Positions 1 to 64,000 of a stretch of 64,000 bases of DNA are shown piece after piece; the stretch's first letter is position 1; the number at the start of each line of letters is the position of its first letter. The notes under the pieces were generated by a model. The model saw nothing but the letters and a program-made list of their open reading frames with translations, was not told the DNA's origin and searched no databases. A program made the translations under genes and the position numbers. The stretch is taken from positions 1 to 64,000 of the forward strand of contig VHDF01000003.1 in the NCBI GenBank assembly GCA_016871495.1, in the 5' to 3' direction. Source of the stretch: Verrucomicrobiota bacterium (GTDB lineage Bacteria > Verrucomicrobiota > Verrucomicrobiia > Limisphaerales > VHDF01).

Positions 1-126
1 CGGATCCTCACTTTGTCGATCTGTCCGGACTGGTAGCTCAGGGGGGCGGTGCCCGCCAAACATTGCAGCACGTTGTGGCTGCCGTAGCGTTGAGGATCGA
101 TGCCGATGGCGGCCAGCAGCCGCGGC
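1..126 (-). pseudogene. IS110-family transposase fragment (runs off left edge)
   Basis: Read on the minus strand, this piece encodes LLAAIGIDPQRY, then LQCLAGTAPLSYQSGQ, then IDKVRI. This is the conserved C-terminal Transposase_20 region of IS110/IS1111-type DEDD transposases. The match begins abruptly near position 126, with no start codon or upstream catalytic domain, and continues past the left edge of the window. At the breakpoint it meets the antitoxin remnant on the other strand, which suggests insertion or rearrangement inside that gene. Whether the rest of an IS lies to the left cannot be seen. The family assignment rests on motif recognition only. Confidence 0.72.
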
Positions 127-127
127 G

Positions 128-232
128 GTCGATCCCGTGGCGAAGCCTCGCTTCGGCTGCTTGGCGGGCAAAATCCAATTGGCCCCTGACTTCGACGAGC
201 CCCTTGCAGACTTGGGCGAACACATGCAATGA
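128..232 (+). pseudogene. Phd/YefM-type antitoxin, C-terminal remnant
   Basis: In frame with a TGA at 230-232, the plus strand reads PRFGCLAGKIQLAPDFDEP and then LADLGEHMQ. This is the typical C-terminal tail of Phd-like antitoxins paired with PIN toxins (usual pattern FG..KG.I...DDFD.PL.DF.EYM). The stop overlaps the toxin start as ATGA, the normal arrangement of such operons. The DNA-binding N-terminal half is missing: upstream of about 128 the sequence becomes IS110 transposase on the opposite strand. The reading frame is open to the left edge, and a GTG at 137 could start a short peptide. This is probably a toxin-binding tail that has lost its DNA-binding domain, so autoregulation should be lost. 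Confidence 0.6.
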
Positions 233-615
233 AGTTGCTGCTGGATGCGCACACTCTGCTGTGGTTCTACGAGGGCAGCCCGTCCTTGAGCCTCCCGGCT
301 CGCGCCGCCATCGAGGATCCAGCGAACGAGAAGCACGTCAGTCACGCAACCGCCTGGGAAATCGCGATCAAAGTGAGCTTGGGCAAACTCAAGCTGGCCG
401 TGCCCTACGAAGACGTGTACCCCAACGCCGTCGCCGCGAACGGATTTCTGGTTCTGCCTCTTGATTTCCGCCACCTCCGCGAGCTTCTGACGTTGCCGTT
501 CCACCATCGGGATCCATTTGACCGGCTTTTGATTGCCCAAGCTTTCGTCGAAGAGATGACGCTCGTATCTTGCGATCCTCATTTCCCGGCTTATGGAGCC
601 AAGGTGCTCTGGTAA
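229..615 (+). CDS. PIN-domain toxin, VapC-like ribonuclease
   Basis: The 128-residue protein has the length and layout of type II toxin PIN domains. Acidic residues expected for metal binding are present: Asp6 in LLLDAHTLLW, Glu44 in ATAWEIAIK, the Asp95/Asp98 pair in HHRDPFDRLLIAQA, and Asp116 in SCDPHF. The family cleaves RNA, often tRNA or rRNA, and is held in check by a co-transcribed antitoxin. Here the start ATG overlaps the antitoxin stop by 4 nt. The toxin frame is intact although the antitoxin in front of it keeps only its tail. Either the toxin is silent for lack of a promoter, the tail still neutralises it, or another antitoxin acts in trans. Confidence 0.87.
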   Translation: MKLLLDAHTLLWFYEGSPSLSLPARAAIEDPANEKHVSHATAWEIAIKVSLGKLKLAVPYEDVYPNAVAANGFLVLPLDFRHLRELLTLPFHHRDPFDRLLIAQAFVEEMTLVSCDPHFPAYGAKVLW

Positions 616-749
616 GAATTGTCCTCCCAACTGCACGTGCGACCGCAGAGAATGATCGCGGGAAAAGAACTCAAGGCAATTGAGCTTCTCCGTGTGCGCC
701 GCCCAGGTCGTCTCAAGCTGCGGCACAGTGGAATATGACATCAACGTGC

Positions 750-1055
750 TCATGGGGCGACCGCCCGGTTGAAGCGCTTGGGGGCGTGGGTGGCGGTGGG
801 GGGGCAGACGGTGGACGAGCCATTGAACCCGCCGAGCGGGTTGGTGAGCGGGTGCCAGATTTGCAGGTCGGTGGAGGATTCCAGCCGGGTGGTGTCCGGC
901 GGGCCGGCGCCGCCAAGCAGCACGCGGCCGTCGCGCAGGCGTTTGACGCGGTCGAGGCGCGGAGCTGGGCCTTCGCCGAGGATCGTCCACTTGAGCAGTG
1001 TTTCGGTGCCTGCTCGCTCATGAGCATGAGCGACCCATGATTCATGGATGCCAGG
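750..1055 (-). pseudogene. C-terminal fragment of a verrucomicrobial secreted repeat protein
   Basis: The minus strand stays open from just after the stop of the delta-60 gene down to a TGA at 750-752, in the same frame. It reads LLKWTILGEGPAPRLDRVKR, RVLLGGAGPPDTTRLESSTD and LQIWHPLTNPLGGFNGSS, and ends RFNRAVAP. The pattern of a 'sstDLqiWhpLtn' segment followed by 'rFyRav' is the usual C-terminal tail of secreted repeat proteins in this phylum. No start codon or N-terminal part is present. It looks like the end of a second, similar gene whose body has been deleted. Function is not assignable. Confidence 0.45.
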
Positions 1056-2108
1056 TCATCTCGCAAGAGCACGGTAAAAGCGCTGGGAACTGTTGCCACC
1101 GGCGGGCATGGTCAGTTTCATCGGAGCGGCCCCCGGTGCGTTCGTGAAGGCCGGTTGCCAGTCCGCGGGCGAAAGACGAGTGGCGATTTCGATGACGATC
1201 GGTGAGGTGGCGTAAACGCCGGGCGAAAGGGGAAGCATGACCGTGCCATCGGCCGCCACTGTTGGAGTCCCAAGCCGCAAGGCCCGGCCATCGCCGTTCA
1301 ATCGGACAAGGTGCGGGCGAGGAAATCCGCCGAAATCGGTGAATTCTCCCGCAACGAGGATTTGGCCGTCCGGCTGGACCACGATCCGATTCACGAATGC
1401 GGGGGAACGCACTCCCTCCGACGGCCATGGTGTGAGGGGTCCACTGCCGGCGTCGAACGTTATGTCCTGGCTGCCGTCGATGTGCAGCCGGACCAAGCCC
1501 GCCCGGTCGAACCGGGGCGGGTTGTTCGTCGTGGTGTATGAGTTCCAGCCCGCGAGAATTTTTCCATCCGGCTGAACGGCCAAAGCCGTTACGTTGAGCT
1601 TACGATGCGGCGCGGACAGTTGCGGCCATTTCGGCAGGAAACTTACGTCCACGGTCCCATCAAGGTGCAGTCGGACGATGGTTCTATTGGTGGCTCCGTT
1701 CAGATTAGCCAGCCGCCCCGCCGCCAGATACCGACCATCCGGCTGAATGACGATGCCAGGTCGTAGAATTGAGAAATCGTCGTTAGTGGAAAGAAGCTCC
1801 TTGAAGCTCGGATCCCGGGCTCCATTCGACAAGAGCCGCACGAGTTGGCGGCGAAACGATGGTTGATAGAACGTCAACACCAGCAACATTCTTCCATCGG
1901 GTTCAACCACCACGTTGTTGTCTTGAGACTGCAAGCTGACCCATGCATCGCGGAATTGAGGCTCCGCCACGAATAGGATTGACACTTGTCCCCGCCGCTG
2001 CGCCGACAGCAGATTCGGCAAACTCGCTCCCGGCTCCATCTGCAACCGGGCGGGAATCCACTTCAACGTCATCGTCGTCTTCGTCCGCAACTTCACGGCA
2101 TGCTTCAC
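1056..2108 (-). CDS. Delta-60 repeat protein
   Basis: The 350-residue protein contains at least four copies of the delta-60 repeat signature, seen as VVEPDGRMLLVL, VIQPDGRYLAAGRL, AVQPDGKILAGW and VVQPDGQILVAGEF. They are spaced about 50-75 residues apart, each followed by a 'lvRL...Dg..d.sF' stretch. Such repeats resemble beta-propeller blades and occur in secreted proteins; no enzymatic role is known. The C-terminus (FYRALAR) is the usual tail. The N-terminus is odd: the first ~40 residues have no recognisable signal peptide, so this may be a 5'-truncated gene read from an internal ATG. A 120-bp inverted repeat lies just upstream. The family call is firm; integrity is doubtful. Confidence 0.7.
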   Translation of the reverse strand: MKHAVKLRTKTTMTLKWIPARLQMEPGASLPNLLSAQRRGQVSILFVAEPQFRDAWVSLQSQDNNVVVEPDGRMLLVLTFYQPSFRRQLVRLLSNGARDPSFKELLSTNDDFSILRPGIVIQPDGRYLAAGRLANLNGATNRTIVRLHLDGTVDVSFLPKWPQLSAPHRKLNVTALAVQPDGKILAGWNSYTTTNNPPRFDRAGLVRLHIDGSQDITFDAGSGPLTPWPSEGVRSPAFVNRIVVQPDGQILVAGEFTDFGGFPRPHLVRLNGDGRALRLGTPTVAADGTVMLPLSPGVYATSPIVIEIATRLSPADWQPAFTNAPGAAPMKLTMPAGGNSSQRFYRALAR

Positions 2109-2139
2109 TCTTGCCGGTCACCCCACTTGCGGGTAACTG

Positions 2140-2259
2140 CTCAGGTCCTGGGCCCACGAATCCACACCAATTCACACGAATTTAGAGTCCGCGACGATTG
2201 TAGTCGACTCGGCGTCTGGCCATTCGTGTCGATTCGTGTTCATTCGTGGGTGACCTGAG
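2140..2259. repeat. Imperfect inverted repeat (CACGAAT/ATTCGTG type)
   Basis: The left arm contains CTCAGGTC, CCCACGAAT and ACACGAAT. The right arm carries their complements in reverse order (ATTCGTGTCGATTCGTG, ATTCGTGGG, GACCTGAG). The arms are about 38 bp with several mismatches around a ~40-bp centre. It lies upstream of the delta-60 gene and has no coding signal. From general experience, CACGAAT-rich palindromes of this sort are scattered through Verrucomicrobia genomes. Confidence 0.6.
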
Positions 2260-2346
2260 TAGTCATTGTTCAAGACAAGCTTTCGGCCGGCGGCGCTACG
2301 AGGAAGCCCATGTCGAAATATCAGACGTCATCGCATCGGGCCGGTC

Positions 2347-2520
2347 TCACAGGGCTAGAATGACCCAGCAAAAGGTCTGGCCGATCGGCTCGATTGGTTT
2401 GCTGAAAACCAACCGTTTTTGGGTGGTGGTCGCGGTGACAACGGCGTCGGTGCGCCACGGTGCGTCGAGGGTGTCCTTGCGTTGAACCCCGTAACTCTTG
2501 CCGGGACGCTCGGGGCGGTT
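2347..2520 (-). pseudogene. C-terminal scrap of a secreted protein
   Basis: The minus strand reads SYGVQRKDTLDAPWRTDAVV, then TATTTQKRLVFSKPIEPIGQ, then a stop. The 'YgVQRkdtLdapW.tla.vtAt' pattern is the C-terminal segment common to large secreted Verrucomicrobia proteins, including those with Ig-like or sorting-signal ends. The part upstream on the minus strand has no recognisable domain and no convincing start. I read it as a degraded gene end. The 2260-2770 stretch otherwise holds nothing I can identify. Confidence 0.35.
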
Positions 2521-2774
2521 TGATGTGATCGAAATCCCCGATCCGTTGCCCAACCTCGTCGGGCAGATTCCGCAGGAAGACTTGGACTTGGTGGTGGACT
2601 GCCAGGACCGCAAACGCATCCCTAACCCCGAGCACAAGAACGGGGTGATGTACGATGAATTCAGAGGTGTTCGGGCTAGCGGTACAGAGTCCGGCCACAG
2701 GTTGAGTTTTACGATTTGCGATCATTGTTTTCCCGCTTCTCTCTGATGCCGCCCGCGGGTAGCATTGCCGTGTT

Positions 2775-2978
2775 ATGAAGCAATTCACTTTGGAGTAATG
2801 GATGGACGATGGCTGGTACGTGGGACGCCTGACAGAGATTCCCGCGGTGATGAGCCAAGGAGAGACGCTGGCGGAGTTGAAGGAGAACATTCGAGACGCC
2901 TATGAATTGGTTTCCGCCGATGCAGCGAGTGACGCTGATCTTCCTCCGCAGCGACAGCGAGTCTTGGTGGAGTTGTGA
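2775..2978 (+). pseudogene. hicB: HicB-type antitoxin with in-frame TAA at codon 8
   Basis: From ATG 2775 the frame reads MKQFTLE, then TAA (2796-2798), then WMDDGWYVGRLTEIPAVMSQ and GETLAELKENIRDAYELVSA, ending VLVEL at TGA 2976-2978. HicB antitoxins commonly begin MKqftleyW..DgwyVg.l.EiPgv.sqGet..EL..ni.dA. The stop sits exactly where Tyr (TAT/TAC) is expected, so a single substitution would explain it. Translation could restart at ATG 2802, giving a 58-residue protein that lacks the first beta strand. HicB normally binds and neutralises HicA and represses the operon. It overlaps hicA by 4 nt (GTGA). Here the antitoxin precedes the toxin, the reverse of the classical hicAB order but common for this subtype. 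Confidence 0.72.
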
Positions 2979-3133
2979 AACGGCGGGAGCTCATTCGTGA
3001 ACTCATTGATGAGGGTTGTTACCTCAAACGGCATGGCGGGCGGCATGACCTCTACCACAACCCCGCCACCGGCCGATCCGTGCCCGTCCCTCGTCATACC
3101 GAACTGAAGGACAGTTTGGCCCGCGGTATCTGA
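2975..3133 (+). CDS. hicA: HicA-type mRNA interferase toxin
   Basis: A GTG at 2975 overlapping the hicB stop opens a 52-residue frame. It reads VKRRELIRELIDEGCYLKRH, GGRHDLYHNPATGRSVPVPR and HTELKDSLARGI. This is a complete HicA (YcfA-like dsRBD fold): the GGRHDLYHNP loop carries the catalytic His, followed by the PVPRH strand. HicA toxins degrade mRNA independently of the ribosome and are bound by HicB. The normal length is 55-80 residues, so it is short but intact. Its partner hicB carries a premature stop, so its control is uncertain. The GTG is chosen because no ATG exists in this frame and the 4-nt overlap is typical. Confidence 0.85.
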   Translation: MKRRELIRELIDEGCYLKRHGGRHDLYHNPATGRSVPVPRHTELKDSLARGI

Positions 3134-3219
3134 AAAAAGCTTGGCCTTGTAGCTTCCAATTGAGCGACATCTAGGCTTCATGGCATCACCGCCCGCTAGA
3201 AGCGCGTGGGGATGTATGA

Positions 3220-5976
3220 TCATGGCGCCGGCACGAGGTAGTCGCGCGTCCACGGAGGCGGCGGGGGAACCTGGCGTGTGTTGCCGAATTCGTCTTTCAC
3301 TGTGCGCCATTCGGGGCGAAGCGGCTTTTCCAGTGGCTGACCCCAGAGCGCATCCTGCCATTGCGAGTCGGACAGCCGCCGCGGCGGTCCGATGAGTTCG
3401 AACTCGAAGTGACTCAGCACGGGGCCGGCGAACATCACCGGCTTGCCGCTCCGTTCCACCACGATGAACGCCATGTTGACCGCGCCGATGCCCTCATGCA
3501 GCACGCTGCCAGGGTCGCCGGGCGCGGTGACATCGGTGTGAACGTCGGCGACGATGGCGTCGAACTTGCCAACGCCGGTGTCTTCGTGGAAGGAGTTGCT
3601 CTTGTCGTTCAAAATGCTTCGGTAGAAAAGGCGCGGGTACCATCCGTCATACTTTCGCAGTGAACCGGACCCATCAGGAGTCCATGATTGCTCGATCAAA
3701 TCACACGCAAACTTCTCCAGCGTGGGCGAATGTGCCAGATCGCCGCCTTGTTCCTGAATGCGTGCGATGGCTTCCAGGTTGGCGATGGACTCGACGAACG
3801 TGTCCAGATGTTCGACTTGCCGCGCCTTGACCACACCCAACTCCACCGAGCCAAATATCCTGGCCAGAATGTTGCGCTGTTCTTCGTCGAGTGTGGCCGG
3901 ATCTTGCGTGGTCAGGGTTTCCCACTCCGCCAGGGTCTCAGAACTCCAGATTGGCCGGTAGGCGAAGCGAGTTCTGCCTTCATAACTCAACCCTCCGATG
4001 GCATCGCGGGTCCGTTTCACCATCTCGCGCATCCGCGTCCAGAATGCCGGATGGGGCTCGACCAAGAACGCTGGAAACTCACAATTGCCACCGCCCGTAT
4101 AGCTCTGCTTTGCATAGAGAATCGTGTCGTGCCGCAGTTGCGACCACGAGGCGAGTTGGGTGTTGAGCGACTTCATGGCCCACGCTTTCGTGCGCAACGC
4201 TTGCGGAAACTTCGTATCGGTGAGCGGCTGGGAGAGTTCGCGCAGCGTGCCGAGCCAGTCCATGTAGAGGTTGCGCGTCCAGGCATTGGCACCTTGGGCA
4301 TCCATCACGCCGCGCACAGCGGCAAGGTTGTGCTGGTAGTTGAAGCCGTCGCGGAACGGGTGGCGCGCCGGAGATCGATCGCGCAGACGCGCCAGCAACT
4401 CCGGCACGGTTTGGTTGTTGCCCAGCGTGCTGAAGGCCACATCCAAAGCGCTCGGCACACGGCGACTGACCTTCTGCTCATCCCAAATGATGCTGTCGAA
4501 GACGCACTGAGCCAGCGCCCAACTGTCCGGCACGAACTTCTGTCCGAAGACAGTGAACGATTGCGGCAGGCTGATCTGCTCGCGCCCGAGTGGCGAGACG
4601 AAGTAATCCGAGCGGATGTTCTGCACGCCGATCTGGCCTTGCGCGATCTGGTCCTGCAACCGCAGCAGCGCCGCCATGTCCGGCAAATCGGCGAGCGAAG
4701 TGATCTTCGCGGCGCGCAGCAGATCGCCGAGCTGCGCAAAGGTCGCCGAGTCGGTTCAGCCAACGAACACCTGGATGATCTGATCGAACTGCCGCCAGCG
4801 CTCGAATTGGCCGGATTGTTCCAGCAGCCAGTTCAACACCACGGCCGTGCCGAGTTCCCGTGGCGGCGCGGGATGCGGTTCGGTGCAATCCGAGTCGATC
4901 AACGGCCCGCCCGCCAGGCGCAGATCGGTTCGTCCCAGCCACATGACGGATTGGAAGTAGCGTCCGAGCCGGGGCGAGTTCTCGTAATGCCCGCGCACCT
5001 TGAACTGCGAGAAATCGACTGCGCGCGGCGCGCCGAACAGATCGAAATAGGTGTCGAGCTTGGGCTCGGGATCTTGAATGGCCTTCAGCGATTTGGCCAC
5101 GCGCGCGTCCTGGCCGAGCGCGCTGGGAACGGGCTTGCCCTTGAGCAGCGTGCGTGCCACGGCGATGAAGTAATCCGCGTCGAGCACACTGTCCTTGAGC
5201 ACGCCCTGGCCGGCTTGCGCCGCGGCGGCGGCGAGTTTGCCCGCCATGCCGTCGAGCAGGCGCTCGAGGTTTTCGTAGAGGAAGGTTTCCTCAAGTTCCT
5301 CCAGCATCGCATCGTAGGTGCGATGCCAGGCGTGGAGGATCGCATCGGTCGAGACATACACCGGCATGTCGTCCTTCCAGATGCGGTAGAATTGGTCAGC
5401 GAAACTTGGCATGGCCTGGCGTTCGCTGACGACAAAGCCGTTCTTCTTGAACACCGCGAGTTCGTCCGCGTTCAGGCGGAAATCGGTGAGACGCTGCGGC
5501 TCGGTTTCGGGCAGGCCTTTGGCGTTGACCTTGGCAGGATCGGCATCGAAGTCGGTGAAGAACTTCGCCGCGAACTGTTCCGGACTGATCTGGCCGAGTT
5601 TGGTGAGCTCCGTCACGAAGGCTGCGCCGTAGCCAAAGACCTCCGCTCCACCCGAGGCGAGGCTCGCCTTGGCCCTGGTGTCGTAACGCGCGAGCAGGCG
5701 GTAGAACGCGCGGGCACGATCGGTGGCGAACGAGCGCAAGTGCAGTTCATCACTCGACGCGGAACGGACCGGGGACCCGATCGGGGACCACTGCCGGAGG
5801 TCGTCGCTGGTTTCGAGCTGGTAGGTTGGGAGACGGTTCTGCGGCCCGCCCGCCGGGTTGCGCCAGCGCAGTTCGACGCCGTTGGGTGTGCGTTGCAGGT
5901 CGAGCTTGGGCGGGGTTTGGGCGAGCGTCGCGACTGCCATGGATAGCAGGGCGAGAGATGCGGGGAAGCGCTTCAT
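3220..5976 (-). pseudogene. DUF3160 secreted protein, interrupted by an in-frame TGA
   Basis: The first part (5976 to 4756) starts MKRFPASLALLSMAVATLAQ, a clear Sec signal peptide. It runs through the DUF3160 region (MPVYVSTDAILHAWHRTYDA, FYRLLARYDTRAKASL) to IIQVFVG. A TGA at 4756-4758 follows. The same frame then continues without interruption as TDSATFAQLGDLLRAAKITS to the end at 3220 (LFYRSILNDKS, DVHTDVTAPGDPGSVLHEG, VFAGPVLSHFEFE-like segments). Together the two parts give about 918 residues, the usual size of verrucomicrobial DUF3160 proteins. Because the frame is unchanged across the stop, a single substitution is the simplest cause. An internal Met at 4686 could start the C-terminal half. 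The function of DUF3160 is unknown; the protein is exported. Confidence 0.8.
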
Positions 5977-6123
5977 GGGAACGTTGGGATTGGTGGCTGC
6001 GGAGGTTGGGCGAGTGGGCTGTTCGTTCCTGGTTCACGTTCGAGGGAACGAGGCGGCGTGCGAGGGGCGGGGTGTCATGAGCGTGCGGATCTGAACGGCA
6101 GAGATGGTTGTCCGTGAGCATTC

Positions 6124-6486
6124 CTAAGGCGATGGGCGGGAGGACCTTTCGTGTATCCAGGCGATGTCCCGGTTGGAGGGATTGCCCGGAGCGCCGTCCA
6201 TGTCCCCGGTCACCCAACGGAAAGGGGAGCTGTCGACTATCCAGCCCGAGTGGATCAACCGATCCCGACTGTCATCGGCGTACATCCGCCAGGCGAGCGC
6301 CAATTGATTGTGATTGTTCATGCAGAAGATCCCCTGCGCCTTCTGCTTCGCCTTGCCCAGCGCGGGCAGGAGCATCCCCGCCAGAATGGCGATGATGGCG
6401 ATGACGACGAGCAGTTCGATGAGGGTGAAGGCGGTGGCGAGGGGGTGGGGACTGCAGGAGCGGGCATAGGATTGCGAAGTCTTCAT
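6124..6486 (-). pseudogene. Type II secretion-like pseudopilin, truncated
   Basis: The 120-residue product has a basic leader and the prepilin motif [20 protein letters not shown] with Glu5. This is followed by [20 protein letters not shown], the hallmark of the large verrucomicrobial/planctomycete pseudopilin family (H-X9-DG type). Members normally run 200-300 residues. Here the globular domain stops after [17 protein letters not shown], and no continuation is visible in another frame down to the divergent DUF3160 signal peptide. The gene is probably 3'-truncated. Cleavage would fall before FTLIE, with Ala rather than Gly at -1, as is common in this group. It is not linked to the main gsp operon. 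Confidence 0.75.
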
Positions 6487-6566
6487 ACTGCGTTTCTACA
6501 GGAAAATCGTTTCAAGGTTGTGCCGTAATTTCGAAAAGGATGCGTCTCGTAGTTGAAGGTGCCTGA

Positions 6567-7058
6567 TCAGTGACGCCGAGAGGGTATGGCGCGGTCCAGG
6601 GCGGCCAGGTTCGGTCCGTCCACCCACTCCATGGCGATGAAATGCTGACCCTGATGCAAACCGACTTCATGCACCGCGACGATGTGGGGATGATGCAGTG
6701 CGCCGGAGGCCGCCGCTTCGGTGCGGAATCGGCGAATGGCCTCCGGGGACGACATGGCGCCCAGGCTCAGGACCTTCACGGCCACCCAGCGGTGGAGGCT
6801 GTGCTGCCAGGCTTTGTAAACCACGCCCATGCCGCCGCGCCCGATTTCCTCGTGCAGCACGAAATTGCCGAAGGGAGTCCCTGCGTCGTCCATCGGCGAG
6901 GAGGCGGTGTCCGGAGCAGGCTCGAATTCGAGCGCGAGCGAGAACAGGCAGCGCAGGCACCGGCCGCGGGGAGCAAACGCATCGAGTGGGGCGCCGCATT
7001 GGGGACAGAGGGAACGAGGATCCATAACAAGATTGGGGATGGCATCGCGATCGTTCAT
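6567..7058 (-). pseudogene. Ser/Thr protein kinase, N-lobe only
   Basis: The product has an N-terminal zinc-ribbon-like motif (CPQCGAPLDAFAPRGRCLRC), then a kinase glycine loop (IGRGGMGVVYKA), the ATP-lysine strand (VAVKVLSLG), the alpha-C helix and the hinge (FIAMEWVDGPNLA). It then ends ALDRAIPSRRH and stops. The HRD catalytic loop, the DFG motif and the usual long C-terminal part are absent, so it cannot be an active kinase. Intact members have 600-1100 residues. Upstream, on the same strand, lies the sigma factor that usually accompanies this kinase class. The start MNDRDAIPNL is chosen because the zinc ribbon follows directly; MDPRSLCPQ at 7022 is an alternative. Confidence 0.75.
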
Positions 7059-7173
7059 TCCATCCGTTACAACGGAGAACGCGCGAAAAGGTGACAACGA
7101 ACCGGACCCCGGCGGAGGGCCGGTTGACGGGACCCGAAATCCGAGGAAGCACGGGGTGGACTCGGCACGCCGG

Positions 7174-7917
7174 TCATCGGCTCAGGATCGCGAAAAGATA
7201 ATCGATTTCCTCCTGGACCTCGGGCGGACTGGACACGGTTTGGGCCACTTCCTCGCGGAAGAGGTCGCGGTAGCGGGCGCGCAGGCGCGAGATTTCCTTT
7301 TTGACAGCGTCCTCCGACATGCCGAGTTGGAGCGCCAATGTCGCTTGGGGTTCGTCGGGTTTGCGATCGAGCAGCCAGGGTTCGAGCCGGGCGAAGACAC
7401 CGCCGCGCCCGCGCGCCCGATACTCTCCTTCGAGGCGGTCAAGGACATGGTCCAACAGGGCCGCGGCCCAAGCGCGGTCGAACAGGAGGACAGGGTTGTC
7501 AGGGGCGGCGGGTTCTGGCGGAAAAGGGGAGTTGGATTCCGGCACGGGTTCGTCGAGGGGAACCCATTCGATGCCGCCGCCACGTTTGAGGGCCTGGTTG
7601 CGGTCGTGTTGATCCGCGAGAAAATGTTTGAGGCAGCGAAGCAGGTAGGAACGGAATTTGACGCCGGTTCGGGGTTTGACCCTCGAGGCCAAGCTGGCCT
7701 TGAGGAAATGAGCGAAGAATCCCTGGGTCAAGTCTTCGGCTTCGGATGGACCCGAGCCCAGGTGACGAATGTGAGCCAGCACCGGGGAACGATAGGTTTC
7801 GCAAAGCCGGGCCAACGCTTCGGCCGCCACCGGTTCGGCCCCGGCGCCTGCTCGCAGGATGACGCTCCAGTGCGTGGTGGCGAAAGCCGCCGGATGGCCA
7901 TGCGGTCCGGAACTCAT
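7174..7917 (-). CDS. ECF-like RNA polymerase sigma factor
   Basis: The 247-residue protein has an ECF-type region 2 (FATTHWSVILRAG, then YRSPVLAHIRHLGSGPSEAE, then DLTQGFFAHFL). Region 4 follows an acidic/proline linker (ATLALQLGMSEDAVKKEISR, LRARYRDLFREEVAQTV). It would recruit RNA polymerase to alternative promoters. In Verrucomicrobia and Planctomycetes such sigma factors are typically followed by a zinc-ribbon Ser/Thr kinase, as here, and the pair is thought to act in one signalling path. The kinase is truncated, so the sigma may be constitutive or orphaned. No dedicated anti-sigma gene is visible. Confidence 0.85.
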   Translation of the reverse strand: MSSGPHGHPAAFATTHWSVILRAGAGAEPVAAEALARLCETYRSPVLAHIRHLGSGPSEAEDLTQGFFAHFLKASLASRVKPRTGVKFRSYLLRCLKHFLADQHDRNQALKRGGGIEWVPLDEPVPESNSPFPPEPAAPDNPVLLFDRAWAAALLDHVLDRLEGEYRARGRGGVFARLEPWLLDRKPDEPQATLALQLGMSEDAVKKEISRLRARYRDLFREEVAQTVSSPPEVQEEIDYLFAILSR

Positions 7918-8016
7918 GGGGCGGAGAGTATGTCAAAGGGTCGTGAGCGCCAAGCATTCAGGTCAAAGTTGTGCTGTGTTCAGGGCATTCACAGGTTGTC
8001 GGTGATGCGCGCGGCG

Positions 8017-8032
8017 GCGCCGTGAACGGCGC
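8017..8032. repeat. 16-bp palindrome GCGCCGTGAACGGCGC, copy 1
   Basis: Two 7-bp arms (GCGCCGT / ACGGCGC) flank a 2-nt centre. The same word or its complement recurs at 9269-9284, 9412-9427 and 29957-29972. It lies upstream of the alcohol dehydrogenase gene. Confidence 0.7.
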
Positions 8033-8152
8033 GCTCCGACAGCTTGCGCATGCACCGCCGTGAGTGGGCAGTCGTCATTGAAGATTGACTCGGATGGGGG
8101 GCGGGGCATCGTCGCGCCGGTTTTTTGATCCTTGGTTGACCGTCGAGTTCAC

Positions 8153-9259
8153 ATGAAATCTCCCTTGGCACGAGCGGCTGTCCTGGATGCATTCAAGGCG
8201 CCCCTGAATCTCACGAGTTATCCGTTGCCGGAACACCCCGAACCGGGGGCGGCACTGGTGCGAACCTTGATGGCCGGAATTTGCGGCACGGATGTGCATC
8301 TGTGGAAAGGCGAGCTGCCCATCCAGCTCCCGGTCATTCTGGGCCACGAAACGGTGGGTGAGATCGTCGCGCTGGGTGAAGGGCTTGAAACGGACTGGAA
8401 CGGCCAGCCCCTGCGCCTGGGAGATCGAGTGACCTGGACGTCCACCTCTTCCTGCGGCGCGTGCTATTATTGCACGGAGAAGAAGCAGCCGACGCGGTGT
8501 CCTCGCCGGCGGGCCTACGGCATCGGTTATCGCTGCGATGAATCACCGCACTTTTTGGGAGGGTATGCCGAGTTCCATTACCTGAAGCCACGAGCCAACA
8601 TTTTTCGCATTCCCGAAACGCTGCGGACGGAGTCGGTGGTGGGGGCGGGATGCGCCTTGATCACCGCCATCCACGGGGTTGAGCGGACCGGCATCGAATG
8701 GCGGGACACGGTGGTGGTGCAGGGGAGCGGTCCCGTCGGGATTGCCGCCCTGGCGGTGGCGAAAAGCGCCGGAGCGGGCAGGGTTTGTGTGATGGGAGCA
8801 CCGCGCCATCGACTGGAGATGGCGAAGCGTTTCGGAGCTGACGCGGTGGTGGATATCGCCGAGGTGAATTCGCCGGAGGACCGGGTAGCTTGGGTGCGTG
8901 AGTGGAGCGGGGGTTATGGCGCGGATGCGGTGCTGGAGTGCGTGGGACATCCGAGCGCGATTGGCGAGGGCATGGAAATGTGCCGGGACGGAGGCAAATA
9001 CCTGATCTTGGGCCACTATTGCGACGCGGGTCCGGTCTCGTGGAATCCGCATGTGGTGACGCGAAAACAACTGCAGGTGTTCGGATCGTGGTCCAGTGAA
9101 CCGCGGCACCTGAAGGCGGCACTCGATTTTCTAAACTCAACCTCCGGTTTGTTTCCTTTCGCCGAGATGGTGACGCATCGATTTCGTTTGGAGCAAGTCA
9201 ACGAGGCGCTGGAGACGACCGCCAGTTGGGCTGCCGCCAAAAGCGTGATCGTGCCTTGA
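8153..9259 (+). CDS. Zinc-dependent alcohol dehydrogenase (MDR family)
   Basis: The 368-residue protein is a standard medium-chain dehydrogenase. The catalytic zinc site is GICGTDVHLWKG with GHETVGE. The structural zinc cluster SCGACYYCTEKKQPTRC is present. The Rossmann glycine motif is VVVQGSGPVGIAAL. The C-terminal half (DAVLECVGHPSAIGEGMEMC, GKYLILGHYCD) resembles alcohol/polyol dehydrogenases that oxidise secondary alcohols with NAD(P). The substrate cannot be deduced. The ATG at 8153 (MKSPLARAAV) is preferred over an upstream TTG at 8132 because family members begin near this point. It is flanked on both sides by the 16-bp palindrome, so it probably has its own promoter. Confidence 0.88.
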   Translation: MKSPLARAAVLDAFKAPLNLTSYPLPEHPEPGAALVRTLMAGICGTDVHLWKGELPIQLPVILGHETVGEIVALGEGLETDWNGQPLRLGDRVTWTSTSSCGACYYCTEKKQPTRCPRRRAYGIGYRCDESPHFLGGYAEFHYLKPRANIFRIPETLRTESVVGAGCALITAIHGVERTGIEWRDTVVVQGSGPVGIAALAVAKSAGAGRVCVMGAPRHRLEMAKRFGADAVVDIAEVNSPEDRVAWVREWSGGYGADAVLECVGHPSAIGEGMEMCRDGGKYLILGHYCDAGPVSWNPHVVTRKQLQVFGSWSSEPRHLKAALDFLNSTSGLFPFAEMVTHRFRLEQVNEALETTASWAAAKSVIVP

Positions 9260-9268
9260 GACCGGACC

Positions 9269-9284
9269 GCGCCGTTCACGGCGC
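9269..9284. repeat. 16-bp palindrome, copy 2 (inverted)
   Basis: GCGCCGTTCACGGCGC, the complement of the copy at 8017. It sits 10 nt after the dehydrogenase stop and directly borders the family B element. Confidence 0.7.
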
Positions 9285-9411
9285 TTCAAGGTGTGTCTTC
9301 AACGGGACAGGGCAGGTTCAAGGGGCAAGGGTGCGGCCATGGCCCAGGCATTCACTCAGGGCGGGCCATGGAGCGGGATGATATCGCCGCGGCAGGTTGG
9401 CGCGAGCGGAA
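9285..9411 (+). repeat. Dispersed repeat family B, copy 1
   Basis: This ~130-bp stretch contains GTGTCTTCAA, GGGCAAGGGTGC, GGGCGGGCCATGGAGCGGGA and ATCGCCGCGGCAGGTTGGCG. It recurs in opposite orientation at 61835-61970 with roughly 80-85 % identity by eye. Here it is bounded on both sides by the 16-bp palindrome in inverted orientation, like terminal inverted repeats. It has no coding potential of its own, although a reading frame from the next gene extends into it by chance. Confidence 0.7.
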
Positions 9412-9427
9412 GCGCCGTGAACGGCGC
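9412..9427. repeat. 16-bp palindrome, copy 3
   Basis: GCGCCGTGAACGGCGC at the right border of the family B element, inverted relative to the copy at 9269. Confidence 0.7.
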
Positions 9428-9467
9428 GCCCCGACCACCTCTGGATACACTGCATGGGTCGCGGTGC

Positions 9468-9588
9468 ATCCCGATGTTGCCGGAGATGCAGGTAGGGCGC
9501 GTCCGTCCCGGCGCGCCGCCGGAGCATGATGTTTTGCATCCAGTGGGCGGCGGGCTGGGACAGGCCCACCTACCAACAACATCGGGAT
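9468..9588 (-). repeat. Dispersed palindromic repeat family A, copy 1
   Basis: A 121-bp element bounded by the 12-bp terminal inverted repeat ATCCCGATGTTG / CAACATCGGGAT. It contains GTAGGGCGCGTCCGTCCCGG and GGCGGCGGGCTGGGACAGGC. It is the reverse complement of the elements at 13671 and 62105, with few differences. Similar short sequences (GGATACAC.G.ATGGGTCG) flank it at 9442 and 9585. It has no open frame of its own and looks like a MITE- or REP-like non-autonomous element. Confidence 0.85.
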
Positions 9589-9689
9589 ACACGGTATGGG
9601 TCGGAAGAAGTCAGGTTCACGTTGATTTTGGCGGAGGGATGGGATTGAGTGAGGGCACCCTCTCGAGTCAACAACCGGCCTTTTCGTTT

Positions 9690-10151
9690 ATGATCAAATT
9701 GCAAGTGAACGAGGTGGCGCAAGAACATGCCGGGGAGCCCGACATGCCCCTGGTGTGGTATTTGCGCGACCAACTGAAACTCACGGGAACCAAACTGGGC
9801 TGTGGCATGGGATTGTGCGGTTCCTGCACGGTGCATGTGAATGGCATTGCCGTACGCAGTTGCATGACGACGATGCGCGCGGTGGCTGGCAAGAAGATCA
9901 CCACCATTGAGGGCCTCAGCCCCAACGGCAATCACCCGGTGCAGGAAGCCTGGAAGAAACTGGGCGTTCCGCAGTGCGGTTATTGCCAGTGCGGCCAGAT
10001 CATGCAGGCGGCGTCCTTTCTCCAATCGAAGGGGAAGAACAAGCCGACCGATGTGGAGATCGAGACCGCGATGCAGGGCAATCTTTGCCGGTGCGGGACT
10101 TACCAGCGCATTCGGCAAGCCATCAAGAGCGCGGCGGAGGTGATGTCATGA
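9690..10151 (+). CDS. iorA: (2Fe-2S)-binding small subunit, isoquinoline 1-oxidoreductase alpha-type
   Basis: The 153-residue protein carries both iron-sulfur motifs of molybdenum hydroxylase small subunits. The plant-ferredoxin-type cluster is LGCGMGLCGSCTVHVNG with VRSC. The second cluster is PQCGYCQCGQIMQ with GNLCRCGTYQRIR. It passes electrons from the molybdenum site in the large subunit to an external acceptor. The PQCGYCQCGQ form is typical of the IorA branch. The ATG at 9690 (MIKLQVNE) matches the family start; an upstream frame extension runs into repeat A and is spurious. It overlaps iorB by 4 nt (ATGA), so the two are translationally coupled. Confidence 0.9.
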   Translation: MIKLQVNEVAQEHAGEPDMPLVWYLRDQLKLTGTKLGCGMGLCGSCTVHVNGIAVRSCMTTMRAVAGKKITTIEGLSPNGNHPVQEAWKKLGVPQCGYCQCGQIMQAASFLQSKGKNKPTDVEIETAMQGNLCRCGTYQRIRQAIKSAAEVMS

Positions 10152-12418
10152 GCACGATTCGCATCATGGATCGCCGGGATTTCCTGGAGACCTTGTTTTC
10201 CGCCGGCGCGTTGATCCTCTCGGCTCCGTTGCTGACTTCGTCCGGGCAGGCAGCGGCGGGTGCCTTCGCCGCGAGCGGGAGAGCGGCCAAGTCGGCTTGG
10301 CGATCGGGGCTTTGGCTGGGCATTGAGACCGATGGCACGGTCATCATTATCACTCACCGGTCGGAGATGGGCACGGGGGTGCGCAGCACATTGCCGATGA
10401 TTGTGGCAGAGGAGCTCGACGCGGAGTGGGACCGAGTGAAGTTGGAGCAGGCCGTGGGGGACGGGCGATTAGGTTCCCAGAATACCGACGGTTCCTGTTC
10501 TATTCGCGATTTCATCGGGACCATGCGCGAGGCGGGCGCGACCGCGAGACTGATGCTGGAGCGCGCGGCGGCGGCACGGTGGAATGTGCCCGCTTCAGAA
10601 TGCATGGCGGAACGGCACGAGGTTGTCCATCGACCGACCGGCAAGAAAGCCGGGTTCGGTGAGTTGGCTTCGGAAGCCTCCAAGCAGCCTGTTCCGAAGA
10701 AGGAGGATTTAAAATTCAAAACGCCGGATCGTTACCGTTACATCGGCAAGACCATGCCAACGAAGGACGTCGAGGATCTTTGTCAGGGCAAGGGAACGTT
10801 TGGTTACGATGTCCAGGTTCCGGGCATGGTCTATGCCTCAATCGCGCGCTCACCGGTTTTCGGGGGTGAATTGGAGGATTACCACGACGGCGAAGCGAAG
10901 AAAGTGAACGGAGTTCGGGGCACGGCGGTGATCCCTCCGTTCAAAGCCCCTCACGCGTTTCAAGCGCTGGGCGGGGTGGCGGTCATTGCGGACCACACTT
11001 GGGCCGCCTTGCAGGGGCGCAAGAAGTTGAAGGTGAGCTGGAAATCCAGTCCGCATGACAATTTCGCCTCCGACGCCTATCGCAAAGAACTCGTTGAGGC
11101 CGCGAAGAAGCCGCAGAAGTTGGTTCGCAATGTGGGCGATGTGAACCGAGCATTCGGCCCCGGCGCAAAGACGTTCGAGGCGGATTATTACACGCCGATG
11201 CTGGCGCATGCGCCGATGGAGCCCCCGGTGGCGGTGGCGGATGTGCGGGAGGGTCAGGCCACCCTTTGGGCGGCGACCCAGGATCCGCAGGCTGTCCAAA
11301 GCGCGGTGGCGGGCGCACTGGGCATCGACAAGAGCAAGGTGACCTGCCACGTCACGCTGTTGGGCGGCGGGTTCGGGCGCAAATCGAAACCGGATTATGT
11401 GTGCGAGGCGGCGTTGCTCTCCAAACAGCTTGGCAAGCCCGTGAAGGTGGCTTGGAGCCGTGAGGATGACATCGGATTCGATTATTACCACGCACCGGCC
11501 GCGATGCACATGAAGGCGGCGGTGGACGCCAAGGGACGTCCGACGGCGTGGCTCCAACGCAGCGTGTTTCCGACCATTGGATCCACTTTCAACGCGGCGG
11601 CCCGTTACGGCGAGGAATTCGAGATGGGCATGGGCTGGACCGATCTGCCGTTCGATATTGCGAATCATCGCGCGGAGAACGGCCCGGCCGAAAATCATGT
11701 GCGCATCGGGTGGTTGCGATCGGTGGCGAATGTCTACCACGCCTTCGCGATTCATTCCTTCCTGGACGAATTGGCCCAGGCGGCGCGGCGCGATCCAGTG
11801 GAGTATTTTCTCGATGTGCTGGGTGCGGATCGGGTGGTGCTGCCCAAGCCCGAAGGCATGGGGCATTGGAACAACGGAAAGCCGCCGGAAGAATTCCCCA
11901 TCGACACCGCCCGATTGCGTCGGGTGGTCGAGTTGGTGGCGGAGGAATCGGGCTGGAAGAACCGGAAAAACGGCGGCGGGCAGGGTTGGGGCTTCGCCGC
12001 GCACCGCAGCTTCCTTTCCTACGTGGCGGTGGTGGCGAGGGTGGAAGTGGATCGAGCCGGACGGATCCGGATTCCCCGCATGGACATTGCGGCGGACGTG
12101 GGCGCGGTGATTCATCCGGACCGGGTGACCGCCCAGTTCGAGGGCTCGGCGGTCTTCGGCGCGAGCATTGCGTTGATGGGGGAAATCACGGCCGCGCAGG
12201 GCCGGATTCAGCAGTCCAACTTTCACAATTACGGTATTGCCCGGATGCAGGAAGCGCCGATGGAAACGCGGGTGCATTTGGTGGCTAGCGACAAGGCGCC
12301 GGCGGGCGTGGGCGAGCCCGGAGTGCCGCCGATTCCACCGGCCTTGTGCAACGCGGTGTTTCAGGCCACCGGCAAGCGGGTGCGCGAGCTGCCTTTGCGC
12401 CGCGCGAAGTTGACTTGA
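10148..12418 (+). CDS. iorB: Molybdopterin-binding large subunit, isoquinoline 1-oxidoreductase beta-type
   Basis: The 756-residue protein belongs to the xanthine oxidase family, IorB branch. A twin-arginine-like leader (MDRRDFLETLFSAGALILSA) suggests Tat export with the cofactor loaded. Molybdopterin-contact segments include HRSEMGTGVRSTLPMIVAEE, GGGFGRKSKPDYVCEAALLS and LRSVANVYHAFAIHSFLDEL. The catalytic glutamate lies in GVGEPGVPPIPPALCNAV near the C-terminus. Length is close to known IorB proteins. It pairs with the 2Fe-2S subunit just upstream; no FAD subunit is present, which is normal for this branch. The physiological substrate, an N-heterocycle or an aldehyde, cannot be told from sequence. 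No cytochrome partner or XdhC-like maturation factor lies nearby. Confidence 0.9.
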   Translation: MSTIRIMDRRDFLETLFSAGALILSAPLLTSSGQAAAGAFAASGRAAKSAWRSGLWLGIETDGTVIIITHRSEMGTGVRSTLPMIVAEELDAEWDRVKLEQAVGDGRLGSQNTDGSCSIRDFIGTMREAGATARLMLERAAAARWNVPASECMAERHEVVHRPTGKKAGFGELASEASKQPVPKKEDLKFKTPDRYRYIGKTMPTKDVEDLCQGKGTFGYDVQVPGMVYASIARSPVFGGELEDYHDGEAKKVNGVRGTAVIPPFKAPHAFQALGGVAVIADHTWAALQGRKKLKVSWKSSPHDNFASDAYRKELVEAAKKPQKLVRNVGDVNRAFGPGAKTFEADYYTPMLAHAPMEPPVAVADVREGQATLWAATQDPQAVQSAVAGALGIDKSKVTCHVTLLGGGFGRKSKPDYVCEAALLSKQLGKPVKVAWSREDDIGFDYYHAPAAMHMKAAVDAKGRPTAWLQRSVFPTIGSTFNAAARYGEEFEMGMGWTDLPFDIANHRAENGPAENHVRIGWLRSVANVYHAFAIHSFLDELAQAARRDPVEYFLDVLGADRVVLPKPEGMGHWNNGKPPEEFPIDTARLRRVVELVAEESGWKNRKNGGGQGWGFAAHRSFLSYVAVVARVEVDRAGRIRIPRMDIAADVGAVIHPDRVTAQFEGSAVFGASIALMGEITAAQGRIQQSNFHNYGIARMQEAPMETRVHLVASDKAPAGVGEPGVPPIPPALCNAVFQATGKRVRELPLRRAKLT

Positions 12419-12664
12419 GACCGGATGAGGCAGGAATCGGCCAGCCTGGAAGTTTCGCAGGGGTCCACGACGGGGAGCCTTCGTGCTCGAGAACCAAGCG
12501 ATTTTCAGTTTCGAGAACTCTGGCGTGTTTTTGTCGAGCCTGCGCTCACGAAAACTCAAACATGATGCTGTTCCATTCCGGTCGCGTGTGAAGTGCTGTC
12601 ACCACGGATCAGGGGAAGGGGCTAACTCGGATGTTTCACGCTGAGCTTGAATCCGCGACCGTGT

Positions 12665-12684
12665 GCCGCGTGAGGGCACGCGGC
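12665..12684. repeat. Hairpin in a 340-bp gene-free stretch
   Basis: GCCGCGTG-AGGG-CACGCGGC forms an 8-bp perfect stem with a 4-nt loop, followed by CTAC. No T tract follows, so it is not a typical intrinsic terminator. The gene-free stretch 12419-12760, between iorB and the convergent ThuA gene, holds nothing else I recognise. Confidence 0.5.
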
Positions 12685-12760
12685 CTACAATCGTGCCTGC
12701 CTCTGTGTTTGCAGGCCCGATGTCCTGTGTGTTTGAAGTGTCCTCACCGGGCGTCCCGGG

Positions 12761-13648
12761 CTAGGGAACGAGCGGGACACCCTCGATCGCCAGCGCGTCG
12801 AATCGGCGGGGTGATTCCTTCGCGGCCCACGCCATGCCCCTGAGCATGAGCAGACGAAAGTAGGGATCGTCGAAGGTCCAGGAATAATGACCGAAGATGG
12901 AAACGAAGACGCGCGCTGAAGTTCCCGGCGGTTGATAGGCCCAGAAAACCGGCACGGATTGCACCGTGTCATCCCCGGGATTTCTGGCCCGGTCGTCCCC
13001 GCGATAAATCATTTCGTCCGAGGTCGCGAGAATCTCGATGCGATTGGTGTCCCCGATGAAAGGCCAATAAGGTTCGTCCACGAAGTCCATGAGGGGAGGC
13101 AGGCCACGAGTGATGGGGTGGTCGGGAACGGTTAGTTTGAGTTTGACGGGGCCGTGGCGGTAGGAAGCGGCTTTATAGGAAAGGCCGAAGCAATGGGCGT
13201 GGTTTGGCCAATCCTGGTCGCATCCGATGGCCCAATGGATGGTGGCCACACCTCCGCCTTTCCCTTGGTGGCGGCGGATTTGCGCGACTTGGTTGGAGTC
13301 CCATTTCGTTTTCAGGTAGAAGACGACGAGATCGACGCCGTCCCACTGATGGTTTTCCGGCCAAGGAAAGGCGGTGGAGACTTTGACGCCGGGGGCTTTG
13401 GCGAGGAGGGGCGCCCAGTCCTTTTGCCATTTCGGGTAGTCATGTTCCCCGGGACCGTGGTCCTTGGGACCGGCGACGAGCAGGATGTGGAGGGGACGCG
13501 GGGCGGGGGAGTCTGGGGCGGGCGATTTCAGGATGGCGTCGACGGCGGCCCGGGAACGTGGCGCGGGAGCTTGGGCTGCTTCGAGAGAAAGTCCGAACAG
13601 CGCCAGGAAGAGGGAAGGGAGGGAAGATTTGAGAAAAGGGAGGTTCAT
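12761..13648 (-). CDS. Secreted ThuA-domain protein
   Basis: The 295-residue protein starts MNLPFLKSSLPSLFLALFGL, a Sec signal ending near EAAQA. The ThuA (trehalose utilisation, class I glutamine amidotransferase-like) domain follows: LHILLVAGPKDHGPGEHDYP, FPWPENHQWDGVDLVVFYL, GGGVATIHWAIGCDQDW, RVFVSIFGHYSWTFDDPYFR and LRGMAWAAKES. The HGPGEHDYP form is the one common in Verrucomicrobia and Planctomycetes, often annotated next to sugar degradation genes. Catalytic activity of this branch is unproven. An upstream extension of the frame reads through repeat A and should not be counted. It is transcribed divergently from nuoA, with the repeat between them. Confidence 0.82.
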   Translation of the reverse strand: MNLPFLKSSLPSLFLALFGLSLEAAQAPAPRSRAAVDAILKSPAPDSPAPRPLHILLVAGPKDHGPGEHDYPKWQKDWAPLLAKAPGVKVSTAFPWPENHQWDGVDLVVFYLKTKWDSNQVAQIRRHQGKGGGVATIHWAIGCDQDWPNHAHCFGLSYKAASYRHGPVKLKLTVPDHPITRGLPPLMDFVDEPYWPFIGDTNRIEILATSDEMIYRGDDRARNPGDDTVQSVPVFWAYQPPGTSARVFVSIFGHYSWTFDDPYFRLLMLRGMAWAAKESPRRFDALAIEGVPLVP

Positions 13649-13670
13649 GACGATGAAGATCTTGCTGTGT

Positions 13671-13792
13671 ATCCCGATGTTGTTGGTAGGGCGGGCCTGT
13701 CCCAGCCCGCCGCCCACTGGATGCAAAACATCATGCTCCGGCGGCGCGCCGGGACGGACGCGCCCTACCTGCATCACCGGCAACATCGGGAT
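13671..13792 (+). repeat. Dispersed palindromic repeat family A, copy 2
   Basis: A 122-bp element with ends ATCCCGATGTTG and CAACATCGGGAT and the interior GTAGGGCGGGCCTGTCCCAG ... GACGGACGCGCCCTACC. It is nearly identical to copy 3 at 62105 and inverted relative to copy 1. It lies between the divergent ThuA and nuoA genes, where both promoters should be. Confidence 0.88.
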
Positions 13793-13863
13793 GCACCGAA
13801 GATCTTGTAGCATTCTCAATAGGTCTTGCCAACCTCCGAGCCAAAAATCACATTCGACTCTTT

Positions 13864-14247
13864 ATGAGTTCGCAGTTCGAACAATATGTCCCGGTTCTGA
13901 TGCTGGGGGCGCTGGCGGTGGTGTTTGCCTTTGGCACTCTCCTGGTTTCGGTGGTCTTCGGAAAACTGGGCCGGCGTTATCGCACGAAGGATGTGGCGTA
14001 TGAGTGCGGCATGGCGCCCATCGGCGAGGGGAGTTCGCGGCTGTCGGTGAAGTTTTATCTCGTGGCGATGTTGTTCATTCTATTCGATATCGAGGTGGTT
14101 TTTCTCTATCCATGGGCGGTCGTTTACAAGAGCCTCCTGGCGACTCATGCCGGCTTGATTTTCGGGTCCATGATTTCTTTTTTGGGGATCTTGTTCATCG
14201 GCTATCTCTATGCGGTGAAGAAGAACGCCCTCGACTGGAAGAGCTAG
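13864..14247 (+). CDS. nuoA: NADH-quinone oxidoreductase subunit A
   Basis: The 127-residue protein has three predicted membrane helices and the signature loop YECGMAPIGEGSSRLSVKFY, followed by LFILFDIEVVFLYPWAVVYK. These are the conserved matrix-side loop and second helix of NuoA/ND3, which sits next to the quinone site of complex I. Length and motifs are complete. It stands alone: the following gene is a phosphohexomutase, so the remaining nuo genes must lie elsewhere. Split nuo clusters are known in this phylum. Confidence 0.92.
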   Translation: MSSQFEQYVPVLMLGALAVVFAFGTLLVSVVFGKLGRRYRTKDVAYECGMAPIGEGSSRLSVKFYLVAMLFILFDIEVVFLYPWAVVYKSLLATHAGLIFGSMISFLGILFIGYLYAVKKNALDWKS

Positions 14248-14337
14248 TCCGAGAGCGTGGCCCTCTCGCCCGGGCCTGGAAACCGGGTGGGGTTGGGTCG
14301 GTTGGTTGTTTCGATTTTGCGCAAGCCTTTCATTCCC

Positions 14338-15774
14338 ATGTCCTCTCCCATCAAGTTCGGCACCTCGGGTTGGCGCGGCCTTATCGCGCGCGATTTTACA
14401 TTTTCGAACCTGCGCCTGGCGGCACAGGGCGTGGCGGACTATTTGTGTGAGGAGTTACGGCGGGAGGGTTCCGAAATCTTCGGGAGAAAACCCGTCGTCA
14501 TCCTCGGGCATGACACGCGGTTCCTGGGCCGTGATTTCACGCTGGCGGCGGCGGAAGTGCTGGCGAAAAGCGGCTTGATTCCCTGGCTGTGCGAGCGTGA
14601 CGCGCCCACTCCGGTCATCGCGCACACCATTCGGGATCGGCGGGCCATCGGCGGCATCAACATGACTGCCAGCCACAATCCGGCGGAGTATCAAGGGCTG
14701 AAGTTCAGCACGTCGAACGGGGCACCGGCCAATCCCGAGGCGACGCGCCGCATCGAGGCTTTGATTGAAAAGCGCGCGGGGGAGGGTTGGTCCCTGGACG
14801 CCGCGGTGATTGGCACCTTCACGTGCAAGACGATTGATCCTTTGCCGCGCTATTTTCACCAGATTCGCAAGCTAGTGGATTTCGAGGCGATTCGACGCGC
14901 TCGCATGAAGATCGCGGTGGAGTTGATGTACGGGACGGGTCGCGGCTATTTGGATCGGTTGCTGGAGGAGGCGGGAGCCCAAGTCACGACTTTCCATAAC
15001 GAGCTGAATCCCCTGTTCGGGGGGCATCACCCTGAACCCAACTCCGAGGGCATGGAGGAGGTTCGCAGATTTGTGCGTTCGGGCAAGGCGGTGATTGGCT
15101 TGGGGTTGGACGGCGACGCCGACCGATTTGGCATCGTGGACAGGGATGGGACTTGGCTGACCCCGAATCAGATTCTGGCCCTGGCCTTGTATCACCTGAA
15201 GAAGAATCGGGGATGGACGGGCGCGGTGGTGCGAACGGTGCCGACGAGCCATCAAGTCGATGCGGTGGCTTCCATGCTGGGAGTCAAACTCCACGAAACG
15301 CCGGTGGGATTCAAATACATTGGCGCTTTGATGGAGAGCGAGCCCATCATCGTGGGGGGCGAGGAATCAGGCGGGTTATCGGTCAAGGGGCATGTGCCGG
15401 AGAAGGACGGCGTGCTGGCCTGCCTTTTGATGGCCGAGCTTGTGGCGACGGAGAAGAAGCCACTTGGCGCCATTCTGAAATGGATTTCGAAAACGGCCGG
15501 CGAATTTCATACTGATCGTATCAATGTGAAGATTCCGCCGGATCGCAAGGAGGCTTTGTTGAAGCGGCTGGCGCTGGGATTGGACAAGATCGGGAAGCTG
15601 CCGGTGCAAAAGTTCATTACCACGGACGGCTTCAAGTTTCTTTTGCCCGACGGAGAATGGGTGGCCTTCCGGGCGAGCGGCACTGAGCCGCTGATTCGTT
15701 GCTACCTGGAGGCGCGATCCGCCGCCGGGCTCAAGCAACTGGACACCGCGTGCCGGCGGGTCTTGAACTCTTGA
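14338..15774 (+). CDS. Phosphoglucomutase/phosphomannomutase family protein
   Basis: The 478-residue alpha-D-phosphohexomutase has all four domain signatures. They are the start KFGTSGWRGLIARDF, the phosphoserine loop TASHNPAEYQGLKFS, the magnesium loop GLDGDADRFGIVD, the sugar-recognition loop GGEESGGLSVKGHVPEKDG and the phosphate-binding loop FRASGTEPLIRCYLEA. It interconverts hexose 1- and 6-phosphates via a bisphosphate intermediate; glucose, mannose or glucosamine specificity is not resolved by eye. The ATG at 14338 is chosen because the domain starts there; the ~80 nt upstream reads open but lacks family similarity. It lies 90 nt after nuoA and may share its transcript. Confidence 0.92.
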   Translation: MSSPIKFGTSGWRGLIARDFTFSNLRLAAQGVADYLCEELRREGSEIFGRKPVVILGHDTRFLGRDFTLAAAEVLAKSGLIPWLCERDAPTPVIAHTIRDRRAIGGINMTASHNPAEYQGLKFSTSNGAPANPEATRRIEALIEKRAGEGWSLDAAVIGTFTCKTIDPLPRYFHQIRKLVDFEAIRRARMKIAVELMYGTGRGYLDRLLEEAGAQVTTFHNELNPLFGGHHPEPNSEGMEEVRRFVRSGKAVIGLGLDGDADRFGIVDRDGTWLTPNQILALALYHLKKNRGWTGAVVRTVPTSHQVDAVASMLGVKLHETPVGFKYIGALMESEPIIVGGEESGGLSVKGHVPEKDGVLACLLMAELVATEKKPLGAILKWISKTAGEFHTDRINVKIPPDRKEALLKRLALGLDKIGKLPVQKFITTDGFKFLLPDGEWVAFRASGTEPLIRCYLEARSAAGLKQLDTACRRVLNS

Positions 15775-15796
15775 ACTCCTGACCGGCGGCCGCGGT

Positions 15797-17170
15797 TCAG
15801 TTGTGCTTGGCGCGGTAGAAATTCTTCACCGCGGCCGTGGTGGAAGTGTCCGTGACCGTTGCGATTCCCGCGGCGGTCATGGGGACGGACTGAATCTGAG
15901 CCCAACCGGTGAGATCGGCACTGCGATCGATGATGACGGTCGAGCCGGGTTGGGCTTGAACCACCATTTCGACGGAGCCGTTGTCCTTGCGCACGATGCT
16001 GAGGAATTTCGGAGCGCCCAGAAGTCCGGTGCCCCCCGTCGTCTTAAGGCCGAATTCTGTCGCCCGGCTCAATCCGCCTCCCCCCGTGGCTTGAGGAAAC
16101 ACGTTGTTGGCGCGCAAGGAATATCTGAAGAAACTGAGGCTGCCTGAGTAATTCTTGCCGGACTTCAGGGTGCCGCGCGGGATCACGATGGAGGATGCCG
16201 AGGCGGGCAATTCGCGTGGCACACAAATATCCGGCGCAGAAAAAACCTCTCCTCGCTCATCGGAAATGCTCAATGCAATGCTGTCATTCGGACCGACTCC
16301 CGGGATGGGATCCCATTGCAGGGCGAAGTCGGCGTCCGGATTGATCGCCTGGGCGGCGTTGTAATTGGCGATATGAGGAACGGGAGGATATCCGTTGGCA
16401 GGAAGGGCGATGGTTGAGGGAACCGGATTTCCTCCAACCACCGAAAGGAGGTAGGTCCCCGCGGGGTAGCCGACATCCAAGGCCGCTTCGCTGGCGAAGG
16501 GTTGGAAAAAGAAAAATCCGCTTCCGAAGAAATTGGTGAGCGTCCGCGTCGTGCCGGTCGGGGTTTGGAGGGTGGCGGCTGAGACGAGGCCGTTGGCGGG
16601 AGGTTCGACGGAGGCGAGGAACGCCGCCGGAGTTTCCGTTTGAGGTGTCGGTGGACCGGAGTTCGCTTGCACCCAATTCGAAGCTTTGAACACTCCGACT
16701 GATCCGTTCTTCTTTTCTTGTTCGGCGGCGGGACAGGGCGTGGTGGGGCCTCCACCGCCTCCTCCGGTGCCCAGCGAGAAACTTCCACGGAAAGTTGCTG
16801 CGGGGAGTGGATTGCCCGAGGCATCTTTGAAAGCGTTGGCTTGGCCTGCGGTGGGGTTGAGCACCCAAGTAATGGTCGCGTCGGCCGGCCATCCTGGAGG
16901 GTACGTGACCATGAGCGTGGTATCATCCACCCAGGAAAATGAGACGAGGGCCGCATTGACATTCGAGCTCCAGCCAATGGAGGCGGTCGTCCCCATGGGT
17001 TCGTCAAAAGCGAGGATCAAAGGGAAGAGCGAGAGCACTCCTGTTGCGCCATCCTCAGGTTGGGAGAAGATCAGGGACGGTGGTGTGGTATCCGCGGCGT
17101 GGACGCGGTCCATCCTTCCGAAGATTCCGGCGAGAAGGCCGGCGACCAGGGCTAATGACACGATGCGCAT
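15797..17170 (-). CDS. Secreted protein with SbsA-type Ig-like domain
   Basis: The 457-residue protein has a signal peptide (MRIVSLALVAGLLAGIFGRM ... VHAA). Next comes a Big_5/SbsA Ig-like domain, DTTPPSLIFSQPEDGATGVL with LAFDEPMG and FKDASGNPLPAATFRGSFSL. A GTGGGGGG linker leads to an unassigned beta-rich region. The C-terminal segment VQAQPGSTVIIDRSADLTGW ... FYRAKHN is the typical verrucomicrobial tail. It is an exported, probably surface-associated protein of unknown role, with no enzyme motif. It converges with the phosphohexomutase, only 22 nt apart. Confidence 0.75.
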   Translation of the reverse strand: MRIVSLALVAGLLAGIFGRMDRVHAADTTPPSLIFSQPEDGATGVLSLFPLILAFDEPMGTTASIGWSSNVNAALVSFSWVDDTTLMVTYPPGWPADATITWVLNPTAGQANAFKDASGNPLPAATFRGSFSLGTGGGGGGPTTPCPAAEQEKKNGSVGVFKASNWVQANSGPPTPQTETPAAFLASVEPPANGLVSAATLQTPTGTTRTLTNFFGSGFFFFQPFASEAALDVGYPAGTYLLSVVGGNPVPSTIALPANGYPPVPHIANYNAAQAINPDADFALQWDPIPGVGPNDSIALSISDERGEVFSAPDICVPRELPASASSIVIPRGTLKSGKNYSGSLSFFRYSLRANNVFPQATGGGGLSRATEFGLKTTGGTGLLGAPKFLSIVRKDNGSVEMVVQAQPGSTVIIDRSADLTGWAQIQSVPMTAAGIATVTDTSTTAAVKNFYRAKHN

Positions 17171-17296
17171 ATGATGATGAACCCGAATTGGAGGTAGAAA
17201 AACGCGGCCGATAAAGCGCCGCGAGTGGAGATTTGGTAATCGAATCGTCGCGGCGAGTCAATGTCACCCAGCCATTCTGATTTTGCCTGGAACAAG

Positions 17297-17370
17297 GTAG
17301 GGCGCGCACTCCGCTGCGCGCCGAGACCGGCTGTTTTCAAGAGCGGCGTGCAGCGGAGTGCGCGCCCTAC
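17297..17370. repeat. 74-bp palindrome with 26-bp arms
   Basis: GTAGGGCGCGCACTCCGCTG and its complement CAGCGGAGTGCGCGCCCTAC form arms of about 26 bp with one mismatch around a ~22-nt centre. It lies between the divergent Ig-like and CAP genes. The GTAGGGCGCG ends resemble motifs inside repeat family A. Confidence 0.75.
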
Positions 17371-17497
17371 GCATCAAAATGAGAACTGCTGATTTCGCGA
17401 ACACCGCGTTTCTTGCTATTTCCACGTCGGGATTTAGGATACCGGCATGCGCCTCGCTGCCCCTCGCCTTCATCGCGTCGTGGTGGAAAGGGTGGCG

Positions 17498-19588
17498 ATG
17501 CGACCGTGCCTTTGGCCTGTGTGGTTTTGGGTGGCAGCCTGCATGGCCGGACCGTTGCAGGCGGATTCCGCCTGGAAAGTGGCTTCCGGGAATCTTCCAG
17601 CGGCATCGCTTTCCCAGCCGGCGGCTTTTAGGCCTTCATGGGGACCCGCCCCCCGCTGGCCCGTGGGAACGGGGCCTTCATTCCATTCCCGAGGCGGACG
17701 AGCGCTTCCCGCGGAAGGATTCTCGCTTTCGACGATGGATCGAGAGCAAGTCAGAGTTTTCTTTGCCGCGGTTTTCTCAGCCTCGGAAGGTGTCGACATG
17801 GGTTGGACCGGTTTTCATTCCACCGGTGATCCGGGCATGACCAACCCGGATTTCAAGGAGGCGGTGCGGCGGCGGATTAATTTTTTCCGTGCGATGGCGG
17901 GTGTGCCTGCGGGAATCCGTTTTTCCGACACTTTCAATCGCAAGTGCCAGCAGAGCGCGCTGATGATGAGCGCGAATAACGATCTGAGCCATACTTCGCC
18001 GCCGCAATGGCGCTTTTGGACTGAGGAGGGATCGGAAGCAGCCCGAAATGGAAACCTGGCTTTGGGATCCGCGGGTCCGGACGCGATCGTGGGACTGATG
18101 CGGGACAATGGTGGAAACAACACGGCCGCCGGGCATCGCCGCTGGTTTCTTTTTCCGGAAACCCAGATCATGGGGACGGGTGATGTGCCTCGGGTGGACG
18201 CCCACCCTCCCGCGAATGTGACCTGGGTTTTTCCCGATTCGGATACCTCTCTCCAACCGGTAAGTGTGCGGGACGAGTTTGTGGCCTGGCCTCCTCCGGG
18301 TTTCGTTCCGTATCCCGTGATCTATCCGCGATGGTCATTCGGGTTGCGCGACGCGGCATTCAGGGGCGCCACGGTGACCATGACCCGGTCTGGAACGAAC
18401 ATACCGGTCCGATTGGAGGCGGTGCAGGATGGGTTTGGGGACAACGCGATCGTGTGGATTGCCGATAATCAGCCCACCGATACCTTTCTCAGTTCTGCAT
18501 GGCCCAAGCCCGCAAAAGAGGAACCGATTCGCGTGGTGGTGGCGAACGTTCGCTTGAACGGCCAGGTCCGGCGATTCGAATACTTCGTGACGCCCATGGA
18601 TCCCGCCATGAAGACGCCGGGAGCGCCGGAGGCTTCCATCACGGGACCGCAGGAAATGTCGCCACAAATGCGCGGGAATTTTCAGATTCAGACGCTGGTG
18701 CAGGCTACCGGCTACGAGTGGCGCAGTGGCTCTCTGCATCCGGCCGAGCTTGAAGGGGCCGAGAAAGGGTTGGGCGAATTTCAAACGCGGACCTCCCCGG
18801 GATACGCGGTGATCGACTCCGGTTCGCGGCGGACGGGATCGGCCGGATTTCATCTGGTGATGCCCGATTTTGCGAGCCAGTTCCTGACGTGGAAAAAGGA
18901 GTTTCTGTTGCTTCCTGGAGCGAAGCTTCGCCTGCAAAGCCGCCTGGGCATCGCCACGCCGGATCAATCCGCGCGGGTGGAAGTTTCCTCGGACGCGGGG
19001 GCGTCCTGGAGCGTGATCTATCGACAGGCGGGCGCGGACATTCCCGGCGAGCGCAGTTTTGTGTTGCGGGAGATCGATTTGACACCCTGGGTGGGGATGG
19101 TGGTTCAGTTTCGATTTTCTTACTTTTTCGAGGAGGGGAACGCTTATTTTGACACCGACTCCAACCTGGGCTGGTCCCTGGACGATCTGCAAGTGGTGCA
19201 AGGATTGGCGTTGTCGGGACTCCAGGTTTTTCCGGCCGCGGCCGGAGGGACATTTCAGGCGAGTTTTTCGGAAGCCGGTGAGCGGCTGTTGCAGGCGAGG
19301 GGATTTTTGTTTGGAGGATTTCCCGGCGAATGGGGGCCGCCGCACCGATTGATGGTGAGGACGTCTTCGCGCATTGAGATTCGCTCCATCGTGCGATCCA
19401 CCGACGGGCGCATTCGTGTCCGCGCAGCAGGTCCGGCCGCGGGTTCGACGGTGATCTTGCAACGCTCGGAAGACTTGTTGACTTGGAGTGAAGCCTCCCG
19501 AGGGGGGGGCAACGGTGGCGAAATCGAACTCGCTGACGATTCGGCGGGACCGGTGCGCCTCCGATTTTACCGGCTCCTGCTCCCCTAA
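17498..19588 (+). CDS. Secreted CAP/SCP-domain protein
   Basis: The 696-residue protein begins [20 protein letters not shown], a good signal peptide ending near QADS. The start at 17498 is preferred for this reason over 17447. A CAP-like (SCP/PR-1) domain spans about residues 110-260: [40 protein letters not shown] and [14 protein letters not shown]. The His of LSHTSP and the downstream GHRRW match the family. The remainder is beta-rich: [22 protein letters not shown]-like and [20 protein letters not shown] segments recall a MAM/jelly-roll-like domain, with a usual FYRLLLP tail. Bacterial CAP proteins are extracellular and of mostly unknown function. Confidence 0.75.
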
Positions 19589-19614
19589 AAACCCGATCGA
19601 AACGACGTGAAACT

Positions 19615-20544
19615 ATGCCTCGAAAACTGAGCTCCATCGCCCCTGACTGGTGGGATTACACGACCCTGGACGACGCGTTGATTCGCGACGCGGCGGCGTT
19701 GACGCCTGAAAAAATGCTGCGGCTTTCACGGCCGGGATTCCAAGTGGTCTTTTTTGACACGCTGGAAGAATTCTACCTGGCCGAGGCCTTGGAGTATGTG
19801 GAGGCGTGGCGGCAATCCACCGAGGACAACCCCGTGGGCCTTTGCGGGCCGATCGGGCCGACCGAGCAATTGCCTTTGGTGGCCCGGATCGTCAATGCCC
19901 TGGGTTTGAACCTGGGGTCCGCGCATTTCTGGGGCATGGACGAGTGGTGTGTGGGAGGGCGGGAAGTGGGCGTCGATCATCCGCTTTCCTTTGAGCGAGC
20001 AGACCGGGAAATGTGCTTTAACCGAATTCGAAGGGAACTTCGCATGCCGGACGCTCACCTGCATTTTCCGAAAGCCGACACCCGCGCCTATCGGGCGAGT
20101 TGGGAGGGGGTCCGGTGCGCCGTGATGCAGGGAGGGCAGGGCGACGTGAAGCACTGGGCTTTCAATGATCCGCTGCCGCGCCGGGGAAAATACCGCCACG
20201 CGCCTCCTTCGCCCGCCGAGTATCGGAAACTGGCCACGCGCGTGGTCGATCTGCACCCGCTCACGATCGCCCAAAACGCGCGCACTTCGGGAGGAGGAAA
20301 CATTTCCCTCGTGCCCACTCAAGCGATCAGCGTGGGGCCGGTCGAAACCTGGAAAGCCGAGCGCGTTTCAATCTGGCACGCCGGCAAGCATGACAATCCC
20401 TTCGGACAGCGCTTGACCACGTTGATGATCGCCAAGCGCGTGGTCGATAGCGCGGTGCCCATGTCTCTGCTGGCGGATCACCCGAACGTGCGCTTCCATT
20501 TTTACCGGGGCGGCATTGGTGCGTGTGAAGTCGAAATGCATTGA
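19615..20544 (+). CDS. NagB-like glucosamine-6-phosphate isomerase/deaminase family protein
   Basis: The 309-residue protein shows the sugar-phosphate isomerase fold of the NagB/RpiA/6-phosphogluconolactonase group. It has [20 protein letters not shown] for the phosphate loop, [15 protein letters not shown] for the 'DEW' active-site segment, [14 protein letters not shown] in place of the usual GiGxdGHiaFNeP, and [15 protein letters not shown] near the end. The substitution of the usual GHIAFNEP core by KHWAFNDP suggests a divergent subgroup. It is annotated as glucosamine-6-phosphate isomerase by analogy, but the actual substrate is uncertain. It starts 27 nt after the CAP gene and 36 nt before tatD. 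Confidence 0.7.
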
Positions 20545-20579
20545 ACCGGGGCCGATCGGGCCTGGCTGCTCTCTTCCTC

Positions 20580-21389
20580 ATGGAATCCTGGTGGTACGAT
20601 ACCCACGCGCATCTGGATTTTCCGGATTTCTCGGGGGATTTGGAGGCTGTTTTGCAACGCGCGCGGGCTGCCGGGGTGAGCCGGATCGTGACCATCGGCA
20701 CCGACTTGGCCAGCAGTGAACGAGCGATTGGACTGACCGGCCGTTACGCGGGATTGTTCGCGGCGGCCGGGTGGCATCCGGGACATGTCGAGGAGGCTCC
20801 TGATGATATCCGGGAAACGTTGCGCACGCTCGCCAAGCAGCCCGGCGTGTGCGCTTTGGGTGAGACCGGGATGGACTTTTATCGCCTGCCCTCGGGCCGG
20901 GGGGGGACGGTCGAGGACGACGCGCTTTACAAGGCCAGACAGGCCCGGCTCTTCGAACAGCATCTCGAGGTCGCGGCGGAAACCGGATTGAATTGTGTCA
21001 TCCACACCCGCGACTCGATGGAGGCGACGCTTGAGATCTTTCGAGCCTATGCTTCGCGTGTGCGTGCCGTGTTCCACTGCTTCGTCGGCTCGGTGGAAGA
21101 ACTGAAGGCGATCATGGACCTCGGATCGCTGGTCAGTTTCACGGGCATTGTGACGTTCAAGAACGCCGCCACGGTGGCGGAGGCGGTCAAGGCGGCGCCG
21201 CGGGAGCGTTTCATGGTGGAAACGGACGCACCTTTCCTTTCACCTGTGCCGTATCGCGGAAAACGGTGCGAACCTGCCTACGCCGCGCTCACGGGCCAGC
21301 GCATCGCGGAACTTCGAGGCGAAGCAGCGGAGGACGTTGCACGACGAACCTGTCTGGCAGCTCACGAATTCTTTCGGGGATTCCATTGA
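20580..21389 (+). CDS. tatD: TatD-family metal-dependent hydrolase (DNase)
   Basis: The 269-residue TIM-barrel protein has every metal-ligand motif of TatD: WYDTHAHLDFPDF (HxH), ALGETGMDFYR (Glu), NCVIHTRDS (His), AVFHCFVGS (His) and MVETDAPFLSPVPYRG (Asp). TatD enzymes are 3'-5' exonucleases on single-stranded DNA and RNA and have been linked to DNA repair and quality control. ATG 20580 (MESWWYDTHAH) is the family start; an upstream in-frame extension is unsupported. It could be cotranscribed with the isomerase gene before it. Confidence 0.92.
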   Translation: MESWWYDTHAHLDFPDFSGDLEAVLQRARAAGVSRIVTIGTDLASSERAIGLTGRYAGLFAAAGWHPGHVEEAPDDIRETLRTLAKQPGVCALGETGMDFYRLPSGRGGTVEDDALYKARQARLFEQHLEVAAETGLNCVIHTRDSMEATLEIFRAYASRVRAVFHCFVGSVEELKAIMDLGSLVSFTGIVTFKNAATVAEAVKAAPRERFMVETDAPFLSPVPYRGKRCEPAYAALTGQRIAELRGEAAEDVARRTCLAAHEFFRGFH

Positions 21390-21407
21390 GCGTCGGCACT
21401 GAGTGTT

Positions 21408-24115
21408 GTGTGCCCTGAACGTTCATCAGGCCATCATGGAGCCCATGTGCTGGCGGCGTTTCTCGGGATGTTCTTCGCGCTGGGGTTGACCGCACAGACG
21501 CTGGTTTTGAACGAGGTCGTCTCCTCGAACAGTTCGGGGCTGGAGGACGAGGACGGCGATCGTCCGGACTGGGTCGAGATTCACAATCCGACATCGGAGT
21601 CCATTGAGCTGAAGGGATACGGATTGAGCGACAAACCGGAGGCGGTTTTCCGGTGGAAATTCCCATCCGTTTTGTTGGGACCGGGAAGATTCCTGGTGGT
21701 CTTTGCGTCGGGAAAGGATCGTTTGTCCGGGCGAATGCTGCACACAAACTTTCGTCTCGGCGCTGACGGCGAAGCCCTGCTGCTCACACACCGGGACGGG
21801 AGCATCCTCGATCGCATTGAGCTTTCCGCGCTTCAGGCGAACCGGTCCTACGGTCGGCATCCGCAGAGTGGGCGTTGGGTCTTCTTCGATCCGCCCACCC
21901 CAGGCGCGAGCAACACGAGTCGATTTGCAGAGTCGCTGCTCGATCCGCCCTCGGCGTCGCACCGGACCGGCCGCTATGACCGGCCCTTCGATCTACAGCT
22001 CTTCGCGGCGGAACCGGGCTCCGTCATCCGTTACACCCTGGATGGATCGGATCCGAGTGAAGACTCTTTGGATTACCGGGGGGCTATTGGCGTGCGCGAC
22101 CGGACAGGGGACCCGGATGTGCTGGCGCGGATCTCGGGCACCTCCACCAACAATCAGCACACCGACGGTTGGAAGCCGCCGCGTGGACTGGTGCGGAAGG
22201 CCACCGTGATCCGCGCCCGGGTATTTCGCGAGGGCGCTTTGCCCAGTCCGGACTGGTATGGAACCTTTGTGGTCGGGGCGTTGCCTTCGACTCGCTTGCC
22301 GATCGCGAGCCTTCAAATCCCGGCCGCGGATTTGTATGACTTTGATCGGGGGATTTATGTTTTGGGCAGGGTTTTCTCGGACTGGCGCCGGTCGCATCCG
22401 GTCGAACCGCTGACGGGCCACACGCCGGCGAACTACACGCAACGCGGGTTGGCGTGGCAGCGCGCCGCCCTGCTGGAATGGTTCGAGCCGGGAGGCCGGC
22501 CTGCGTTCGAGGCCCGCGTCGAGATCGATATTCAAGGCCAGTCCTCGAGGTCATTCAGGCAAAAGTCCTTGGGAGTCAAAGCGAGGTCAGGAACGATGGA
22601 TTACGCGTTCGTGCCGGGGCTCGTTCGGCGGGGATCCGGACATCCGCTTGCTTCTTTTCGAAGCTTTCGATTGCGGAACTCCGGAAACGATTGGGCTTAC
22701 TCGATGTTTCGCGACGCCCTTTGCCATCGCATGATGGAGGGGTTGCCGATCGACGGACAGGGATATCGTCCGGCCGTGGTCTTCCTCAACGGCGAGTATT
22801 GGGGCATCCATAATTGGCGGGAGCAGCACGATGCGGACTCGCTGGCTTTGCACTACGGGCTGGATCCTCGCCGGATCGTGATTTGTCATGGGGCGGGCGG
22901 GCTCGAAGAGGGGCCGGCCGGTGCGGAATCTGCGTATCGCGCGCTGTTGGACTTTGCGAGGACGGCGGATCTTTCGCGGGAGGACCGGTTGCAGCGCCTG
23001 CGGGGGATGATGGACGTTGAAAATTTCCTGCTCTATCAGGCCGGCTCCATCTATCTGGGGAACGCGGACTGGCCGCACAACAACGTTCGCGTTTGGCGCG
23101 ACAGTGCCGTCAGTTGGCCTGTCGTGGCGGAGGCTGGGGAGAAGGCCCTTGGGAACGAGCGCCTTGGTTCAGGGCGGCAATCAGGGGGGATGGACGTTGG
23201 AGATGGTTGTTGTTCGATTGCGATTTGGCGTTCGCGCATCCGTGGAGCGGAGGCGCCACTGACGAGACCCTTGCGGCGGCGCTTTCACCTTCGGGAAGGT
23301 CTGGTTTGGGATTTGACGCGGGCTGGTCCACGACGTTGTTCAGGGGCTTGCTCAAGAACAAGGATTTCGAGCGGGTGTTCATCAACACTTCGGCCGATCT
23401 CCTGAACTCGTGGTTCAAAGAGAACCGGGCGGCGGCGATGGTTGATGAGATGGCGGCGGTGCTGGCACCGAACATGCGCGAGCACTTGGACCGCTGGCAG
23501 ACGGCGGGCTCCACCAACGAATGGTTCAATCAGGTTCGGGGACTGCGCCAGTTCGCGACTCAGCGGCCGGTGATCTTGCGCCAACACTTTGTCAGGCAAT
23601 TCAAATTGGGCGGCTACCAGACCTTGACGGTCGAGATTTCGGATCCGGCGGCGGGCAGAGTGAGGGTCAACCGGTTGATCATCGACCCGAGTTTGCCCGG
23701 GGTGGTGGGGGCTCCTTACCCATGGCGTGGCTGGTATTTCAAAGGCGTTCCCGTCGAGTTGGAAGCCCTTCCGGCCCCAGGCTGGATGTTGGTTCGATGG
23801 GAAAAAATGGGGATTTCTGGCGCCGCCCAGTCGGAGGCCTCGAAGTTCCAATGGGATCCGCAGGAGAATGCCACGTTCAAAGCGGTGTTCGGGCCGAAAC
23901 CGCCGAGCATCCGGAACTGGGTGCGTTCCGGATCAGGCCGATTGAGATTGGAATTGGCGGGGGTGCCTGAACGAACAGTCCGAGTGGAAGCGAGTGTCGA
24001 TTTGCGGCATTGGGAGCCTTTGGGAGAGACGCGGTTCGATGTGATGGGAGAGGCGCATTGGGAGGTGTCGATCGATGCGGCGACCTCCCGTTTCATGCGC
24101 TTGGTGATGCCTTGA
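21408..24115 (+). pseudogene. CotH-kinase / lamin-tail-domain protein, frameshifted
   Basis: The first frame from 21408 has a signal-like N-terminus (VLAAFLGMFFALGLTAQTLV), a lamin-tail domain (LVLNEVVSSNSSGLEDEDGD, RPDWVEIHNPTSESIELKGY), a chitobiase-like segment (VIRYTLDGSDPSEDSLDYRG) and the CotH core (FEARVEIDIQGQSSRSFRQK, YRPAVVFLNGEYWGIHNWRE). It stays coherent through ADWPHNNVRVWRDS. The family continues in another frame with DGRWRWLLFDCDLAFAH, TTLFRGLLKNKDFERVFINT and a typical C-terminal tail to 24115. One -1 (or +2) shift between about 23100 and 23170 joins them into a ~900-residue protein. CotH-like proteins are atypical protein kinases; secreted bacterial versions are poorly known. 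Sequencing error or recent inactivation are both possible. Confidence 0.8.
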
Positions 24116-24254
24116 CGGAATGTTCTGAAACGGTTTGGAGAAGGTCGAATTTCAAGGTGGGCATGGTTGTTCAGCGCATCGTGGATTCAGCGTTGGAGCG
24201 GCGCGGGCGGCCACGAAAGCCGCTCCTTTCGTCGTCTTGCTATTTCAGGCCGCG

Positions 24255-24310
24255 CCGGGGTGCGGGATGGTGAGCAACTTCACCATCAAGTTAGTCGGGA
24301 GGTTCAACCT
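24255..24310 (+). repeat. Dispersed repeat family C, copy 1
   Basis: A ~54-bp stretch with GGGGTGCGGGATGGTGAGCA, ACTTCACCATCAAGTT and GTCGGGAGG. The reverse complement of 29315-29370 matches it at about 85 % by eye. It is in a 600-bp gene-free interval downstream of the CotH gene. Confidence 0.6.
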
Positions 24311-24428
24311 GTTGCAACCGACATCAAGCAACTCAAACTCATCCCGCCAAGGATCCCAACCGGATTCCGTCGTGGAGACGCAGAGGACGGAAATCCGACT
24401 GATGCTTTGTGAATCGCGCGAGCGGCTT

Positions 24429-24509
24429 GGAGTGCGGCAGCCCTCTGCCGCTTTGGAGCGCGGGGTGAATAGGATCGCGTCTGAAAGCGCCAGAGGGCTG
24501 GCGCACTCC
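24429..24509. repeat. 81-bp imperfect palindrome
   Basis: GGAGTGCGGCAGCCCTCTGC and its near-complement CAGAGGGCTGGCGCACTCC form ~26-bp arms around a ~29-nt centre. It is a non-coding hairpin, again of a type with 'GCAGCCCTCTGCCGC' ends. Downstream, at 24554-24582, a CTGTGTGAATCTACGTTCAT motif is another widespread interspersed sequence type. Confidence 0.65.
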
Positions 24510-24719
24510 AAAACCTGGCGGAGCCACCACCACCTTCTCCTTTCCTGAACGGTCTGTGTGAATCTACGTTCATCTGTGGACCCACCTCCCCTCTTCTCCG
24601 CTCCTCCGCGCGCGGTTTTCTCTAGCCCGCACGGCGACCACTCCATCATGATCCTCGGTCAGTCCAAACGTGTGCGAAAGAAGCGGGCCGGCATGAGCGC
24701 GGATGGACCCCCAACGAGC

Positions 24720-25151
24720 ATGAGCAAGAAGACTCCGCGCATCGCCGAACGTATTGAGCGATTTCGAGCCCACCCCAGCGGTTACGATCCGCACTATTTG
24801 GGCTATTTCGATTGCTTCAACGCCGGCTTGTATTACGAAGCGCACGATGTGCTCGAGGAACTCTGGCTCCCGTGCCGCGGACAGGCTGATGACTTCTTCT
24901 ACAAAGGACTTATCCAACTGGCAGGGGCCTTCGTGCATTTTCAGAAGGGTCGGCTCGGTCCGGGCGTGGCACTTTTGAAACTGGCTGTCGGCAATTTCGT
25001 CCGGTATCCGAGTCCGCACCACGGGTTCGACCATCACTCGATCGAGAGACAGATTCAGGCGTGGATCTTGCAAGCAAGCGCCGGAGCATCGGCGTCGAAT
25101 CCTCTCGCCACTGGTCCAGCCCCGCGGCTGTCTCTCGCCTTGTGGAAATGA
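24720..25151 (+). CDS. DUF309 protein
   Basis: The 143-residue protein contains the DUF309 core: YFDCFNAGLYYEAHDVLEEL, WLPCRGQADDFFYKGLIQLA and GAFVHFQKGRLGPGVALLKL. The EAHDvLEelW...FykGLiQlA pattern is diagnostic. The fold is a small all-helical bundle of unknown biochemical function. The start is uncertain: MSKKTPRIAERIERF at 24720 fits the domain best, with in-frame ATGs at 24693 and 24648 as alternatives. It converges with the cysteine hydrolase gene, 33 nt apart. Confidence 0.82.
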   Translation: MSKKTPRIAERIERFRAHPSGYDPHYLGYFDCFNAGLYYEAHDVLEELWLPCRGQADDFFYKGLIQLAGAFVHFQKGRLGPGVALLKLAVGNFVRYPSPHHGFDHHSIERQIQAWILQASAGASASNPLATGPAPRLSLALWK

Positions 25152-25184
25152 GACGGTGACGCCTGGGATGCGAGGTGCTCCGAG

Positions 25185-26822
25185 TCAATGCGGACTCAGG
25201 AGGAATCCGGCGTCGGCCCAATTGGCCAGGTCTTGATGATGGCCGTCTCCCGCGTCCATAGCCACGAGGGTGATCGTCTTCGAGTGCTCGGGGATGTCCA
25301 CTTGAAACCGCCATGCGAGCGATTGCATGCGCATTACTGGACTGGCGGCCCGTTCCACGTGATCGATGAAAACCTTGAAGATGACACTCGGGTAACGGGC
25401 CAGGTTCGAGCCATGGCTTTGCTGAACAAGGTTCTCGTCCACACCGGCCACCGCGACGAACTGCTTGTAACCGGGCTTGAGTTCGAACGTCATGGCGCAG
25501 GGGGCGTGAACCCCCAAGCCTTGCTCGTAGGTGCGCCGGTTGAGTTTGAGAGGAAGTCCGATGTTGGATTTGTTTTTTTGGGGCGCTTGGAAATGGCCCG
25601 AGTAACGGACGGTGCCGCCGTAAGTGTGGCCGAAACCGACGTTGCGGACCGGGGTCAGGTCCGTGAGCGGGGCTTCGGGGCGTGGGGGCGTGGGCGGGAG
25701 TTTGTAGAAAACGCCTTGCGATTCGCGGGCGACGAGGAGGTCTTTCCGAAAGGCCGCGGCGCGAAAAGAAGCCGTGTTCGTGATGAGGATGGGCTGCCGA
25801 TAGAGCAGGGAACCGGGGTTGGGTTCAGTGCCATCGAGGGTGTAACGAATCTCGGCCCCTGCCTGGAATGGGGTCGTCAAGGTGACCACAACCTCCTTTT
25901 CAAAGAGATGGGGACGCGCATGCGTTCCCCATGGAGTGACACGAACGGGATCGAGAGGTGTTGCTGGGTTCCATCTCCCGAGCCGGGTGAGCTCCGCCTG
26001 GAGGTCAATGGTGGAGGCGAGGTGCTTTTCGAAATGCTCAACCACCTGCTCGGTGTTGAGGTCCGGCGTGAACTGGCGCGCAGGATTGTATCCGGGATGC
26101 GCGTCGGTCATGTCGCGGGCGAGGATGCATTGAAGTCCGGCAGATTTCATGGCTCGCAGCCCCATCGGTTTGCCGAGCAGACACACCTGCGTGTGGAAGC
26201 CCACGTAGATCAGGTGGGTTAATCCTCTTTGCTGGCAAAGGGCGTAAACCTCCGCCTGCGTGTCGGGCATCCAGTCCGTGTCGGCGATGCTCAGTCCCGG
26301 ATGCATGCCGTCCCAGCCGTAATTGCCGCCGCAACGTTCGGTGCCGCAGGCGCACCCGCCGGCGTCGGGCGCGGGCGGGCAGGAAATCTCCACCACTTTG
26401 GGCACGCGGACGCGCGGCAATGCGAACACGGCCTCCCGCTGCGGGTATCCGGCGTAGTTTTCCACCACGTCGCTGGGACACAACATCACCGTCATGCCGA
26501 GTGCCCGCGCTTCCTGAAGGGCGTGGTTGATGCGAGGGACGAAGGCGTCCACTCTCATGGTGGCGGTTTTGCACCAGTGGAAATTCCAGACATCGACGGC
26601 GATGACGCCGACTCGTTGCGGATCGATTCGTTCGGTGCGGTGGAGGAGGGCGCCGGATACGGGGTCGCGAGATTGCAGTTCGAATGGGATTTCGGCGGCT
26701 TGCAAGGAGCCTAGCGCGGCGAGGGCGAGTCCGAGCGCAAGCCGGGCGAAACCCAGCGAAGGACGTTGTGGTTCGAACGGGAGCAGCGAGGGACCGCTTG
26801 CGTTCAGGAACGTTTGGGACAT
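25185..26822 (-). CDS. Secreted isochorismatase-like hydrolase with NPCBM-like tail
   Basis: The 545-residue multidomain protein starts with MSQTFLNASG and a hydrophobic segment LALGLALAALGSLQAAE, consistent with export. Residues ~55-310 form an isochorismatase-like cysteine hydrolase with the Asp nucleophile-helper in VGVIAVDVWNFHW and the catalytic Cys in YVGFHTQVCLLGKPMGLRAM. A chitobiase-type segment (AGAEIRYTLDGTEPNPGSLL) follows. The C-terminal ~130 residues (NRRTYEQGLGVHAPCAMTFE, FVAVAGVDENL, TITLVAMDAGDGHHQDLANW) match NPCBM carbohydrate-binding modules. A sugar-binding module on a cysteine hydrolase suggests action on a glycan-linked amide, but that is inference. Alternative starts are 26855 and 26879. 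It is divergent from the metal ATPase gene. Confidence 0.8.
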   Translation of the reverse strand: MSQTFLNASGPSLLPFEPQRPSLGFARLALGLALAALGSLQAAEIPFELQSRDPVSGALLHRTERIDPQRVGVIAVDVWNFHWCKTATMRVDAFVPRINHALQEARALGMTVMLCPSDVVENYAGYPQREAVFALPRVRVPKVVEISCPPAPDAGGCACGTERCGGNYGWDGMHPGLSIADTDWMPDTQAEVYALCQQRGLTHLIYVGFHTQVCLLGKPMGLRAMKSAGLQCILARDMTDAHPGYNPARQFTPDLNTEQVVEHFEKHLASTIDLQAELTRLGRWNPATPLDPVRVTPWGTHARPHLFEKEVVVTLTTPFQAGAEIRYTLDGTEPNPGSLLYRQPILITNTASFRAAAFRKDLLVARESQGVFYKLPPTPPRPEAPLTDLTPVRNVGFGHTYGGTVRYSGHFQAPQKNKSNIGLPLKLNRRTYEQGLGVHAPCAMTFELKPGYKQFVAVAGVDENLVQQSHGSNLARYPSVIFKVFIDHVERAASPVMRMQSLAWRFQVDIPEHSKTITLVAMDAGDGHHQDLANWADAGFLLSPH

Positions 26823-26967
26823 GGGGTTGGCAGGAGGGCGAACGCCGGGCTTCATGCGGGAGTCAGGAGGAAGGGGCATGGGGGGATTTTCCTGGAAGTT
26901 GGGCGCGGTTGAAGCCTTTTTTTGAGAGCCTTGGCAGGGACGGTGGATGGAACTAGAATGAGATGGC

Positions 26968-29277
26968 ATGCATGAACAGGGCCAAGCGGATGACGGGAAA
27001 TCGCAGGATCGCTGCCTTGTGAGGGTGGTTGCCGATGTGCTGGAAGAGGAGCCTGCATTGGAAGCGGTGAGCGTGGATCGCAGGCACGAGGCGGTTTCCA
27101 TCGCAACCCTGGGCCAGGTCGATGACGAGGCCCTCAAGAGGAAGATCCAGGAGAAATTGAGCGAACTGGGGGAGCACTCGGAGGCGTGCGGGTTGTTGGA
27201 TTCGAGCCGGGGTTGCGAGGACTGCGCGGTCCGGCCCACGCCCGCGATTTTGAATCGGATCGAAGTGCGGCATGATGGGTGCTCGACCACGGTGTCGCGG
27301 AAAACATGCCCGACGGCGCCGCGTTTTTGGAAATGGCACCGGCTGCCGTGGCCCCGTTTCAAGCAGCGCCTTTTCGAGCCCTTTCGGGACGTGGAAGAGG
27401 AGGGGATGGAGGAGGAGGAGTGGAGGAAACAACTTTGGGCGGCGGCGGTTTGTGGGGGGGCGGGTTTGTTGGGAGCCTTGGGAACGGGCAGCTCCGTTGG
27501 AGTCCTGGCTTATGGTGTGGCTTATGTGGCCGGTGGATGGTCTGCAGTGGGTGAGGCTTTGGAGCGCTGGCGGGAACGGTCGATTGATGTCCATTTCTTG
27601 ATGCTGGCGGTGGCCTTGGGCAGCGCCGCCATTGGGGCGTGGGGGGAGGGAGCGACGTTGCTCTTTTTGTTCAGCCTTTCGGGGGCTTTGGAGCATTATG
27701 CGATGGGCCGGACCCGGAGGGAGATTCGATCTTTGTTTCGAGCGGCGCCGAAAAGGGCTGTCGTGGTGGATTCGAGCGGTTCGGAAAGCGAGCATCTTGT
27801 CTCCGGCCTTCGTCCTGGCATGACCGTGCGGGTGAGGGCGGGGGGACTTTTTCCGGCGGACGGGAGAGTGGTGGCGGGAGTCACTTCGGTTGACGAGTCG
27901 ACGCTGACGGGAGAATCCGTGCCGGTGAGCAAGAATCGGGGCGACCTTGTTTTTGCGGGGACCTTGAATCTGATGGGGATGGTCGATGTGGCGTTGGAAC
28001 GGGGTCCGAGTGAAAGCGCTCTTGAGCGAATCATTCGATTGATTCAGGAGGCCCAAAAACGAAAAGCGCCGACCCAGCGGTTCGCAGAGGCCTTCAGCGG
28101 CGTTTACACGTGGGTGGCCTTGGGATTGGCGGGCGGCATGTTCTTCGTGTGGTGGCTGGGGATGGGAAAACCCGCCTTTGCGGGGGGGGAACAGAGCGCT
28201 TTTTACCGGACCATGGCCTTGTTGGTGGTGGCGTCCCCGTGCGCGCTGGTTCTCTCCATTCCCTCCGCCGTGCTGGCCGCGATTGCGGGTGCGGCTCGAC
28301 GGGGCATTCTCTTCAGGGGGGGGGCGGCCGTGGAGAAACTTGCGGAAATTCAACTCGTGGCGCTGGACAAGACAGGCACCTTGACGACCGGAGAGTTGTC
28401 GGTGGAGAAGGTGGAGTTGATGGAGGGAGATGTGACCTCGGAACGCATTCTGAGGACGGCCTTTGACGTGGACACGACGTCGAGCCATCCGCTGGCGAGG
28501 GCGATCGTCAGACATGGCAGGCGTCAAGGCTGGGAACCCGTCGCGTTTGAAGAGTCCGAATCTGTGCCGGGCTGCGGGATGCGTGCCCGGCGGGGGAGCG
28601 AGTGGTATTGGACGGGGTCGAAATCCTGGGTGCTGCGGGAAACGAAGCGGGCGGGGGAGCGGTGGGCGGCGCCGAGTCCGTGGGGCCGGACGGAGGTGTG
28701 GGTGGCGGGGCCCGGCTTCCTGGGGCGGTTGGAACTTCGGGACGAAGTGCGCGGTTCATCGAAGGGAGTGGTGGAGTCCTTGCGAAACCGAGGATTGCGC
28801 ACCGTGGTTTTGACGGGAGATCGGGCGGAGGCGGCGGAGATGTTGCGCAGCCAAGTGGCGGTGGATGAAGTGCGGGCGGCGCTTTCGCCTGAGCAGAAGG
28901 TCGAGTCCATTCGCCAGTGGCGGGAGAAGGGCATCAAGGTTGCGATGGTGGGAGATGGAGTCAACGATGCTCCGAGTCTGGCCTCCGCGCACGTGGGTGT
29001 GGCGATGGGGGCGCGAGGCTCGGACGCGGCTTTGGAGCAGGCGGACCTTGTGTTGATGCACGATCGGTTGGAGGCCTTTGTCGAAGCGCATGCATTGAGT
29101 AAACGGGCGCGGCGGATTATCCGGCAGAATGTGGTGGTTTCAATGGGAACCGTCTTGGTGCTGGCAGGATTCGCGGTGGCGGGCTCGATTCCGCTGACTT
29201 TGGGAGTGGTGGGTCACGAAGGCAGCACGGTGTTGGTGGTTTTGAACAGTCTGCGGCTCTTGTTTCATCGGGACTGA
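26968..29277 (+). CDS. P1B-type heavy-metal ATPase, P1B-4-like
   Basis: The 769-residue protein has all P-type ATPase motifs: TLTGESVPVSKN (actuator), SPCALVLSIPSAVLAAIAGA (membrane metal site), LVALDKTGTLTTG (phosphorylated Asp), SSHPLARAI (HP motif) and MVGDGVNDAPSLASAHVGVA. The intramembrane SPC, rather than CPC, and HEGSTVLVVLNSLRLL near the C-terminus are features of the P1B-4 group, which exports cobalt, zinc, cadmium or iron. The N-terminus has a ferredoxin-like segment (CLVRVVADVLEEEPALEAVS) with no GMTCxxC, then scattered Cys and His (SRGCEDCAV, RHDGCSTT). Substrate cannot be fixed. No metal-responsive regulator is adjacent. The ATG at 26968 follows a GAGATGG sequence. Confidence 0.9.
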   Translation: MHEQGQADDGKSQDRCLVRVVADVLEEEPALEAVSVDRRHEAVSIATLGQVDDEALKRKIQEKLSELGEHSEACGLLDSSRGCEDCAVRPTPAILNRIEVRHDGCSTTVSRKTCPTAPRFWKWHRLPWPRFKQRLFEPFRDVEEEGMEEEEWRKQLWAAAVCGGAGLLGALGTGSSVGVLAYGVAYVAGGWSAVGEALERWRERSIDVHFLMLAVALGSAAIGAWGEGATLLFLFSLSGALEHYAMGRTRREIRSLFRAAPKRAVVVDSSGSESEHLVSGLRPGMTVRVRAGGLFPADGRVVAGVTSVDESTLTGESVPVSKNRGDLVFAGTLNLMGMVDVALERGPSESALERIIRLIQEAQKRKAPTQRFAEAFSGVYTWVALGLAGGMFFVWWLGMGKPAFAGGEQSAFYRTMALLVVASPCALVLSIPSAVLAAIAGAARRGILFRGGAAVEKLAEIQLVALDKTGTLTTGELSVEKVELMEGDVTSERILRTAFDVDTTSSHPLARAIVRHGRRQGWEPVAFEESESVPGCGMRARRGSEWYWTGSKSWVLRETKRAGERWAAPSPWGRTEVWVAGPGFLGRLELRDEVRGSSKGVVESLRNRGLRTVVLTGDRAEAAEMLRSQVAVDEVRAALSPEQKVESIRQWREKGIKVAMVGDGVNDAPSLASAHVGVAMGARGSDAALEQADLVLMHDRLEAFVEAHALSKRARRIIRQNVVVSMGTVLVLAGFAVAGSIPLTLGVVGHEGSTVLVVLNSLRLLFHRD

Positions 29278-29314
29278 GGCGACGAGAAAGCTCCCAAGGT
29301 CTGAACACTCCTTA

Positions 29315-29370
29315 ATCCTCACGACCAACTGGATGGTGAAGTTACTCACCATTCCGCACCCCGACCCGGC
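29315..29370 (-). repeat. Dispersed repeat family C, copy 2 (inverted)
   Basis: The reverse complement of the sequence at 24255-24310 (GGGGTGCGGAATGGTGAGTA, ACTTCACCATCCAGTT, GTCGTGAGG). It begins just after the metal ATPase gene. Confidence 0.6.
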
Positions 29371-29399
29371 GGAGATTTATCGCTAAAAACGGCAATTGA

Positions 29400-29940
29400 A
29401 TGGCTTCTCACGGAGCCACAAAGGCACGGAGATGGGGAAGCCCGCTTGAACCGGTAACCGCGTGAGTGAGACGGGCTTCGGACACCCTTTCTCCGTGCCT
29501 CCGTCAGAGCCATCCGACCTCCCGGTGTGACCCGGCAGAGTGTCATTCATGGGCAGGCCGTTCGCGCAACACGGTCATCACACCGTTTTTCCTCTCGCCC
29601 CGCGAGGCACGAGTGGGGAGAGAGGGGAATTCTCAGCCAACCCTTCTCCTCGGTCCTCTCCCCGCTCATGCTTCGCAGGGAGAGGAAGAAGTTCTTTGGG
29701 GACCGAGATCTCGAATCCTATCCCGAGATCACGATGGTGCCCATCGCGCCGCGTTACGGGTTGGGTGCGAGGATCTTGCTTTTCCTCACGCAAAGGCCGC
29801 GAAGGACGCAAAGAGAACGTCGAGGGGACAATCCTTTGGGGACAGCGATCTCGAGGAAGATCCCAATCTTGCCCCAACTCCCTCTTCGCTGTCTTCATGA
29901 ACTTCGATGATTCCGTCGATGGTTTGAAGCCGGCATGAAG
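29400..29940. repeat. Repeat-rich gene-free region
   Basis: No coding sequence is convincing here. Three kinds of interspersed motif are visible. CACGGAGCCACAAAGGCACG (~29409) has a partial complement, CTCCGTGCCTCCGT, near 29490. CCTCACGCAAAGGCCGCGAA (~29784) continues GGACGCAAAG, a sequence type found scattered in many environmental genomes. TTTGGGGAC.G.GATCTCGA occurs twice, near 29694 and 29835. These are probably remnants of short mobile palindromic elements. Confidence 0.5.
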
Positions 29941-29956
29941 CCGTGACCTTCGGAGC

Positions 29957-29972
29957 GCGCCGTTCACGGCGC
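29957..29972. repeat. 16-bp palindrome, copy 4 (inverted)
   Basis: GCGCCGTTCACGGCGC, identical to the copy at 9269-9284, lying 680 nt after the metal ATPase gene. Confidence 0.7.
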
Positions 29973-30150
29973 CTCATCGTGGACAGCTTGACGACGTGGT
30001 TGGGCCGAGGAGACTGGAGCAGGGGGGAAGTTCGCTAGTGACAGGGGGCAGAGTTCTCAGATCTCAGGTTCGATTCTTCGTGGCGGGCGTGCTGTACGAC
30101 TCGTCACTGAGCTGCGAAGTTCGGGGTCGAGCGGGAACACCAACGGCGTT

Positions 30151-30362
30151 CTGTCCTTCAGCCCGGAGTTGGCCCGCGCATGCGGGGCTACCCCGGGGAA
30201 CAAGGCCCCCACCAGTGCCAACCCCAACGGGGTTTCGCTAAGCTTGGAAAGTTGCCTCGGGGCCTCCGATTCGCATGCTGCAACCCCGTTGGGGTTGGAT
30301 TTCACACACGCAGGTGGCCCGGGGTAGGTCCGCGGGGACGCGGCCCAACCCCGGGCTGAAGG
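30151..30362. repeat. 212-bp nested inverted repeat
   Basis: The outer arms are GTCCTTCAGCCCGGAGTTGG ... CTACCCCGGGG (30151-30197) and its near-complement CCCGGGGTAGGTCCGCGGGG ... GGGCTGAAGGAC (30318-30362), about 46 bp each. Inside lie AACCCCAACGGGGTT and AACCCCGTTGGGGTT, which are near-complementary. ATCCCGTTGGGAT follows just outside. The rest of 29973-30879 shows no gene until grpE. The structure could fold into a long branched hairpin in RNA. Confidence 0.7.
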
Positions 30363-30879
30363 ACGGAATCCCGTTGGGATTCGAGACAACCCAGCCGACC
30401 GCGATGCATGCTCCTGCGAAGGCTTGCATCGAGCGCGGAGATTCGGCGCTCGGCGGTTTTCGGAGACGTTATTTAGGGACAGAGATCTTGGGTTATCTGA
30501 CGAGTGGCGCTGTCGTCCGGTTGCGAGGCTGGGAGTTTGTCAGGGTGAGCCTGAGGGAGCTCGTTCAAGGAGCGCGCGTCTTTGGCGTCTTCCTTCGACC
30601 GGCCGCAGCCCGTTGAAAAACCTGGATTCCTCCGACCTGTCCGCGTGCTGGGGCTGGTTTCCGACACAGCCGCGCTCCCCAAAATGAGACTTCCCCGAAC
30701 TTTTTCATGCGGGTTGCGCCGATGAAGCTCAGCACGTGGCACTGCGTGATTATCAAGGGTGGCGATTTGAGGTTCATGGGCAGAATGATTGCTTGAAACG
30801 GCGTCGCGGTTGCTCTCGGCAAGGCGGTCGTGTATCTTCCGGTTCCCGATCATTGCGGGGAAGCAACATTGAATTGACG

Positions 30880-31473
30880 ATGAGTTCTGAAATGACACAG
30901 CTGGATGAGGGCGCGAATTCCGATGCGGCGGAGAATGAGCCCGGAAACCTTTCCACCACCGCAGCGGGCACGGCACCGTCCGCGGATCCTGCCGCGGCTG
31001 CCCGTGAGGAGATTGAGGCGCTCAAAGCCAAGGCCCAGGAAAACTGGGACCGTTACTTGCGGCAGGTAGCCGAGCTCGACAATTACAAGAAACGCGCCGC
31101 CCGGGAGCGACTGGACGCCCTTCGCTATGCGAATGAGGCGTTACTGGAGAAGCTGATCCCGGTGCTGGACAACTTTGAGATGGCCGTGTCGGCCGCGAAT
31201 CAAGCGCCATCGGACTCCGTGGACTCGCTCCGGTCCGGCATCAGCATGATTCTAAGTCAACTCAAGGGCGTCATGACGGAAAGCGGACTGGAGGAGGTTC
31301 CGGCCGTGGTGGGGGGGGCGTTTGATCCGAACCTGCATGAGGCGGTTTCGCAGCAGGATTCCGACGAGGTGGACGAAGGCCGTATACTCGCGGCGATCCG
31401 GCGAGGTTACAAGCTCAAGGATCGTTTGTTGAGACCGGCGACGGTGGTGGTGGCGCGCAAACCGGCCTCCTGA
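30880..31473 (+). CDS. grpE: GrpE nucleotide exchange factor
   Basis: The 197-residue protein has an acidic disordered N-terminus ([20 protein letters not shown]), a long coiled-coil helix ([40 protein letters not shown]) and the C-terminal beta domain ([39 protein letters not shown]). GrpE releases ADP from DnaK in the Hsp70 cycle. The ATG at 30880 ([10 protein letters not shown]) gives the normal length; an open extension upstream is not conserved. It lies 4 nt before dnaJ. No CIRCE-type inverted repeat is visible upstream, and dnaK is not in the window. Confidence 0.93.
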
Positions 31474-31477
31474 TCCC

Positions 31478-32632
31478 ATGGCCAAACGAGATTATTACGA
31501 GATCCTCGGAGTCGAGAAGGGCGCCAACGAAGAGGAGATCAAAAAGGCTTATCGAAAGCAGGCCCTCAAATTCCATCCCGACAAGAATCCCGGGAACAAG
31601 GAGGCCGAGGAGAAGTTCAAGGAACTGGGCGAGGCCTATGAAGTGTTAAGCGACGCTCAGAAGCGGGCCGCCTATGACCGGCACGGGCACGCGGCGTTTG
31701 ACGCCAGGACGCGAGCCGGGGCTGGGGCGGGGCGTGCCGGCGGCGGCTTTCACGATCCTTTTGAGGTGTTTCGCGAGGTGTTCGGGTCGGGAGGCGGCAG
31801 TATTTTCGATAGTTTCTTTGGTGATCGGCAGGAGGCCGGCGGTTCACATCGGGGCTCGGATTTGCGCTACGATCTCGAGATTTCCTTCGAGGAGGCCATC
31901 CTGGGCTGCGAGAAAGAGATTTCGGTGACCAAACCGGATGCGTGTGACGAATGCCAGGGTTCGGGCGCGGAGTCCGGGTCAGGACTCAAGACATGTACTC
32001 ATTGCGGCGGGCGGGGACAGGTCATCAGTTCGCGAGGCATTTTCAGCATTGCGCAGACGTGTCCGCGCTGCGAAGGGGCGGGGCGGCGCGCCGAAAAACT
32101 CTGCCGGAAGTGCAACGGGGCGGGTCGGCGCGAGCGGACCACCAAGATCAAACTGAAGATTCCGGCTGGAGTGGATACGGGCGCGCGGCTGCGGTCCTCC
32201 GGCAATGGGGAAGGGGGCACCCAGGGCGGTCCTTCGGGCGATCTCTATGTTGTCTTGCATGTTCGGCCCCATGAAATCTTCCAGCGGGACGGGGACGATT
32301 TGATTTGCGAGGTCCCGATCAGCTTCGTGCAAGCCGCGCTGGGGGCGGAAGTCGAGGTGCCCACGATGTCGGGCCACGCGATGATCAAGATTCCAGCCGG
32401 CACGCAGGTGGGCACGGTGTTCCGGCTGAAAGGACGCGGGGCGCGCAACGTTCAGGGCTACGGGGTCGGTGATCTGCACATCAAGATATCCGTGGAAGTG
32501 CCGAGTACCCTGAACGCCACGCAAAGGCAGAAACTGAAAGAGTTCGCCGACAGCTGCGATTCCAGCGTCAATCCCTTGAGCCGCTCATTCTTCGAGAAGG
32601 CAAAGCGGTTTTTTCGGGGCGACACCCCTTAG
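31478..32632 (+). CDS. dnaJ: Chaperone DnaJ (Hsp40)
   Basis: The 384-residue type I J-protein is complete. The J domain is [20 protein letters not shown] with the invariant HPD in [14 protein letters not shown]-rich linker ([20 protein letters not shown]) follows. The four zinc motifs are [24 protein letters not shown] and CRKCNGAG. The C-terminal substrate-binding domains end in [16 protein letters not shown]. It delivers clients to DnaK and stimulates its ATPase. It sits between grpE (4 nt) and rsmE (15 nt), probably one operon. Confidence 0.95.
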
Positions 32633-32647
32633 CGGATCCCATTCCTC

Positions 32648-33409
32648 ATGAGACGTTTTTACCTGCCGCCCTCGCAATGTACGGGCCCGGTGTGGAATTT
32701 GTCGGAATCCGATGCCCGGCATGCCGTGCAGGTGCTGCGGACAACGGCCGGCGAGCCGGTGGTGATTCTGGATGGCGCCGGCGGGGAGTGGCGGTGTGAA
32801 GTGATCGAGTGCGGACGCAAGCATGTTCGACTGAAGCCGGGCGCTCAGACCCGGCACAAGCCTCTGCCGGCCAGGGTCACGCTGGTGCAGGCGATCACGA
32901 AGGGGAAATCGATGGATTGGATCGTCCAGAAGGCGACCGAGCTGGGCGTGTCAAGAATCGTGCCGGTGCTGTCCGACCGCTCGGTTCCGTCGCTGGATGA
33001 TGAGGCCGCAGAGGACAAGGTTGAGAAGTGGATGCAAATCGCCATCGAGTCCATCAAGCAATGCGGTTCGCCCTGGCTGCCCACGATTGAGCCGCCCCGG
33101 AGCGTGCAAGCGATCTTGCAGCACCGTGAACGTTTCGAGTGTGCGCTCGTGGCCTCGCTGGCGCCGGAAGCGCGGCATCCGCGGACGGTTTTCGACGCTT
33201 TTCGGCGTGAACGGGGACGAGGTCCGATTTCGGTGGCGGTTTGGGTGGGGCCGGAGGGGGATTTCACGCCGGCGGAGCTCGCGGACATTGGTTCGGCGGG
33301 ATTCACGCCGATCACTCTGGGGCCGCTCGTATTGAGGAGTGAGACGGCGGCGGCCTATTGCCTGTCGATCATTTCCTACGAGACGGGAGGCAGCCCGGGA
33401 GCCGGTTAA
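32648..33409 (+). CDS. rsmE: 16S rRNA (uracil-1498-N3)-methyltransferase
   Basis: The 253-residue SPOUT-class methyltransferase starts MRRFYLPPSQCTGPV and has the N-terminal PUA-like segment (SDARHAVQVLRTTAGEPVVI). The conserved core KGKSMDWIVQKATELGVSRI is followed by WMQIAIESIKQCGSPWLPTI. The trefoil-knot SAM site is VWVGPEGDFTPAELADIGSA with TLGPLVLRSETAAAYCLSII. It methylates U1498 of 16S rRNA. The dnaJ-rsmE neighbourhood is common in bacteria, which supports the call. Confidence 0.94.
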   Translation: MRRFYLPPSQCTGPVWNLSESDARHAVQVLRTTAGEPVVILDGAGGEWRCEVIECGRKHVRLKPGAQTRHKPLPARVTLVQAITKGKSMDWIVQKATELGVSRIVPVLSDRSVPSLDDEAAEDKVEKWMQIAIESIKQCGSPWLPTIEPPRSVQAILQHRERFECALVASLAPEARHPRTVFDAFRRERGRGPISVAVWVGPEGDFTPAELADIGSAGFTPITLGPLVLRSETAAAYCLSIISYETGGSPGAG

Positions 33410-33437
33410 GGAATTCGTGACCGAGTCCTCACGGAGG

Positions 33438-34028
33438 CTACAGTGTCGGTTCGGCCGGCTTGACGAGGATGCTTAATTCGACGCGGAACTGCACGAGGCC
33501 CTCCTCGTCGGGGCTGGGGATTCCGTAGGCGGCAGGTTCGATTTCGAGGTGGCGGAGCCTCAACAACGGATGGTCATTTTCGAAGGCGGCGAGAAAATGG
33601 CCGAATTGGGCATAATCGGCTCGGCCGGTGACGGAGAGGGTGGCGGATTCGTAGGGAACTTTGGGAAGGACGGAGGAAGGTTCCATCCGCGGGGGATCGA
33701 TTTGACTGAATTCGATCCCGTGGGAATCGCGGTATTTTTCCACTTCACGGACCATCCAGAAATAGACGTCGCCGGTGGCCATGTGGGATTCGTTGGTGTA
33801 ATTGTCCGTGGTGATCTGTTCCAGGAGCATTCGGTTGGTTTCCATGCTCATCGCCATGGTGCGGATGGATTCGCGCTTGGCGAGTACGTCGGAGAACGTG
33901 GACTCCAGTTGGCGGATGGTGGCTTGCTGAGGCTTGATGGCTCCGTAGTAAATGGCGGCTACAACAATGCCGGTCGCCAATAGGATCAGCCGAAGCTGTT
34001 GCAGACGGGACTGTGGTTTATTAATCAT
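33438..34028 (-). CDS. pilO: PilO-like type IV pilus/T2SS assembly protein
   Basis: The 196-residue protein has a short basic N-terminus, one membrane helix (LRLILLATGIVVAAIYYGAI), a coiled coil (KPQQATIRQLESTFSDVLAK) and a periplasmic ferredoxin-like domain (YESATLSVTGRADYAQFGHF, LRLRHLEIEP). This is the PilO/GspM layout. It overlaps the end of the pilMN locus by 8 nt, so translation is coupled. It would form a dimer with PilN in the inner membrane. Because the upstream pilMN is interrupted, its role depends on whether those breaks are real. Named by architecture and position rather than strong motif identity. Confidence 0.65.
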   Translation of the reverse strand: MINKPQSRLQQLRLILLATGIVVAAIYYGAIKPQQATIRQLESTFSDVLAKRESIRTMAMSMETNRMLLEQITTDNYTNESHMATGDVYFWMVREVEKYRDSHGIEFSQIDPPRMEPSSVLPKVPYESATLSVTGRADYAQFGHFLAAFENDHPLLRLRHLEIEPAAYGIPSPDEEGLVQFRVELSILVKPAEPTL

Positions 34029-35824
34029 CCCGGACCACTTTCTCCTGGAACGAGCATTCGATGGTGAACGGGATGAAAACGCGGTCCGGATCAAAAGGAT
34101 CGACGCGGGGCGGCAAGCGATCCTTCAGCCGGATGCCGCCCGCCCGTTTGAGCTTTTCTCTGAAGTAGGCATTGGTGGCGATGGTTTGCACAAACGTCTC
34201 CGCGGCGGGCGGGGTGGTATAATCCTTGGCGGAAATCGTCAACGTGGTGGTGAGCGTGGCGATCGCCGCGATGCCGGGGACGACGTTTCCCAGCTTGTTG
34301 GTGCGAGTGAGCACTCCCGGGATCAGATGGGTGTATTCATCCATCTTGATCTTGGTGACGTGGATATCGTCCACCATGCAAAAGCGCAACGCGTCGAGGG
34401 GGTCTGCCCAGAGGAATCGTTCGGTCATTTGGCGATGCAGTTGGCCGACCATGCGGTTTTGGCTCGTGAACGCGTTGTAAAGCGTCCGGGATTCGACCTC
34501 CTTTTTTGGAGCGCTTCGAGTTGGGCGCGGGCGCCGCTCAATTGGACGCGCAAGGCACCCTGCTTCACGAGCAGAACTCCGGCCCAGGCGGCCGTGGCGA
34601 CGACGATCATGGTGGCCGCTTTGGAGAGCCAACGGATGGGATCGCGCCGTTTTTGAGCCTTGAGTTGCCTTGCTTCGGCGAGGAAATCGAGTTCAAAACC
34701 CCCTTCTTCAAAACCCTGCAAACCGATCCCCACGGCCATCGTGAGTTGGGGGAAATCGACTTTGAGTTCCGAGGCCTTCGCCCCGGTCAGGGCATGCTGC
34801 AGCGATTGGGTGGCATTCCACACTTCGCAAGGAACGCCGAGCCCAGCTTCGAGCATGCCGACGAGGAACCTGGATTTGGAGGTGCCACCCGCGAAGTAGA
34901 TTTTCGAAACGGCGGAACCGTGGGTTTCTTCGAAGAAATCGAGGGCGCTTCGGAGCTCCTTGGCGAGCGATTCGATCACGCTGTGGAGCTTCTTCTCCAC
35001 TTTTTCGGGCATGGTTAACTTGACCGCCTCCGCCGCGGCATATTCCACGTTCATGGCTTCCGCCAGGTTGGCGGTGATCGTGTCGCCACCACTGTGAGCC
35101 ACCCGGGTCAAGACGGGGACGCCGCCGATCAAGATGCTCAACGAAGTGTGCTTGAATCCGATATCCACCACCGCGGCGGTCTATCCAGGAAGCACGCCCG
35201 AGAGGGTGGTGGCGGCGGCATTCACCAGAGCCCCTTGGGTGCAGGTGATGACACGGGCCTTGAGACGGAGCGCTTTCAGCGTGGACTTGAGAATCGCGAT
35301 ATGCTGCGCGGGAGCCCCCATGGCGAAGACGATTTCCCGATTCGATCCGCGGGATGTTTTGGCCAGGGTGATGGTGGCGGTATCTCCCGCCGCCTCGAAG
35401 CTCTGCCCGGATTCCGCGGGGGAGGGGACGGGTCTGTCCGCAACCGGCGGACTGACGGGGCAGCAATCGAAATCATAATCGGCGAGCTCCATTTGGAAGA
35501 ACGCCTTGGGGTTGCGGCGAAGCAGGATTCGCTGTTCGCTGAGGGGCGCCTTGGGAATGCCCACGTTCCGCAGCACACACTCTCCCATGTTGAGGGCGAC
35601 AGCGACCTCCTTAAGCTGGGCGGAGAGCCGCGAAAGGATCGAGCGAAAATGAGCGGTCAACACCTCCTGGGTGAAGCCTTTTTCGGGGATCGGCGATAGT
35701 TCTGAGGCGTAATCGAGCAGCGCGATGGAGGACTCTGTTTTTTTTCAAAGAGTACGGCAACGGTGTTGCGCTCCCCCAGGGTGATCGCCATCAATTGCTT
35801 GGGAAATTCACGTCCGCCAAACAT
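34021..35824 (-). pseudogene. Fused PilM-PilN-like (GspL-like) gene, broken by two frameshifts and a stop
   Basis: Four pieces line up. The first is MFGGREFPKQLMAITLGERN to VAVLFEKK. After a -1 shift at the T8 tract 35738-35745 comes ESSIALLDYASELSPIPEKG to LSGVLPG. An in-frame TAG at 35181-35183 follows. Next is TAAVVDIGFKHTSLSILIGG to the actin-like PilM end (KIYFAGGTSKSRFLVGMLEA) and a membrane helix (ATMIVVATAAWAGVLLV). After a second shift at the T6 tract 34502-34507 comes EVESRTLYNAFTSQNRMVGQ to VVRDD. Adding one A to each homopolymer on the coding strand restores the frame. Intact, it would have about 600 residues: a cytoplasmic PilM domain fused to PilN, like the gspL gene at 43211. 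A GGGGG ribosome site precedes the start at 35824. Confidence 0.75.
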
Positions 35825-36096
35825 CAGGCCCCCTGGTCTAACCTGTTCCAAAACGGAACTCAAGGAACACCGCAACCCTGAGTGAACCTGAACGGAGCCT
35901 CAGAACGCCATGCCCGGGGTGGAACGAGGATCAGTTCTGGGGCGGTGGACGAGGCGGATGGCGGTGATGGGAAAGGTCGTTTCCGCCAGCCGAAGCGGCG
36001 CTGAACCGCGGATGAATCCAAGATTTCACCAACCGCGGCCTTGCCCAATCGACGGAACGTGGCTTATGCGTAGGGCAGGATGTTGAGGCGACGCGC

Positions 36097-37761
36097 ATGA
36101 ACCTGGCTGAATTACTCGTGCAACGCGGGATGGTGTCCCCTGAGAAAATGGCGGATGCCACGGCGCTCCACACCGCGGAGGGGCTGCGCCTCGACCTTGC
36201 TTTGCTCCAGCTGGGCCATGTCACCGAGCTTCAGTTGCTCGAATTGCTGGCGGAACAGTTCCATTTGCCCCTGGTGGAACTTGAAGGCGTGGTGATCGAC
36301 CCCGAAGTGATCCGCGCGGTTTCCTCCAAAATCGTTTTTCGCAAACGCATTGTGCCCGTTTCGCGCGTGAACAGCACCCTCCGCGTGGTGACGTCCGACG
36401 CTCTCGACCTCTCGGCGCTGGATGACGTGAGGTTGATGACGGGCCTGACCATCGAACCCGCCCTGGCGCCGCGGGAAGCGATCGAAAAAGCCATCAAAGC
36501 CCATTATGGCCTTGGGGGCGATACCCTCGACGAATTGGTGGGCGAGGATCGCGGCCCGGCCCCCGGCGCCGAGGCGACGGACGATTTGCTCGACATGGCG
36601 CAGGAAGCCAGTGTCATCCGGCTCGTCAACGAGATCATCGTGGAAGCGGTCAACGAGCGGGCCAGCGACATTCACATCGAACCTTACGAGACCGAGCTCT
36701 CCATCCGCTACCGCATCGACGGGGTGTTGCAGGAGGCGTCGGTGCCGCCCCAGATCCACCGGTTTCAAGCCGCGATCATCAGCCGTGTGAAGATCATGGC
36801 CAATATGAACATCGCGGAACGGCGGGTTCCCCAGGATGGACGCATCAAGTTTCAGGTCGGGGGTCGGCAGATCGACGTGCGCGTCAGCGTCATTCCCATG
36901 CTCTTTGGGGAAGGCGTGGTCATGCGGTTGTTGGACAAGGCCAACGTGCTTTTCACGCTGCAAGAGATCGGCATGGACGAGGAAACCCACTCGAGGTTCA
37001 AAGGACTGGTGGATCGTCCGCACGGCATCATCCTGGTCACGGGTCCGACGGGCAGTGGCAAGACGACGACATTGTATTCGGCGCTGAACGCGATCGTGGG
37101 TCCGGATTTGAAAGTGCTGACGGTGGAAGATCCGGTGGAATATCATCTCAAGGGCGTGAATCAGATTCCGGTGGACGCCCCGGTGGGCATGACGTTCGAG
37201 CGCGGGTTGCGCGCGATTCTGCGGCATGATCCGGATGTGGTCATGATTGGGGAAATTCGCGATTTGGAGACGGCGCGAGCTGCCACCCAGGCGTCTTTGA
37301 CGGGCCATCTGGTGCTCTCGACCCTGCACACCAATGATGCCGCGTCGGCTCCGTTGCGGTTGATCGACATGGGGGTGGAGCCCTATTTGGTGGCGAGCAC
37401 GCTGGCCGGCAGCATGGCCCAGCGGTTGGTGAGAAAGATTTGCGGCAAGTGCCGGGCGACGCTGGCGCCCGGCACGATTCAACTGCCGAAGGATTTCGGG
37501 TGGACCCCGGAGGACTCGCTTTATGCCGGGACGGGTTGCGTGGCCTGCCGCAACCAGGGCTATCGGGGGCGGTGCGGCCTGTACGAACTGCTGTTGATGG
37601 ACGAAGAACTCGGTCGGATGATCATGGAGCGGGCTCCCTTGCCTGACTTGATCGTGGCGGGGCGGAAGACGGGTTTGAGATTATTGCGCGAGGATGGGTG
37701 GCTGAAGGTTCGTCGCGGCGTGACCACGGTGGAGGAGGTGCTGAAATGCACGGCCGTCTGA
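36097..37761 (+). CDS. gspE: T2SS/T4P assembly ATPase GspE (PilB-like)
   Basis: The 554-residue hexameric motor ATPase has an N-terminal MshEN-type domain (MNLAELLVQRGMVSPEKMAD ... LAEQFHLPLVELEG). The nucleotide domain has Walker A GPTGSGKTTTLY, the Asp box with LTVEDPVEYHLKGVNQIPVD, Walker B DVVMIGEIRDLETA and the His box GHLVLSTLHTNDA. The zinc-binding tetracysteine motif is CGKC ... CVACRNQGYRGRCG. It powers pseudopilus assembly from the cytoplasm through GspF and GspL. It starts the plus-strand operon, 272 nt from the divergent pilMN locus. That gap should contain promoters for both sets, though I cannot point to a firm -10/-35. Confidence 0.95.
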   Translation: MNLAELLVQRGMVSPEKMADATALHTAEGLRLDLALLQLGHVTELQLLELLAEQFHLPLVELEGVVIDPEVIRAVSSKIVFRKRIVPVSRVNSTLRVVTSDALDLSALDDVRLMTGLTIEPALAPREAIEKAIKAHYGLGGDTLDELVGEDRGPAPGAEATDDLLDMAQEASVIRLVNEIIVEAVNERASDIHIEPYETELSIRYRIDGVLQEASVPPQIHRFQAAIISRVKIMANMNIAERRVPQDGRIKFQVGGRQIDVRVSVIPMLFGEGVVMRLLDKANVLFTLQEIGMDEETHSRFKGLVDRPHGIILVTGPTGSGKTTTLYSALNAIVGPDLKVLTVEDPVEYHLKGVNQIPVDAPVGMTFERGLRAILRHDPDVVMIGEIRDLETARAATQASLTGHLVLSTLHTNDAASAPLRLIDMGVEPYLVASTLAGSMAQRLVRKICGKCRATLAPGTIQLPKDFGWTPEDSLYAGTGCVACRNQGYRGRCGLYELLLMDEELGRMIMERAPLPDLIVAGRKTGLRLLREDGWLKVRRGVTTVEEVLKCTAV

Positions 37762-37789
37762 TTACCCCAACCGTTCAGCGACCCAGGGC

Positions 37790-38992
37790 ATGACCAAGTT
37801 TCGTTACATTGTTCGCGACGAATCCGGCAACAAGCTCGAGGGTTATTTGGAAGCGGAAACGGAGGGAGCGGCGGCCCGCGTCCTGGAGGAGCGCCGGCTT
37901 TTCCCGATGATGCTCAGGGCGGAGGGCGTCGGGAAATCGGGGGAGAAGCCCAAACGCAAAGTGCGGTCGCGCGACGTGGGCATCATGTACGGGCAGTTGG
38001 CGGACTTGATCGGATCGGGGGTGCCGATGCTGCGCGCCTTGGATTCACTGGCGAGGTCCACGGTATCCGTGTCCCTGCGAGAGATGATTCGGGAAATCCG
38101 GCAGGGGGTGTCGGAAGGGAAATCGCTGACCGACTCGATGCGTGAGTATCCGGAGGTTTTTCCGCCTTTGCACACGGCGATGGTGCAGGCCGGGGAGCGC
38201 GCGGCGTTTTTGGAGCAGGTTTTGCGGAGTTTGTCGGAGTTCCTGGAGCGGCTCGACGAGCTTCGCAGCAAGGTGATGGGGGCGATGATTTATCCCGTGC
38301 TGCTGACCTTGCTGGGGACCACGGTGATGCTGGGGGCGCTGGTCTTCTTTGTGCCCAAGTTTCAGCCTTTGCTGGAGAACGCCAAGAAGCCCCTGCCCAC
38401 GGAGATTCTTTTTGCCGCGAGCAAAATGGTCAGGGGTTATGGTTATGTGCTGGTGATCTTGGGGGGGGCGGCGGGAGCTGTGGCCTGGACGCAGTTGAGG
38501 AGCGAGCGTTCGCGGAGGACGCTCGAGCGGTGGCGCTTGAAGGTGCCGGTGGTCGGGGACGCATTTCGCCTGCTGGCGATCACGAGGTTTTGCCGGATCC
38601 TGGGCACGATGCTGACGAACGGCGTTCCGTTGTTGCAGGCTTTGAGAATCAGCAAGGATGCGACCGGTTCTTCGGTGCTGGCCGAGCGCATCGAGGAAGC
38701 CACGGAATCGGTGCGGGACGGCAAGCGGCTTTCCGAGCCGCTGGGCACGGGCGGTTTTTTTCCGGAACAGATTCTGGCGATGATCGCGGTGGCGGAGGAA
38801 TCGAACAAGCTGGACAAAGTCTTGGTGCAGATCGCGGACACGGTGGAGCGCCGAACCAACCGGCAAGTGGACCAGGCGGTGAGGCTGATCGAGCCGGTCA
38901 TTTTGTGTTTGGTGGCGGCGGGCATTGGTTTCATGGCGCTGGGTTTGCTTTTGCCGATCTTCACGATGGCCAGTTCGCTCGGCTCGAAATAA
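37790..38992 (+). CDS. gspF: T2SS inner-membrane platform protein GspF
   Basis: The 400-residue protein has the two duplicated T2SF domains: VGIMYGQLADLIGSGVPMLR ... EGKSLTDSMREYPEVFPPLH, and ITRFCRILGTMLTNGVPLLQ ... GKRLSEPLGTGGFFPEQILA. The membrane helices include PVLLTLLGTTVMLGALVFFV and VILCLVAAGIGFMALGLLLP. It is the platform on which GspE acts. It lies 28 nt after gspE. A 176-nt gap then separates it from gspG. Confidence 0.95.
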   Translation: MTKFRYIVRDESGNKLEGYLEAETEGAAARVLEERRLFPMMLRAEGVGKSGEKPKRKVRSRDVGIMYGQLADLIGSGVPMLRALDSLARSTVSVSLREMIREIRQGVSEGKSLTDSMREYPEVFPPLHTAMVQAGERAAFLEQVLRSLSEFLERLDELRSKVMGAMIYPVLLTLLGTTVMLGALVFFVPKFQPLLENAKKPLPTEILFAASKMVRGYGYVLVILGGAAGAVAWTQLRSERSRRTLERWRLKVPVVGDAFRLLAITRFCRILGTMLTNGVPLLQALRISKDATGSSVLAERIEEATESVRDGKRLSEPLGTGGFFPEQILAMIAVAEESNKLDKVLVQIADTVERRTNRQVDQAVRLIEPVILCLVAAGIGFMALGLLLPIFTMASSLGSK

Positions 38993-39168
38993 TCCGGAAT
39001 TTTGTGAATACCTCGCCGCGGAAATGCGTCAGAGTTTTTCGGCGGGCCTCCATGGAAGCGGGGGGGCGAGGGCTGAAAATTTTTCGCGGCCATCGCAATT
39101 GAGTCTTGCGACTCGTTGAAAATTCAGGTTAATTATTGAGCTTGGACGGAGCTGATTTTGAATAGACT

Positions 39169-39687
39169 ATGACCTTGCAGAACCAGAGTTGGATGAAGCG
39201 GCCGCGGAGCGGCGCGCGCGGGTTTACGCTGATCGAGATCCTTTTGGTGATCGTGATTATTTTGCTCCTGGCGGGCGCGCTGGTGGTCTTCGTGCTGCCG
39301 CAACAGGAGGGTGCGGAGAAGAACACGACCAAACTGATGTTGAGTCAGATTTCGAGCGCGCTCGACACCTATCGTTTGAATCTGGGGCATTACCCGACCG
39401 AGCAGGAGGGCGGCCTCGACGCTTTGACCAAGAAGCCGACGTTTGAAAACGAGCGGATGGGAGAAAAGTGGCAGGGTCCGTACCTCAAGCCCGGGACGGC
39501 ATTGGACGATCCATGGGGACATAAGCTACGTTACGAAGTGGTGGATCGGACCGCGGACGCGGGGAAGACCACCTTGCCTTACAAGTTGTATTCGGTCGGC
39601 CCGGATGGACAACAGGACACGGAAGATGACGTGAAATTTCAGACTGGCGAAGGCGAGAAAGATGCCGCCGCGCCTGCCGCAAAATAA
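39169..39687 (+). CDS. gspG: Major pseudopilin GspG
   Basis: The 172-residue protein has a short basic leader and the prepilin motif ARGFTLIEILLVIVIILLLA with Gly at -1 and Glu5. The classic GspG globular domain follows: ISSALDTYRLNLGHYPTEQE, GGLDALTKKP, WQGPYLKPGTALDDPWGHKL and the calcium loop SVGPDGQQDTEDDVKF. It polymerises to form the pseudopilus shaft after cleavage and N-methylation by a prepilin peptidase, which is not in this window. The leader could start at ATG 39169 or at ATG 39193 (MKRPRSGARG). The 176-nt gap upstream is AT-richer than its surroundings and could hold a promoter, but I see no convincing hexamers. Confidence 0.94.
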   Translation: MTLQNQSWMKRPRSGARGFTLIEILLVIVIILLLAGALVVFVLPQQEGAEKNTTKLMLSQISSALDTYRLNLGHYPTEQEGGLDALTKKPTFENERMGEKWQGPYLKPGTALDDPWGHKLRYEVVDRTADAGKTTLPYKLYSVGPDGQQDTEDDVKFQTGEGEKDAAAPAAK

Positions 39688-39695
39688 ACCCGGGA

Positions 39696-40469
39696 ATGAA
39701 CCGCATGGTCCTACGCATGACGACCCCGCACCCATCGCGGATTCGAGGGGGCTTCAGCCTCGTGGAGCTCTTGTTGTCGGTGGTCCTGCTGATGTTGTTG
39801 TTGGGGGCGGTCGTTTTCAACTTTTCCACTTTTCAACAGGGTGCCCAGCTTGACGAGGGGGCCATGAGGGTGGAGGCGACGCTCCGGTTCGCCAAGGCGA
39901 AGGCCTCGAGTTCCGGCAAGAAAGTGCAGGTTCGTTTCCTCGAGGAGCCGGCCAGCACCCATGCCGCCACTCCTGCCGCCGTGAAGATGGAATTGATGTG
40001 GGAGCCGGATCCCCTCGGGGAGCCCGGCCGGTTCGAGAAGCTGCCGGAGAGCCAGGGATTCGTGGAATCGGCGGCGGAACTGGTCCAGATCAAGGCGGTC
40101 CGATCGATTTCATCCGGTGAGATGACGGAACGGGCCGGCGGACCCTCGGCAAGCCCCGCGAATGCGACGGAACTTGCCTCTGCTGCGAGTCCGGCGAGAA
40201 AGCAGGACGAAGCGCGAGGGGAGGAGAATCGGGTGGAAGAATCCGGGGCCATCCCCATGCCCACGATCGAATTTTTTCCCGACGGATCCAGTGATACGGC
40301 CCAGATTACGCTGGCTTCCCTGGATTTGGATGACCAACGGCGGACCGCCATCCGTTTGAATGGCGACACCGGCGAGTTGAGGCGTGTCTCGATGCCTGAG
40401 GGGCAAGATTTGGTAAGGTTCCTCTCGGGGGCTGCGGATTTCGACGACACCGGCTTGGGAGAACCATGA
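39696..40469 (+). CDS. gspH: Minor pseudopilin GspH-like
   Basis: The 257-residue protein has the prepilin motif RGGFSLVELLLSVVLLMLLL with Glu5. A GspH/FimT-type continuation follows: FSTFQQGAQLDEGAMRVEAT, LRFAKAKASSSGKKVQVRFL and, near the end, FFPDGSSDTAQITLASLDLD. An Ala/Ser/Glu-rich, probably flexible stretch (PSASPANATELASAASPARK) lies between the strands and makes it longer than typical GspH (about 150-200 residues). It starts 8 nt after gspG, and its stop lies just before the gspI start. Confidence 0.82.
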   Translation: MNRMVLRMTTPHPSRIRGGFSLVELLLSVVLLMLLLGAVVFNFSTFQQGAQLDEGAMRVEATLRFAKAKASSSGKKVQVRFLEEPASTHAATPAAVKMELMWEPDPLGEPGRFEKLPESQGFVESAAELVQIKAVRSISSGEMTERAGGPSASPANATELASAASPARKQDEARGEENRVEESGAIPMPTIEFFPDGSSDTAQITLASLDLDDQRRTAIRLNGDTGELRRVSMPEGQDLVRFLSGAADFDDTGLGEP

Positions 40470-40484
40470 GCGGGCTGCTTGGCC

Positions 40485-41000
40485 ATGCGAATCGGTTTTC
40501 CAACGGGCCTTCGAAGTAAGCAAAGCCCGGCGAATGAAGCTTGCGGACGGGTGCCGCGGGGTTGGGAGAGGGTGGGACGACAGGCCAGGAATCTTTGCCG
40601 GGGGGCGATCCTGCTCGAAGTTGTGTTGGCGTTGGGTCTCTTCGTTGGGGCAGCCGCGTTGCTCGGCGGGGCGCTGAGTGCGGCGTTGGATGGCGTGGAA
40701 AGGCAGCGGTTGGATACGCATGCGGCGAATCTTGCGGCGACCGCTCTTTCCGAAGTTCAACTTGGCCTGCGAGGGATTGGGAGCGGATCCGAATCGTCCG
40801 CCGTGCTGGAACCGCCCTTTCAACATTGGACCGTGGAAGTTCTCGCCACGCCCATGGAAACCGAACTGGGTGAAACCAGCGGATTGACCCTGGTTGAAGT
40901 GGTGGTGAGGCACCCTGATCCGCCGGTGACACATCGGCTGGCTCAAGTCATGAAATTATCCGAGATCCCCCGAGGGGAGACCGTTTTGGATTTACCTTGA
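40485..41000 (+). CDS. gspI: Minor pseudopilin GspI-like
   Basis: The 171-residue protein has an unusually long leader (about 38 residues, MRIGFPTGLRSKQSPANEAC ...) before the cleavage motif CRGAILLEVVLALGLFVGAA, with Gly at -1 and Glu5. It has a short globular domain (LAATALSEVQLGLRG, PFQHWTVEVLATPMETELGE, TSGLTLVEVVVRH). Position between gspH and gspJ and the small size fit GspI, part of the pseudopilus tip complex. The ATG at 40485 is used; TTG 40479 is an alternative. It overlaps gspJ by 4 nt (TTGA). Confidence 0.75.
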   Translation: MRIGFPTGLRSKQSPANEACGRVPRGWERVGRQARNLCRGAILLEVVLALGLFVGAAALLGGALSAALDGVERQRLDTHAANLAATALSEVQLGLRGIGSGSESSAVLEPPFQHWTVEVLATPMETELGETSGLTLVEVVVRHPDPPVTHRLAQVMKLSEIPRGETVLDLP

Positions 41001-41779
41001 AGCAGACCCATCCAAGAGCGGGCGCGGGCTTCACCTTGATCGAGGTGGTGCTGGCCATCGGTATTTCCGTGGGAATCCTCGTCGTCGCGCTCGTATTTTA
41101 CCAGCAGTCCGCCCAGTTGCGGAATCAATTGTTAGGGGAAACCGAGCGACTGGCCGCCATCCGCCTGGCGATAGATCGCATCACTCAAGATTTGCGGACG
41201 GTGGTGGTCTCCGCCGAGCAGGGATTTGTCGGGACAGCCGAGACGGTGCAATTCGCCCGGAGCGCGGCTCTGGACTTGAAATCACTGGGCGAAGCTCGTT
41301 CAGGACGCTCTCATGTTCCTGCCAGCGATTTGCGACTGGTCTCCTACCGGCTTTTGTCCACGACCGAAGGAACCAACATGGTCGTGCAGGGCATGGAACG
41401 TTTCGAGGAACCCCTGTTGATCGGATCCCGTCAAGCACCGCGGGAGGTTTCGCTCTCTGAAAGCAACTCACCGGGGCAGACCGTGCGTTCGAGAGTGGCG
41501 GACACGAACGCGCTTTCGCTGAGCACGAACCAAGCCTGGGGAGAAGGTTTGAATGCTTCGATTCGCTATCTCAAGTTGAGATATTGGAATGGGGCGAGTT
41601 GGGTGGAGGAATGGAATAGGGCCACTGCGCCTGCCGGGGTGGAGGTCACTCTGTCCCCGGAGGCGAGAAGGAATGCCGCGGCGCCTGCAGAAATGGAGGA
41701 GTCGGATCAGGTGTTTCGGCGTGTGGTCTATTTGCCGGCGGGACGGGCGGGGGCCGCACCCGGGGGAGGTTTCCTGTGA
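40997..41779 (+). CDS. gspJ: Minor pseudopilin GspJ-like
   Basis: The 260-residue protein starts at a TTG overlapping the gspI stop. It carries GAGFTLIEVVLAIGISVGIL (Gly at -1, Glu5), then LAAIRLAIDRITQDLRTVVV and a late GspJ-like strand pair, ASIRYLKLRYWNGASWVEEW, followed by VFRRVVYLPAG. The 'lrfrYwdg..W...W' segment is the GspJ signature. With GspI and GspK it would form the tip that initiates the pseudopilus. It overlaps gspK by 4 nt. Confidence 0.85.
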   Translation: MKQTHPRAGAGFTLIEVVLAIGISVGILVVALVFYQQSAQLRNQLLGETERLAAIRLAIDRITQDLRTVVVSAEQGFVGTAETVQFARSAALDLKSLGEARSGRSHVPASDLRLVSYRLLSTTEGTNMVVQGMERFEEPLLIGSRQAPREVSLSESNSPGQTVRSRVADTNALSLSTNQAWGEGLNASIRYLKLRYWNGASWVEEWNRATAPAGVEVTLSPEARRNAAAPAEMEESDQVFRRVVYLPAGRAGAAPGGGFL

Positions 41780-43218
41780 TGAGCGTCCGGGTGTCCAATC
41801 CTTCGACCCGGGGGAAATCGAACCATGGGTTCGTGCTGATGGTCGTCCTCATCATTGTCATGCTGGCTTCGATGGTGACCTTGAGCCTGGTGTTTCGGAT
41901 CAAAGCCGAGAGAACGGCCGCGGCGGGAAGCATGGGGGGAGACCAGGCTTGGGCGGCCGCCATGAGCGGCGTGCAGGAGGCCATCAGGCTGGCCGCTGCG
42001 ACCGGAGGCGACGAGGATCGTTGGATGAACAATCCCGCCGCTTTCCGTCATCGCTTGGTGTTCGATGACGCGTCGGAGCGGTGGTTTTTCACGGTCTATT
42101 CAGAGGGGGTCGAGGGCGACGAGGTGCTCCCGCGGTTTGGTTTATCGGACACCGCCTCCAAGCTTGATTTGAACCGGGCCGACGAGGCTGCGCTAATGGC
42201 CCTTCCGGGGATGACCCCATCCTTGGCGCAGGGGATTCTGGATTTTTCCGACGCTGATTCTTTTCCCAGGCCGGAGGGTGCCGAGCAGGAGTTTTACGAC
42301 GCACTGCCCAGGCCATTCTTGATTCACAATCATCCGTTCACGACTCTCGACGAACTTCTCCTCGTCCGGGGGGTGACTCCGGGATGGCTTTACGGAGAAG
42401 ACATGAACGGGAACGGGCGACTGGAGCCCCATGAGGACGACGGACCGGAGCAGTGGCCTTTCGATAACAAGGACGGGCGATTGGACGCGGGGTTCCGGCA
42501 CGTCTTGACCCTTTCGAGTTACGAGCCGGATCGCGATGATCAAGGCCGATTGCGAATCAATGTGAATCAGCCGGCGCCGGTTTTGACGGGACCCGAATGG
42601 CCGCGGGCCTTGACGAACTTCGTTGCGGCTCTGAGGCGCGGCCAGGTGAAGCTGAGGCATCCGGCTGATCTGTTGGAAGCGCGCATGACGTTGGCCGACG
42701 AATCCGGCGCCGGAGTTGAAATGGACTCGGGGGTTGGAATGGCGGAGTTGCCGTTGGTGCTCGACCGGCTTTCCACGACCGACTGGGTCAAGCTGGAAGG
42801 GTTGGTCAATATCAATACGGCCTCGCTACTGGTGCTCAAAACAATTCCCGGGATGGACGTTTCACTCGCGGAGACGATCCTTTCCGCTCGGAAGAGTCTG
42901 CCTCCTGAAAAGCGGAAGACGATTGCGTGGCTGGTTCAAGAAGGCTTGGTGGATGCCGCCCGATTCAAAGAGCTCGCTCCCCGGTTGACGGCGCGGAGTT
43001 ATCAATTTGAGTTCCGCGTCGTGGGCTACGGGGTTCCCTCGGGAAGGTTCAAGGTTGCGGAGGTTCGCATCGATTTGGCTCTCGCCCGCCCCGGAGTGGT
43101 CAGCGTTCGCGACCTGACCAGGATGGGAATGCCCTTTCCGATTTCGAACTCGATGGAGTCTGAAGCGCCCGCCCCCCGCTTCAGCCGCCACCGCCCCGGG
43201 AGGCCGGCCCATGGCTGA
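41776..43218 (+). CDS. gspK: Minor pseudopilin GspK
   Basis: The 480-residue protein is the large tip pseudopilin. Its prepilin-like helix HGFVLMVVLIIVMLASMVTL lacks Glu5, as expected for GspK. The SAM-like helical domains include LDLNRADEAALMALPGMTPS, LAQGILDFSD and NINTASLLVLKTIPGMDVSL. An acidic insertion, GEDMNGNGRLEPHEDDGPEQ with WPFDNKDGRLDAGF, resembles EF-hand/dockerin calcium loops (D-x-N-x-N-G-x-L-x-x-x-E). GspK is known to bind calcium, so this may be an elaborated form. It is longer than typical GspK (300-350). It overlaps gspL by 8 nt. Confidence 0.9.
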   Translation: MMSVRVSNPSTRGKSNHGFVLMVVLIIVMLASMVTLSLVFRIKAERTAAAGSMGGDQAWAAAMSGVQEAIRLAAATGGDEDRWMNNPAAFRHRLVFDDASERWFFTVYSEGVEGDEVLPRFGLSDTASKLDLNRADEAALMALPGMTPSLAQGILDFSDADSFPRPEGAEQEFYDALPRPFLIHNHPFTTLDELLLVRGVTPGWLYGEDMNGNGRLEPHEDDGPEQWPFDNKDGRLDAGFRHVLTLSSYEPDRDDQGRLRINVNQPAPVLTGPEWPRALTNFVAALRRGQVKLRHPADLLEARMTLADESGAGVEMDSGVGMAELPLVLDRLSTTDWVKLEGLVNINTASLLVLKTIPGMDVSLAETILSARKSLPPEKRKTIAWLVQEGLVDAARFKELAPRLTARSYQFEFRVVGYGVPSGRFKVAEVRIDLALARPGVVSVRDLTRMGMPFPISNSMESEAPAPRFSRHRPGRPAHG

Positions 43219-44833
43219 TCCAGGATCCATGACCCTGGAACCCCGGAAAGGGGCGGCACGAAGCCGGTTCGGTTTCGGCCGCGGGTCGAACGCGATGTCT
43301 CGGGGCCCGGCGATCGCGGTGGAGATCGAAGGGCGGCGGCTGTGGATCGCGGAGGCTGCGGTCCGCGGGGGAAGACCGACGATCGTTCGCGTTGCTTGCG
43401 CTGAATTGCCGGAGATCCAGGAGGAAAAGGACGACGGTCCCGAAGAGCTGGGTCGGGCGGTGGGCGAGGCCCTGAGGAATCTCAAGTTCCGGCCTGGCGC
43501 GGCCGTGATGGCGGTGCCCAGTTCGAAGCAAATTCTGAGAAACCTTTCGGTGCCGCCGTCGCCGAATCTGGGCGAAACGGCGGCCATGGTCCGGTTTCAA
43601 GCGGCCAAGGACTTGCCTTTTCCCGCGGAGGAGGTGGCGGTTGATTTCCTGGTGCGCACGGAGGCGGCGGCGATCGGTCCAGGCTCGGCGCCCAATATTT
43701 TTGCCGCCGCATTGAAAAAGGAGAGTGTGGCGGCGTCGATCGCGCTGGCTCAGGCCGCTGGGTTTAAGTTGAAGGGCTTGGGATTGCGCGCCGTGGGCGC
43801 TGCCGCCTTCTGCCATGCTTGCTGGCCTGGTCGAGGGTCGAAAACGGCGGTGGCCCTGATTACCCTGGGAGCCGAATTCGTGCATACCGATGTGGTGCGT
43901 GGAAAGGATTTGCTATTCACCCGCAGCACCAAGCTTCCGGTGGTTGCAAATGACGAAGGGGCAGCCAAGGCGGTATCGATCGAGTGCGTCCGAGCTTTGA
44001 GCGGCTTTTCGGGTGCTTCGCTGTCGCGAGGCATCGAGTGCGTTTGGGTGGGGGGAGCGACCGGGTTGGAATCGAGGGTGGCCGCGTTGTTGAAAGATCG
44101 TTTGTCCCTCCCGTGCGAGGAGCTGGATCCTGGCGTTTTGTTGGGCTTAACCGGGGAAATGGCGGACGCGGCGAGAGGCGGGGCGGGCGCCTTGGGGCTC
44201 GCGTTGGCGGCGGCTGATGCAGACGGGCTTCGAATCGATCTGTTGAATCCCAAGAAACCAGCCCAGCCCAGGGACCTGGGGAGGCTGCGTCTGCTGGCCG
44301 GTCTGGCCCTGGCGGCGGGCGCCTTGTTGTTGCTGGTCGCCCTGCGAACCAACATGGTGAAATCGCGCACGGCGATCCTGAAGCAAATCGAGCTGGAAAT
44401 TGCGGAAGGGGAGAAAAAGCGCCCGATTTACCGGGCCATGAAACAGCAGGCGGCGACGCTGCAGGAATGGAACCGCGGCCGACGCGACTGGCTCGATTTC
44501 TACTCGCATCTCACCACCGTGATGCCCTCGAGCGAGGACGTTTATCTCACGTCTCTTGCCGTGAGCGGCTCCTCCAGCATCCGGCTTTCCGTGCAGGCGC
44601 GCGGAGGGGAAGTTCTCTCGCGGTTGGAAAAGCAGCTTCGCGCGGCGGGCTACGAAGTGAAGCCGATGGCCATCCAGCCGGGTTCCGACCGGTTTGGCTA
44701 CGACTTTCGCACGACGGTGGAACTCATCGTGCCGGATCAATTGAAGCTCGACTGGAACAAGCAGAAACCGCCGCCTCGGCTGGCGGATGACGCTTCCTTG
44801 GAGCCCGGAGCGATCAAGGGGGTTCGGCCATGA
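43211..44833 (+). CDS. gspL: GspL-like protein (PilM-type actin fold fused to PilN-type domain)
   Basis: The 540-residue protein has a cytoplasmic actin-like PilM/GspL domain (IAVEIEGRRLWIAEAAVRGG, VMAVPSSKQILRNLSVPPSP, VALITLGAEFVHTDVVRGKD). One membrane helix follows (LRLLAGLALAAGALLLLVAL), then a coiled coil and a periplasmic PilN-like domain (SGSSSIRLSVQARGGEVLSR). It connects GspE to the periplasmic GspM. The arrangement is the same as the broken pilMN gene at 34021-35824, so the window holds two paralogous sets. The start could be ATG 43211 or MSRGPAIAVEIEG at 43295. It overlaps gspM by 4 nt (ATGA). Confidence 0.82.
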   Translation: MADPGSMTLEPRKGAARSRFGFGRGSNAMSRGPAIAVEIEGRRLWIAEAAVRGGRPTIVRVACAELPEIQEEKDDGPEELGRAVGEALRNLKFRPGAAVMAVPSSKQILRNLSVPPSPNLGETAAMVRFQAAKDLPFPAEEVAVDFLVRTEAAAIGPGSAPNIFAAALKKESVAASIALAQAAGFKLKGLGLRAVGAAAFCHACWPGRGSKTAVALITLGAEFVHTDVVRGKDLLFTRSTKLPVVANDEGAAKAVSIECVRALSGFSGASLSRGIECVWVGGATGLESRVAALLKDRLSLPCEELDPGVLLGLTGEMADAARGGAGALGLALAAADADGLRIDLLNPKKPAQPRDLGRLRLLAGLALAAGALLLLVALRTNMVKSRTAILKQIELEIAEGEKKRPIYRAMKQQAATLQEWNRGRRDWLDFYSHLTTVMPSSEDVYLTSLAVSGSSSIRLSVQARGGEVLSRLEKQLRAAGYEVKPMAIQPGSDRFGYDFRTTVELIVPDQLKLDWNKQKPPPRLADDASLEPGAIKGVRP

Positions 44834-45849
44834 ACCGCCGCGAGAAAATCCTGGCCGGCATCGTCGGGGGCATTTTGGCCACGATTCTGGCCGGCTTCGG
44901 CGTTCGGGCCATGGTCGTCGCCCCGGCCAAGGCCGTGGACAAGAAGATCGCGGGAGCGCGGGCGCGCTTGGATCAATTGAATCAGGAACGGCGCGCTTAT
45001 TTTGCGGACGAGGAGAAAGTGAAGGAAGCGGCCCAAAAAATGTTCTCGGATCGCGTGGAGAACACGGCCGCCATCAGCGGGGAAATGATCACCCGTTACA
45101 TTCTCCAGTGCGGGCTGAAGGAATCGGAGTTTACGCGGCTCCCCGCGGGTCCACGCAAACTGCGCGGCGCCGTGCAGGTAGGATGGCGGGTGCAAGGGGA
45201 TGGCCCTCATGCCGACGTGGTGGATCTGATTTACAAACTCAAGTCCGCGCCCCAGCTCAGCCGCCTGGACGGTTTGACCCTTGCGCCGGGCGACAAGCCG
45301 GGGCTCCTCCGCGTCGGGTTCACTTACTTGACCCTGGTGATGGATCCAACGCCGGCTGTGGAGCCCCTCTCGATGGTGGCCCAAGTGGCTTTGGATGTTC
45401 CGGAGCGGCGGGCCTATGACGCGAGCGTGGAGCGTGATTTGTTCCGACCCTACGTCAAGAGACAGGAGCAGCCGGCGCTGGCCGGAATCGAGAATCCACG
45501 GACCCCGAAGCCGGTGGGCGGTCCCGAAGGTTTTCGCATCGTTTCACTCTCGGAGTGGCAGGGCGAACCCGAAGTTCACGTGCTCGACGTGAACCAGCAC
45601 AAAACCTTTCGCTACCGGCCCGGCGATTATCTCGCCGGCGGGACGGTCGTCATGGTCGATTACCGGAGCATGCCGATGCCCGGACGAGAGATCATCCAGT
45701 CCGAGAGCCGCGTCATTCTTCGCTTTGGCAAGGAGTATTGGGCCATTGATCGGGGGCAGACGCTGGCGGACAAACGTCCGCTCAAGCCCGACCAATGGCC
45801 GCCGGAGCTTTCTAAACTTGCCTCGGCCGAGCCGGCCCCTGAGCCTTGA
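44830..45849 (+). CDS. GspM/PilO-like protein with GspC/PilP-like tail
   Basis: The 339-residue protein starts with a membrane helix (EKILAGIVGGILATILAGFG) and a coiled coil (AVDKKIAGARARLDQLNQER). A PilO/GspM-type ferredoxin-like domain spans about residues 85-190 (VDLIYKLKSAPQLSRLDGLT, RVGFTYLTLVM). From about residue 200 it changes to a GspC/PilP-like segment: SVERDLFRPYVKRQEQP, FRIVSLSEWQGEPEVHVLDV and FRYRPGDYLAGGTVVMVDYR. That part resembles the HR domain that docks onto the secretin N0 domain. No separate gspC exists in the operon, so one protein may do both jobs. It lies 54 nt before the giant secretin gene. Confidence 0.7.
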   Translation: MNRREKILAGIVGGILATILAGFGVRAMVVAPAKAVDKKIAGARARLDQLNQERRAYFADEEKVKEAAQKMFSDRVENTAAISGEMITRYILQCGLKESEFTRLPAGPRKLRGAVQVGWRVQGDGPHADVVDLIYKLKSAPQLSRLDGLTLAPGDKPGLLRVGFTYLTLVMDPTPAVEPLSMVAQVALDVPERRAYDASVERDLFRPYVKRQEQPALAGIENPRTPKPVGGPEGFRIVSLSEWQGEPEVHVLDVNQHKTFRYRPGDYLAGGTVVMVDYRSMPMPGREIIQSESRVILRFGKEYWAIDRGQTLADKRPLKPDQWPPELSKLASAEPAPEP

Positions 45850-45903
45850 AGCACTTCATCGCGACTCGCCATCCTCCACTCACCCTACCACACTGCCCAT
45901 GTT

Positions 45904-48900
45904 ATGAAACTCCCGCGACGCATGATCCAAGCTTTTGGGCTGATGGCGGGCCTGGCGACCGCCACGCTGGCCGCTCAATCCAATCCCGCAGGACCCGCGG
46001 CCAACGATTCCCGGACGGTGGCGCCTCCCGCCGCCGCATCAGCGCCCGCCGCGGCCCCGCGCAATATTCGCTTCCAGTTCGAGGGCATCCCATACCGCGA
46101 CGTGATCGAGCGCTTCGCCCAAATGTCGGGCAAGCCGTTGCTGGCTGAAACCAACGTTCTCGGCACGCTCAGCTACAATGACCCAAACCCTTACACGTTT
46201 CCGGAAGCCCTCGACACCCTGAATCTGATCCTTTCCATGAAGGGATTCATGCTGGTCGAGTCCGGCCATTACCTTCGGCTGGTTCCCTTGAAGGAACTTC
46301 CTTCAATGCCCCTCCGCATCCTGCGCAGCGCGGATCCCACGGGCGACGTGCGCCCGGGCGAAGTGGTGACGGTGGTTCTTGACGTGGAAAACGTGGACAG
46401 CAAGGAGGTTGCCGATGCGGTGACCGCCATGCTCTCCAAGGCTGGCTCGTTGGCCGTGCTGCCTCGCGGCCGCGGGCTGATCGTCACCGACCGCATCGAG
46501 AATATTCAGCGCATGCGCCTGCTTTTGTCCGCGGTCGACACCAAGTCCACCGTGAACCGGCAGATGAAAACCTACACACTGCTGAACGCTTCGGGCGCCA
46601 TTGTGGCGGACTTGCTCAACCGCACCTTCGGGGTGGCGACGGCGCCGAAGCGGACGACCTACAACGCCAATACCAAGGCGATGGAGGTCCTGCCGCCCGA
46701 TCCCAATGATTACATCACCGCGGTGTACGACGATGCCTCCCGCACGCTGGTCATGTTCGGGCCGACCGAGCGCCTGGAACTCGCCGAGGAATTGATCAAC
46801 CGGTTCGAGCAAAAAGACGGTCCGGCAGGCGACGTTCGCATCTACTATCCGCAAACCCTGCGGGCGGATGAGCTTGCGGCCATGCTACGCCAGGCGATTC
46901 CCGGCGTGGCGGCTGCCAATGAAATCGCGACGACCGCGGCGACCAAGGCGCGGTTGATCACCGACACCAACCAGAACCGGTTGATTGTGGCGGCGCCCAT
47001 TTTGGGCCAGTTGGAGCAAATCGAGCAATTGATCAATCGCGTGGACAAACCGGTTCATGGCCAGCCGCCGGGGGCTCAGGCGCCCGTTCGCTCCGAGGCG
47101 GTCCAGCTCACCAGGGTCTTCCGTCCGCGTGCCTCCGAAGCGACCAACGTATCGCATATTTTGACGCAGGCCCTGACCCGACGAGGACCCACCGGCCAGC
47201 CGGTGACCTCCGCCAGCGTCACCTTCGACGCGGGCAGCCAGTCGGTGATCGTGAGCGGATCGCCGCGCGATTTGCAGATTTCGATGGACATCATGTCCCA
47301 GTTGGAAACCGGCACGACCCACCCGATGCCCATGCAAACGCGCTTCATCGAGGTGGGCAGCCCGGCTGAGGCGCGCAAGATTTTGCCGCTGGTGGAGCAG
47401 TTGTATCGCAATCAAGCCGCCGACGGCGGGTTGGGGGCTGGGGCGCACGCGAAGATGGTGGCCGATCCCAATGCGGGCCGCTTGATCGTGACCGCCAGCG
47501 AAGAACACGCGAATCGCATCGAGGCGCTGGTCCGTCAATTGCGGCCCGAACGTCCTCTCAGCCTGGCCCGGCGGCTCGAGATTGTTCCTTTGCAGCACGC
47601 CCGGATCGAATCGGCCTTCGCCAGCCTTCAGAACATCGTCCAGGACAAAATGGCCGACCCGACCTTCGCTGATATTCCCAAGCCTTCCCTCCTCTCCGAT
47701 GTCGTCAATAACCGGCTCCTCGTCACCGCCACCGAAGCGCAGATTGCGGAAATCAAAAGCATCGTCGCTTTGCTCGACGTGGCTTCCGAGAAACCCGCCC
47801 GCCAGTTCAAGGCGCTCGAACTTTTTGGTCGCACTGCGTCGGAGCTCGCGCCCCTGGCGACCCAGCTCTACCAGGAGCAGATTCGCGGGATTTCGCTCCC
47901 CTCCGGTGCCGCGGCCACCGTGATGGTTGAAGGTCGTTCGAACCGTCTCATGGTCAGCGGGGAGGAAAAGGAGATCGCACGCTTGGAAGCCATCGTGCGG
48001 CAACTCGATCCGGCGGAAGCCAAGCCGGCGAAGGAGGAAACGCGGGTCGTGCGGTTGAAAACGGCGCAATCCGCCGAGATTTCCGGACTGGTCGAGAAGA
48101 GCATCAACGCCCGCAATCAAAAGGTGAGGGTGCTGGTGGATGCCCGCAGCAACAGTCTCGTCTTGAACGGCGACCCGGCCGAGGTGACGTCCGCCGCGCA
48201 ACTCATCCAGGAACTCGATGTCCGTCCCGAGACCGCGCTGAAGGAAATGCGCATTCTCGACTTGAGGTCGGGCGACGCCAGTGCGATCGCCCCCACCATC
48301 ACGAGTCTCTTTCAGGACATGATCCGCGATCAGCGGGGAGCCGGGGCGGTCTCGGAGACCAAAATCATTCCCGATCCCGCGGGACAGCGGTTGATCGTCA
48401 CGGGTCCGCGCGAGGAAATCGCGATGGTGGCGAGGCTCGTGAACCAGGTGGATCAAACCCCGGAACAATCCTCCAGCGCCCGGGTGTTCAAGCTGCAAGC
48501 GTCGCAGGCGCTGGCGATGGCCCCGATCGTTTCCAACGCCATGGTGCGTTTCGACGCGCGAGGGTCTCCCGTGCGCAAAGTGGTGGTGGCTCCGGATGAA
48601 CGGTCGAACAGCCTGATCATCACCGGCGCCCGCTCCGATTTGCAGGACGCGGCGCTGATCATCGAGCGGCTCGAAGGTGAAGGCGATTTTGACACCGGGG
48701 GATCGCGCGAGCGCAGTCGTGATTTGCGCATCGTGCCCGTGAACACCAGCGACGCCGATGGCCTGGCCACTCTGGCCATGCGCGTCTTCGCCGCCCAGAA
48801 CGCCGGTCGTTCCGTCACCAACTGGCTTTCCATCACTCCCGAGCCCGCCGGCAAGCGCATGATCGTGCTGGCACCCCCCTCCATGATGGCTCAAGTCGAG

Positions 48901-51900
48901 ACGGTCATCCTGGCGCTCGACCAGCCGGCCGACCAGGCCGCCCGCGAGCTTCACAGCGTCGAGCTCAAGCAAGGCAACGCGAGCGCGGTGTTTCCGACCG
49001 TGTCCAAAATCTACGAGGATCAATCCAAAGGGAAAACGGTCCGCCCGGCGACTTTGTATCCCGATGCCACCGGCACTCGCCTGACGGTTTGGGGCACCAA
49101 GGACCAGGCCGAGACGATCCGCCAAATCGTGGCCACCCTGGAGGGTGAAAGCCGGGCAGCCCGGGAAACGAAAATTGTCGAGTTGGGCCGTCAAGCCGAG
49201 GCGGAACGCCTGCTCCCCCTGGCCCGGCAGCTCTACAAAGACCAGCTGATGAGCCGCCCGGGCGCCGGAGCGCCGGATGCCCAATTCATCACGGACGGAC
49301 GCACCGGACGCGTCGTGATCTCGGCCCGCCAGGATCAAATGCCGATGATTGACGGGATTTTTGCCGCCCTGCGGAAGGATCATGGCGAGCCCGCCGTCGA
49401 GCGCGAGACGAAATCCTTCGAGGTGGGCAACGCCGCCGAGGTGCAGCGCCTGCTTCCGCTGGTCCAACAGCTCTACAAAGACCAATGGAAGGAGAAACAG
49501 GACACGGATCCGGCGGACGCCCAGTTGGTGGGAGATGCCCTGGCGGGACGCATTGTCGCCAGCGGCAAACCCGCCCACCTGAAGCAAATCGAACAAATCC
49601 TTCAACAACTCGGAGGAACCAAGCCGCGCGCCGAAGCAGGAGGTCGGGAGACACGCGTTTTCGACTTGACCACCGCCAACGCCTCCGAACTCGCTTCCAC
49701 GCTGCGCACGCTTTATCTGGAGGAAGCCAAGTCCCGCTTGGGGAACATTCCGCCCGACACCCTGATTTTGCCCGACGCCGCCGTGAACCGGATCATTGCC
49801 ACCGGCTCGCAGATGGAATTGGCCGCCGTGGATGAGTTGGTGAAGAAACTGGATCGAGCCGGGGCCCAGAGCGCTTCCGCCCGGGTCTTCCGCCTCAAGC
49901 ACGCCGAGCCGGAAAAGGTGATGGAAATCCTGTCCACCGCCCTCGTGCGCTACGATGCGTATGGCCGCCCGCAACGCCGCGTCTCCATCAGCGTGGATCC
50001 TGGCTCCCGCACGTTGATCGCCACGGGAGATCCCAAAGAATTGCAGGCGGCGGCGGTGATCCTTGAACAACTCGATTCCAGCCTGGGCGGGCAGTTTGAT
50101 CGGAAAATGAAAGTGCTGCCGGTCAAGTCCGGCAAGGTGTCCGATTGGGCTCCTCGATTGCGCCAGCTTTACGCCGACCAGATGCGGAACAAGCCTGGAT
50201 TGGGCACCGCGGACGCGCTGATTCTCGAGGATGAGCTGAGCAACCAATTGATTCTGACCGCGGCGACGGGACAACTTGAATTGCTCGAGCAGATCCTAGG
50301 TGAACTGCAGCAATCCGCGGTCAATCGACCCGCGCGAGAAACGAAGATGGTCGAAGTCGGCCCTTCGGAAGAAGTCGGCCGTCTCTTGCCCCTCGTCCGC
50401 CAGCTCTATCAGGAACGTTTCCGCGACCGTTCGCCCGCGGAGGCTCCCGACGCGCAGATCCTGCCTGATGCCCGGAACGGACGATTCATCGTCACAGCCC
50501 GGACGAATCACATCGCCGAAATCGAGTCCATCTTGACCCAGCTCAAGGCCAAGGACACCCCCGCCCCGAGGGAAACCAAGGTGTTCGATCTGACCTCCGC
50601 TTCGGCGGTGGATCTCGCCGTGACGGTGAAAACGCTTTACGCGGAGCAAAGCAGAGACAAGCCCGGCGTGCGGAGCGCCGACGCGATGATCTTGCCTGAC
50701 GCCGCGGCCAACCGTTTGATCGTCACCGCGTCCGCTCCGGAATTGGAGATTCTCGAGGGGATCGTGCGCAAGCTCGACAAGGCCAGCTCGCAGAGCGCCA
50801 CCGCCCGGGTTTTTTCCCTGAAGCACGCGGATCCTCAGCAGGTGGCCTCCGTGCTGTCCGAATCGCTCGTGCGCATTGTGGAGAACGGACGCCGGGTTCC
50901 ACGCGTCAGTGTGGGCGCCGATTCCCGGCAATCCATGCTCGTGGTTTCCGGAGAGTCCAAGGATCTCCAAGCCGCCGCGCTCATCGTGGAGCAGATGGAC
51001 ACCGCGGGATCCCAGGAGCCGAGACGGATGAGGATTTTGCCGTTGAAATCCGGTGTCGCTTCGCAAGTTGCCGCCCGCGTGAGGCAATTGTATCAGGACC
51101 AATCGCGCGGCCTGGCCAAGGACGGCGGCGCGGATGCTCTCATTCTTCCGGATGACGCTTCCTCCCGTCTGGTGGTGACGGGCAGCGAGACCCGCCTTCG
51201 ATTGATTGAGGAGATCGTGGCCCAGTTGCAGGACGGCGGCGCGGGAGCGGGTCGGGAAGCGCGGATCATCAAGCTGGAACATCATTCGGCTCCGTCACTC
51301 GTGGCCATCATCAGCCGCTTGTTTTCCAGGCAGGTGGCCAGCCAGGATCCCGCCGAGCGGGTGATGATCAGTGCAGGTCCTGACGACCGCACGATCGTGC
51401 TCGACGCCGCGGGCAGAAATCTGGATCAGATTCAGGCTTTGGTCGCCAAGCTCGATCAGTCGGACGCCGATTCGAGCCATGTCATTCAGGCGGTGCAGCT
51501 CAAGAAAGGGGATGCCACGACGCTTGCGGAGGCCGTCAATCAGGCCATGGCCGCGCGTTACCCCGGAAGGCGTTCCCTCAGCCTGGGCGTGACGCCGGTC
51601 AGCGGGGCCAACAGCCTGCTGCTCAACGGACCCACCAATCAGGTGAGCGAGGTGCTGCGCATCGTGAAGGAACTCGATCAGGAAAGCGCCGGTGACGAAA
51701 TTCAGGTCAGAATCTTCAAGCTCGAGAATGGCAACGTGCGCGAAGTGCAGGGGGTGCTCAGGCAATTGCTGCGCAATGTCAGCGATTCCCTGGAGCGGCG
51801 GCGATCGGACGGGCGGAACGTCGAGGCTACGGTGGCCATCGACGAGCGCGGCAGCCAGTTGATTGTCACGGCCACTGATGCGCATTTCAAAGTGGTCGAG

Positions 51901-54900
51901 CAAGTTTTGCCCACCCTGGACAAGGCCCCCGAACGTTCCGACCGCGACGTTCACTTCGTCTGGCTCAAGAAGGCCAAGGCCTTCGACGTCGTGTCCAAAA
52001 TCCAAACCCTGTATGAAAATCGGCCGAGTGAGGAACGCCCCATTCTGGAATCGGACTCCAATAACAATTCGATCACCGTCATCGCCCGGAAGGCCGATCT
52101 GGCCCAGATTCAAGATTTGATCTCGCGCCTGGATGACACGTCGCGTGATGCGAGTGTGCAGGTTCGGTTGCGCTCGATGGATCGCGTTGCCGCCGAACAA
52201 ATGGCGCGCATGTTGCGCAATATTTATCCGCAGGTCTCCTCGGGAAGATTGCGCATCGCCGACCGGATCCCCGGTCCGGGCGCCGCCACCAATGCGGTTC
52301 CCCCGGCCACCTCGGGCACCGCTCCGCCGGCTCCATCCTCCACCACCCAGGCCGTCCCGGGCGAGATTCCCGAAGTGGTCGTCTCGATCGACAAGGACGC
52401 GAACGCGCTCATCTTGTCCGGTCCGGTTCAGGAACTCGATCATATCGACACGATTATCAGCGAGCTGACCTTTTCATTCTATGGCAACGAGTCCGAGTTT
52501 CGCATGTTCCCGCTCCGCGATGCCGATCCGGTCATCGTGGCGCGGGCCTTGAGCGACCTCTTGCGGCAGGATCCGCCGCCCCCTCCCCAACCGGGGCAAA
52601 CGCAGATCGTGCGGAGCAGCCAGCCGCGCATCACCGTGGTGGCGGAACCGAGAACCCGGAGCGTCATCGTCCGCGCACGGCCCACGGATTTCCAACTGCT
52701 CGAGTCCCTCATCCGCCAGTTGGACACCGCCGGCCAAACGGCGCAATTGCAGTATCGCGTCGTGCCCCTCACCAACGCTCCGCCCCAGAAAGTGCTGGCC
52801 GCGGTGCAGCAAATGGTCACGCAGTTGAACGCCTCCCGCCCGGGCGAGCCGCTGTCGGTGTCCATCGATGGACGCTCCAACGGCATCCTGGTCATTGGCC
52901 GGGACACCCTGATCCAGCAAGTGGAGAACATGATTCGTTCGCTCGACACGCCGTCCTCCTTCGCCGAGGCCGAGATGACCGTCGTGCCGCTCAAGCACGC
53001 GAACGCAGCCCAACTCGTGACCGTGCTCCAAAGCATGCTGCGGCCCGGTCCGACCGGCGAAACCACCGCCCAAGGCCGCGAGTTGCAGGAGCAGATCCGG
53101 CGCCTGCGGATTCGAGATCCGCGCGGCGAACCCGTGGTGCTGGACCTTTCCCAGCCGATCCGGCTCTCGGCGGACGGAGGCGCGGGACAAGGCGGAGGCA
53201 ATCGCATCGTCGTCACTTCCACGCCGTCGAATTTGCAGGCCCTTACTCAACTGATTGCCATGATGGACCGGGAGGCGGTGGCGGAGGGGGTGATGGTGCG
53301 GTTCGTCCCCTTGCAACACGCTGACGCGGCCACGGTGGCGCAAACTTTGAATCTGATTTTTCAGCAAGGCCAGCGGCTGCGGACGGGTCCGGCAGGCCCC
53401 GGCGCTCAACCCGAGGGCGACACGGGCAAAGCCTTGACCAGCCCTCTGAATGTCGCCCTCGACACCCGATCGAACACCCTCATCTTGAGCGGACATGAGG
53501 AATCGATCCGGCTGGCGCTTCGAGTGGTGGATGACGTGGACAAGCCGATGGAACGTTTTGTCACCGAAGTCAGGCTTTTCAGGCTGAAGCACGCGACGGC
53601 GACCCGGGTGGCGCCCTTGCTTCAGGCGGTTTTCGCCGAAGGCTCGCCGGTTCCTGGTTCGGAAGGACTCAGCACCCAAGTGTCGCGATTGCGGGTGGTG
53701 CGGGACCGCTCTCCTCGAACCACGGAGACGGCCAAAGCGCGGGCGGCGCTCACCATTCAAGCGGACGATCTGTCCAACACCCTCGTCGTGGCCGCGCGCA
53801 GCGATACGCTGCCGTTGATCACCGAGGTCATCGAACAGCTTGATATTCCCGCCGCCTCCGGCCTCGAGACGGTGCGGATTTACCCGCTCAACCATGCCGA
53901 TCCCCTGGTGATGCAGCGGGTCTTGAACGATCTCTACACGAATCCTCGCGCCGGACAAATGCGGACGGAGGACAAGCCGATCATCAGTGTGGACGATCGC
54001 ACCAGCTCACTCATTGTGGCGGGCAACCCCAAGTCCTTTGCCATTATTGAAAGCATGTTGCAAAGGCTCGACCAGCCTCTGCCCTTCAGCCTTCGCGATA
54101 TCCGGATCCTGCCCCTCGAACACGCCGACGCCTCCGAGTTGGCGTCCACGCTGCAGCGCCTGGTCGATGCCCGGATCACCCAGCGCGCGGCGGCGAATCA
54201 GACGGCGGCTGATGCACTGAAGGTGACGATCCTGGCCGACCCGCGCAGCAACAGCCTGCTCGTCGGCGGATCGCGCGACAGTTACGAACTCGTCGAGACC
54301 CTGGCCCGGCAGCTCGACAAACCTTCCGCGGCGTTGAGCGGCCAGATGCGGGTGATTCCCCTGCAGCATGCGGACGCCAGAGTATTGTCCTCCACCCTGG
54401 CCAGCCTGTTCCAGCAGCGCTACGCCGCCGCGCGCAGTGCGGACGTCAATCGCCAGCGCCCGGTGATTCTGGCGGATCCGCGTGGGAACAATCTTCTTGT
54501 CACGGCCAATCAGGAGGATCACCGGTCCCTAGACGAGTTGCTCAAGAAGCTGGACGTCAAACTCGAAAACCCGTCCCTGACCCTCACGGTGATGCCGTTG
54601 AAGCACAATGATTCGGCCCGCGTGGCTGTCCTGCTCGAAAGTTTGTTCGCCGCGCGCTTGAGGGCGCAGACGCTGCCCGGGCAGAACCCGCTGCCCTCGG
54701 AGCAGATCAAGGTCGAGCCGGACCCCTTGAACAACGCGCTCATCATCTCGGCCAGCAAGGAGAACGTGGAATTGATCCAGGGCTTGGTTTCCAAGATCGA
54801 CGCGGAGCCCGCCATTCCCGGCGGCGTCCTGGAAATGTTCACGCTGCAATTTGCGGACGCTCAAAGAGTGAGCACGGTCCTGCGCAGCCTCGTCGAGCAA

Positions 54901-57555
54901 GGACTTTACCGGCCAGGGATGGCCGCGGGAACGGCTGGAAGAGGCACGTCACGCGATGCCCTCGCCCTCAGTGTGGACGCCCGGAGCAACACCTTGATCG
55001 TTTCGGCCAGCCCCGAGAATCTCACGATCGTCAGGGAAATTGTGAGGAAGCTGGACACCCGCGACTCCGCCGCCACGGGGGATGTGAAGCTCTACGTGTT
55101 GAAGAACGCGAGGGCGAGCACGCTGGCCACGACCCTGACTCAATTCTTCCAGGCCAAGAGGGCCGCCGACACCGTGGCTGTGAATGCGGGGGAACGGCTC
55201 GTGCCGGTGGCCGTGATCGGCGACGACCGGGTCAATACGCTGCTCGTCATCGGCGGGAAGGAAGCCTTTGACACAGCCGACCGGGTGATCCAGCAACTGG
55301 ATGGTGACAGTGTTTTTTCGCGGCTCAATTTCCGCGTGTTCCCGCTGAAGAAAGCCACCGCCCTGAAGCTGCAGGCGACGTTGCAGCCCATCTTCGCCAA
55401 CCGGCCGCCGCGCGTTCGCGGAGAACCGCTGGACCCCATCACCATCGTGGCCGACGCGTGGGTCAACGCCCTGCTCGTCGGGGCCAACGTGGAGGATTTG
55501 AGCACGGTCGAAGCACTGATCCAGCGGCTTGACACCGAGCAGACGGATCCCGGCTTGGCGGTGCACCTTTTCCCGCTGGCCAAGGCCGATGCCCGCAAAG
55601 TGGCGGCGACCGTGCAAAGCATCTATCGGGAGGGCCTGCCCGGTTCCGTCCTGCCCATTGCCGTCTCAGCCGACGAGCGGATCAACGCCATCGTGGTCAG
55701 CGCCGGTGAAAACGACGTTAAACGCATCGGGGAGTTGGTGTCCAAACTCGACACCGACCAAGTGGCGCGCGTGAGTGAAATCAGGGTGTTTCCGTTGCGC
55801 CACGCCCGGGCGGAGAATCTTTCGTCCATCCTGACCACGGCCCTGAACACCAAGCCGGCCCCTCTGACGGAACAGAGCCCGAACGCGCAATCGGTCCTCC
55901 AATTCATCACACGCACCGAGAAGGGACAGGAGCTGGTCTCCTCGGCACTGAAGGAATCGGTCTTGATCACTCCCGATCCACGCGTCAATTCGCTCATCGT
56001 CTCCGCCCCGGTCGATTACATGGGGCTGCTCGATCAGATCATCACCCGGCTCGACGACGCCTCGCATCGCAAGGCGAAAATCAAGGTGTTCAGCTTGACC
56101 AATGCGGATGCCCGCCAAACCTCGGAGCTGCTTTCCTCCATGTTCCGGCTCCAGCCGACCGCTGCGGGGACCGCGTCGGGCGCCCGTTCGATCCAATATT
56201 CGCTGCTGAAGCCGCATGTGGGCGAGCTGGACCCCAACAAATCGCCGGGGAACGACGAAGAAATCGCTTCTGCCGTCCTCGGAAGTGAAGAACAGTCCGC
56301 CCTGACCATGTCGATTGATCCCCGCACCAACACCCTGCTGGTCGGAGGGACCGAGGATTACGTGGCGCTCGTCACCCAAATCATTGAAACCCTGGACAGC
56401 TCGCCGGCCATGGAGCGGAAGACGGAAGTCTATCGCTTGCGCAACGCCCAAGCCCAGGAGGTTGCCCTGGCCGTGCGCACGTTCCTGGACCAGGAGAAGC
56501 AGCGCGTCACCCAGGTGTTGGGAGCGGACGCCGTGGGGACTTCGCAGCGGTTACTGGAGCGCGAAATTGCGGTGGTGGCGGAACAGACCAGCAACGCTCT
56601 GCTGATATCGGCCAGCCCACGCTATTTCGACCAAGTCAAGAGCCTGATCGAGGAACTGGATCAGGCGCAATCCCAGGTGCTCGTCCAAGTGCTCATCGCC
56701 GAAGTTTCCCTGGATAGTGGACTGGATTTGGGATTGGAGTGGAACTACAATGGAGTTCCTTATGCGGCGGGCATTGAGGTCAATGAAGCCTCCTGGATCT
56801 CCGGAGGGTTTTCTTCCGCCGTGACCGGCGGGGACTACAGCTTTCTTTTCCGCACCCTGGAAGACAAAGGCCGCCTGGAAGTGTTGAGCCGACCGCAAAT
56901 CGTCACTGCGGACAACAAGCCCGCGGTGATCAAGGTCGGGCAAACGATCCCGCTGATCACGGACAGCCGCGTGACGGAGCGAGGGGACACCATCAACTCA
57001 TTCCGCTACGAGAACGTGGGCATCAATTTGAGAGTCACGCCGCGCATTGCCCCGGATGGCTTCGTGAAATTGGAAGTCGGGACGACGAACAGCACCGTGA
57101 GCAGTTCGACGGTGCGCATCAACAACGAAGCCGAGGTCCCCATCGTCAATGAGCGTGTAGCCAGCACCACCGTGACCGTGCAGAGCGGACAGTCCATACT
57201 CATCGGCGGATTGATCGGCACGCTCGACGACAAACGAATCCGCAAGGTCCCGTTCCTGGGCGACATCCCGGGGCTGGGAACATTCTTCCGTTCGGCCCGC
57301 AACCGCAAGGAACGCAAGGAACTGCTGATCCTGCTCACGCCCCAGGTTCTGAACAAATCGGAAGTCGAGGCTTTGCGCATGGATCCGCGAGTCATGACAG
57401 ACGACCAATTGCGTAATTCGAGAATCAAAGACGAAATCCAGCGCGACGAGGTGCAAAACCAAATCCTGGATCCTGTCTTTCCCCGCGAAGAATTGATCGG
57501 TCCTCCCGCTCCCGAGGCCCCGAAGAAGAAGCGGTCCAAAGGCGGCGTGCTGTGA
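45904..57555 (+). CDS. gspD: Giant GspD/PilQ-type secretin with ~42 tandem N-domains
   Basis: The 3,883-residue protein has a Sec signal (IQAFGLMAGLATATLAAQSN). Residues ~53-140 form an N0/STN-like domain (NIRFQFEGIPYRDVIERFAQ). From ~153 to ~3589 it contains about 42 secretin_N (N1-like) modules of 70-115 residues. Each has the pattern 'v.vf.LkhA.a..la..L..ly' ... 'D.rsNsLiVtg....l..ie.li..LD'. Clear examples are ISVDDRTSSLIVAGNPKSFA and LSVDARSNTLIVSASPENLT. Residues ~3592-3810 are one normal secretin domain (VLVQVLIAEVSLDSGLDLGL, QIVTADNKPAVIKVGQTIPL, VPFLGDIPGLGTFFRSARNR, KELLILLTPQVL). A basic tail ends at 3883. Typical secretins have 500-800 residues. The frame is unbroken over 11.6 kb, so it is under selection. 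It would form the outer-membrane channel of this system. Confidence 0.93.
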   Translation: MKLPRRMIQAFGLMAGLATATLAAQSNPAGPAANDSRTVAPPAAASAPAAAPRNIRFQFEGIPYRDVIERFAQMSGKPLLAETNVLGTLSYNDPNPYTFPEALDTLNLILSMKGFMLVESGHYLRLVPLKELPSMPLRILRSADPTGDVRPGEVVTVVLDVENVDSKEVADAVTAMLSKAGSLAVLPRGRGLIVTDRIENIQRMRLLLSAVDTKSTVNRQMKTYTLLNASGAIVADLLNRTFGVATAPKRTTYNANTKAMEVLPPDPNDYITAVYDDASRTLVMFGPTERLELAEELINRFEQKDGPAGDVRIYYPQTLRADELAAMLRQAIPGVAAANEIATTAATKARLITDTNQNRLIVAAPILGQLEQIEQLINRVDKPVHGQPPGAQAPVRSEAVQLTRVFRPRASEATNVSHILTQALTRRGPTGQPVTSASVTFDAGSQSVIVSGSPRDLQISMDIMSQLETGTTHPMPMQTRFIEVGSPAEARKILPLVEQLYRNQAADGGLGAGAHAKMVADPNAGRLIVTASEEHANRIEALVRQLRPERPLSLARRLEIVPLQHARIESAFASLQNIVQDKMADPTFADIPKPSLLSDVVNNRLLVTATEAQIAEIKSIVALLDVASEKPARQFKALELFGRTASELAPLATQLYQEQIRGISLPSGAAATVMVEGRSNRLMVSGEEKEIARLEAIVRQLDPAEAKPAKEETRVVRLKTAQSAEISGLVEKSINARNQKVRVLVDARSNSLVLNGDPAEVTSAAQLIQELDVRPETALKEMRILDLRSGDASAIAPTITSLFQDMIRDQRGAGAVSETKIIPDPAGQRLIVTGPREEIAMVARLVNQVDQTPEQSSSARVFKLQASQALAMAPIVSNAMVRFDARGSPVRKVVVAPDERSNSLIITGARSDLQDAALIIERLEGEGDFDTGGSRERSRDLRIVPVNTSDADGLATLAMRVFAAQNAGRSVTNWLSITPEPAGKRMIVLAPPSMMAQVETVILALDQPADQAARELHSVELKQGNASAVFPTVSKIYEDQSKGKTVRPATLYPDATGTRLTVWGTKDQAETIRQIVATLEGESRAARETKIVELGRQAEAERLLPLARQLYKDQLMSRPGAGAPDAQFITDGRTGRVVISARQDQMPMIDGIFAALRKDHGEPAVERETKSFEVGNAAEVQRLLPLVQQLYKDQWKEKQDTDPADAQLVGDALAGRIVASGKPAHLKQIEQILQQLGGTKPRAEAGGRETRVFDLTTANASELASTLRTLYLEEAKSRLGNIPPDTLILPDAAVNRIIATGSQMELAAVDELVKKLDRAGAQSASARVFRLKHAEPEKVMEILSTALVRYDAYGRPQRRVSISVDPGSRTLIATGDPKELQAAAVILEQLDSSLGGQFDRKMKVLPVKSGKVSDWAPRLRQLYADQMRNKPGLGTADALILEDELSNQLILTAATGQLELLEQILGELQQSAVNRPARETKMVEVGPSEEVGRLLPLVRQLYQERFRDRSPAEAPDAQILPDARNGRFIVTARTNHIAEIESILTQLKAKDTPAPRETKVFDLTSASAVDLAVTVKTLYAEQSRDKPGVRSADAMILPDAAANRLIVTASAPELEILEGIVRKLDKASSQSATARVFSLKHADPQQVASVLSESLVRIVENGRRVPRVSVGADSRQSMLVVSGESKDLQAAALIVEQMDTAGSQEPRRMRILPLKSGVASQVAARVRQLYQDQSRGLAKDGGADALILPDDASSRLVVTGSETRLRLIEEIVAQLQDGGAGAGREARIIKLEHHSAPSLVAIISRLFSRQVASQDPAERVMISAGPDDRTIVLDAAGRNLDQIQALVAKLDQSDADSSHVIQAVQLKKGDATTLAEAVNQAMAARYPGRRSLSLGVTPVSGANSLLLNGPTNQVSEVLRIVKELDQESAGDEIQVRIFKLENGNVREVQGVLRQLLRNVSDSLERRRSDGRNVEATVAIDERGSQLIVTATDAHFKVVEQVLPTLDKAPERSDRDVHFVWLKKAKAFDVVSKIQTLYENRPSEERPILESDSNNNSITVIARKADLAQIQDLISRLDDTSRDASVQVRLRSMDRVAAEQMARMLRNIYPQVSSGRLRIADRIPGPGAATNAVPPATSGTAPPAPSSTTQAVPGEIPEVVVSIDKDANALILSGPVQELDHIDTIISELTFSFYGNESEFRMFPLRDADPVIVARALSDLLRQDPPPPPQPGQTQIVRSSQPRITVVAEPRTRSVIVRARPTDFQLLESLIRQLDTAGQTAQLQYRVVPLTNAPPQKVLAAVQQMVTQLNASRPGEPLSVSIDGRSNGILVIGRDTLIQQVENMIRSLDTPSSFAEAEMTVVPLKHANAAQLVTVLQSMLRPGPTGETTAQGRELQEQIRRLRIRDPRGEPVVLDLSQPIRLSADGGAGQGGGNRIVVTSTPSNLQALTQLIAMMDREAVAEGVMVRFVPLQHADAATVAQTLNLIFQQGQRLRTGPAGPGAQPEGDTGKALTSPLNVALDTRSNTLILSGHEESIRLALRVVDDVDKPMERFVTEVRLFRLKHATATRVAPLLQAVFAEGSPVPGSEGLSTQVSRLRVVRDRSPRTTETAKARAALTIQADDLSNTLVVAARSDTLPLITEVIEQLDIPAASGLETVRIYPLNHADPLVMQRVLNDLYTNPRAGQMRTEDKPIISVDDRTSSLIVAGNPKSFAIIESMLQRLDQPLPFSLRDIRILPLEHADASELASTLQRLVDARITQRAAANQTAADALKVTILADPRSNSLLVGGSRDSYELVETLARQLDKPSAALSGQMRVIPLQHADARVLSSTLASLFQQRYAAARSADVNRQRPVILADPRGNNLLVTANQEDHRSLDELLKKLDVKLENPSLTLTVMPLKHNDSARVAVLLESLFAARLRAQTLPGQNPLPSEQIKVEPDPLNNALIISASKENVELIQGLVSKIDAEPAIPGGVLEMFTLQFADAQRVSTVLRSLVEQGLYRPGMAAGTAGRGTSRDALALSVDARSNTLIVSASPENLTIVREIVRKLDTRDSAATGDVKLYVLKNARASTLATTLTQFFQAKRAADTVAVNAGERLVPVAVIGDDRVNTLLVIGGKEAFDTADRVIQQLDGDSVFSRLNFRVFPLKKATALKLQATLQPIFANRPPRVRGEPLDPITIVADAWVNALLVGANVEDLSTVEALIQRLDTEQTDPGLAVHLFPLAKADARKVAATVQSIYREGLPGSVLPIAVSADERINAIVVSAGENDVKRIGELVSKLDTDQVARVSEIRVFPLRHARAENLSSILTTALNTKPAPLTEQSPNAQSVLQFITRTEKGQELVSSALKESVLITPDPRVNSLIVSAPVDYMGLLDQIITRLDDASHRKAKIKVFSLTNADARQTSELLSSMFRLQPTAAGTASGARSIQYSLLKPHVGELDPNKSPGNDEEIASAVLGSEEQSALTMSIDPRTNTLLVGGTEDYVALVTQIIETLDSSPAMERKTEVYRLRNAQAQEVALAVRTFLDQEKQRVTQVLGADAVGTSQRLLEREIAVVAEQTSNALLISASPRYFDQVKSLIEELDQAQSQVLVQVLIAEVSLDSGLDLGLEWNYNGVPYAAGIEVNEASWISGGFSSAVTGGDYSFLFRTLEDKGRLEVLSRPQIVTADNKPAVIKVGQTIPLITDSRVTERGDTINSFRYENVGINLRVTPRIAPDGFVKLEVGTTNSTVSSSTVRINNEAEVPIVNERVASTTVTVQSGQSILIGGLIGTLDDKRIRKVPFLGDIPGLGTFFRSARNRKERKELLILLTPQVLNKSEVEALRMDPRVMTDDQLRNSRIKDEIQRDEVQNQILDPVFPREELIGPPAPEAPKKKRSKGGVL
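49405..50337 (+). repeat. gspD four-module super-repeat, unit 1
   Basis: Residues 1168-1478 of the secretin hold four N-modules that open with ETKSFEVG, ETRVFDLTTANASEL, ARVFRLKHAEPEKV and RKMKVLPVKSGKVSD. They match the next 306 residues module by module. Inferred to be a segmental duplication inside the gene. Confidence 0.75.
50338..51255 (+). repeat. gspD four-module super-repeat, unit 2
   Basis: Residues 1479-1784 open with ETKMVEVG, ETKVFDLTSASAVDL, ARVFSLKHADPQQV and RMRILPLKSGVASQ, in the same order as unit 1. Shared words such as ADALILPD/ADAMILPDAAANRLIVTA appear at equivalent places. More divergent modules upstream (units 7-11, e.g. ARVFKLQASQALAM) follow the same period-four order. 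Confidence 0.75.
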
Positions 57556-58067
57556 TCAGGAATCGGTTCTGGCAGTTAATCTTGGCCTGCGGACTGGCGG
57601 GATGGGTCGCGGGATGCGCCACGGACGGGGGCGGGTTGTCGCGCGTGACTTCCGGCGGCCCTTCTCAACCGGTGGAGCAACTCCACCTGCTGTTGACTTC
57701 AATGGCGGTGGATGTGGACGGGCGTCCCGGCCCGGATGGTTTCGGGGTGCGGCTTTACGCCAGTCATCGCCGGGCCAAGGAAGCCACTCCGATCGAATCC
57801 GGCACGCTGGAGTTGATGATGTTCGACGGGCGATTGGCCGGTGGTGAGCTTGAGGCGGCGACCCCGCTCAAGACGTGGCGGTTTGCCGCCCAAGAACTGA
57901 AGGCTCGCGCCCAAAAGACGGAAATCGGGACCAGCTATCGCTTCATTCTTTCCTGGGGTGCTCAGCGACCCACCAAGGGCACGATCACGATTGTGGCTCG
58001 TTACGAGCCTCTGCGGGGAAGGCCCGTCCGCTCGGGACCGGGAACCATCCCCATGTCCGTGCCTTGA
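57552..58067 (+). CDS. Small lipoprotein following the secretin; pilotin candidate
   Basis: The 171-residue protein begins at a GTG overlapping the gspD stop (GTGA). It has a lipoprotein signal peptide, WQLILACGLAGWVAGCATDG, with the lipobox VAGC. The mature part (LHLLLTSMAVDVDGRPGPDG, FGVRLYASHRRAKEATPIES, GTLELMMFDGRL, ARYEPLRGRPVRSGPGT) looks like a small beta-sandwich and belongs to no family I recognise. Translational coupling to a secretin gene suggests a pilotin-like or accessory role in secretin insertion or stability, but that is inference from position. It closes the gsp operon; a 180-nt gap follows. Confidence 0.6.
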   Translation: MIRNRFWQLILACGLAGWVAGCATDGGGLSRVTSGGPSQPVEQLHLLLTSMAVDVDGRPGPDGFGVRLYASHRRAKEATPIESGTLELMMFDGRLAGGELEAATPLKTWRFAAQELKARAQKTEIGTSYRFILSWGAQRPTKGTITIVARYEPLRGRPVRSGPGTIPMSVP

Positions 58068-58246
58068 CCTTTGACCGTCCGGATCCCCCCGGGTCAATCA
58101 GCCCGCGGTTGCTTCCAGCATTTCCGGATTTCGCCGGTTGCGCCAAGGCCGAATTGCTGTAACCTCCTCCCGGTCCAGTGGTCTCATCGAAAGTGCGCTT
58201 CGCATGAAAGAGGCGTTTGGAACCTGATTTTGGATCCCTGAGGGTT

Positions 58247-59797
58247 ATGCTTATGATGTCGAGTGAACGTGGTGGCGGCATGGTGAAATGGCTGGTCGTC
58301 TTGGCCTTGCTGGGCGGCGCGGGTTGGGGGGGGTATCTGTATTGGCAGAAGCCAAAAACCGACGTCCCCGAGTTGAAGAAATCGAAAGTGGCCCGCGGGA
58401 ACGTAACCCAATCCGTGACCGCAAATGGCTCGATCACTCCCGTGCGATTGGTCGAGGTCGGGAGCCAGATCTCGGGAGTCATCACCAAGCTGAAGGTGGA
58501 CTTCAACGACAAAGTCAAATCCGGTGACGTCATTGCCCAGATCGATCCTGCCACTTACGAGAGAGCTCTGGGGCAGTCCGAGGCGGAACTGGCGAACTCC
58601 CAGGCGGCTCAGGAACTCGCCCAGCTCAATTTCGAACGGGGCAAGGAACTCTTCACCGGCAACCTGATTTCAAAATCCGAGTATGATCAGCTCCGGGTCA
58701 GTCTAAGCCAAGCCCAGGCGAACGTGAAAACCCGCCAGGCCAACGTAGAACGCGCCAAAGTCGATCTCAGCCGCACCACCATTTACGCGCCGATGGACGG
58801 TGTCGTGATCTCTCGTAAAGTCGAGGAAGGCCAGACCGTCGCCGCCAGCATGAACGCTCCCACCCTTTTTGTCATGGCCAACGACTTGACGAAAATGCGC
58901 ATCGAAGCCGCCGTATCGGAAGCCGACGTCGGTGGACTTGAAGAAGGACAGGCCGTGCAATTCACGGTCGACGCCTTTCCCGGACGCAACTTCCAAGGCA
59001 AGGTCCAGCAAGTCCGCTTCGCCCCCACCACCAATCAAAACGTGGTCACTTACATCACGGTGGTCGAAGTGGATAACAAGGACATGAAGTTGCGACCCGG
59101 CATGACCGCCAACGCGAAGTTCATCACTGCCGAGCGAAGAAACGCACTCACGATCCCCATGGCGGCAGCGCGTTTCAAGCCGCCCGCCGGCTTTGCCGTT
59201 GCGGGTGCCACGAACGCAGCTCCGGGAGCGCCTTCTGCGGCGGCCGGAACCGGTGCCGTCACGTTGATCGAAAGCGGACCCTTTGCGGGATTGCCCGTCA
59301 TGCCTTGGACCACCGGCGGGGAACGGCGCCGTCCAACCGATCAGGAACGCGCCGATTACATGGCCTCCCTGACGCCTGACCAAAAAACGAAGTATGAGAA
59401 AATCATGACCGACATGCGCGCCCGCTTTGCCCAGCGCGGCGGTGGCGGTGGGGGCGGTGGGGGCGGTGGGGGCGGTGAAGGCGGCGGGGGCTTTGGGGGT
59501 GGAGGCGGGTTCGGGGGTGGAGGCGGCGGCGGCGAGCGAAGGAGGAGCACGGAATCCGAGGGTCCACGAACCGCAACCCTCTACCTGGTTGAGCAAGAGA
59601 AGATGCCCGGGGGAGGCGAACGGGAGATCCTCAAACCGGTGACCGTCAAACTGGGGATCAGCGACGGGACAAACATCGAAGTGCTGGAGGGATTGAACGA
59701 GGGAGACACGGTCGCCAGCGGAACCGTGGTCGCCGCGACCGCGGCAGCACCGGCCAGTCCCCTGGCCAATCCGTTCGGGCCACAACGTCGCCGCTAA
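58247..59797 (+). CDS. macA: MacA/HlyD-type periplasmic adaptor with polyglycine insertion
   Basis: The 516-residue protein has an N-terminal membrane anchor (MVKWLVVLALLGGAGWGGYL). The membrane-fusion core includes a barrel-sandwich segment (VTANGSITPVRLVEVGSQIS, GVITKLKVDFNDKVKSGDVI), a long helical hairpin (ELANSQAAQELAQLNFERGK) and a beta-barrel (FTVDAFPGRNFQGKVQQVRF). Between barrel and C-terminal domain sits an unusual insertion. It has a helical part (ERADYMASLTPDQKTKYEKI) and then a run of mostly glycine broken by E, F and R. The end, VTVKLGISDGTNIEVLEGLN with EGDTVASGT, is normal. It links a MacB-type transporter to an outer-membrane channel. A GAGGG ribosome site precedes ATG 58247. 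It overlaps the next gene as TAATG. Confidence 0.88.
   Translation: MLMMSSERGGGMVKWLVVLALLGGAGWGGYLYWQKPKTDVPELKKSKVARGNVTQSVTANGSITPVRLVEVGSQISGVITKLKVDFNDKVKSGDVIAQIDPATYERALGQSEAELANSQAAQELAQLNFERGKELFTGNLISKSEYDQLRVSLSQAQANVKTRQANVERAKVDLSRTTIYAPMDGVVISRKVEEGQTVAASMNAPTLFVMANDLTKMRIEAAVSEADVGGLEEGQAVQFTVDAFPGRNFQGKVQQVRFAPTTNQNVVTYITVVEVDNKDMKLRPGMTANAKFITAERRNALTIPMAAARFKPPAGFAVAGATNAAPGAPSAAAGTGAVTLIESGPFAGLPVMPWTTGGERRRPTDQERADYMASLTPDQKTKYEKIMTDMRARFAQRGGGGGGGGGGGGGEGGGGFGGGGGFGGGGGGGERRRSTESEGPRTATLYLVEQEKMPGGGEREILKPVTVKLGISDGTNIEVLEGLNEGDTVASGTVVAATAAAPASPLANPFGPQRRR
59437..59533 (+). repeat. Short tandem GC-rich repeat encoding polyglycine in macA
   Basis: Near-exact copies of GGCGGTGGGG (9-nt period) are followed by related GGTGGAGGCGG units. 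They encode two glycine tracts separated by EGGGGFGGGGGF. Such arrays are prone to slippage and may vary in length between strains. Confidence 0.8.
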
Positions 59798-60576
59798 TGC
59801 CGGCGGCCCCTGCGGGTATGGATCCCATCATCAAGCTGGAGGATTACCGGCGAACCTATCGCAATGGCAGCTTGGAAGTTCATGCCGTGCGCGGGGTGAA
59901 CTTGAGCATTTTCCCGGGCGAATTCGTCGCGATCATGGGCGCCAGTGGATCCGGCAAATCGACCATGATGAATACCATCGGGTGCTTGGACCGGCCCACC
60001 GGCGGGAAATATTTGCTCGACGGAGTGGATATCAACTCGCTGAACCGCGATCAGTTGGCGGACTTGCGGAACCAGAAGCTCGGCTTCGTTTTTCAAGGGT
60101 TCAATCTGCTGACCCGCACTTCCGCCAGCGAAAACGTCGAACTCCCCATGCTTTACACCCGACCTCCCATCCCGGCTCAAGAACAACGAATCCGGGCTTT
60201 GGAGGCGTTGAAAATGGTGGGGCTTGCCGATCGCGGGGATCATCATCCCAATCAGTTGTCCGGCGGACAACAGCAGCGCGTGGCCATCGCTCGCGCCCTG
60301 GTGAACCGTCCCCGGGTATTGCTGGCCGACGAACCCACCGGAAACTTGGATACCCGCACCAGCATCGAGGTCATGGGAGTTTTTCAGTCCCTCAATGACC
60401 AAGGGATTACCATCGTGATGGTGACCCACGAGCTCGATATTGCCCGGTTCGCCAAGCGCAAGGTCGTCATGCGCGACGGCCTCATCAAGACGGACGAAGC
60501 CGTGGCCGATCGCTCCTTCGCGGCCGAGGAACTGGGCAAACTGGAGGCGGAGCAAAAAGCGGTTCATCTGGACTGA
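59797..60576 (+). CDS. macB: MacB-type ABC transporter ATP-binding protein
   Basis: The 259-residue ABC ATPase of the MacB/LolD class has Walker [13 protein letters not shown], the family-typical [17 protein letters not shown]-loop [15 protein letters not shown], signature [15 protein letters not shown], Walker [21 protein letters not shown] and the switch His in [10 protein letters not shown]. In this phylum the MacB ATPase and permease are often separate genes, as here. The ATG overlaps the adaptor stop (TAATG), and the permease begins 3 nt after this gene ends, so the three form one operon. Confidence 0.93.
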
Positions 60577-60579
60577 CCC

Positions 60580-61794
60580 ATGTTCGCGATCCTCAAAACT
60601 TCACTGCGCGCCATCCGGCGCAACATCTTGCGTTCATTTCTCACGATGCTGGGCATCATTGTCGGCATTTCCGCCGTCATCGTCGGCGTCAGCATGGGGG
60701 CTGGCGCCAAGGCGGAGGTGGACAAAGCCATCGCCAGCATGGGGAACAATCTACTGATGATTTTTTCTGGGAACATGTCTCGGGGAGGCGTTCGCGGCGG
60801 CTTTGGCGGTCAAGCCTCTTTGACGGACCGTGATTACGAGGCCTTGCGTCGCGATGTTCCCGGGGTGGCGGCGGTCAGCCCGGAAGTGCGGGATTCCGCC
60901 CAAGTGATGGCCGGCAATCAAAACACGCGCGTCAACGTGACCGGGGTCAGCGAGGAATACGCCGACATCCGCGCTTGGAAATTCCTTTCGGGTGAGAACT
61001 TCACCGATGTGGATGTTCGGTCCGCGAACAAAGTCGCCTTGATCGGAAAGACCACCGCGACGACACTTTTCGGCGAGGGCATCGATCCGGTGGGCCAAAT
61101 CATCCGGATCAAGAATGCCCCCTTTACCGTGGTGGGTTGGCTGGCTCCGAAAGGGGCCAACGCGTTTGGATCCGACCAGGATGACGTCGTCCTTGTTCCC
61201 TATACTAGTGCGATGAAGCGATTGACCGGCGACACGCGCTATCGATCCTTCAGCGTTCAACTGGAAAGTCCGCAAGCCATGACCGAGGCCACCAATGAAA
61301 TTACCACCGTGCTCCGCCAGTTACACCAAATTACGTCGGACAAGGACGACGATTTCACCGTTCGCAGCCAGCAGGACATGAATGAGTTCATGAACGCGAA
61401 CAATCGCATCATGACGGTGTTGATAGGGGCTTTCGCGGGAATCTCGCTCGTGGTGGGCGGCATCGGCATCATGAACATCATGCTGGTGAGCGTGACCGAG
61501 CGCACACGGGAGATCGGGATCCGGCTCGCGGTGGGGGCCAGGGCGCGGGACGTATTGCGCCAATTCCTGATCGAGGCCGTGGTGTTGAGTGTGGCGGGTG
61601 GTTCCCTGGGCATTGCCACAGGTTACTGGCTGGCGCCTCTGCTCACGAAGTTCGCGGGGTTTCCCACCTTGATTTCGAGCGGTTCCGTGGCGCTGGCTTT
61701 TGGCGTGAGCGCCGTGATTGGCGTGGTCTTCGGTTTTTTCCCCGCGCTCAAAGCCGCCAATCTCGATCCAATCGATGCCCTGCGCTACGAGTAA
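60580..61794 (+). CDS. MacB/FtsX-type ABC transporter permease
   Basis: The 404-residue protein has the MacB permease layout. A first helix (LTMLGIIVGISAVIVGVSMG) is followed by the MacB_PCD periplasmic domain (VPGVAAVSPEVRDSAQVMAG, VNVTGVSEEYADIRAWKFLS). The FtsX domain has three helices (MTVLIGAFAGISLVVGGIGI, MNIMLVSVTERTREIGIRLA, and VALAFGVSAVIGVVFGFFPA) and ends KAANLDPIDALRYE. With the ATPase and the MacA-like adaptor it would drive mechanotransmission export of peptides, lipoproteins or small molecules from the periplasm. No TolC-like gene is adjacent. Confidence 0.93.
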   Translation: MFAILKTSLRAIRRNILRSFLTMLGIIVGISAVIVGVSMGAGAKAEVDKAIASMGNNLLMIFSGNMSRGGVRGGFGGQASLTDRDYEALRRDVPGVAAVSPEVRDSAQVMAGNQNTRVNVTGVSEEYADIRAWKFLSGENFTDVDVRSANKVALIGKTTATTLFGEGIDPVGQIIRIKNAPFTVVGWLAPKGANAFGSDQDDVVLVPYTSAMKRLTGDTRYRSFSVQLESPQAMTEATNEITTVLRQLHQITSDKDDDFTVRSQQDMNEFMNANNRIMTVLIGAFAGISLVVGGIGIMNIMLVSVTERTREIGIRLAVGARARDVLRQFLIEAVVLSVAGGSLGIATGYWLAPLLTKFAGFPTLISSGSVALAFGVSAVIGVVFGFFPALKAANLDPIDALRYE

Positions 61795-61834
61795 CCCTGC
61801 GGTCTTGAGCGCCACGGTTTCGGGTTGAACTCTC

Positions 61835-61970
61835 GCGCTTCCGCCCGCGCCAACCTGCCGCGGCGATCTCCTCCCGCTCCATGGCCCGCCCTGGGTGGAT
61901 GCCTGCGCCCCCTGGCAGCACCCTTGCCCGTTGAACTTGCCTTGCCCCTTTGAAGACACGCCCTGAAGCG
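61835..61970 (-). repeat. Dispersed repeat family B, copy 2
   Basis: Read on the minus strand, it has GGCGTGTCTTCAA, GGGCAAGGGTGC, GGGCGGGCCATGGAGCGGGA and ATCGCCGCGGCAGGTTGGCG, in the same order as copy 1 at 9285. The flanking 16-bp palindromes seen at copy 1 are absent or degraded here. It begins 40 nt after the MacB permease stop. Confidence 0.7.
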
Positions 61971-62104
61971 GCGTGATGAACGCCACGCCCCGGCGCTGCC
62001 GCGTGCATCAGCGAAAACCTGTGGATGCCCGGCTCTTCAAGTCCCGATCCGGTGCCTCCCGAAGCCGTTGTCTGTCGTGTGGCACAGGCTGCCCAGCCCC
62101 GTGC

Positions 62105-62226
62105 ATCCCGATGTTGTTGGTAGGGCGGGCCTGTCCCAGCCCGCCGCCTACTGGATGCAAAACATCATGCTCCGGCGGCGCGCCGGGACGGACGCGCCCT
62201 ACCTGCATCACCGGCAACATCGGGAT
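62105..62226 (+). repeat. Dispersed palindromic repeat family A, copy 3
   Basis: A 122-bp element with the same 12-bp ends and interior as copy 2 at 13671; only one or two differences are visible (for example CGCCTACTGG for CGCCCACTGG). It lies 135 nt from a family B copy, as does copy 1. The rest of 61795-62479 has no gene. ACAGACAG-GG-CTGTCTGT at 62354-62371 is a small hairpin. Confidence 0.88.
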
Positions 62227-62479
62227 GTGCCGTGCCCAGCCTGCTATATCGCCGACGGTCCGTCGGCCCGGCGGGTGAAGAACGAGGCCCTGCCATTTTC
62301 TCCACGTGCCAGGTCCCTTCGTCGCCCCGCAGGTTGCGGCAGCTTGCGCCACAACAGACAGGGCTGTCTGTGTCAACATGACAACCCGGTCACCGAGAAC
62401 CTCTGGATGCACCATCATCTCGGCAACAGGTGAGAAGAATCTCGCCTCTTCCACTGAGGAGTCCCATGTTGACCGGCTC

Positions 62480-64000
62480 ATGGGAACCTTGATCGCCGCG
62501 AACGAGATCTCCGTCGCCTTCGACCACCGGGTCGTTCTCGACCGGGCCTCCCTGGCCATTCACGAAGGCGACCGGGTGGGGTTGGTTGGACGCAACGGTT
62601 GCGGCAAGACCACCTTTCTGCGGTTGCTGGCCGGCGAGCGAATTCCCGACGATGGCGAAATCACCCGCCGCCGTGAGTTGGTGGTCGGTTACCTTCCGCA
62701 GGACTTCGCCCTTGATCCCGCCGCCACGGTGCATGAGAACGTGCGTGCCGGCGCCCGCCACGTGATCGACCTGATCGGGGAATTCGAAGCCTTGCCTCAC
62801 GACTCCCCCCGCCACGCCGACCTTGAGCATCGTATTCAGGCGCTGGAGGGATGGACCCTCGACCAGCGCCTGGCCACAGCCATGGCGCGTCTGAATTGTC
62901 CTCGTCCCGACGCGCGAGTGGGGCCGCTTTCCGGAGGCGAAAAACGGCGGGTAGCCCTCTGCCGCGCCCTCGTGGCGCGGCCTGATTGTCTCATCCTCGA
63001 CGAACCGACCAACCACCTGGATCCGGATGCCATCGAATGGGTCGCGGAATTCCTCGAGGAATTCCGCGGTGCTTTTCTCGTGGTGACCCACGATCGCTAT
63101 TTCCTGGATCGAGTCGTCCACCGCATGGTCGAGCTCGCGAACGGGAAATTTTTCTCTCACGAGGGGAATTACTCCGAATATCTCCTGGCCAAGGCGGAAA
63201 GGGAATCCTCGGACGCGTCGGTGGAACGGAAGAGGCAGGCGTTTCTGCGCCGGGAACTCGAATGGGTCCGGGCCGGAGTCCGAGCTCAACGTCGCAAATC
63301 GAAGATTCGCTTCGAGCGTTACGACGAGGTCGCTGCGAACGAGGGGGTTCGGGTGGAGGCGGACATGGAGTTGGTGATCCCCCCGCCGCCACCGCTTGGC
63401 AATCGCGTGGTCGATATCACCAATCTCGGAGTCGAGTTGGGTGGAAAACGGCTGATCCGGAATTTTTCTTTCTCGTTCGAGAATGGACGGCGGGTCGGTG
63501 TGGTGGGAAGAAACGGACTCGGCAAAACCACGTTTTTGAAAGTCATTCTGGGGGAAATCGAGCCGATCGAAGGAACGGTGAAGCCCGGTTCACTGACGAG
63601 ATTCAATTATGTGGACCAGGGCCGGATGCAGCTTCGGGAGGAATTCACCGCCTTGGAAGAAGTCAGCGATGGCACCGAATTTGTGATTTGGGGCGAGGCC
63701 CGGCTGTCCTTGCGGGCCTACTTGAAGCGTTTCTTATTCGATGACGACCGCATGACCACGCGCGTCAAATACCTCAGCGGGGGAGAGCGGAGCCGGTTGC
63801 TCCTGGCGAGGATCCTCAAGAACGGCGGCAACTTCCTGATCCTCGACGAACCCACCAATGACCTGGATCTTTCCACGCTGCGTGTTTTGGAAGAGGCGTT
63901 GATTGCGTTTCCGGGCGCCGTGCTGGTGGTCAGCCATGACCGCTACTTTTTGAACCGGGTTTGCACCGACGTGCTGGCTTTCGAAGGAGAGGGACGGGTT
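62480..64000 (+). CDS. ABC-F family ATPase (Uup-like), partial at right edge
   Basis: The reading frame from ATG 62480 is open for 507 codons and runs off the window. It has two ABC domains and no membrane segment. The first has GLVGRNGCGKTTFLRLLAGE, signature LSGGEKRRVALCRALVARPD and LILDEPTNHLDPDAIEWVAE. The second has GVVGRNGLGKTTFLKVILGE, LSGGERSRLLLARILKNGGN and LILDEPTNDLDLSTLRVLEE. Between them is the charged interdomain linker (AERESSDASVERKRQAFLRR, ELEWVRAGVRAQRRKSKIRF) typical of the Uup subfamily. ABC-F proteins act on the ribosome or on DNA structures; Uup is linked to transposon excision and branched DNA, others to translation rescue. About 100 residues should follow beyond the edge. 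Confidence 0.92.
   Translation, partial: MGTLIAANEISVAFDHRVVLDRASLAIHEGDRVGLVGRNGCGKTTFLRLLAGERIPDDGEITRRRELVVGYLPQDFALDPAATVHENVRAGARHVIDLIGEFEALPHDSPRHADLEHRIQALEGWTLDQRLATAMARLNCPRPDARVGPLSGGEKRRVALCRALVARPDCLILDEPTNHLDPDAIEWVAEFLEEFRGAFLVVTHDRYFLDRVVHRMVELANGKFFSHEGNYSEYLLAKAERESSDASVERKRQAFLRRELEWVRAGVRAQRRKSKIRFERYDEVAANEGVRVEADMELVIPPPPPLGNRVVDITNLGVELGGKRLIRNFSFSFENGRRVGVVGRNGLGKTTFLKVILGEIEPIEGTVKPGSLTRFNYVDQGRMQLREEFTALEEVSDGTEFVIWGEARLSLRAYLKRFLFDDDRMTTRVKYLSGGERSRLLLARILKNGGNFLILDEPTNDLDLSTLRVLEEALIAFPGAVLVVSHDRYFLNRVCTDVLAFEGEGRV

Follow-up and report, generated by a model that had tools for sequence, protein, structure and literature searches.

A 134-bp MITE with a REPIN-like interior in a Verrucomicrobiota genome, probably moved in trans by an ISKra4-type transposase

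We describe a short, geneless element, family A, which is present in about 150 copies in the genome of a Verrucomicrobiota bacterium (assembly GCA_016871495.1) and which is very probably a MITE of 134 bp that a Mutator DDE transposase of an ISKra4 subclade moves in trans; it carries a REPIN core as its cargo and often inserts close to the ends of related elements. The starting point was the window, by which we mean the whole stretch of 64,000 nucleotides that was analyzed (contig VHDF01000003.1, positions 1 to 64,000), where an earlier note made from the sequence alone had reported three copies of a 122-bp element with 12-bp terminal inverted repeats (TIRs).

Copies, boundaries and target duplications

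All three copies were found at the places reported. The element is not in question, but its boundaries, which we set by 9-bp target duplications, had been drawn slightly short: its true length is 134 bp and its TIR is an imperfect one of 18 bp (CCGTGTATCCCGATGTTG / CGGTGCATCCCGATGTTG), the 12-bp repeat being the perfect inner portion at which the earlier reading had halted on meeting the first mismatch. A search for ATCCCGATGTTG with no mismatch allowed gives six matches in the window and no more, one at either end of each A copy. Copy 2, the element originally reported, occupies 13665..13798 (134 bp, plus strand) and runs from the left TIR CTGTGTATCCCGATGTTG (13665..13682, plus) to the right TIR CGGTGCATCCCGATGTTG (13781..13798, minus), with aagatcttg duplicated on either side (13656..13664 and 13799..13807); as had been described, it lies in the ThuA-nuoA promoter region, flanked by a ThuA-domain gene and an Oxidored_q4 (nuoA) gene. 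Copy 1 (9462..9594, 133 bp) is on the minus strand, opposite to copies 2 and 3, and its target duplication has one mismatch (catgggtcg at 9453-9461, tatgggtcg at 9595-9603). An older element belonging to a second family, C, ends exactly 9 bp away from one of its boundaries; the terminal repeat CAGTGTATCCAGAGGTGG of this C element adjoins copy 1 at 9435..9452 (minus), and the body of the C element extends left to about 9260. Copy 3 (62099..62232, 134 bp, plus; tgcccagcc duplicated at 62090-62098 and 62233-62241) is nested in a MITE of a third family, B. The claim that all copies are intergenic thus holds for all three, with the refinement that copy 3 lies within an older MITE and not in unique DNA.

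Two other features of the window may be recorded here. A 77-bp mini-element at 7981-8057 has both ends of the A superfamily (CAGGGCATTCACAGGTTGTCGG / CGGTGCATGCGCAAGCTGTCGG) with a C-type palindrome in between. Farther along, a single ORF of 3883 aa (45904-57555, plus) contains 35 matches to the Secretin_N domain and, at its C terminus, one Secretin domain, a Secretin_N count far above that of ordinary GspD-type secretins; the internal repeats at 47-56 kb are part of this ORF.

The prediction that three copies in the window would mean many in the genome was borne out: an internal 28-mer of A has 154 copies in the assembly (a draft of 5,055,027 bases in 201 contigs, 97% complete), compared with 0 for a reversed control. 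Family statistics were drawn from the 55 complete copies in 834,507 bases of the source genome (42 stretches plus the window); these stretches were mostly picked around A copies, so that the density of A is overstated in the sample, and duplication and spacing counts should be unbiased. The length is 134 bp in 54 of the 55 copies, 12 are identical to the consensus, and the median is 2 differences per 134 bp. All 40 copies that were scored are at least 99% identical. A pattern search of the source genome for A ends with a different base two positions inside the 12-bp repeat returned nothing.

The earlier note had proposed a search for target-site duplications, and these proved to be 9 bp long, perfect in 42 of 55 copies and with at most one mismatch in 48. 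Identity between the flanking direct repeats has a mean of 0.93 at the 9-bp register and stays at chance level (0.21-0.28) at 5-8 and 10-13 bp. Because 9-bp direct repeats flank most complete copies, A is a DDE-type MITE and was not mobilised as a REPIN. The suggestion of a MITE or REPIN mobilised in trans is therefore upheld in its first half, by the 9-bp duplications together with a restored empty site and relatives that have the same ends and carry a transposase (both below); REPIN fails as the mode of movement and survives as a description of the interior. None of the outcomes named beforehand as speaking against a mobile element (just three copies, no empty site, identity to a known structural RNA) was found.

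The target logo of the 55 complete copies is nearly flat. Coding context was judged by a hexamer score with long ORFs as its training set, since stop-to-stop frame length is too crude in GC-rich DNA; on this score, 2-15% of A insertion sites are coding-like, compared with 62-74% of random positions. Several ISKra4-group elements favor sites upstream of promoters (PMC3942029), whereas no such preference was detected for A with a crude -35/-10 score.

Older families and insertion beside sibling ends

Ends and 9-bp duplications of the A type, the ends in short form C[CG]GTGCATCC, also bound at least two older MITE families in the source genome, B (about 220 bp, with most identities at 84-93%) and C (about 226 bp, with most at 84-92%). 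The families form a relative dating series in which B and C, at about 80-90% identity, are older and A is recent and nearly identical. The B-family MITE that is split by copy 3 spans 62050..62414 (minus strand). Excising copy 3 and one 9-mer in silico yields a single end-to-end alignment of 220 bp to an intact B element at 87% identity, and when copy 3 is left in place the alignment splits into 182 + 47 bp. Excision of copy 3 thus restores the B MITE and exposes a within-genome empty site, which is the kind of empty-site evidence we have for A, the nearest genomes compared being members of the same order.

Such contacts with older elements are frequent and precisely spaced. The facing end of a non-A element lies 8-12 bp from A in 18 of the 55 copies, at exactly 9 bp in 12 of these, and out to 60 bp no facing non-A end was found at other distances. 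About 0.07 cases at 8-12 bp would be expected by chance, given 226 ends of non-A elements across 834 kb and 110 A boundaries with 5 positions each in one orientation. Beyond the intact neighbor, a third 9-mer can be recognized that is perfect at two loci (L070, L046), has one mismatch at two others (L069, L053) and two mismatches at L076; at the remaining intact neighbors it is decayed or absent. A therefore went into the target duplication of the older element, one strand having been cut at that element's terminal base. This arrangement suggests that an existing sibling end is a preferred target. Since chance hits in neutral intergenic DNA would give no exact distance, we infer that the cut is guided by transposase bound at the resident end.

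REPIN-like interior

Judged by its sequence, the interior of A (13684-13770 in copy 2) has the anatomy of a REPIN. A GTAG-tagged REP hairpin (GGTAGGGCGGGC..GCCCGCCG; 13684..13712, plus) and a second, inverted one (GGTAGGGCGCGT..GGCGCGCCG; 13742..13770, minus) make up a head-to-head REP dimer, in which both hairpins start GGTAGGGCG and the GTAG tags face outward. The mobile unit reaches about 20-29 bp past the REPs. Dimers of this kind also occur without terminal repeats: one free-standing GTAG REPIN lies in the window at 17295..17371 (27-nt arms, 96% complementary, with a fold z-score of -9.1 as single-stranded DNA) and another in the source genome at L070:5122-5198, the total being only about three in 834 kb. 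In genomes of the same order, most of the longer matches to A start and stop near the GTAG tags and represent free-standing dimers. A second, different GTAG dimer is found inside A-type ends in the MAG NC_groundwater_1487, as part of a 150-bp MITE (L092, L104, L124).

This anatomy points to a REPIN that was captured between MITE ends, although the interior could alternatively have been assembled by chance from hairpins. Because some ISKra4 ends read TTGTCGGTAG (L196, L198, L199), the outermost GTAG letters of the interior could also derive in part from the transposon end. Known GTAG-tagged REPs and REPINs resemble the interior in having two GTAG hairpins with GTAG on the outside (HH dimer), and Opitutus terrae, of the same phylum, is reported to be rich in GTAG repeats (PMC3733652, PMC3116915); in contrast to those REPINs, the dimer of A sits in DDE-type TIRs and spreads with 9-bp duplications.

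Candidate mobiliser

A scan of named genomes with GTGYATCCMSADGTTGTCGGTGA returned 45 loci with A-type ends, mostly in Verrucomicrobia MAGs. The majority enclose MITEs of 137-212 bp whose interiors vary by genome, and many MITEs with A-type ends in other Verrucomicrobia MAGs show exact or one-mismatch 9-bp duplications. One 161-bp family with A-type ends and 9-bp duplications, whose interior lacks GTAG tags (L093, L089 and others), is common to two MAGs from one sampling series (SYMW01, SXMN01).

A transposase gene with matching ends, for which the earlier note had advised a search, does exist in other genomes, where it belongs to the ISKra4 family, but not as an intact copy in the source assembly: there, in a draft of 201 contigs that is 97% complete, we found one 20-bit fragment, and tblastn for an ISKra4 transposase gave no match in the sampled source-genome DNA. 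The fullest case elsewhere is a complete 2191-bp transposon (L186, the wider stretch of L126) with ends CGGTGCATCCCGAAGTTGTCGGTGA/CAATGCATCCACAAGTTGACGGTGA, an exact 9-bp duplication (gtccgcagc) and two genes, one for an ISKra4-family transposase and one with a DruA domain. The transposase gene is degenerate, with frameshifts and a stop, and its product scores 129 bits against NF033572; that this is under the whole-protein cut-off of 205 bits is due to the broken state of the gene. In a genome of the window's own order (L202), both A-type ends surround an ISKra4 gene over 2195 bp, with DruA also present, and in L199 they do so over 1519 bp; neither has a clean target duplication, so that among these three loci it is exact only in L186. 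L196 and L198 have one A-type end each beside an ISKra4 gene. Scores against NF033572 are 177 bits for L196 and 168 bits for L202. When 17 ISKra4 proteins drawn from the same genomes are placed in a tree, the six associated with A-type ends group as one clade with support of 100/100; the presence of ends was judged from flanks of at most 1.5 kb, and elements truncated at contig ends could be mislabelled. Position 14 of the ends is T in family A, as against A in the ISKra4 ends.

Because the same ends and 9-bp duplications bound ISKra4 transposons, and because the transposases of these fall in one clade, family A is likely to have been mobilised in trans by an ISKra4-type transposase, and it would be this class of enzyme that moved A in the source lineage. 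Prokaryotic elements of the Mutator superfamily have inverted repeats of 18-39 bp, a terminal C and direct repeats of 8-9 bp (PMC3942029), and A falls within this description in the size of its repeats, its terminal C and its 9-bp duplication. With the ISKra4 family (p-MULT 4 in PMC3942029) it shares these features as well as ends that surround ISKra4 genes elsewhere, but A is geneless and no intact parent was found in the source genome. A MITE usually shares its genome with such a parent, but this is not indispensable.

In the mechanism that we propose, a transposase of this ISKra4 subclade would recognize ends of the form C[CG]GTG[CT]ATCC[CA]GA[TAG]GTTG, running on into T[CT]GGT(G/A)A, would cut at the terminal C and would insert with a stagger of 9 bp. 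Between these ends the REPIN core, with its two inverted GTAG-tagged hairpins, would be a passenger multiplied as the cargo of a DDE MITE, whereas RAYT transposases are normally held responsible for such repeats. About one third of the insertions lie precisely in the 9-bp duplication that belongs to an older member of the superfamily.

Alternative explanations

A transposase resident in the source genome might have moved A instead. On contig C15, a 734-aa ORF combines DruA (97 bits), Tnp_DNA_bind and an IS4_3 transposase (319 bits) and is flanked, 2.6 kb apart, by the MITE-like ends CGGTGCAGCCGCAAGTTGTCGG and CCGTGCAACCACAGGTTGTCGGTGA; no other long transposase ORF was found between such ends in the source assembly, and this DruA::IS4/Tn5-like fusion, which would also make 9-bp duplications, could be the mobiliser. 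The C15 element itself, however, has no 9-bp duplication, and a separate inner inverted repeat, TTCACCTC[AG]ACATT[AG]CACACA, suggests that an insertion sequence has landed in a MITE. Homologous DruA-IS4 elements, multi-copy in another genome (G071), have other ends and 8-bp duplications, and none of 29 DruA loci of the order has A-type ends, findings that also led us to reject DruA as the common determinant of the ends. We therefore consider the resident fusion a distinctly improbable mobiliser. An IS4-type transposase at the end of contig C117 was set aside as parent too, its ends being different. As to the DruA-bearing elements themselves, the C15 fusion lies at about 2122-4716 of its contig (L181, C15:1-8000) and similar fusions are multi-copy in G071. 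By eye, those in G071 (L168, L170-L174) have ends CTACCG[TA]GTAGA and an 8-bp duplication centered on CTAG, and a second DruA group in the same genome (L175-L177) has ends CAGGGC../CCAGGA.. and 9-bp duplications. At the end of contig C117 (L180, C117:1-720), an IS66-type TnpA gene adjoins a truncated DruA domain, so that DruA is associated here with no fewer than three families of transposase.

The interior raises the question of whether A is simply a REPIN that owes its copies to a RAYT tyrosine transposase, its outer repeats being incidental. Its core is a head-to-head GTAG REP dimer, and there are five Y1_Tnp matches in the source genome, but the unit that moves is 134 bp long, with 18-bp inverted repeats and 9-bp duplications of the DDE type, and to our knowledge Y1 transposases do not make such target duplications. 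Free-standing REPINs without A ends are moreover rare in this genome, RAYT-type ends are missing from A, and the flanks of the five Y1_Tnp matches, examined over at most 1.5 kb, contain no matching REP. We reject this mode of movement, which appears to us very unlikely. Even less credible is a conserved structural RNA or regulatory element: the fold of A is very stable (z about -6.5) and coding DNA is avoided, but A copies are found at unrelated sites, in either orientation and bounded by target duplications. No Rfam family was found in the window, and a single-copy position conserved among relatives was not observed. The 9-bp spacing, finally, might stem from joint movement with neighbors or from recombination and not from targeting, as common ends would in principle allow A and its neighbors to move as a composite. 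Against this, the 9-mers differ from place to place and match A's own duplication on both sides, four of the third 9-mers beyond intact neighbors have 0-1 mismatch (L070, L046, L069, L053), and the neighbors come from different families; we hold this origin of the spacing to be unlikely.

Discussion

A DDE-type MITE of this kind has parallels among known bacterial elements. MITEAba12 and similar bacterial MITEs (PMC6382973) are like A in being non-coding, about 113-134 bp long and flanked by 9-bp duplications, with identity to the parent confined to the terminal repeats; they differ in depending on another transposase family, and A in turn has a REP-dimer interior, about 150 copies in one genome and end-proximal insertion. 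The GTAG-15 dimers of Anabaena variabilis are similar to A in that REP dimers are regularly set in a palindromic frame, there a long palindrome (PMC3733652). Unlike in A, the sections of that paper on which we draw treat the frame as a target palindrome and report no transposase or duplication.

On a broader reading, ISKra4-type transposases would prefer the junctions of sibling ends, giving X-A-X-B-X stacks, and would repeatedly capture local REPINs as cargo, a generalization that in our estimation has an even chance of being correct. The exact 9-bp spacing between siblings makes a strong and testable statement on target choice by ISKra4-type enzymes.

REPINs and MITEs are usually kept apart as classes that depend on unrelated enzymes, tyrosine and DDE transposases respectively. 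Here one class travels as cargo within the other, and this in at least two genomes whose REP sequences differ. The presence of a REPIN in a MITE offers a way to explain why REP dimers can lie embedded in palindromes (PMC3733652) and shows that REP copy number need not follow RAYT activity. On the broader reading, GTAG REP dimers in Verrucomicrobiota would gain a second, DDE-driven route of multiplication.

Follow-up and report, generated by a model that had tools for sequence, protein, structure and literature searches.

The window, by which we mean the whole stretch of 64,000 nucleotides that was analysed, contains on its forward strand an unbroken open reading frame of 3,883 codons (45904-57555, open-frame listing). 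It encodes a secretin of 3,883 aa, which is approximately five times longer than the usual outer-membrane secretion channels. The gene belongs to an operon with the order gspE-F-G-H-I-J-K-L(PilM)-M(PilO-like)-D, and a predicted lipoprotein is encoded next. The features of the locus and of the giant protein are the following:

36097..37761, + strand: gspE, assembly ATPase (TIGR02533, 1.6e-186, just under the cut-off)
37790..38992, + strand: gspF, inner-membrane platform protein (TIGR02120, 1.9e-94, under the cut-off)
39169..39687, + strand: gspG, major pseudopilin (TIGR01710, above the cut-off)
39696-40469, 40479-41000 and 40997-41779, + strand: gspH, gspI and gspJ, minor pseudopilins (weak NCBIfam matches, conserved order)
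41776..43218, + strand: gspK, minor pseudopilin (NF037980, 3.7e-16, under the cut-off; conserved order)
43211..44833, + strand: PilM/GspL-type inner-membrane platform protein (TIGR01175, PilM_2)
44830..45849, + strand: PilO/GspM-like inner-membrane protein with a disordered linker and a C-terminal beta domain (AlphaFold, Foldseek)
45904..57555, + strand: giant GspD-type secretin (signal peptide, N0, 42 Secretin_N modules, secretin domain, conserved C-terminal tail)
46060..46290, + strand: N0 domain, the inner-membrane-proximal end, approximately residues 53-128, RNIRFQFEGIPY...YLRLVPLKELP (PF21305 and alignment)
46375..56667, + strand: 42 tandem Secretin_N ring-building modules, residues 158-3588 (module HMM; PDB match to GspD N domains)
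56857..57351, + strand: single secretin (outer-membrane pore) domain (PF00263; GspD structures)
57360..57552, + strand: conserved tail after the pore domain, DxxTREQLDxSxIKxE...LDPLFP (consensus of alignment A1)
57552..58067, + strand: conserved predicted lipoprotein, pilotin candidate, directly 3' of the secretin (tblastn)

The giant protein scored 1,144 bits against the GspD model TIGR02517 (cut-off 351, 24 stretches) and 386 bits against the PilQ model TIGR02515 (cut-off 284), both scores being inflated by the repeated modules and that for GspD being far higher. The best TIGR02517 stretch (residues 3377-3820) spans most of the GspD model. The elements that characterise a GspD were found: an N0 domain, recognised by a sub-threshold match and the family alignment, and Secretin_N modules, 42 in number, ahead of the pore, in an operon with gspE, gspF, gspG and the minor pseudopilin genes. 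The gsp operon context proposed in the preliminary description of this DNA is thus supported by family models and by the conserved gene order.

The protein starts with MKLPRRMIQAFGLMAGLATATLAA, which we judged by eye to be a Sec signal peptide. The gspD_N0 model (PF21305) matched residues 65-123 with 24 bits, just under the Pfam cut-off; the N0 alignment (A3) had a mean column identity of 63% across 17 relatives, and the PDB profile search with N0 returned weak matches only, to PilQ and LspD. The Secretin domain (PF00263) was found at residues 3652-3816 (167 bits, E 5e-49, cut-off 27.5), and the pore domain matched solved GspD structures with an E of 4e-63 in the PDB profile search, T2SS GspDs being the closest solved structures to the giant secretin. 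The C-terminal tail is possibly S-domain-like. The mature protein has a computed molecular mass of 419 kDa, which would give 5.0-6.3 MDa for a 12- to 15-mer, in good agreement with the previous estimates of ~425 kDa for the subunit and 5-6 MDa for the ring. Its 3,883 residues include no cysteine (0-2 in the arrays of relatives), and a single hydropathy window of the array (residue 987) lies above 1.6, so the array has no convincing membrane segment. On the opposite strand, the gene also holds ORFs of up to 1,129 aa; the homology is on the + frame.

We have then determined the number of modules. Pfam recognised 35 Secretin_N stretches (1,129 bits in total), and a module HMM, seeded with one module of the window and iterated over 21 giant proteins, delimited exactly 42 modules with no gap longer than 40 residues. 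Both methods agreed with what had been described from the letters (an unbroken frame with signal peptide, N0, about 42 modules and one secretin domain), and both counts lie above ~30 modules, a number far below which they would have had to fall for that description to be given up. The inter-module linkers were short and uniform, with a median of 8 aa (interquartile range 8-9, standard deviation 2.1; 882 junctions in the 21 proteins), long ones being few (20, 15, 11 and 11 aa). The module core measured 63-109 aa (5th-99th percentile), and one internal loop holds most of this length variation. Stretches of two to three adjacent modules aligned with successive N domains of GspD structures in the PDB, continuing across the junctions with about 1-3 gaps at the linker, and the linker spacing of the giant array is close to that of the stacked ring domains of solved GspD structures.

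Structure modelling of the array, suggested beforehand, was performed on six modules with AlphaFold (19 orthologues). Each module was predicted to fold as beta-alpha-beta-beta-alpha (mean pLDDT 72), the motif of the PilQ N1-N5 rings (PMC5745081). Foldseek matched the six-module model to GspD, XcpQ, InvG and a Deinococcus secretin at probability 1.00, with poor global superposition. The pTM of 0.45 and the low TM to GspD as a whole indicate that the relative placement of the modules is not predicted by this monomer model, which we have hence discarded as uninformative on stacking geometry.

The genome search for giant secretins that the preliminary description had proposed was performed with profile A1, which covers the last two modules and the pore. 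Of 320 genomes sampled from the window's order (Limisphaerales), 95, or about a third, encode a member of the giant clade, and three more are partial carriers, two with a split pore region and one at a contig end. The 95 all scored at least 613 bits, and the next class consisted of short secretins of ~400 aa with ~280 bits or less. In 65 of them the giant is encoded by one uninterrupted frame with a length between 2,900 and 5,155 aa; PF00263 searches of 116 relatives also placed the secretins of many genomes in frames of ~2,900-5,155 aa. Among the complete members, L093 has the fewest modules (25, in 2,646 aa) and L079 the most (56, in 5,155 aa), and several of the shorter giant frames run to contig ends. 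In two genomes the gene is broken, by a frameshift in L092 (26 + 17 modules) and by a single in-frame stop in L094 (24 + 25 modules), reflecting either sequencing error or real splitting.

Carriers belong to ~21 of the 62 families of the order, in a patchy pattern. No giant was found in ~310 genomes from other orders of the class, the 20 giants of a class-wide sample of 384 genomes all falling within the window's own order, nor outside that order in a phylum sample of 388 genomes, where the other matches were secretins of 558-1,294 aa. Every giant-secretin locus with a named organism comes from a metagenome bin. Far from being unique to this genome, the giant secretins thus form a family that is conserved, and patchily inherited, within one order of Verrucomicrobia. 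Literature searches on giant or long secretins, on Secretin_N tandem arrays and on secretins of Limisphaerales and Pedosphaerales found no such secretin in the papers covered, in keeping with the initial statement that no described secretin of this size was known. We consider it firmly established that the protein is a real, conserved and apparently undescribed variant of the T2SS secretin.

Short secretins (open frames of ~400 aa, e.g., G000:C15:39170-40081) are common in the order. They are the closest relatives of the giants in the pore domain (~240-280 vs. at least 613 bits), but match in the pore only and have no tandem N modules in the frames seen. The host genome encodes four other secretins besides the giant one.

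The comparison of individual modules gave a view of how the array evolves. The modules of the window protein share a mean identity of 30%. With five relatives from other families (L081, L082, L091, L088 and L079, the last with 56 modules), 40-42 of the 42 modules had reciprocal best matches at 58-69% identity, and more distant or shorter arrays had 24-34 modules in common with the window protein. Modules 1-4 and ~23-42 are largely one-to-one across relatives, and module order is collinear across families. Gains (five extra modules in L082 and in L091, fourteen in L079) lie mainly between the conserved ends, as do most of the losses in L075 and L084. Along the whole gene, third codon positions change at three to six times the rate of second ones, a pattern that indicates purifying selection. 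In a tree built on the pore region, eight members form a clade with 25-35 modules each, and all others have 39-56; a few of the counts at the tips were corrected by one or two modules. The tree also nests f57 and f23 within family f7, which suggests some transfer of the giant gene between families.

Most relatives with flanking sequence keep the gsp order around their giant gene. The PilO/GspM-like partner had no match by sequence in the PDB profile search, and Foldseek matched its model to PilO and Amuc_1100. It was present in 23 of 24 carriers and in 0 of 31 non-carriers (Fisher p ~1e-14), a value to be read as co-inheritance, not as a calibrated probability, because the genomes are related; the one carrier that lacks it, G098, is a bin of 670 contigs. 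Carriers of family f2 have a longer partner, which was mostly found on a separate contig. The PilO-like protein is a candidate anchor of N0 at the inner membrane, and its C-terminal beta domain may serve as a GspC/PilP-type N0 holder, a role suggested by an RDxxRPY motif and the beta content; no T2SSC or PilP Pfam match was obtained in 15 orthologues. The downstream lipoprotein was recovered by tblastn (28-52%) in nearly all relatives with flank; many have a lipobox, and the protein matches no Pfam family. Given its position, it looks, together with the conserved tail of the secretin, like a pilotin/S-domain pair. The MacA/ABC/MacB-type efflux genes directly downstream (58217-61794, + strand) were considered as partners and rejected, as relatives do not keep them at this position.

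In secretins, the N domains assemble into stacked rings, and machines differ in how many of these they have (PMC10550240). GspD/PulD (5wq7, 6hcg) resembles the giant protein in its N0, its same-fold N rings with similar spacing, its one secretin domain and its gspE-K operon; it differs in having ~650 aa and N0-N3, which in PulD reaches ~20 nm into the periplasm with N1-N3 tightly packed (PMC6882859), against 42 modules and 3,883 aa. The six-ring PilQ of Thermus thermophilus, among the largest characterised secretins (PMC5745081), has a length of 35 nm, enough to cross most of a periplasm of ~70 nm (PMC5745081, PMC4463427). It has extra stacked N rings for a wide periplasm, as the giant protein would if its modules stack, but consists of N0-N5 in 757 aa and serves a pilus/DNA-uptake machine. 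The secretin DR_0774 of Deinococcus (8co1), the top Foldseek match of the six-module model, is likewise a multi-N-domain protein, of only 740 aa.

The giant protein keeps the fold, the spacing and both ends of GspD, and the simplest reading is hence the same architecture with many more rings. In Thermus PilQ, a 17-aa linker goes with a ~20 Å gap between rings (PMC5745081), so the short and uniform linkers of the giant point to tight packing. Uniform 8-aa linkers and GspD-like spacing favour a stack, and we infer from them that it could reach ~100 nm. We regard as somewhat probable that the protein is a T2SS GspD with an approximately tenfold longer ring stack, forming a full-length tube across an enlarged periplasm.

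In such a machine, the outer membrane would hold the C-terminal secretin domains of presumably 12 to 15 subunits, and N0 would dock on an inner-membrane platform of GspE, GspF, the PilM-type L and the PilO-like M. Each ring of N domains is 2.5-3 nm high, and 42 modules joined by 8-residue linkers would stack ring on ring into a tube of ~105-126 nm, which would allow the pseudopilus and the predicted route of a secreted substrate to cross the enlarged periplasm. Docking and pore work would fall to the conserved first and last modules, with the middle of the array as a spacer that lengthens or shortens in evolution as blocks of modules are gained or lost. A tube of this length needs a wide periplasm. 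Ellin514 (Pedosphaera, Verrucomicrobia subdivision 3), not a known carrier, has a ribosome-free outer compartment, the paryphoplasm (PMC2647929), and genomes of the phylum encode outer-membrane proteins (PMC5945725, PMC3422733), making such a space plausible. For the giant secretin we infer the oligomer number, the stacking of all rings, the envelope width and the substrate. The stronger version, with a continuous stack of ~43 rings exceeding 100 nm, a greatly enlarged periplasm and the module number (25-56) as an evolvable ruler of envelope width, is put forward tentatively, with slightly more doubt than confidence. Against stacking throughout, the spread of module counts among species is wider than a fixed envelope would require, the AlphaFold monomer leaves module placement unpredicted, and the few long linkers are possible hinges, so that the stack may be a hinged one.

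The main rival of the full stack is partial stacking, most likely of the conserved C-terminal ~20 modules, with the N-terminal rest as flexible beads-on-a-string tethers to the platform and no continuous 100 nm tube. Modules 23-42 are nearly one-to-one with almost all linkers of 8 aa, whereas modules 1-22 hold the long linkers (20, 15, 11, 11, 10 and 10 aa) and most of the module gain and loss; furthermore, ordinary N0/N1 rings are often disordered without their inner-membrane partner (PMC10550240). However, linkers measure 7-11 aa nearly throughout and lack the low-complexity spacers of a flexible chain, and conservation is good in, among other parts, N0 and modules 1-4. We hold this arrangement to be unlikely, although worth serious consideration.

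A role in DNA uptake or in the extrusion of a type IV-like pilus, with the giant secretin as pilus conduit, is rather improbable. The PilM- and PilO-type platform proteins and the Amuc_1100-like fold would suit this function; T2SS and T4P share these parts. The precedent for a long secretin is indeed a pilus/DNA-uptake PilQ (PMC5745081), but gspG scored above its cut-off, GspD is both the best secretin family and the best PDB match, the operon has no retraction ATPase, and the host has its four other secretins.

Neutral or selfish inflation by unequal recombination, leaving the extra modules idle, is very improbable. Mid-array blocks are gained and lost, modules 15-17 and 19-21 resemble an old duplicated block, and presence is patchy, with broken copies in two genomes; against this stand the purifying selection, the conservation of orthologous modules across families and the clade-specific lengths. 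An assembly artefact, which had been named beforehand as a reason to abandon the array, can be practically dismissed: beyond the source being a 201-contig genome nothing speaks for it, while dozens of independent genomes share the architecture, long unbroken frames are present in 65 genomes, paralogous modules are at most ~51% identical, and the gene has no tandem DNA repeat by TRF and no exact direct repeat longer than 17 bp, so that short-read assembly could not easily inflate the array.

If the rings stack as in the favoured long T2SS tube, the giant secretin would exceed every solved secretion tunnel severalfold in length and would provide a direct test of a very wide periplasm in this Verrucomicrobia branch. 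The variation between 25 and 56 modules would offer a natural experiment on how secretion machines are fitted to envelope thickness. If they do not stack, ring-building modules would have been newly used as tethers. Either way, this is a large, conserved and apparently undescribed protein family of uncultured bacteria, so far from metagenomes only.

Some further observations were made in the window and its host. The type IV prepilin N-terminal motif (TIGR02532) occurs at 108 loci of the host genome (G000; e.g., G000:C5:54196-54267), mostly separate frames of 250-390 aa scattered over contigs, and other genomes of the order have dozens of them with or without a giant. A link between the abundance of pilin-like genes and the giant was rejected (16-122 loci without vs. 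13-125 with it; same-genus pairs were similar). Upstream of gspE, a PilM-like gene on the - strand (33441-35744) is interrupted by one in-frame stop, at 35181-35183; beyond this stop, two frames (34692-34024 and 34124-33441) resemble shifted PilN/PilO genes, and the region looks like a decayed pilus cluster or base errors. Finally, a CotH-kinase gene with a lamin-tail domain (21408-24115, + strand) is split over two overlapping frames, suggesting a frameshift.
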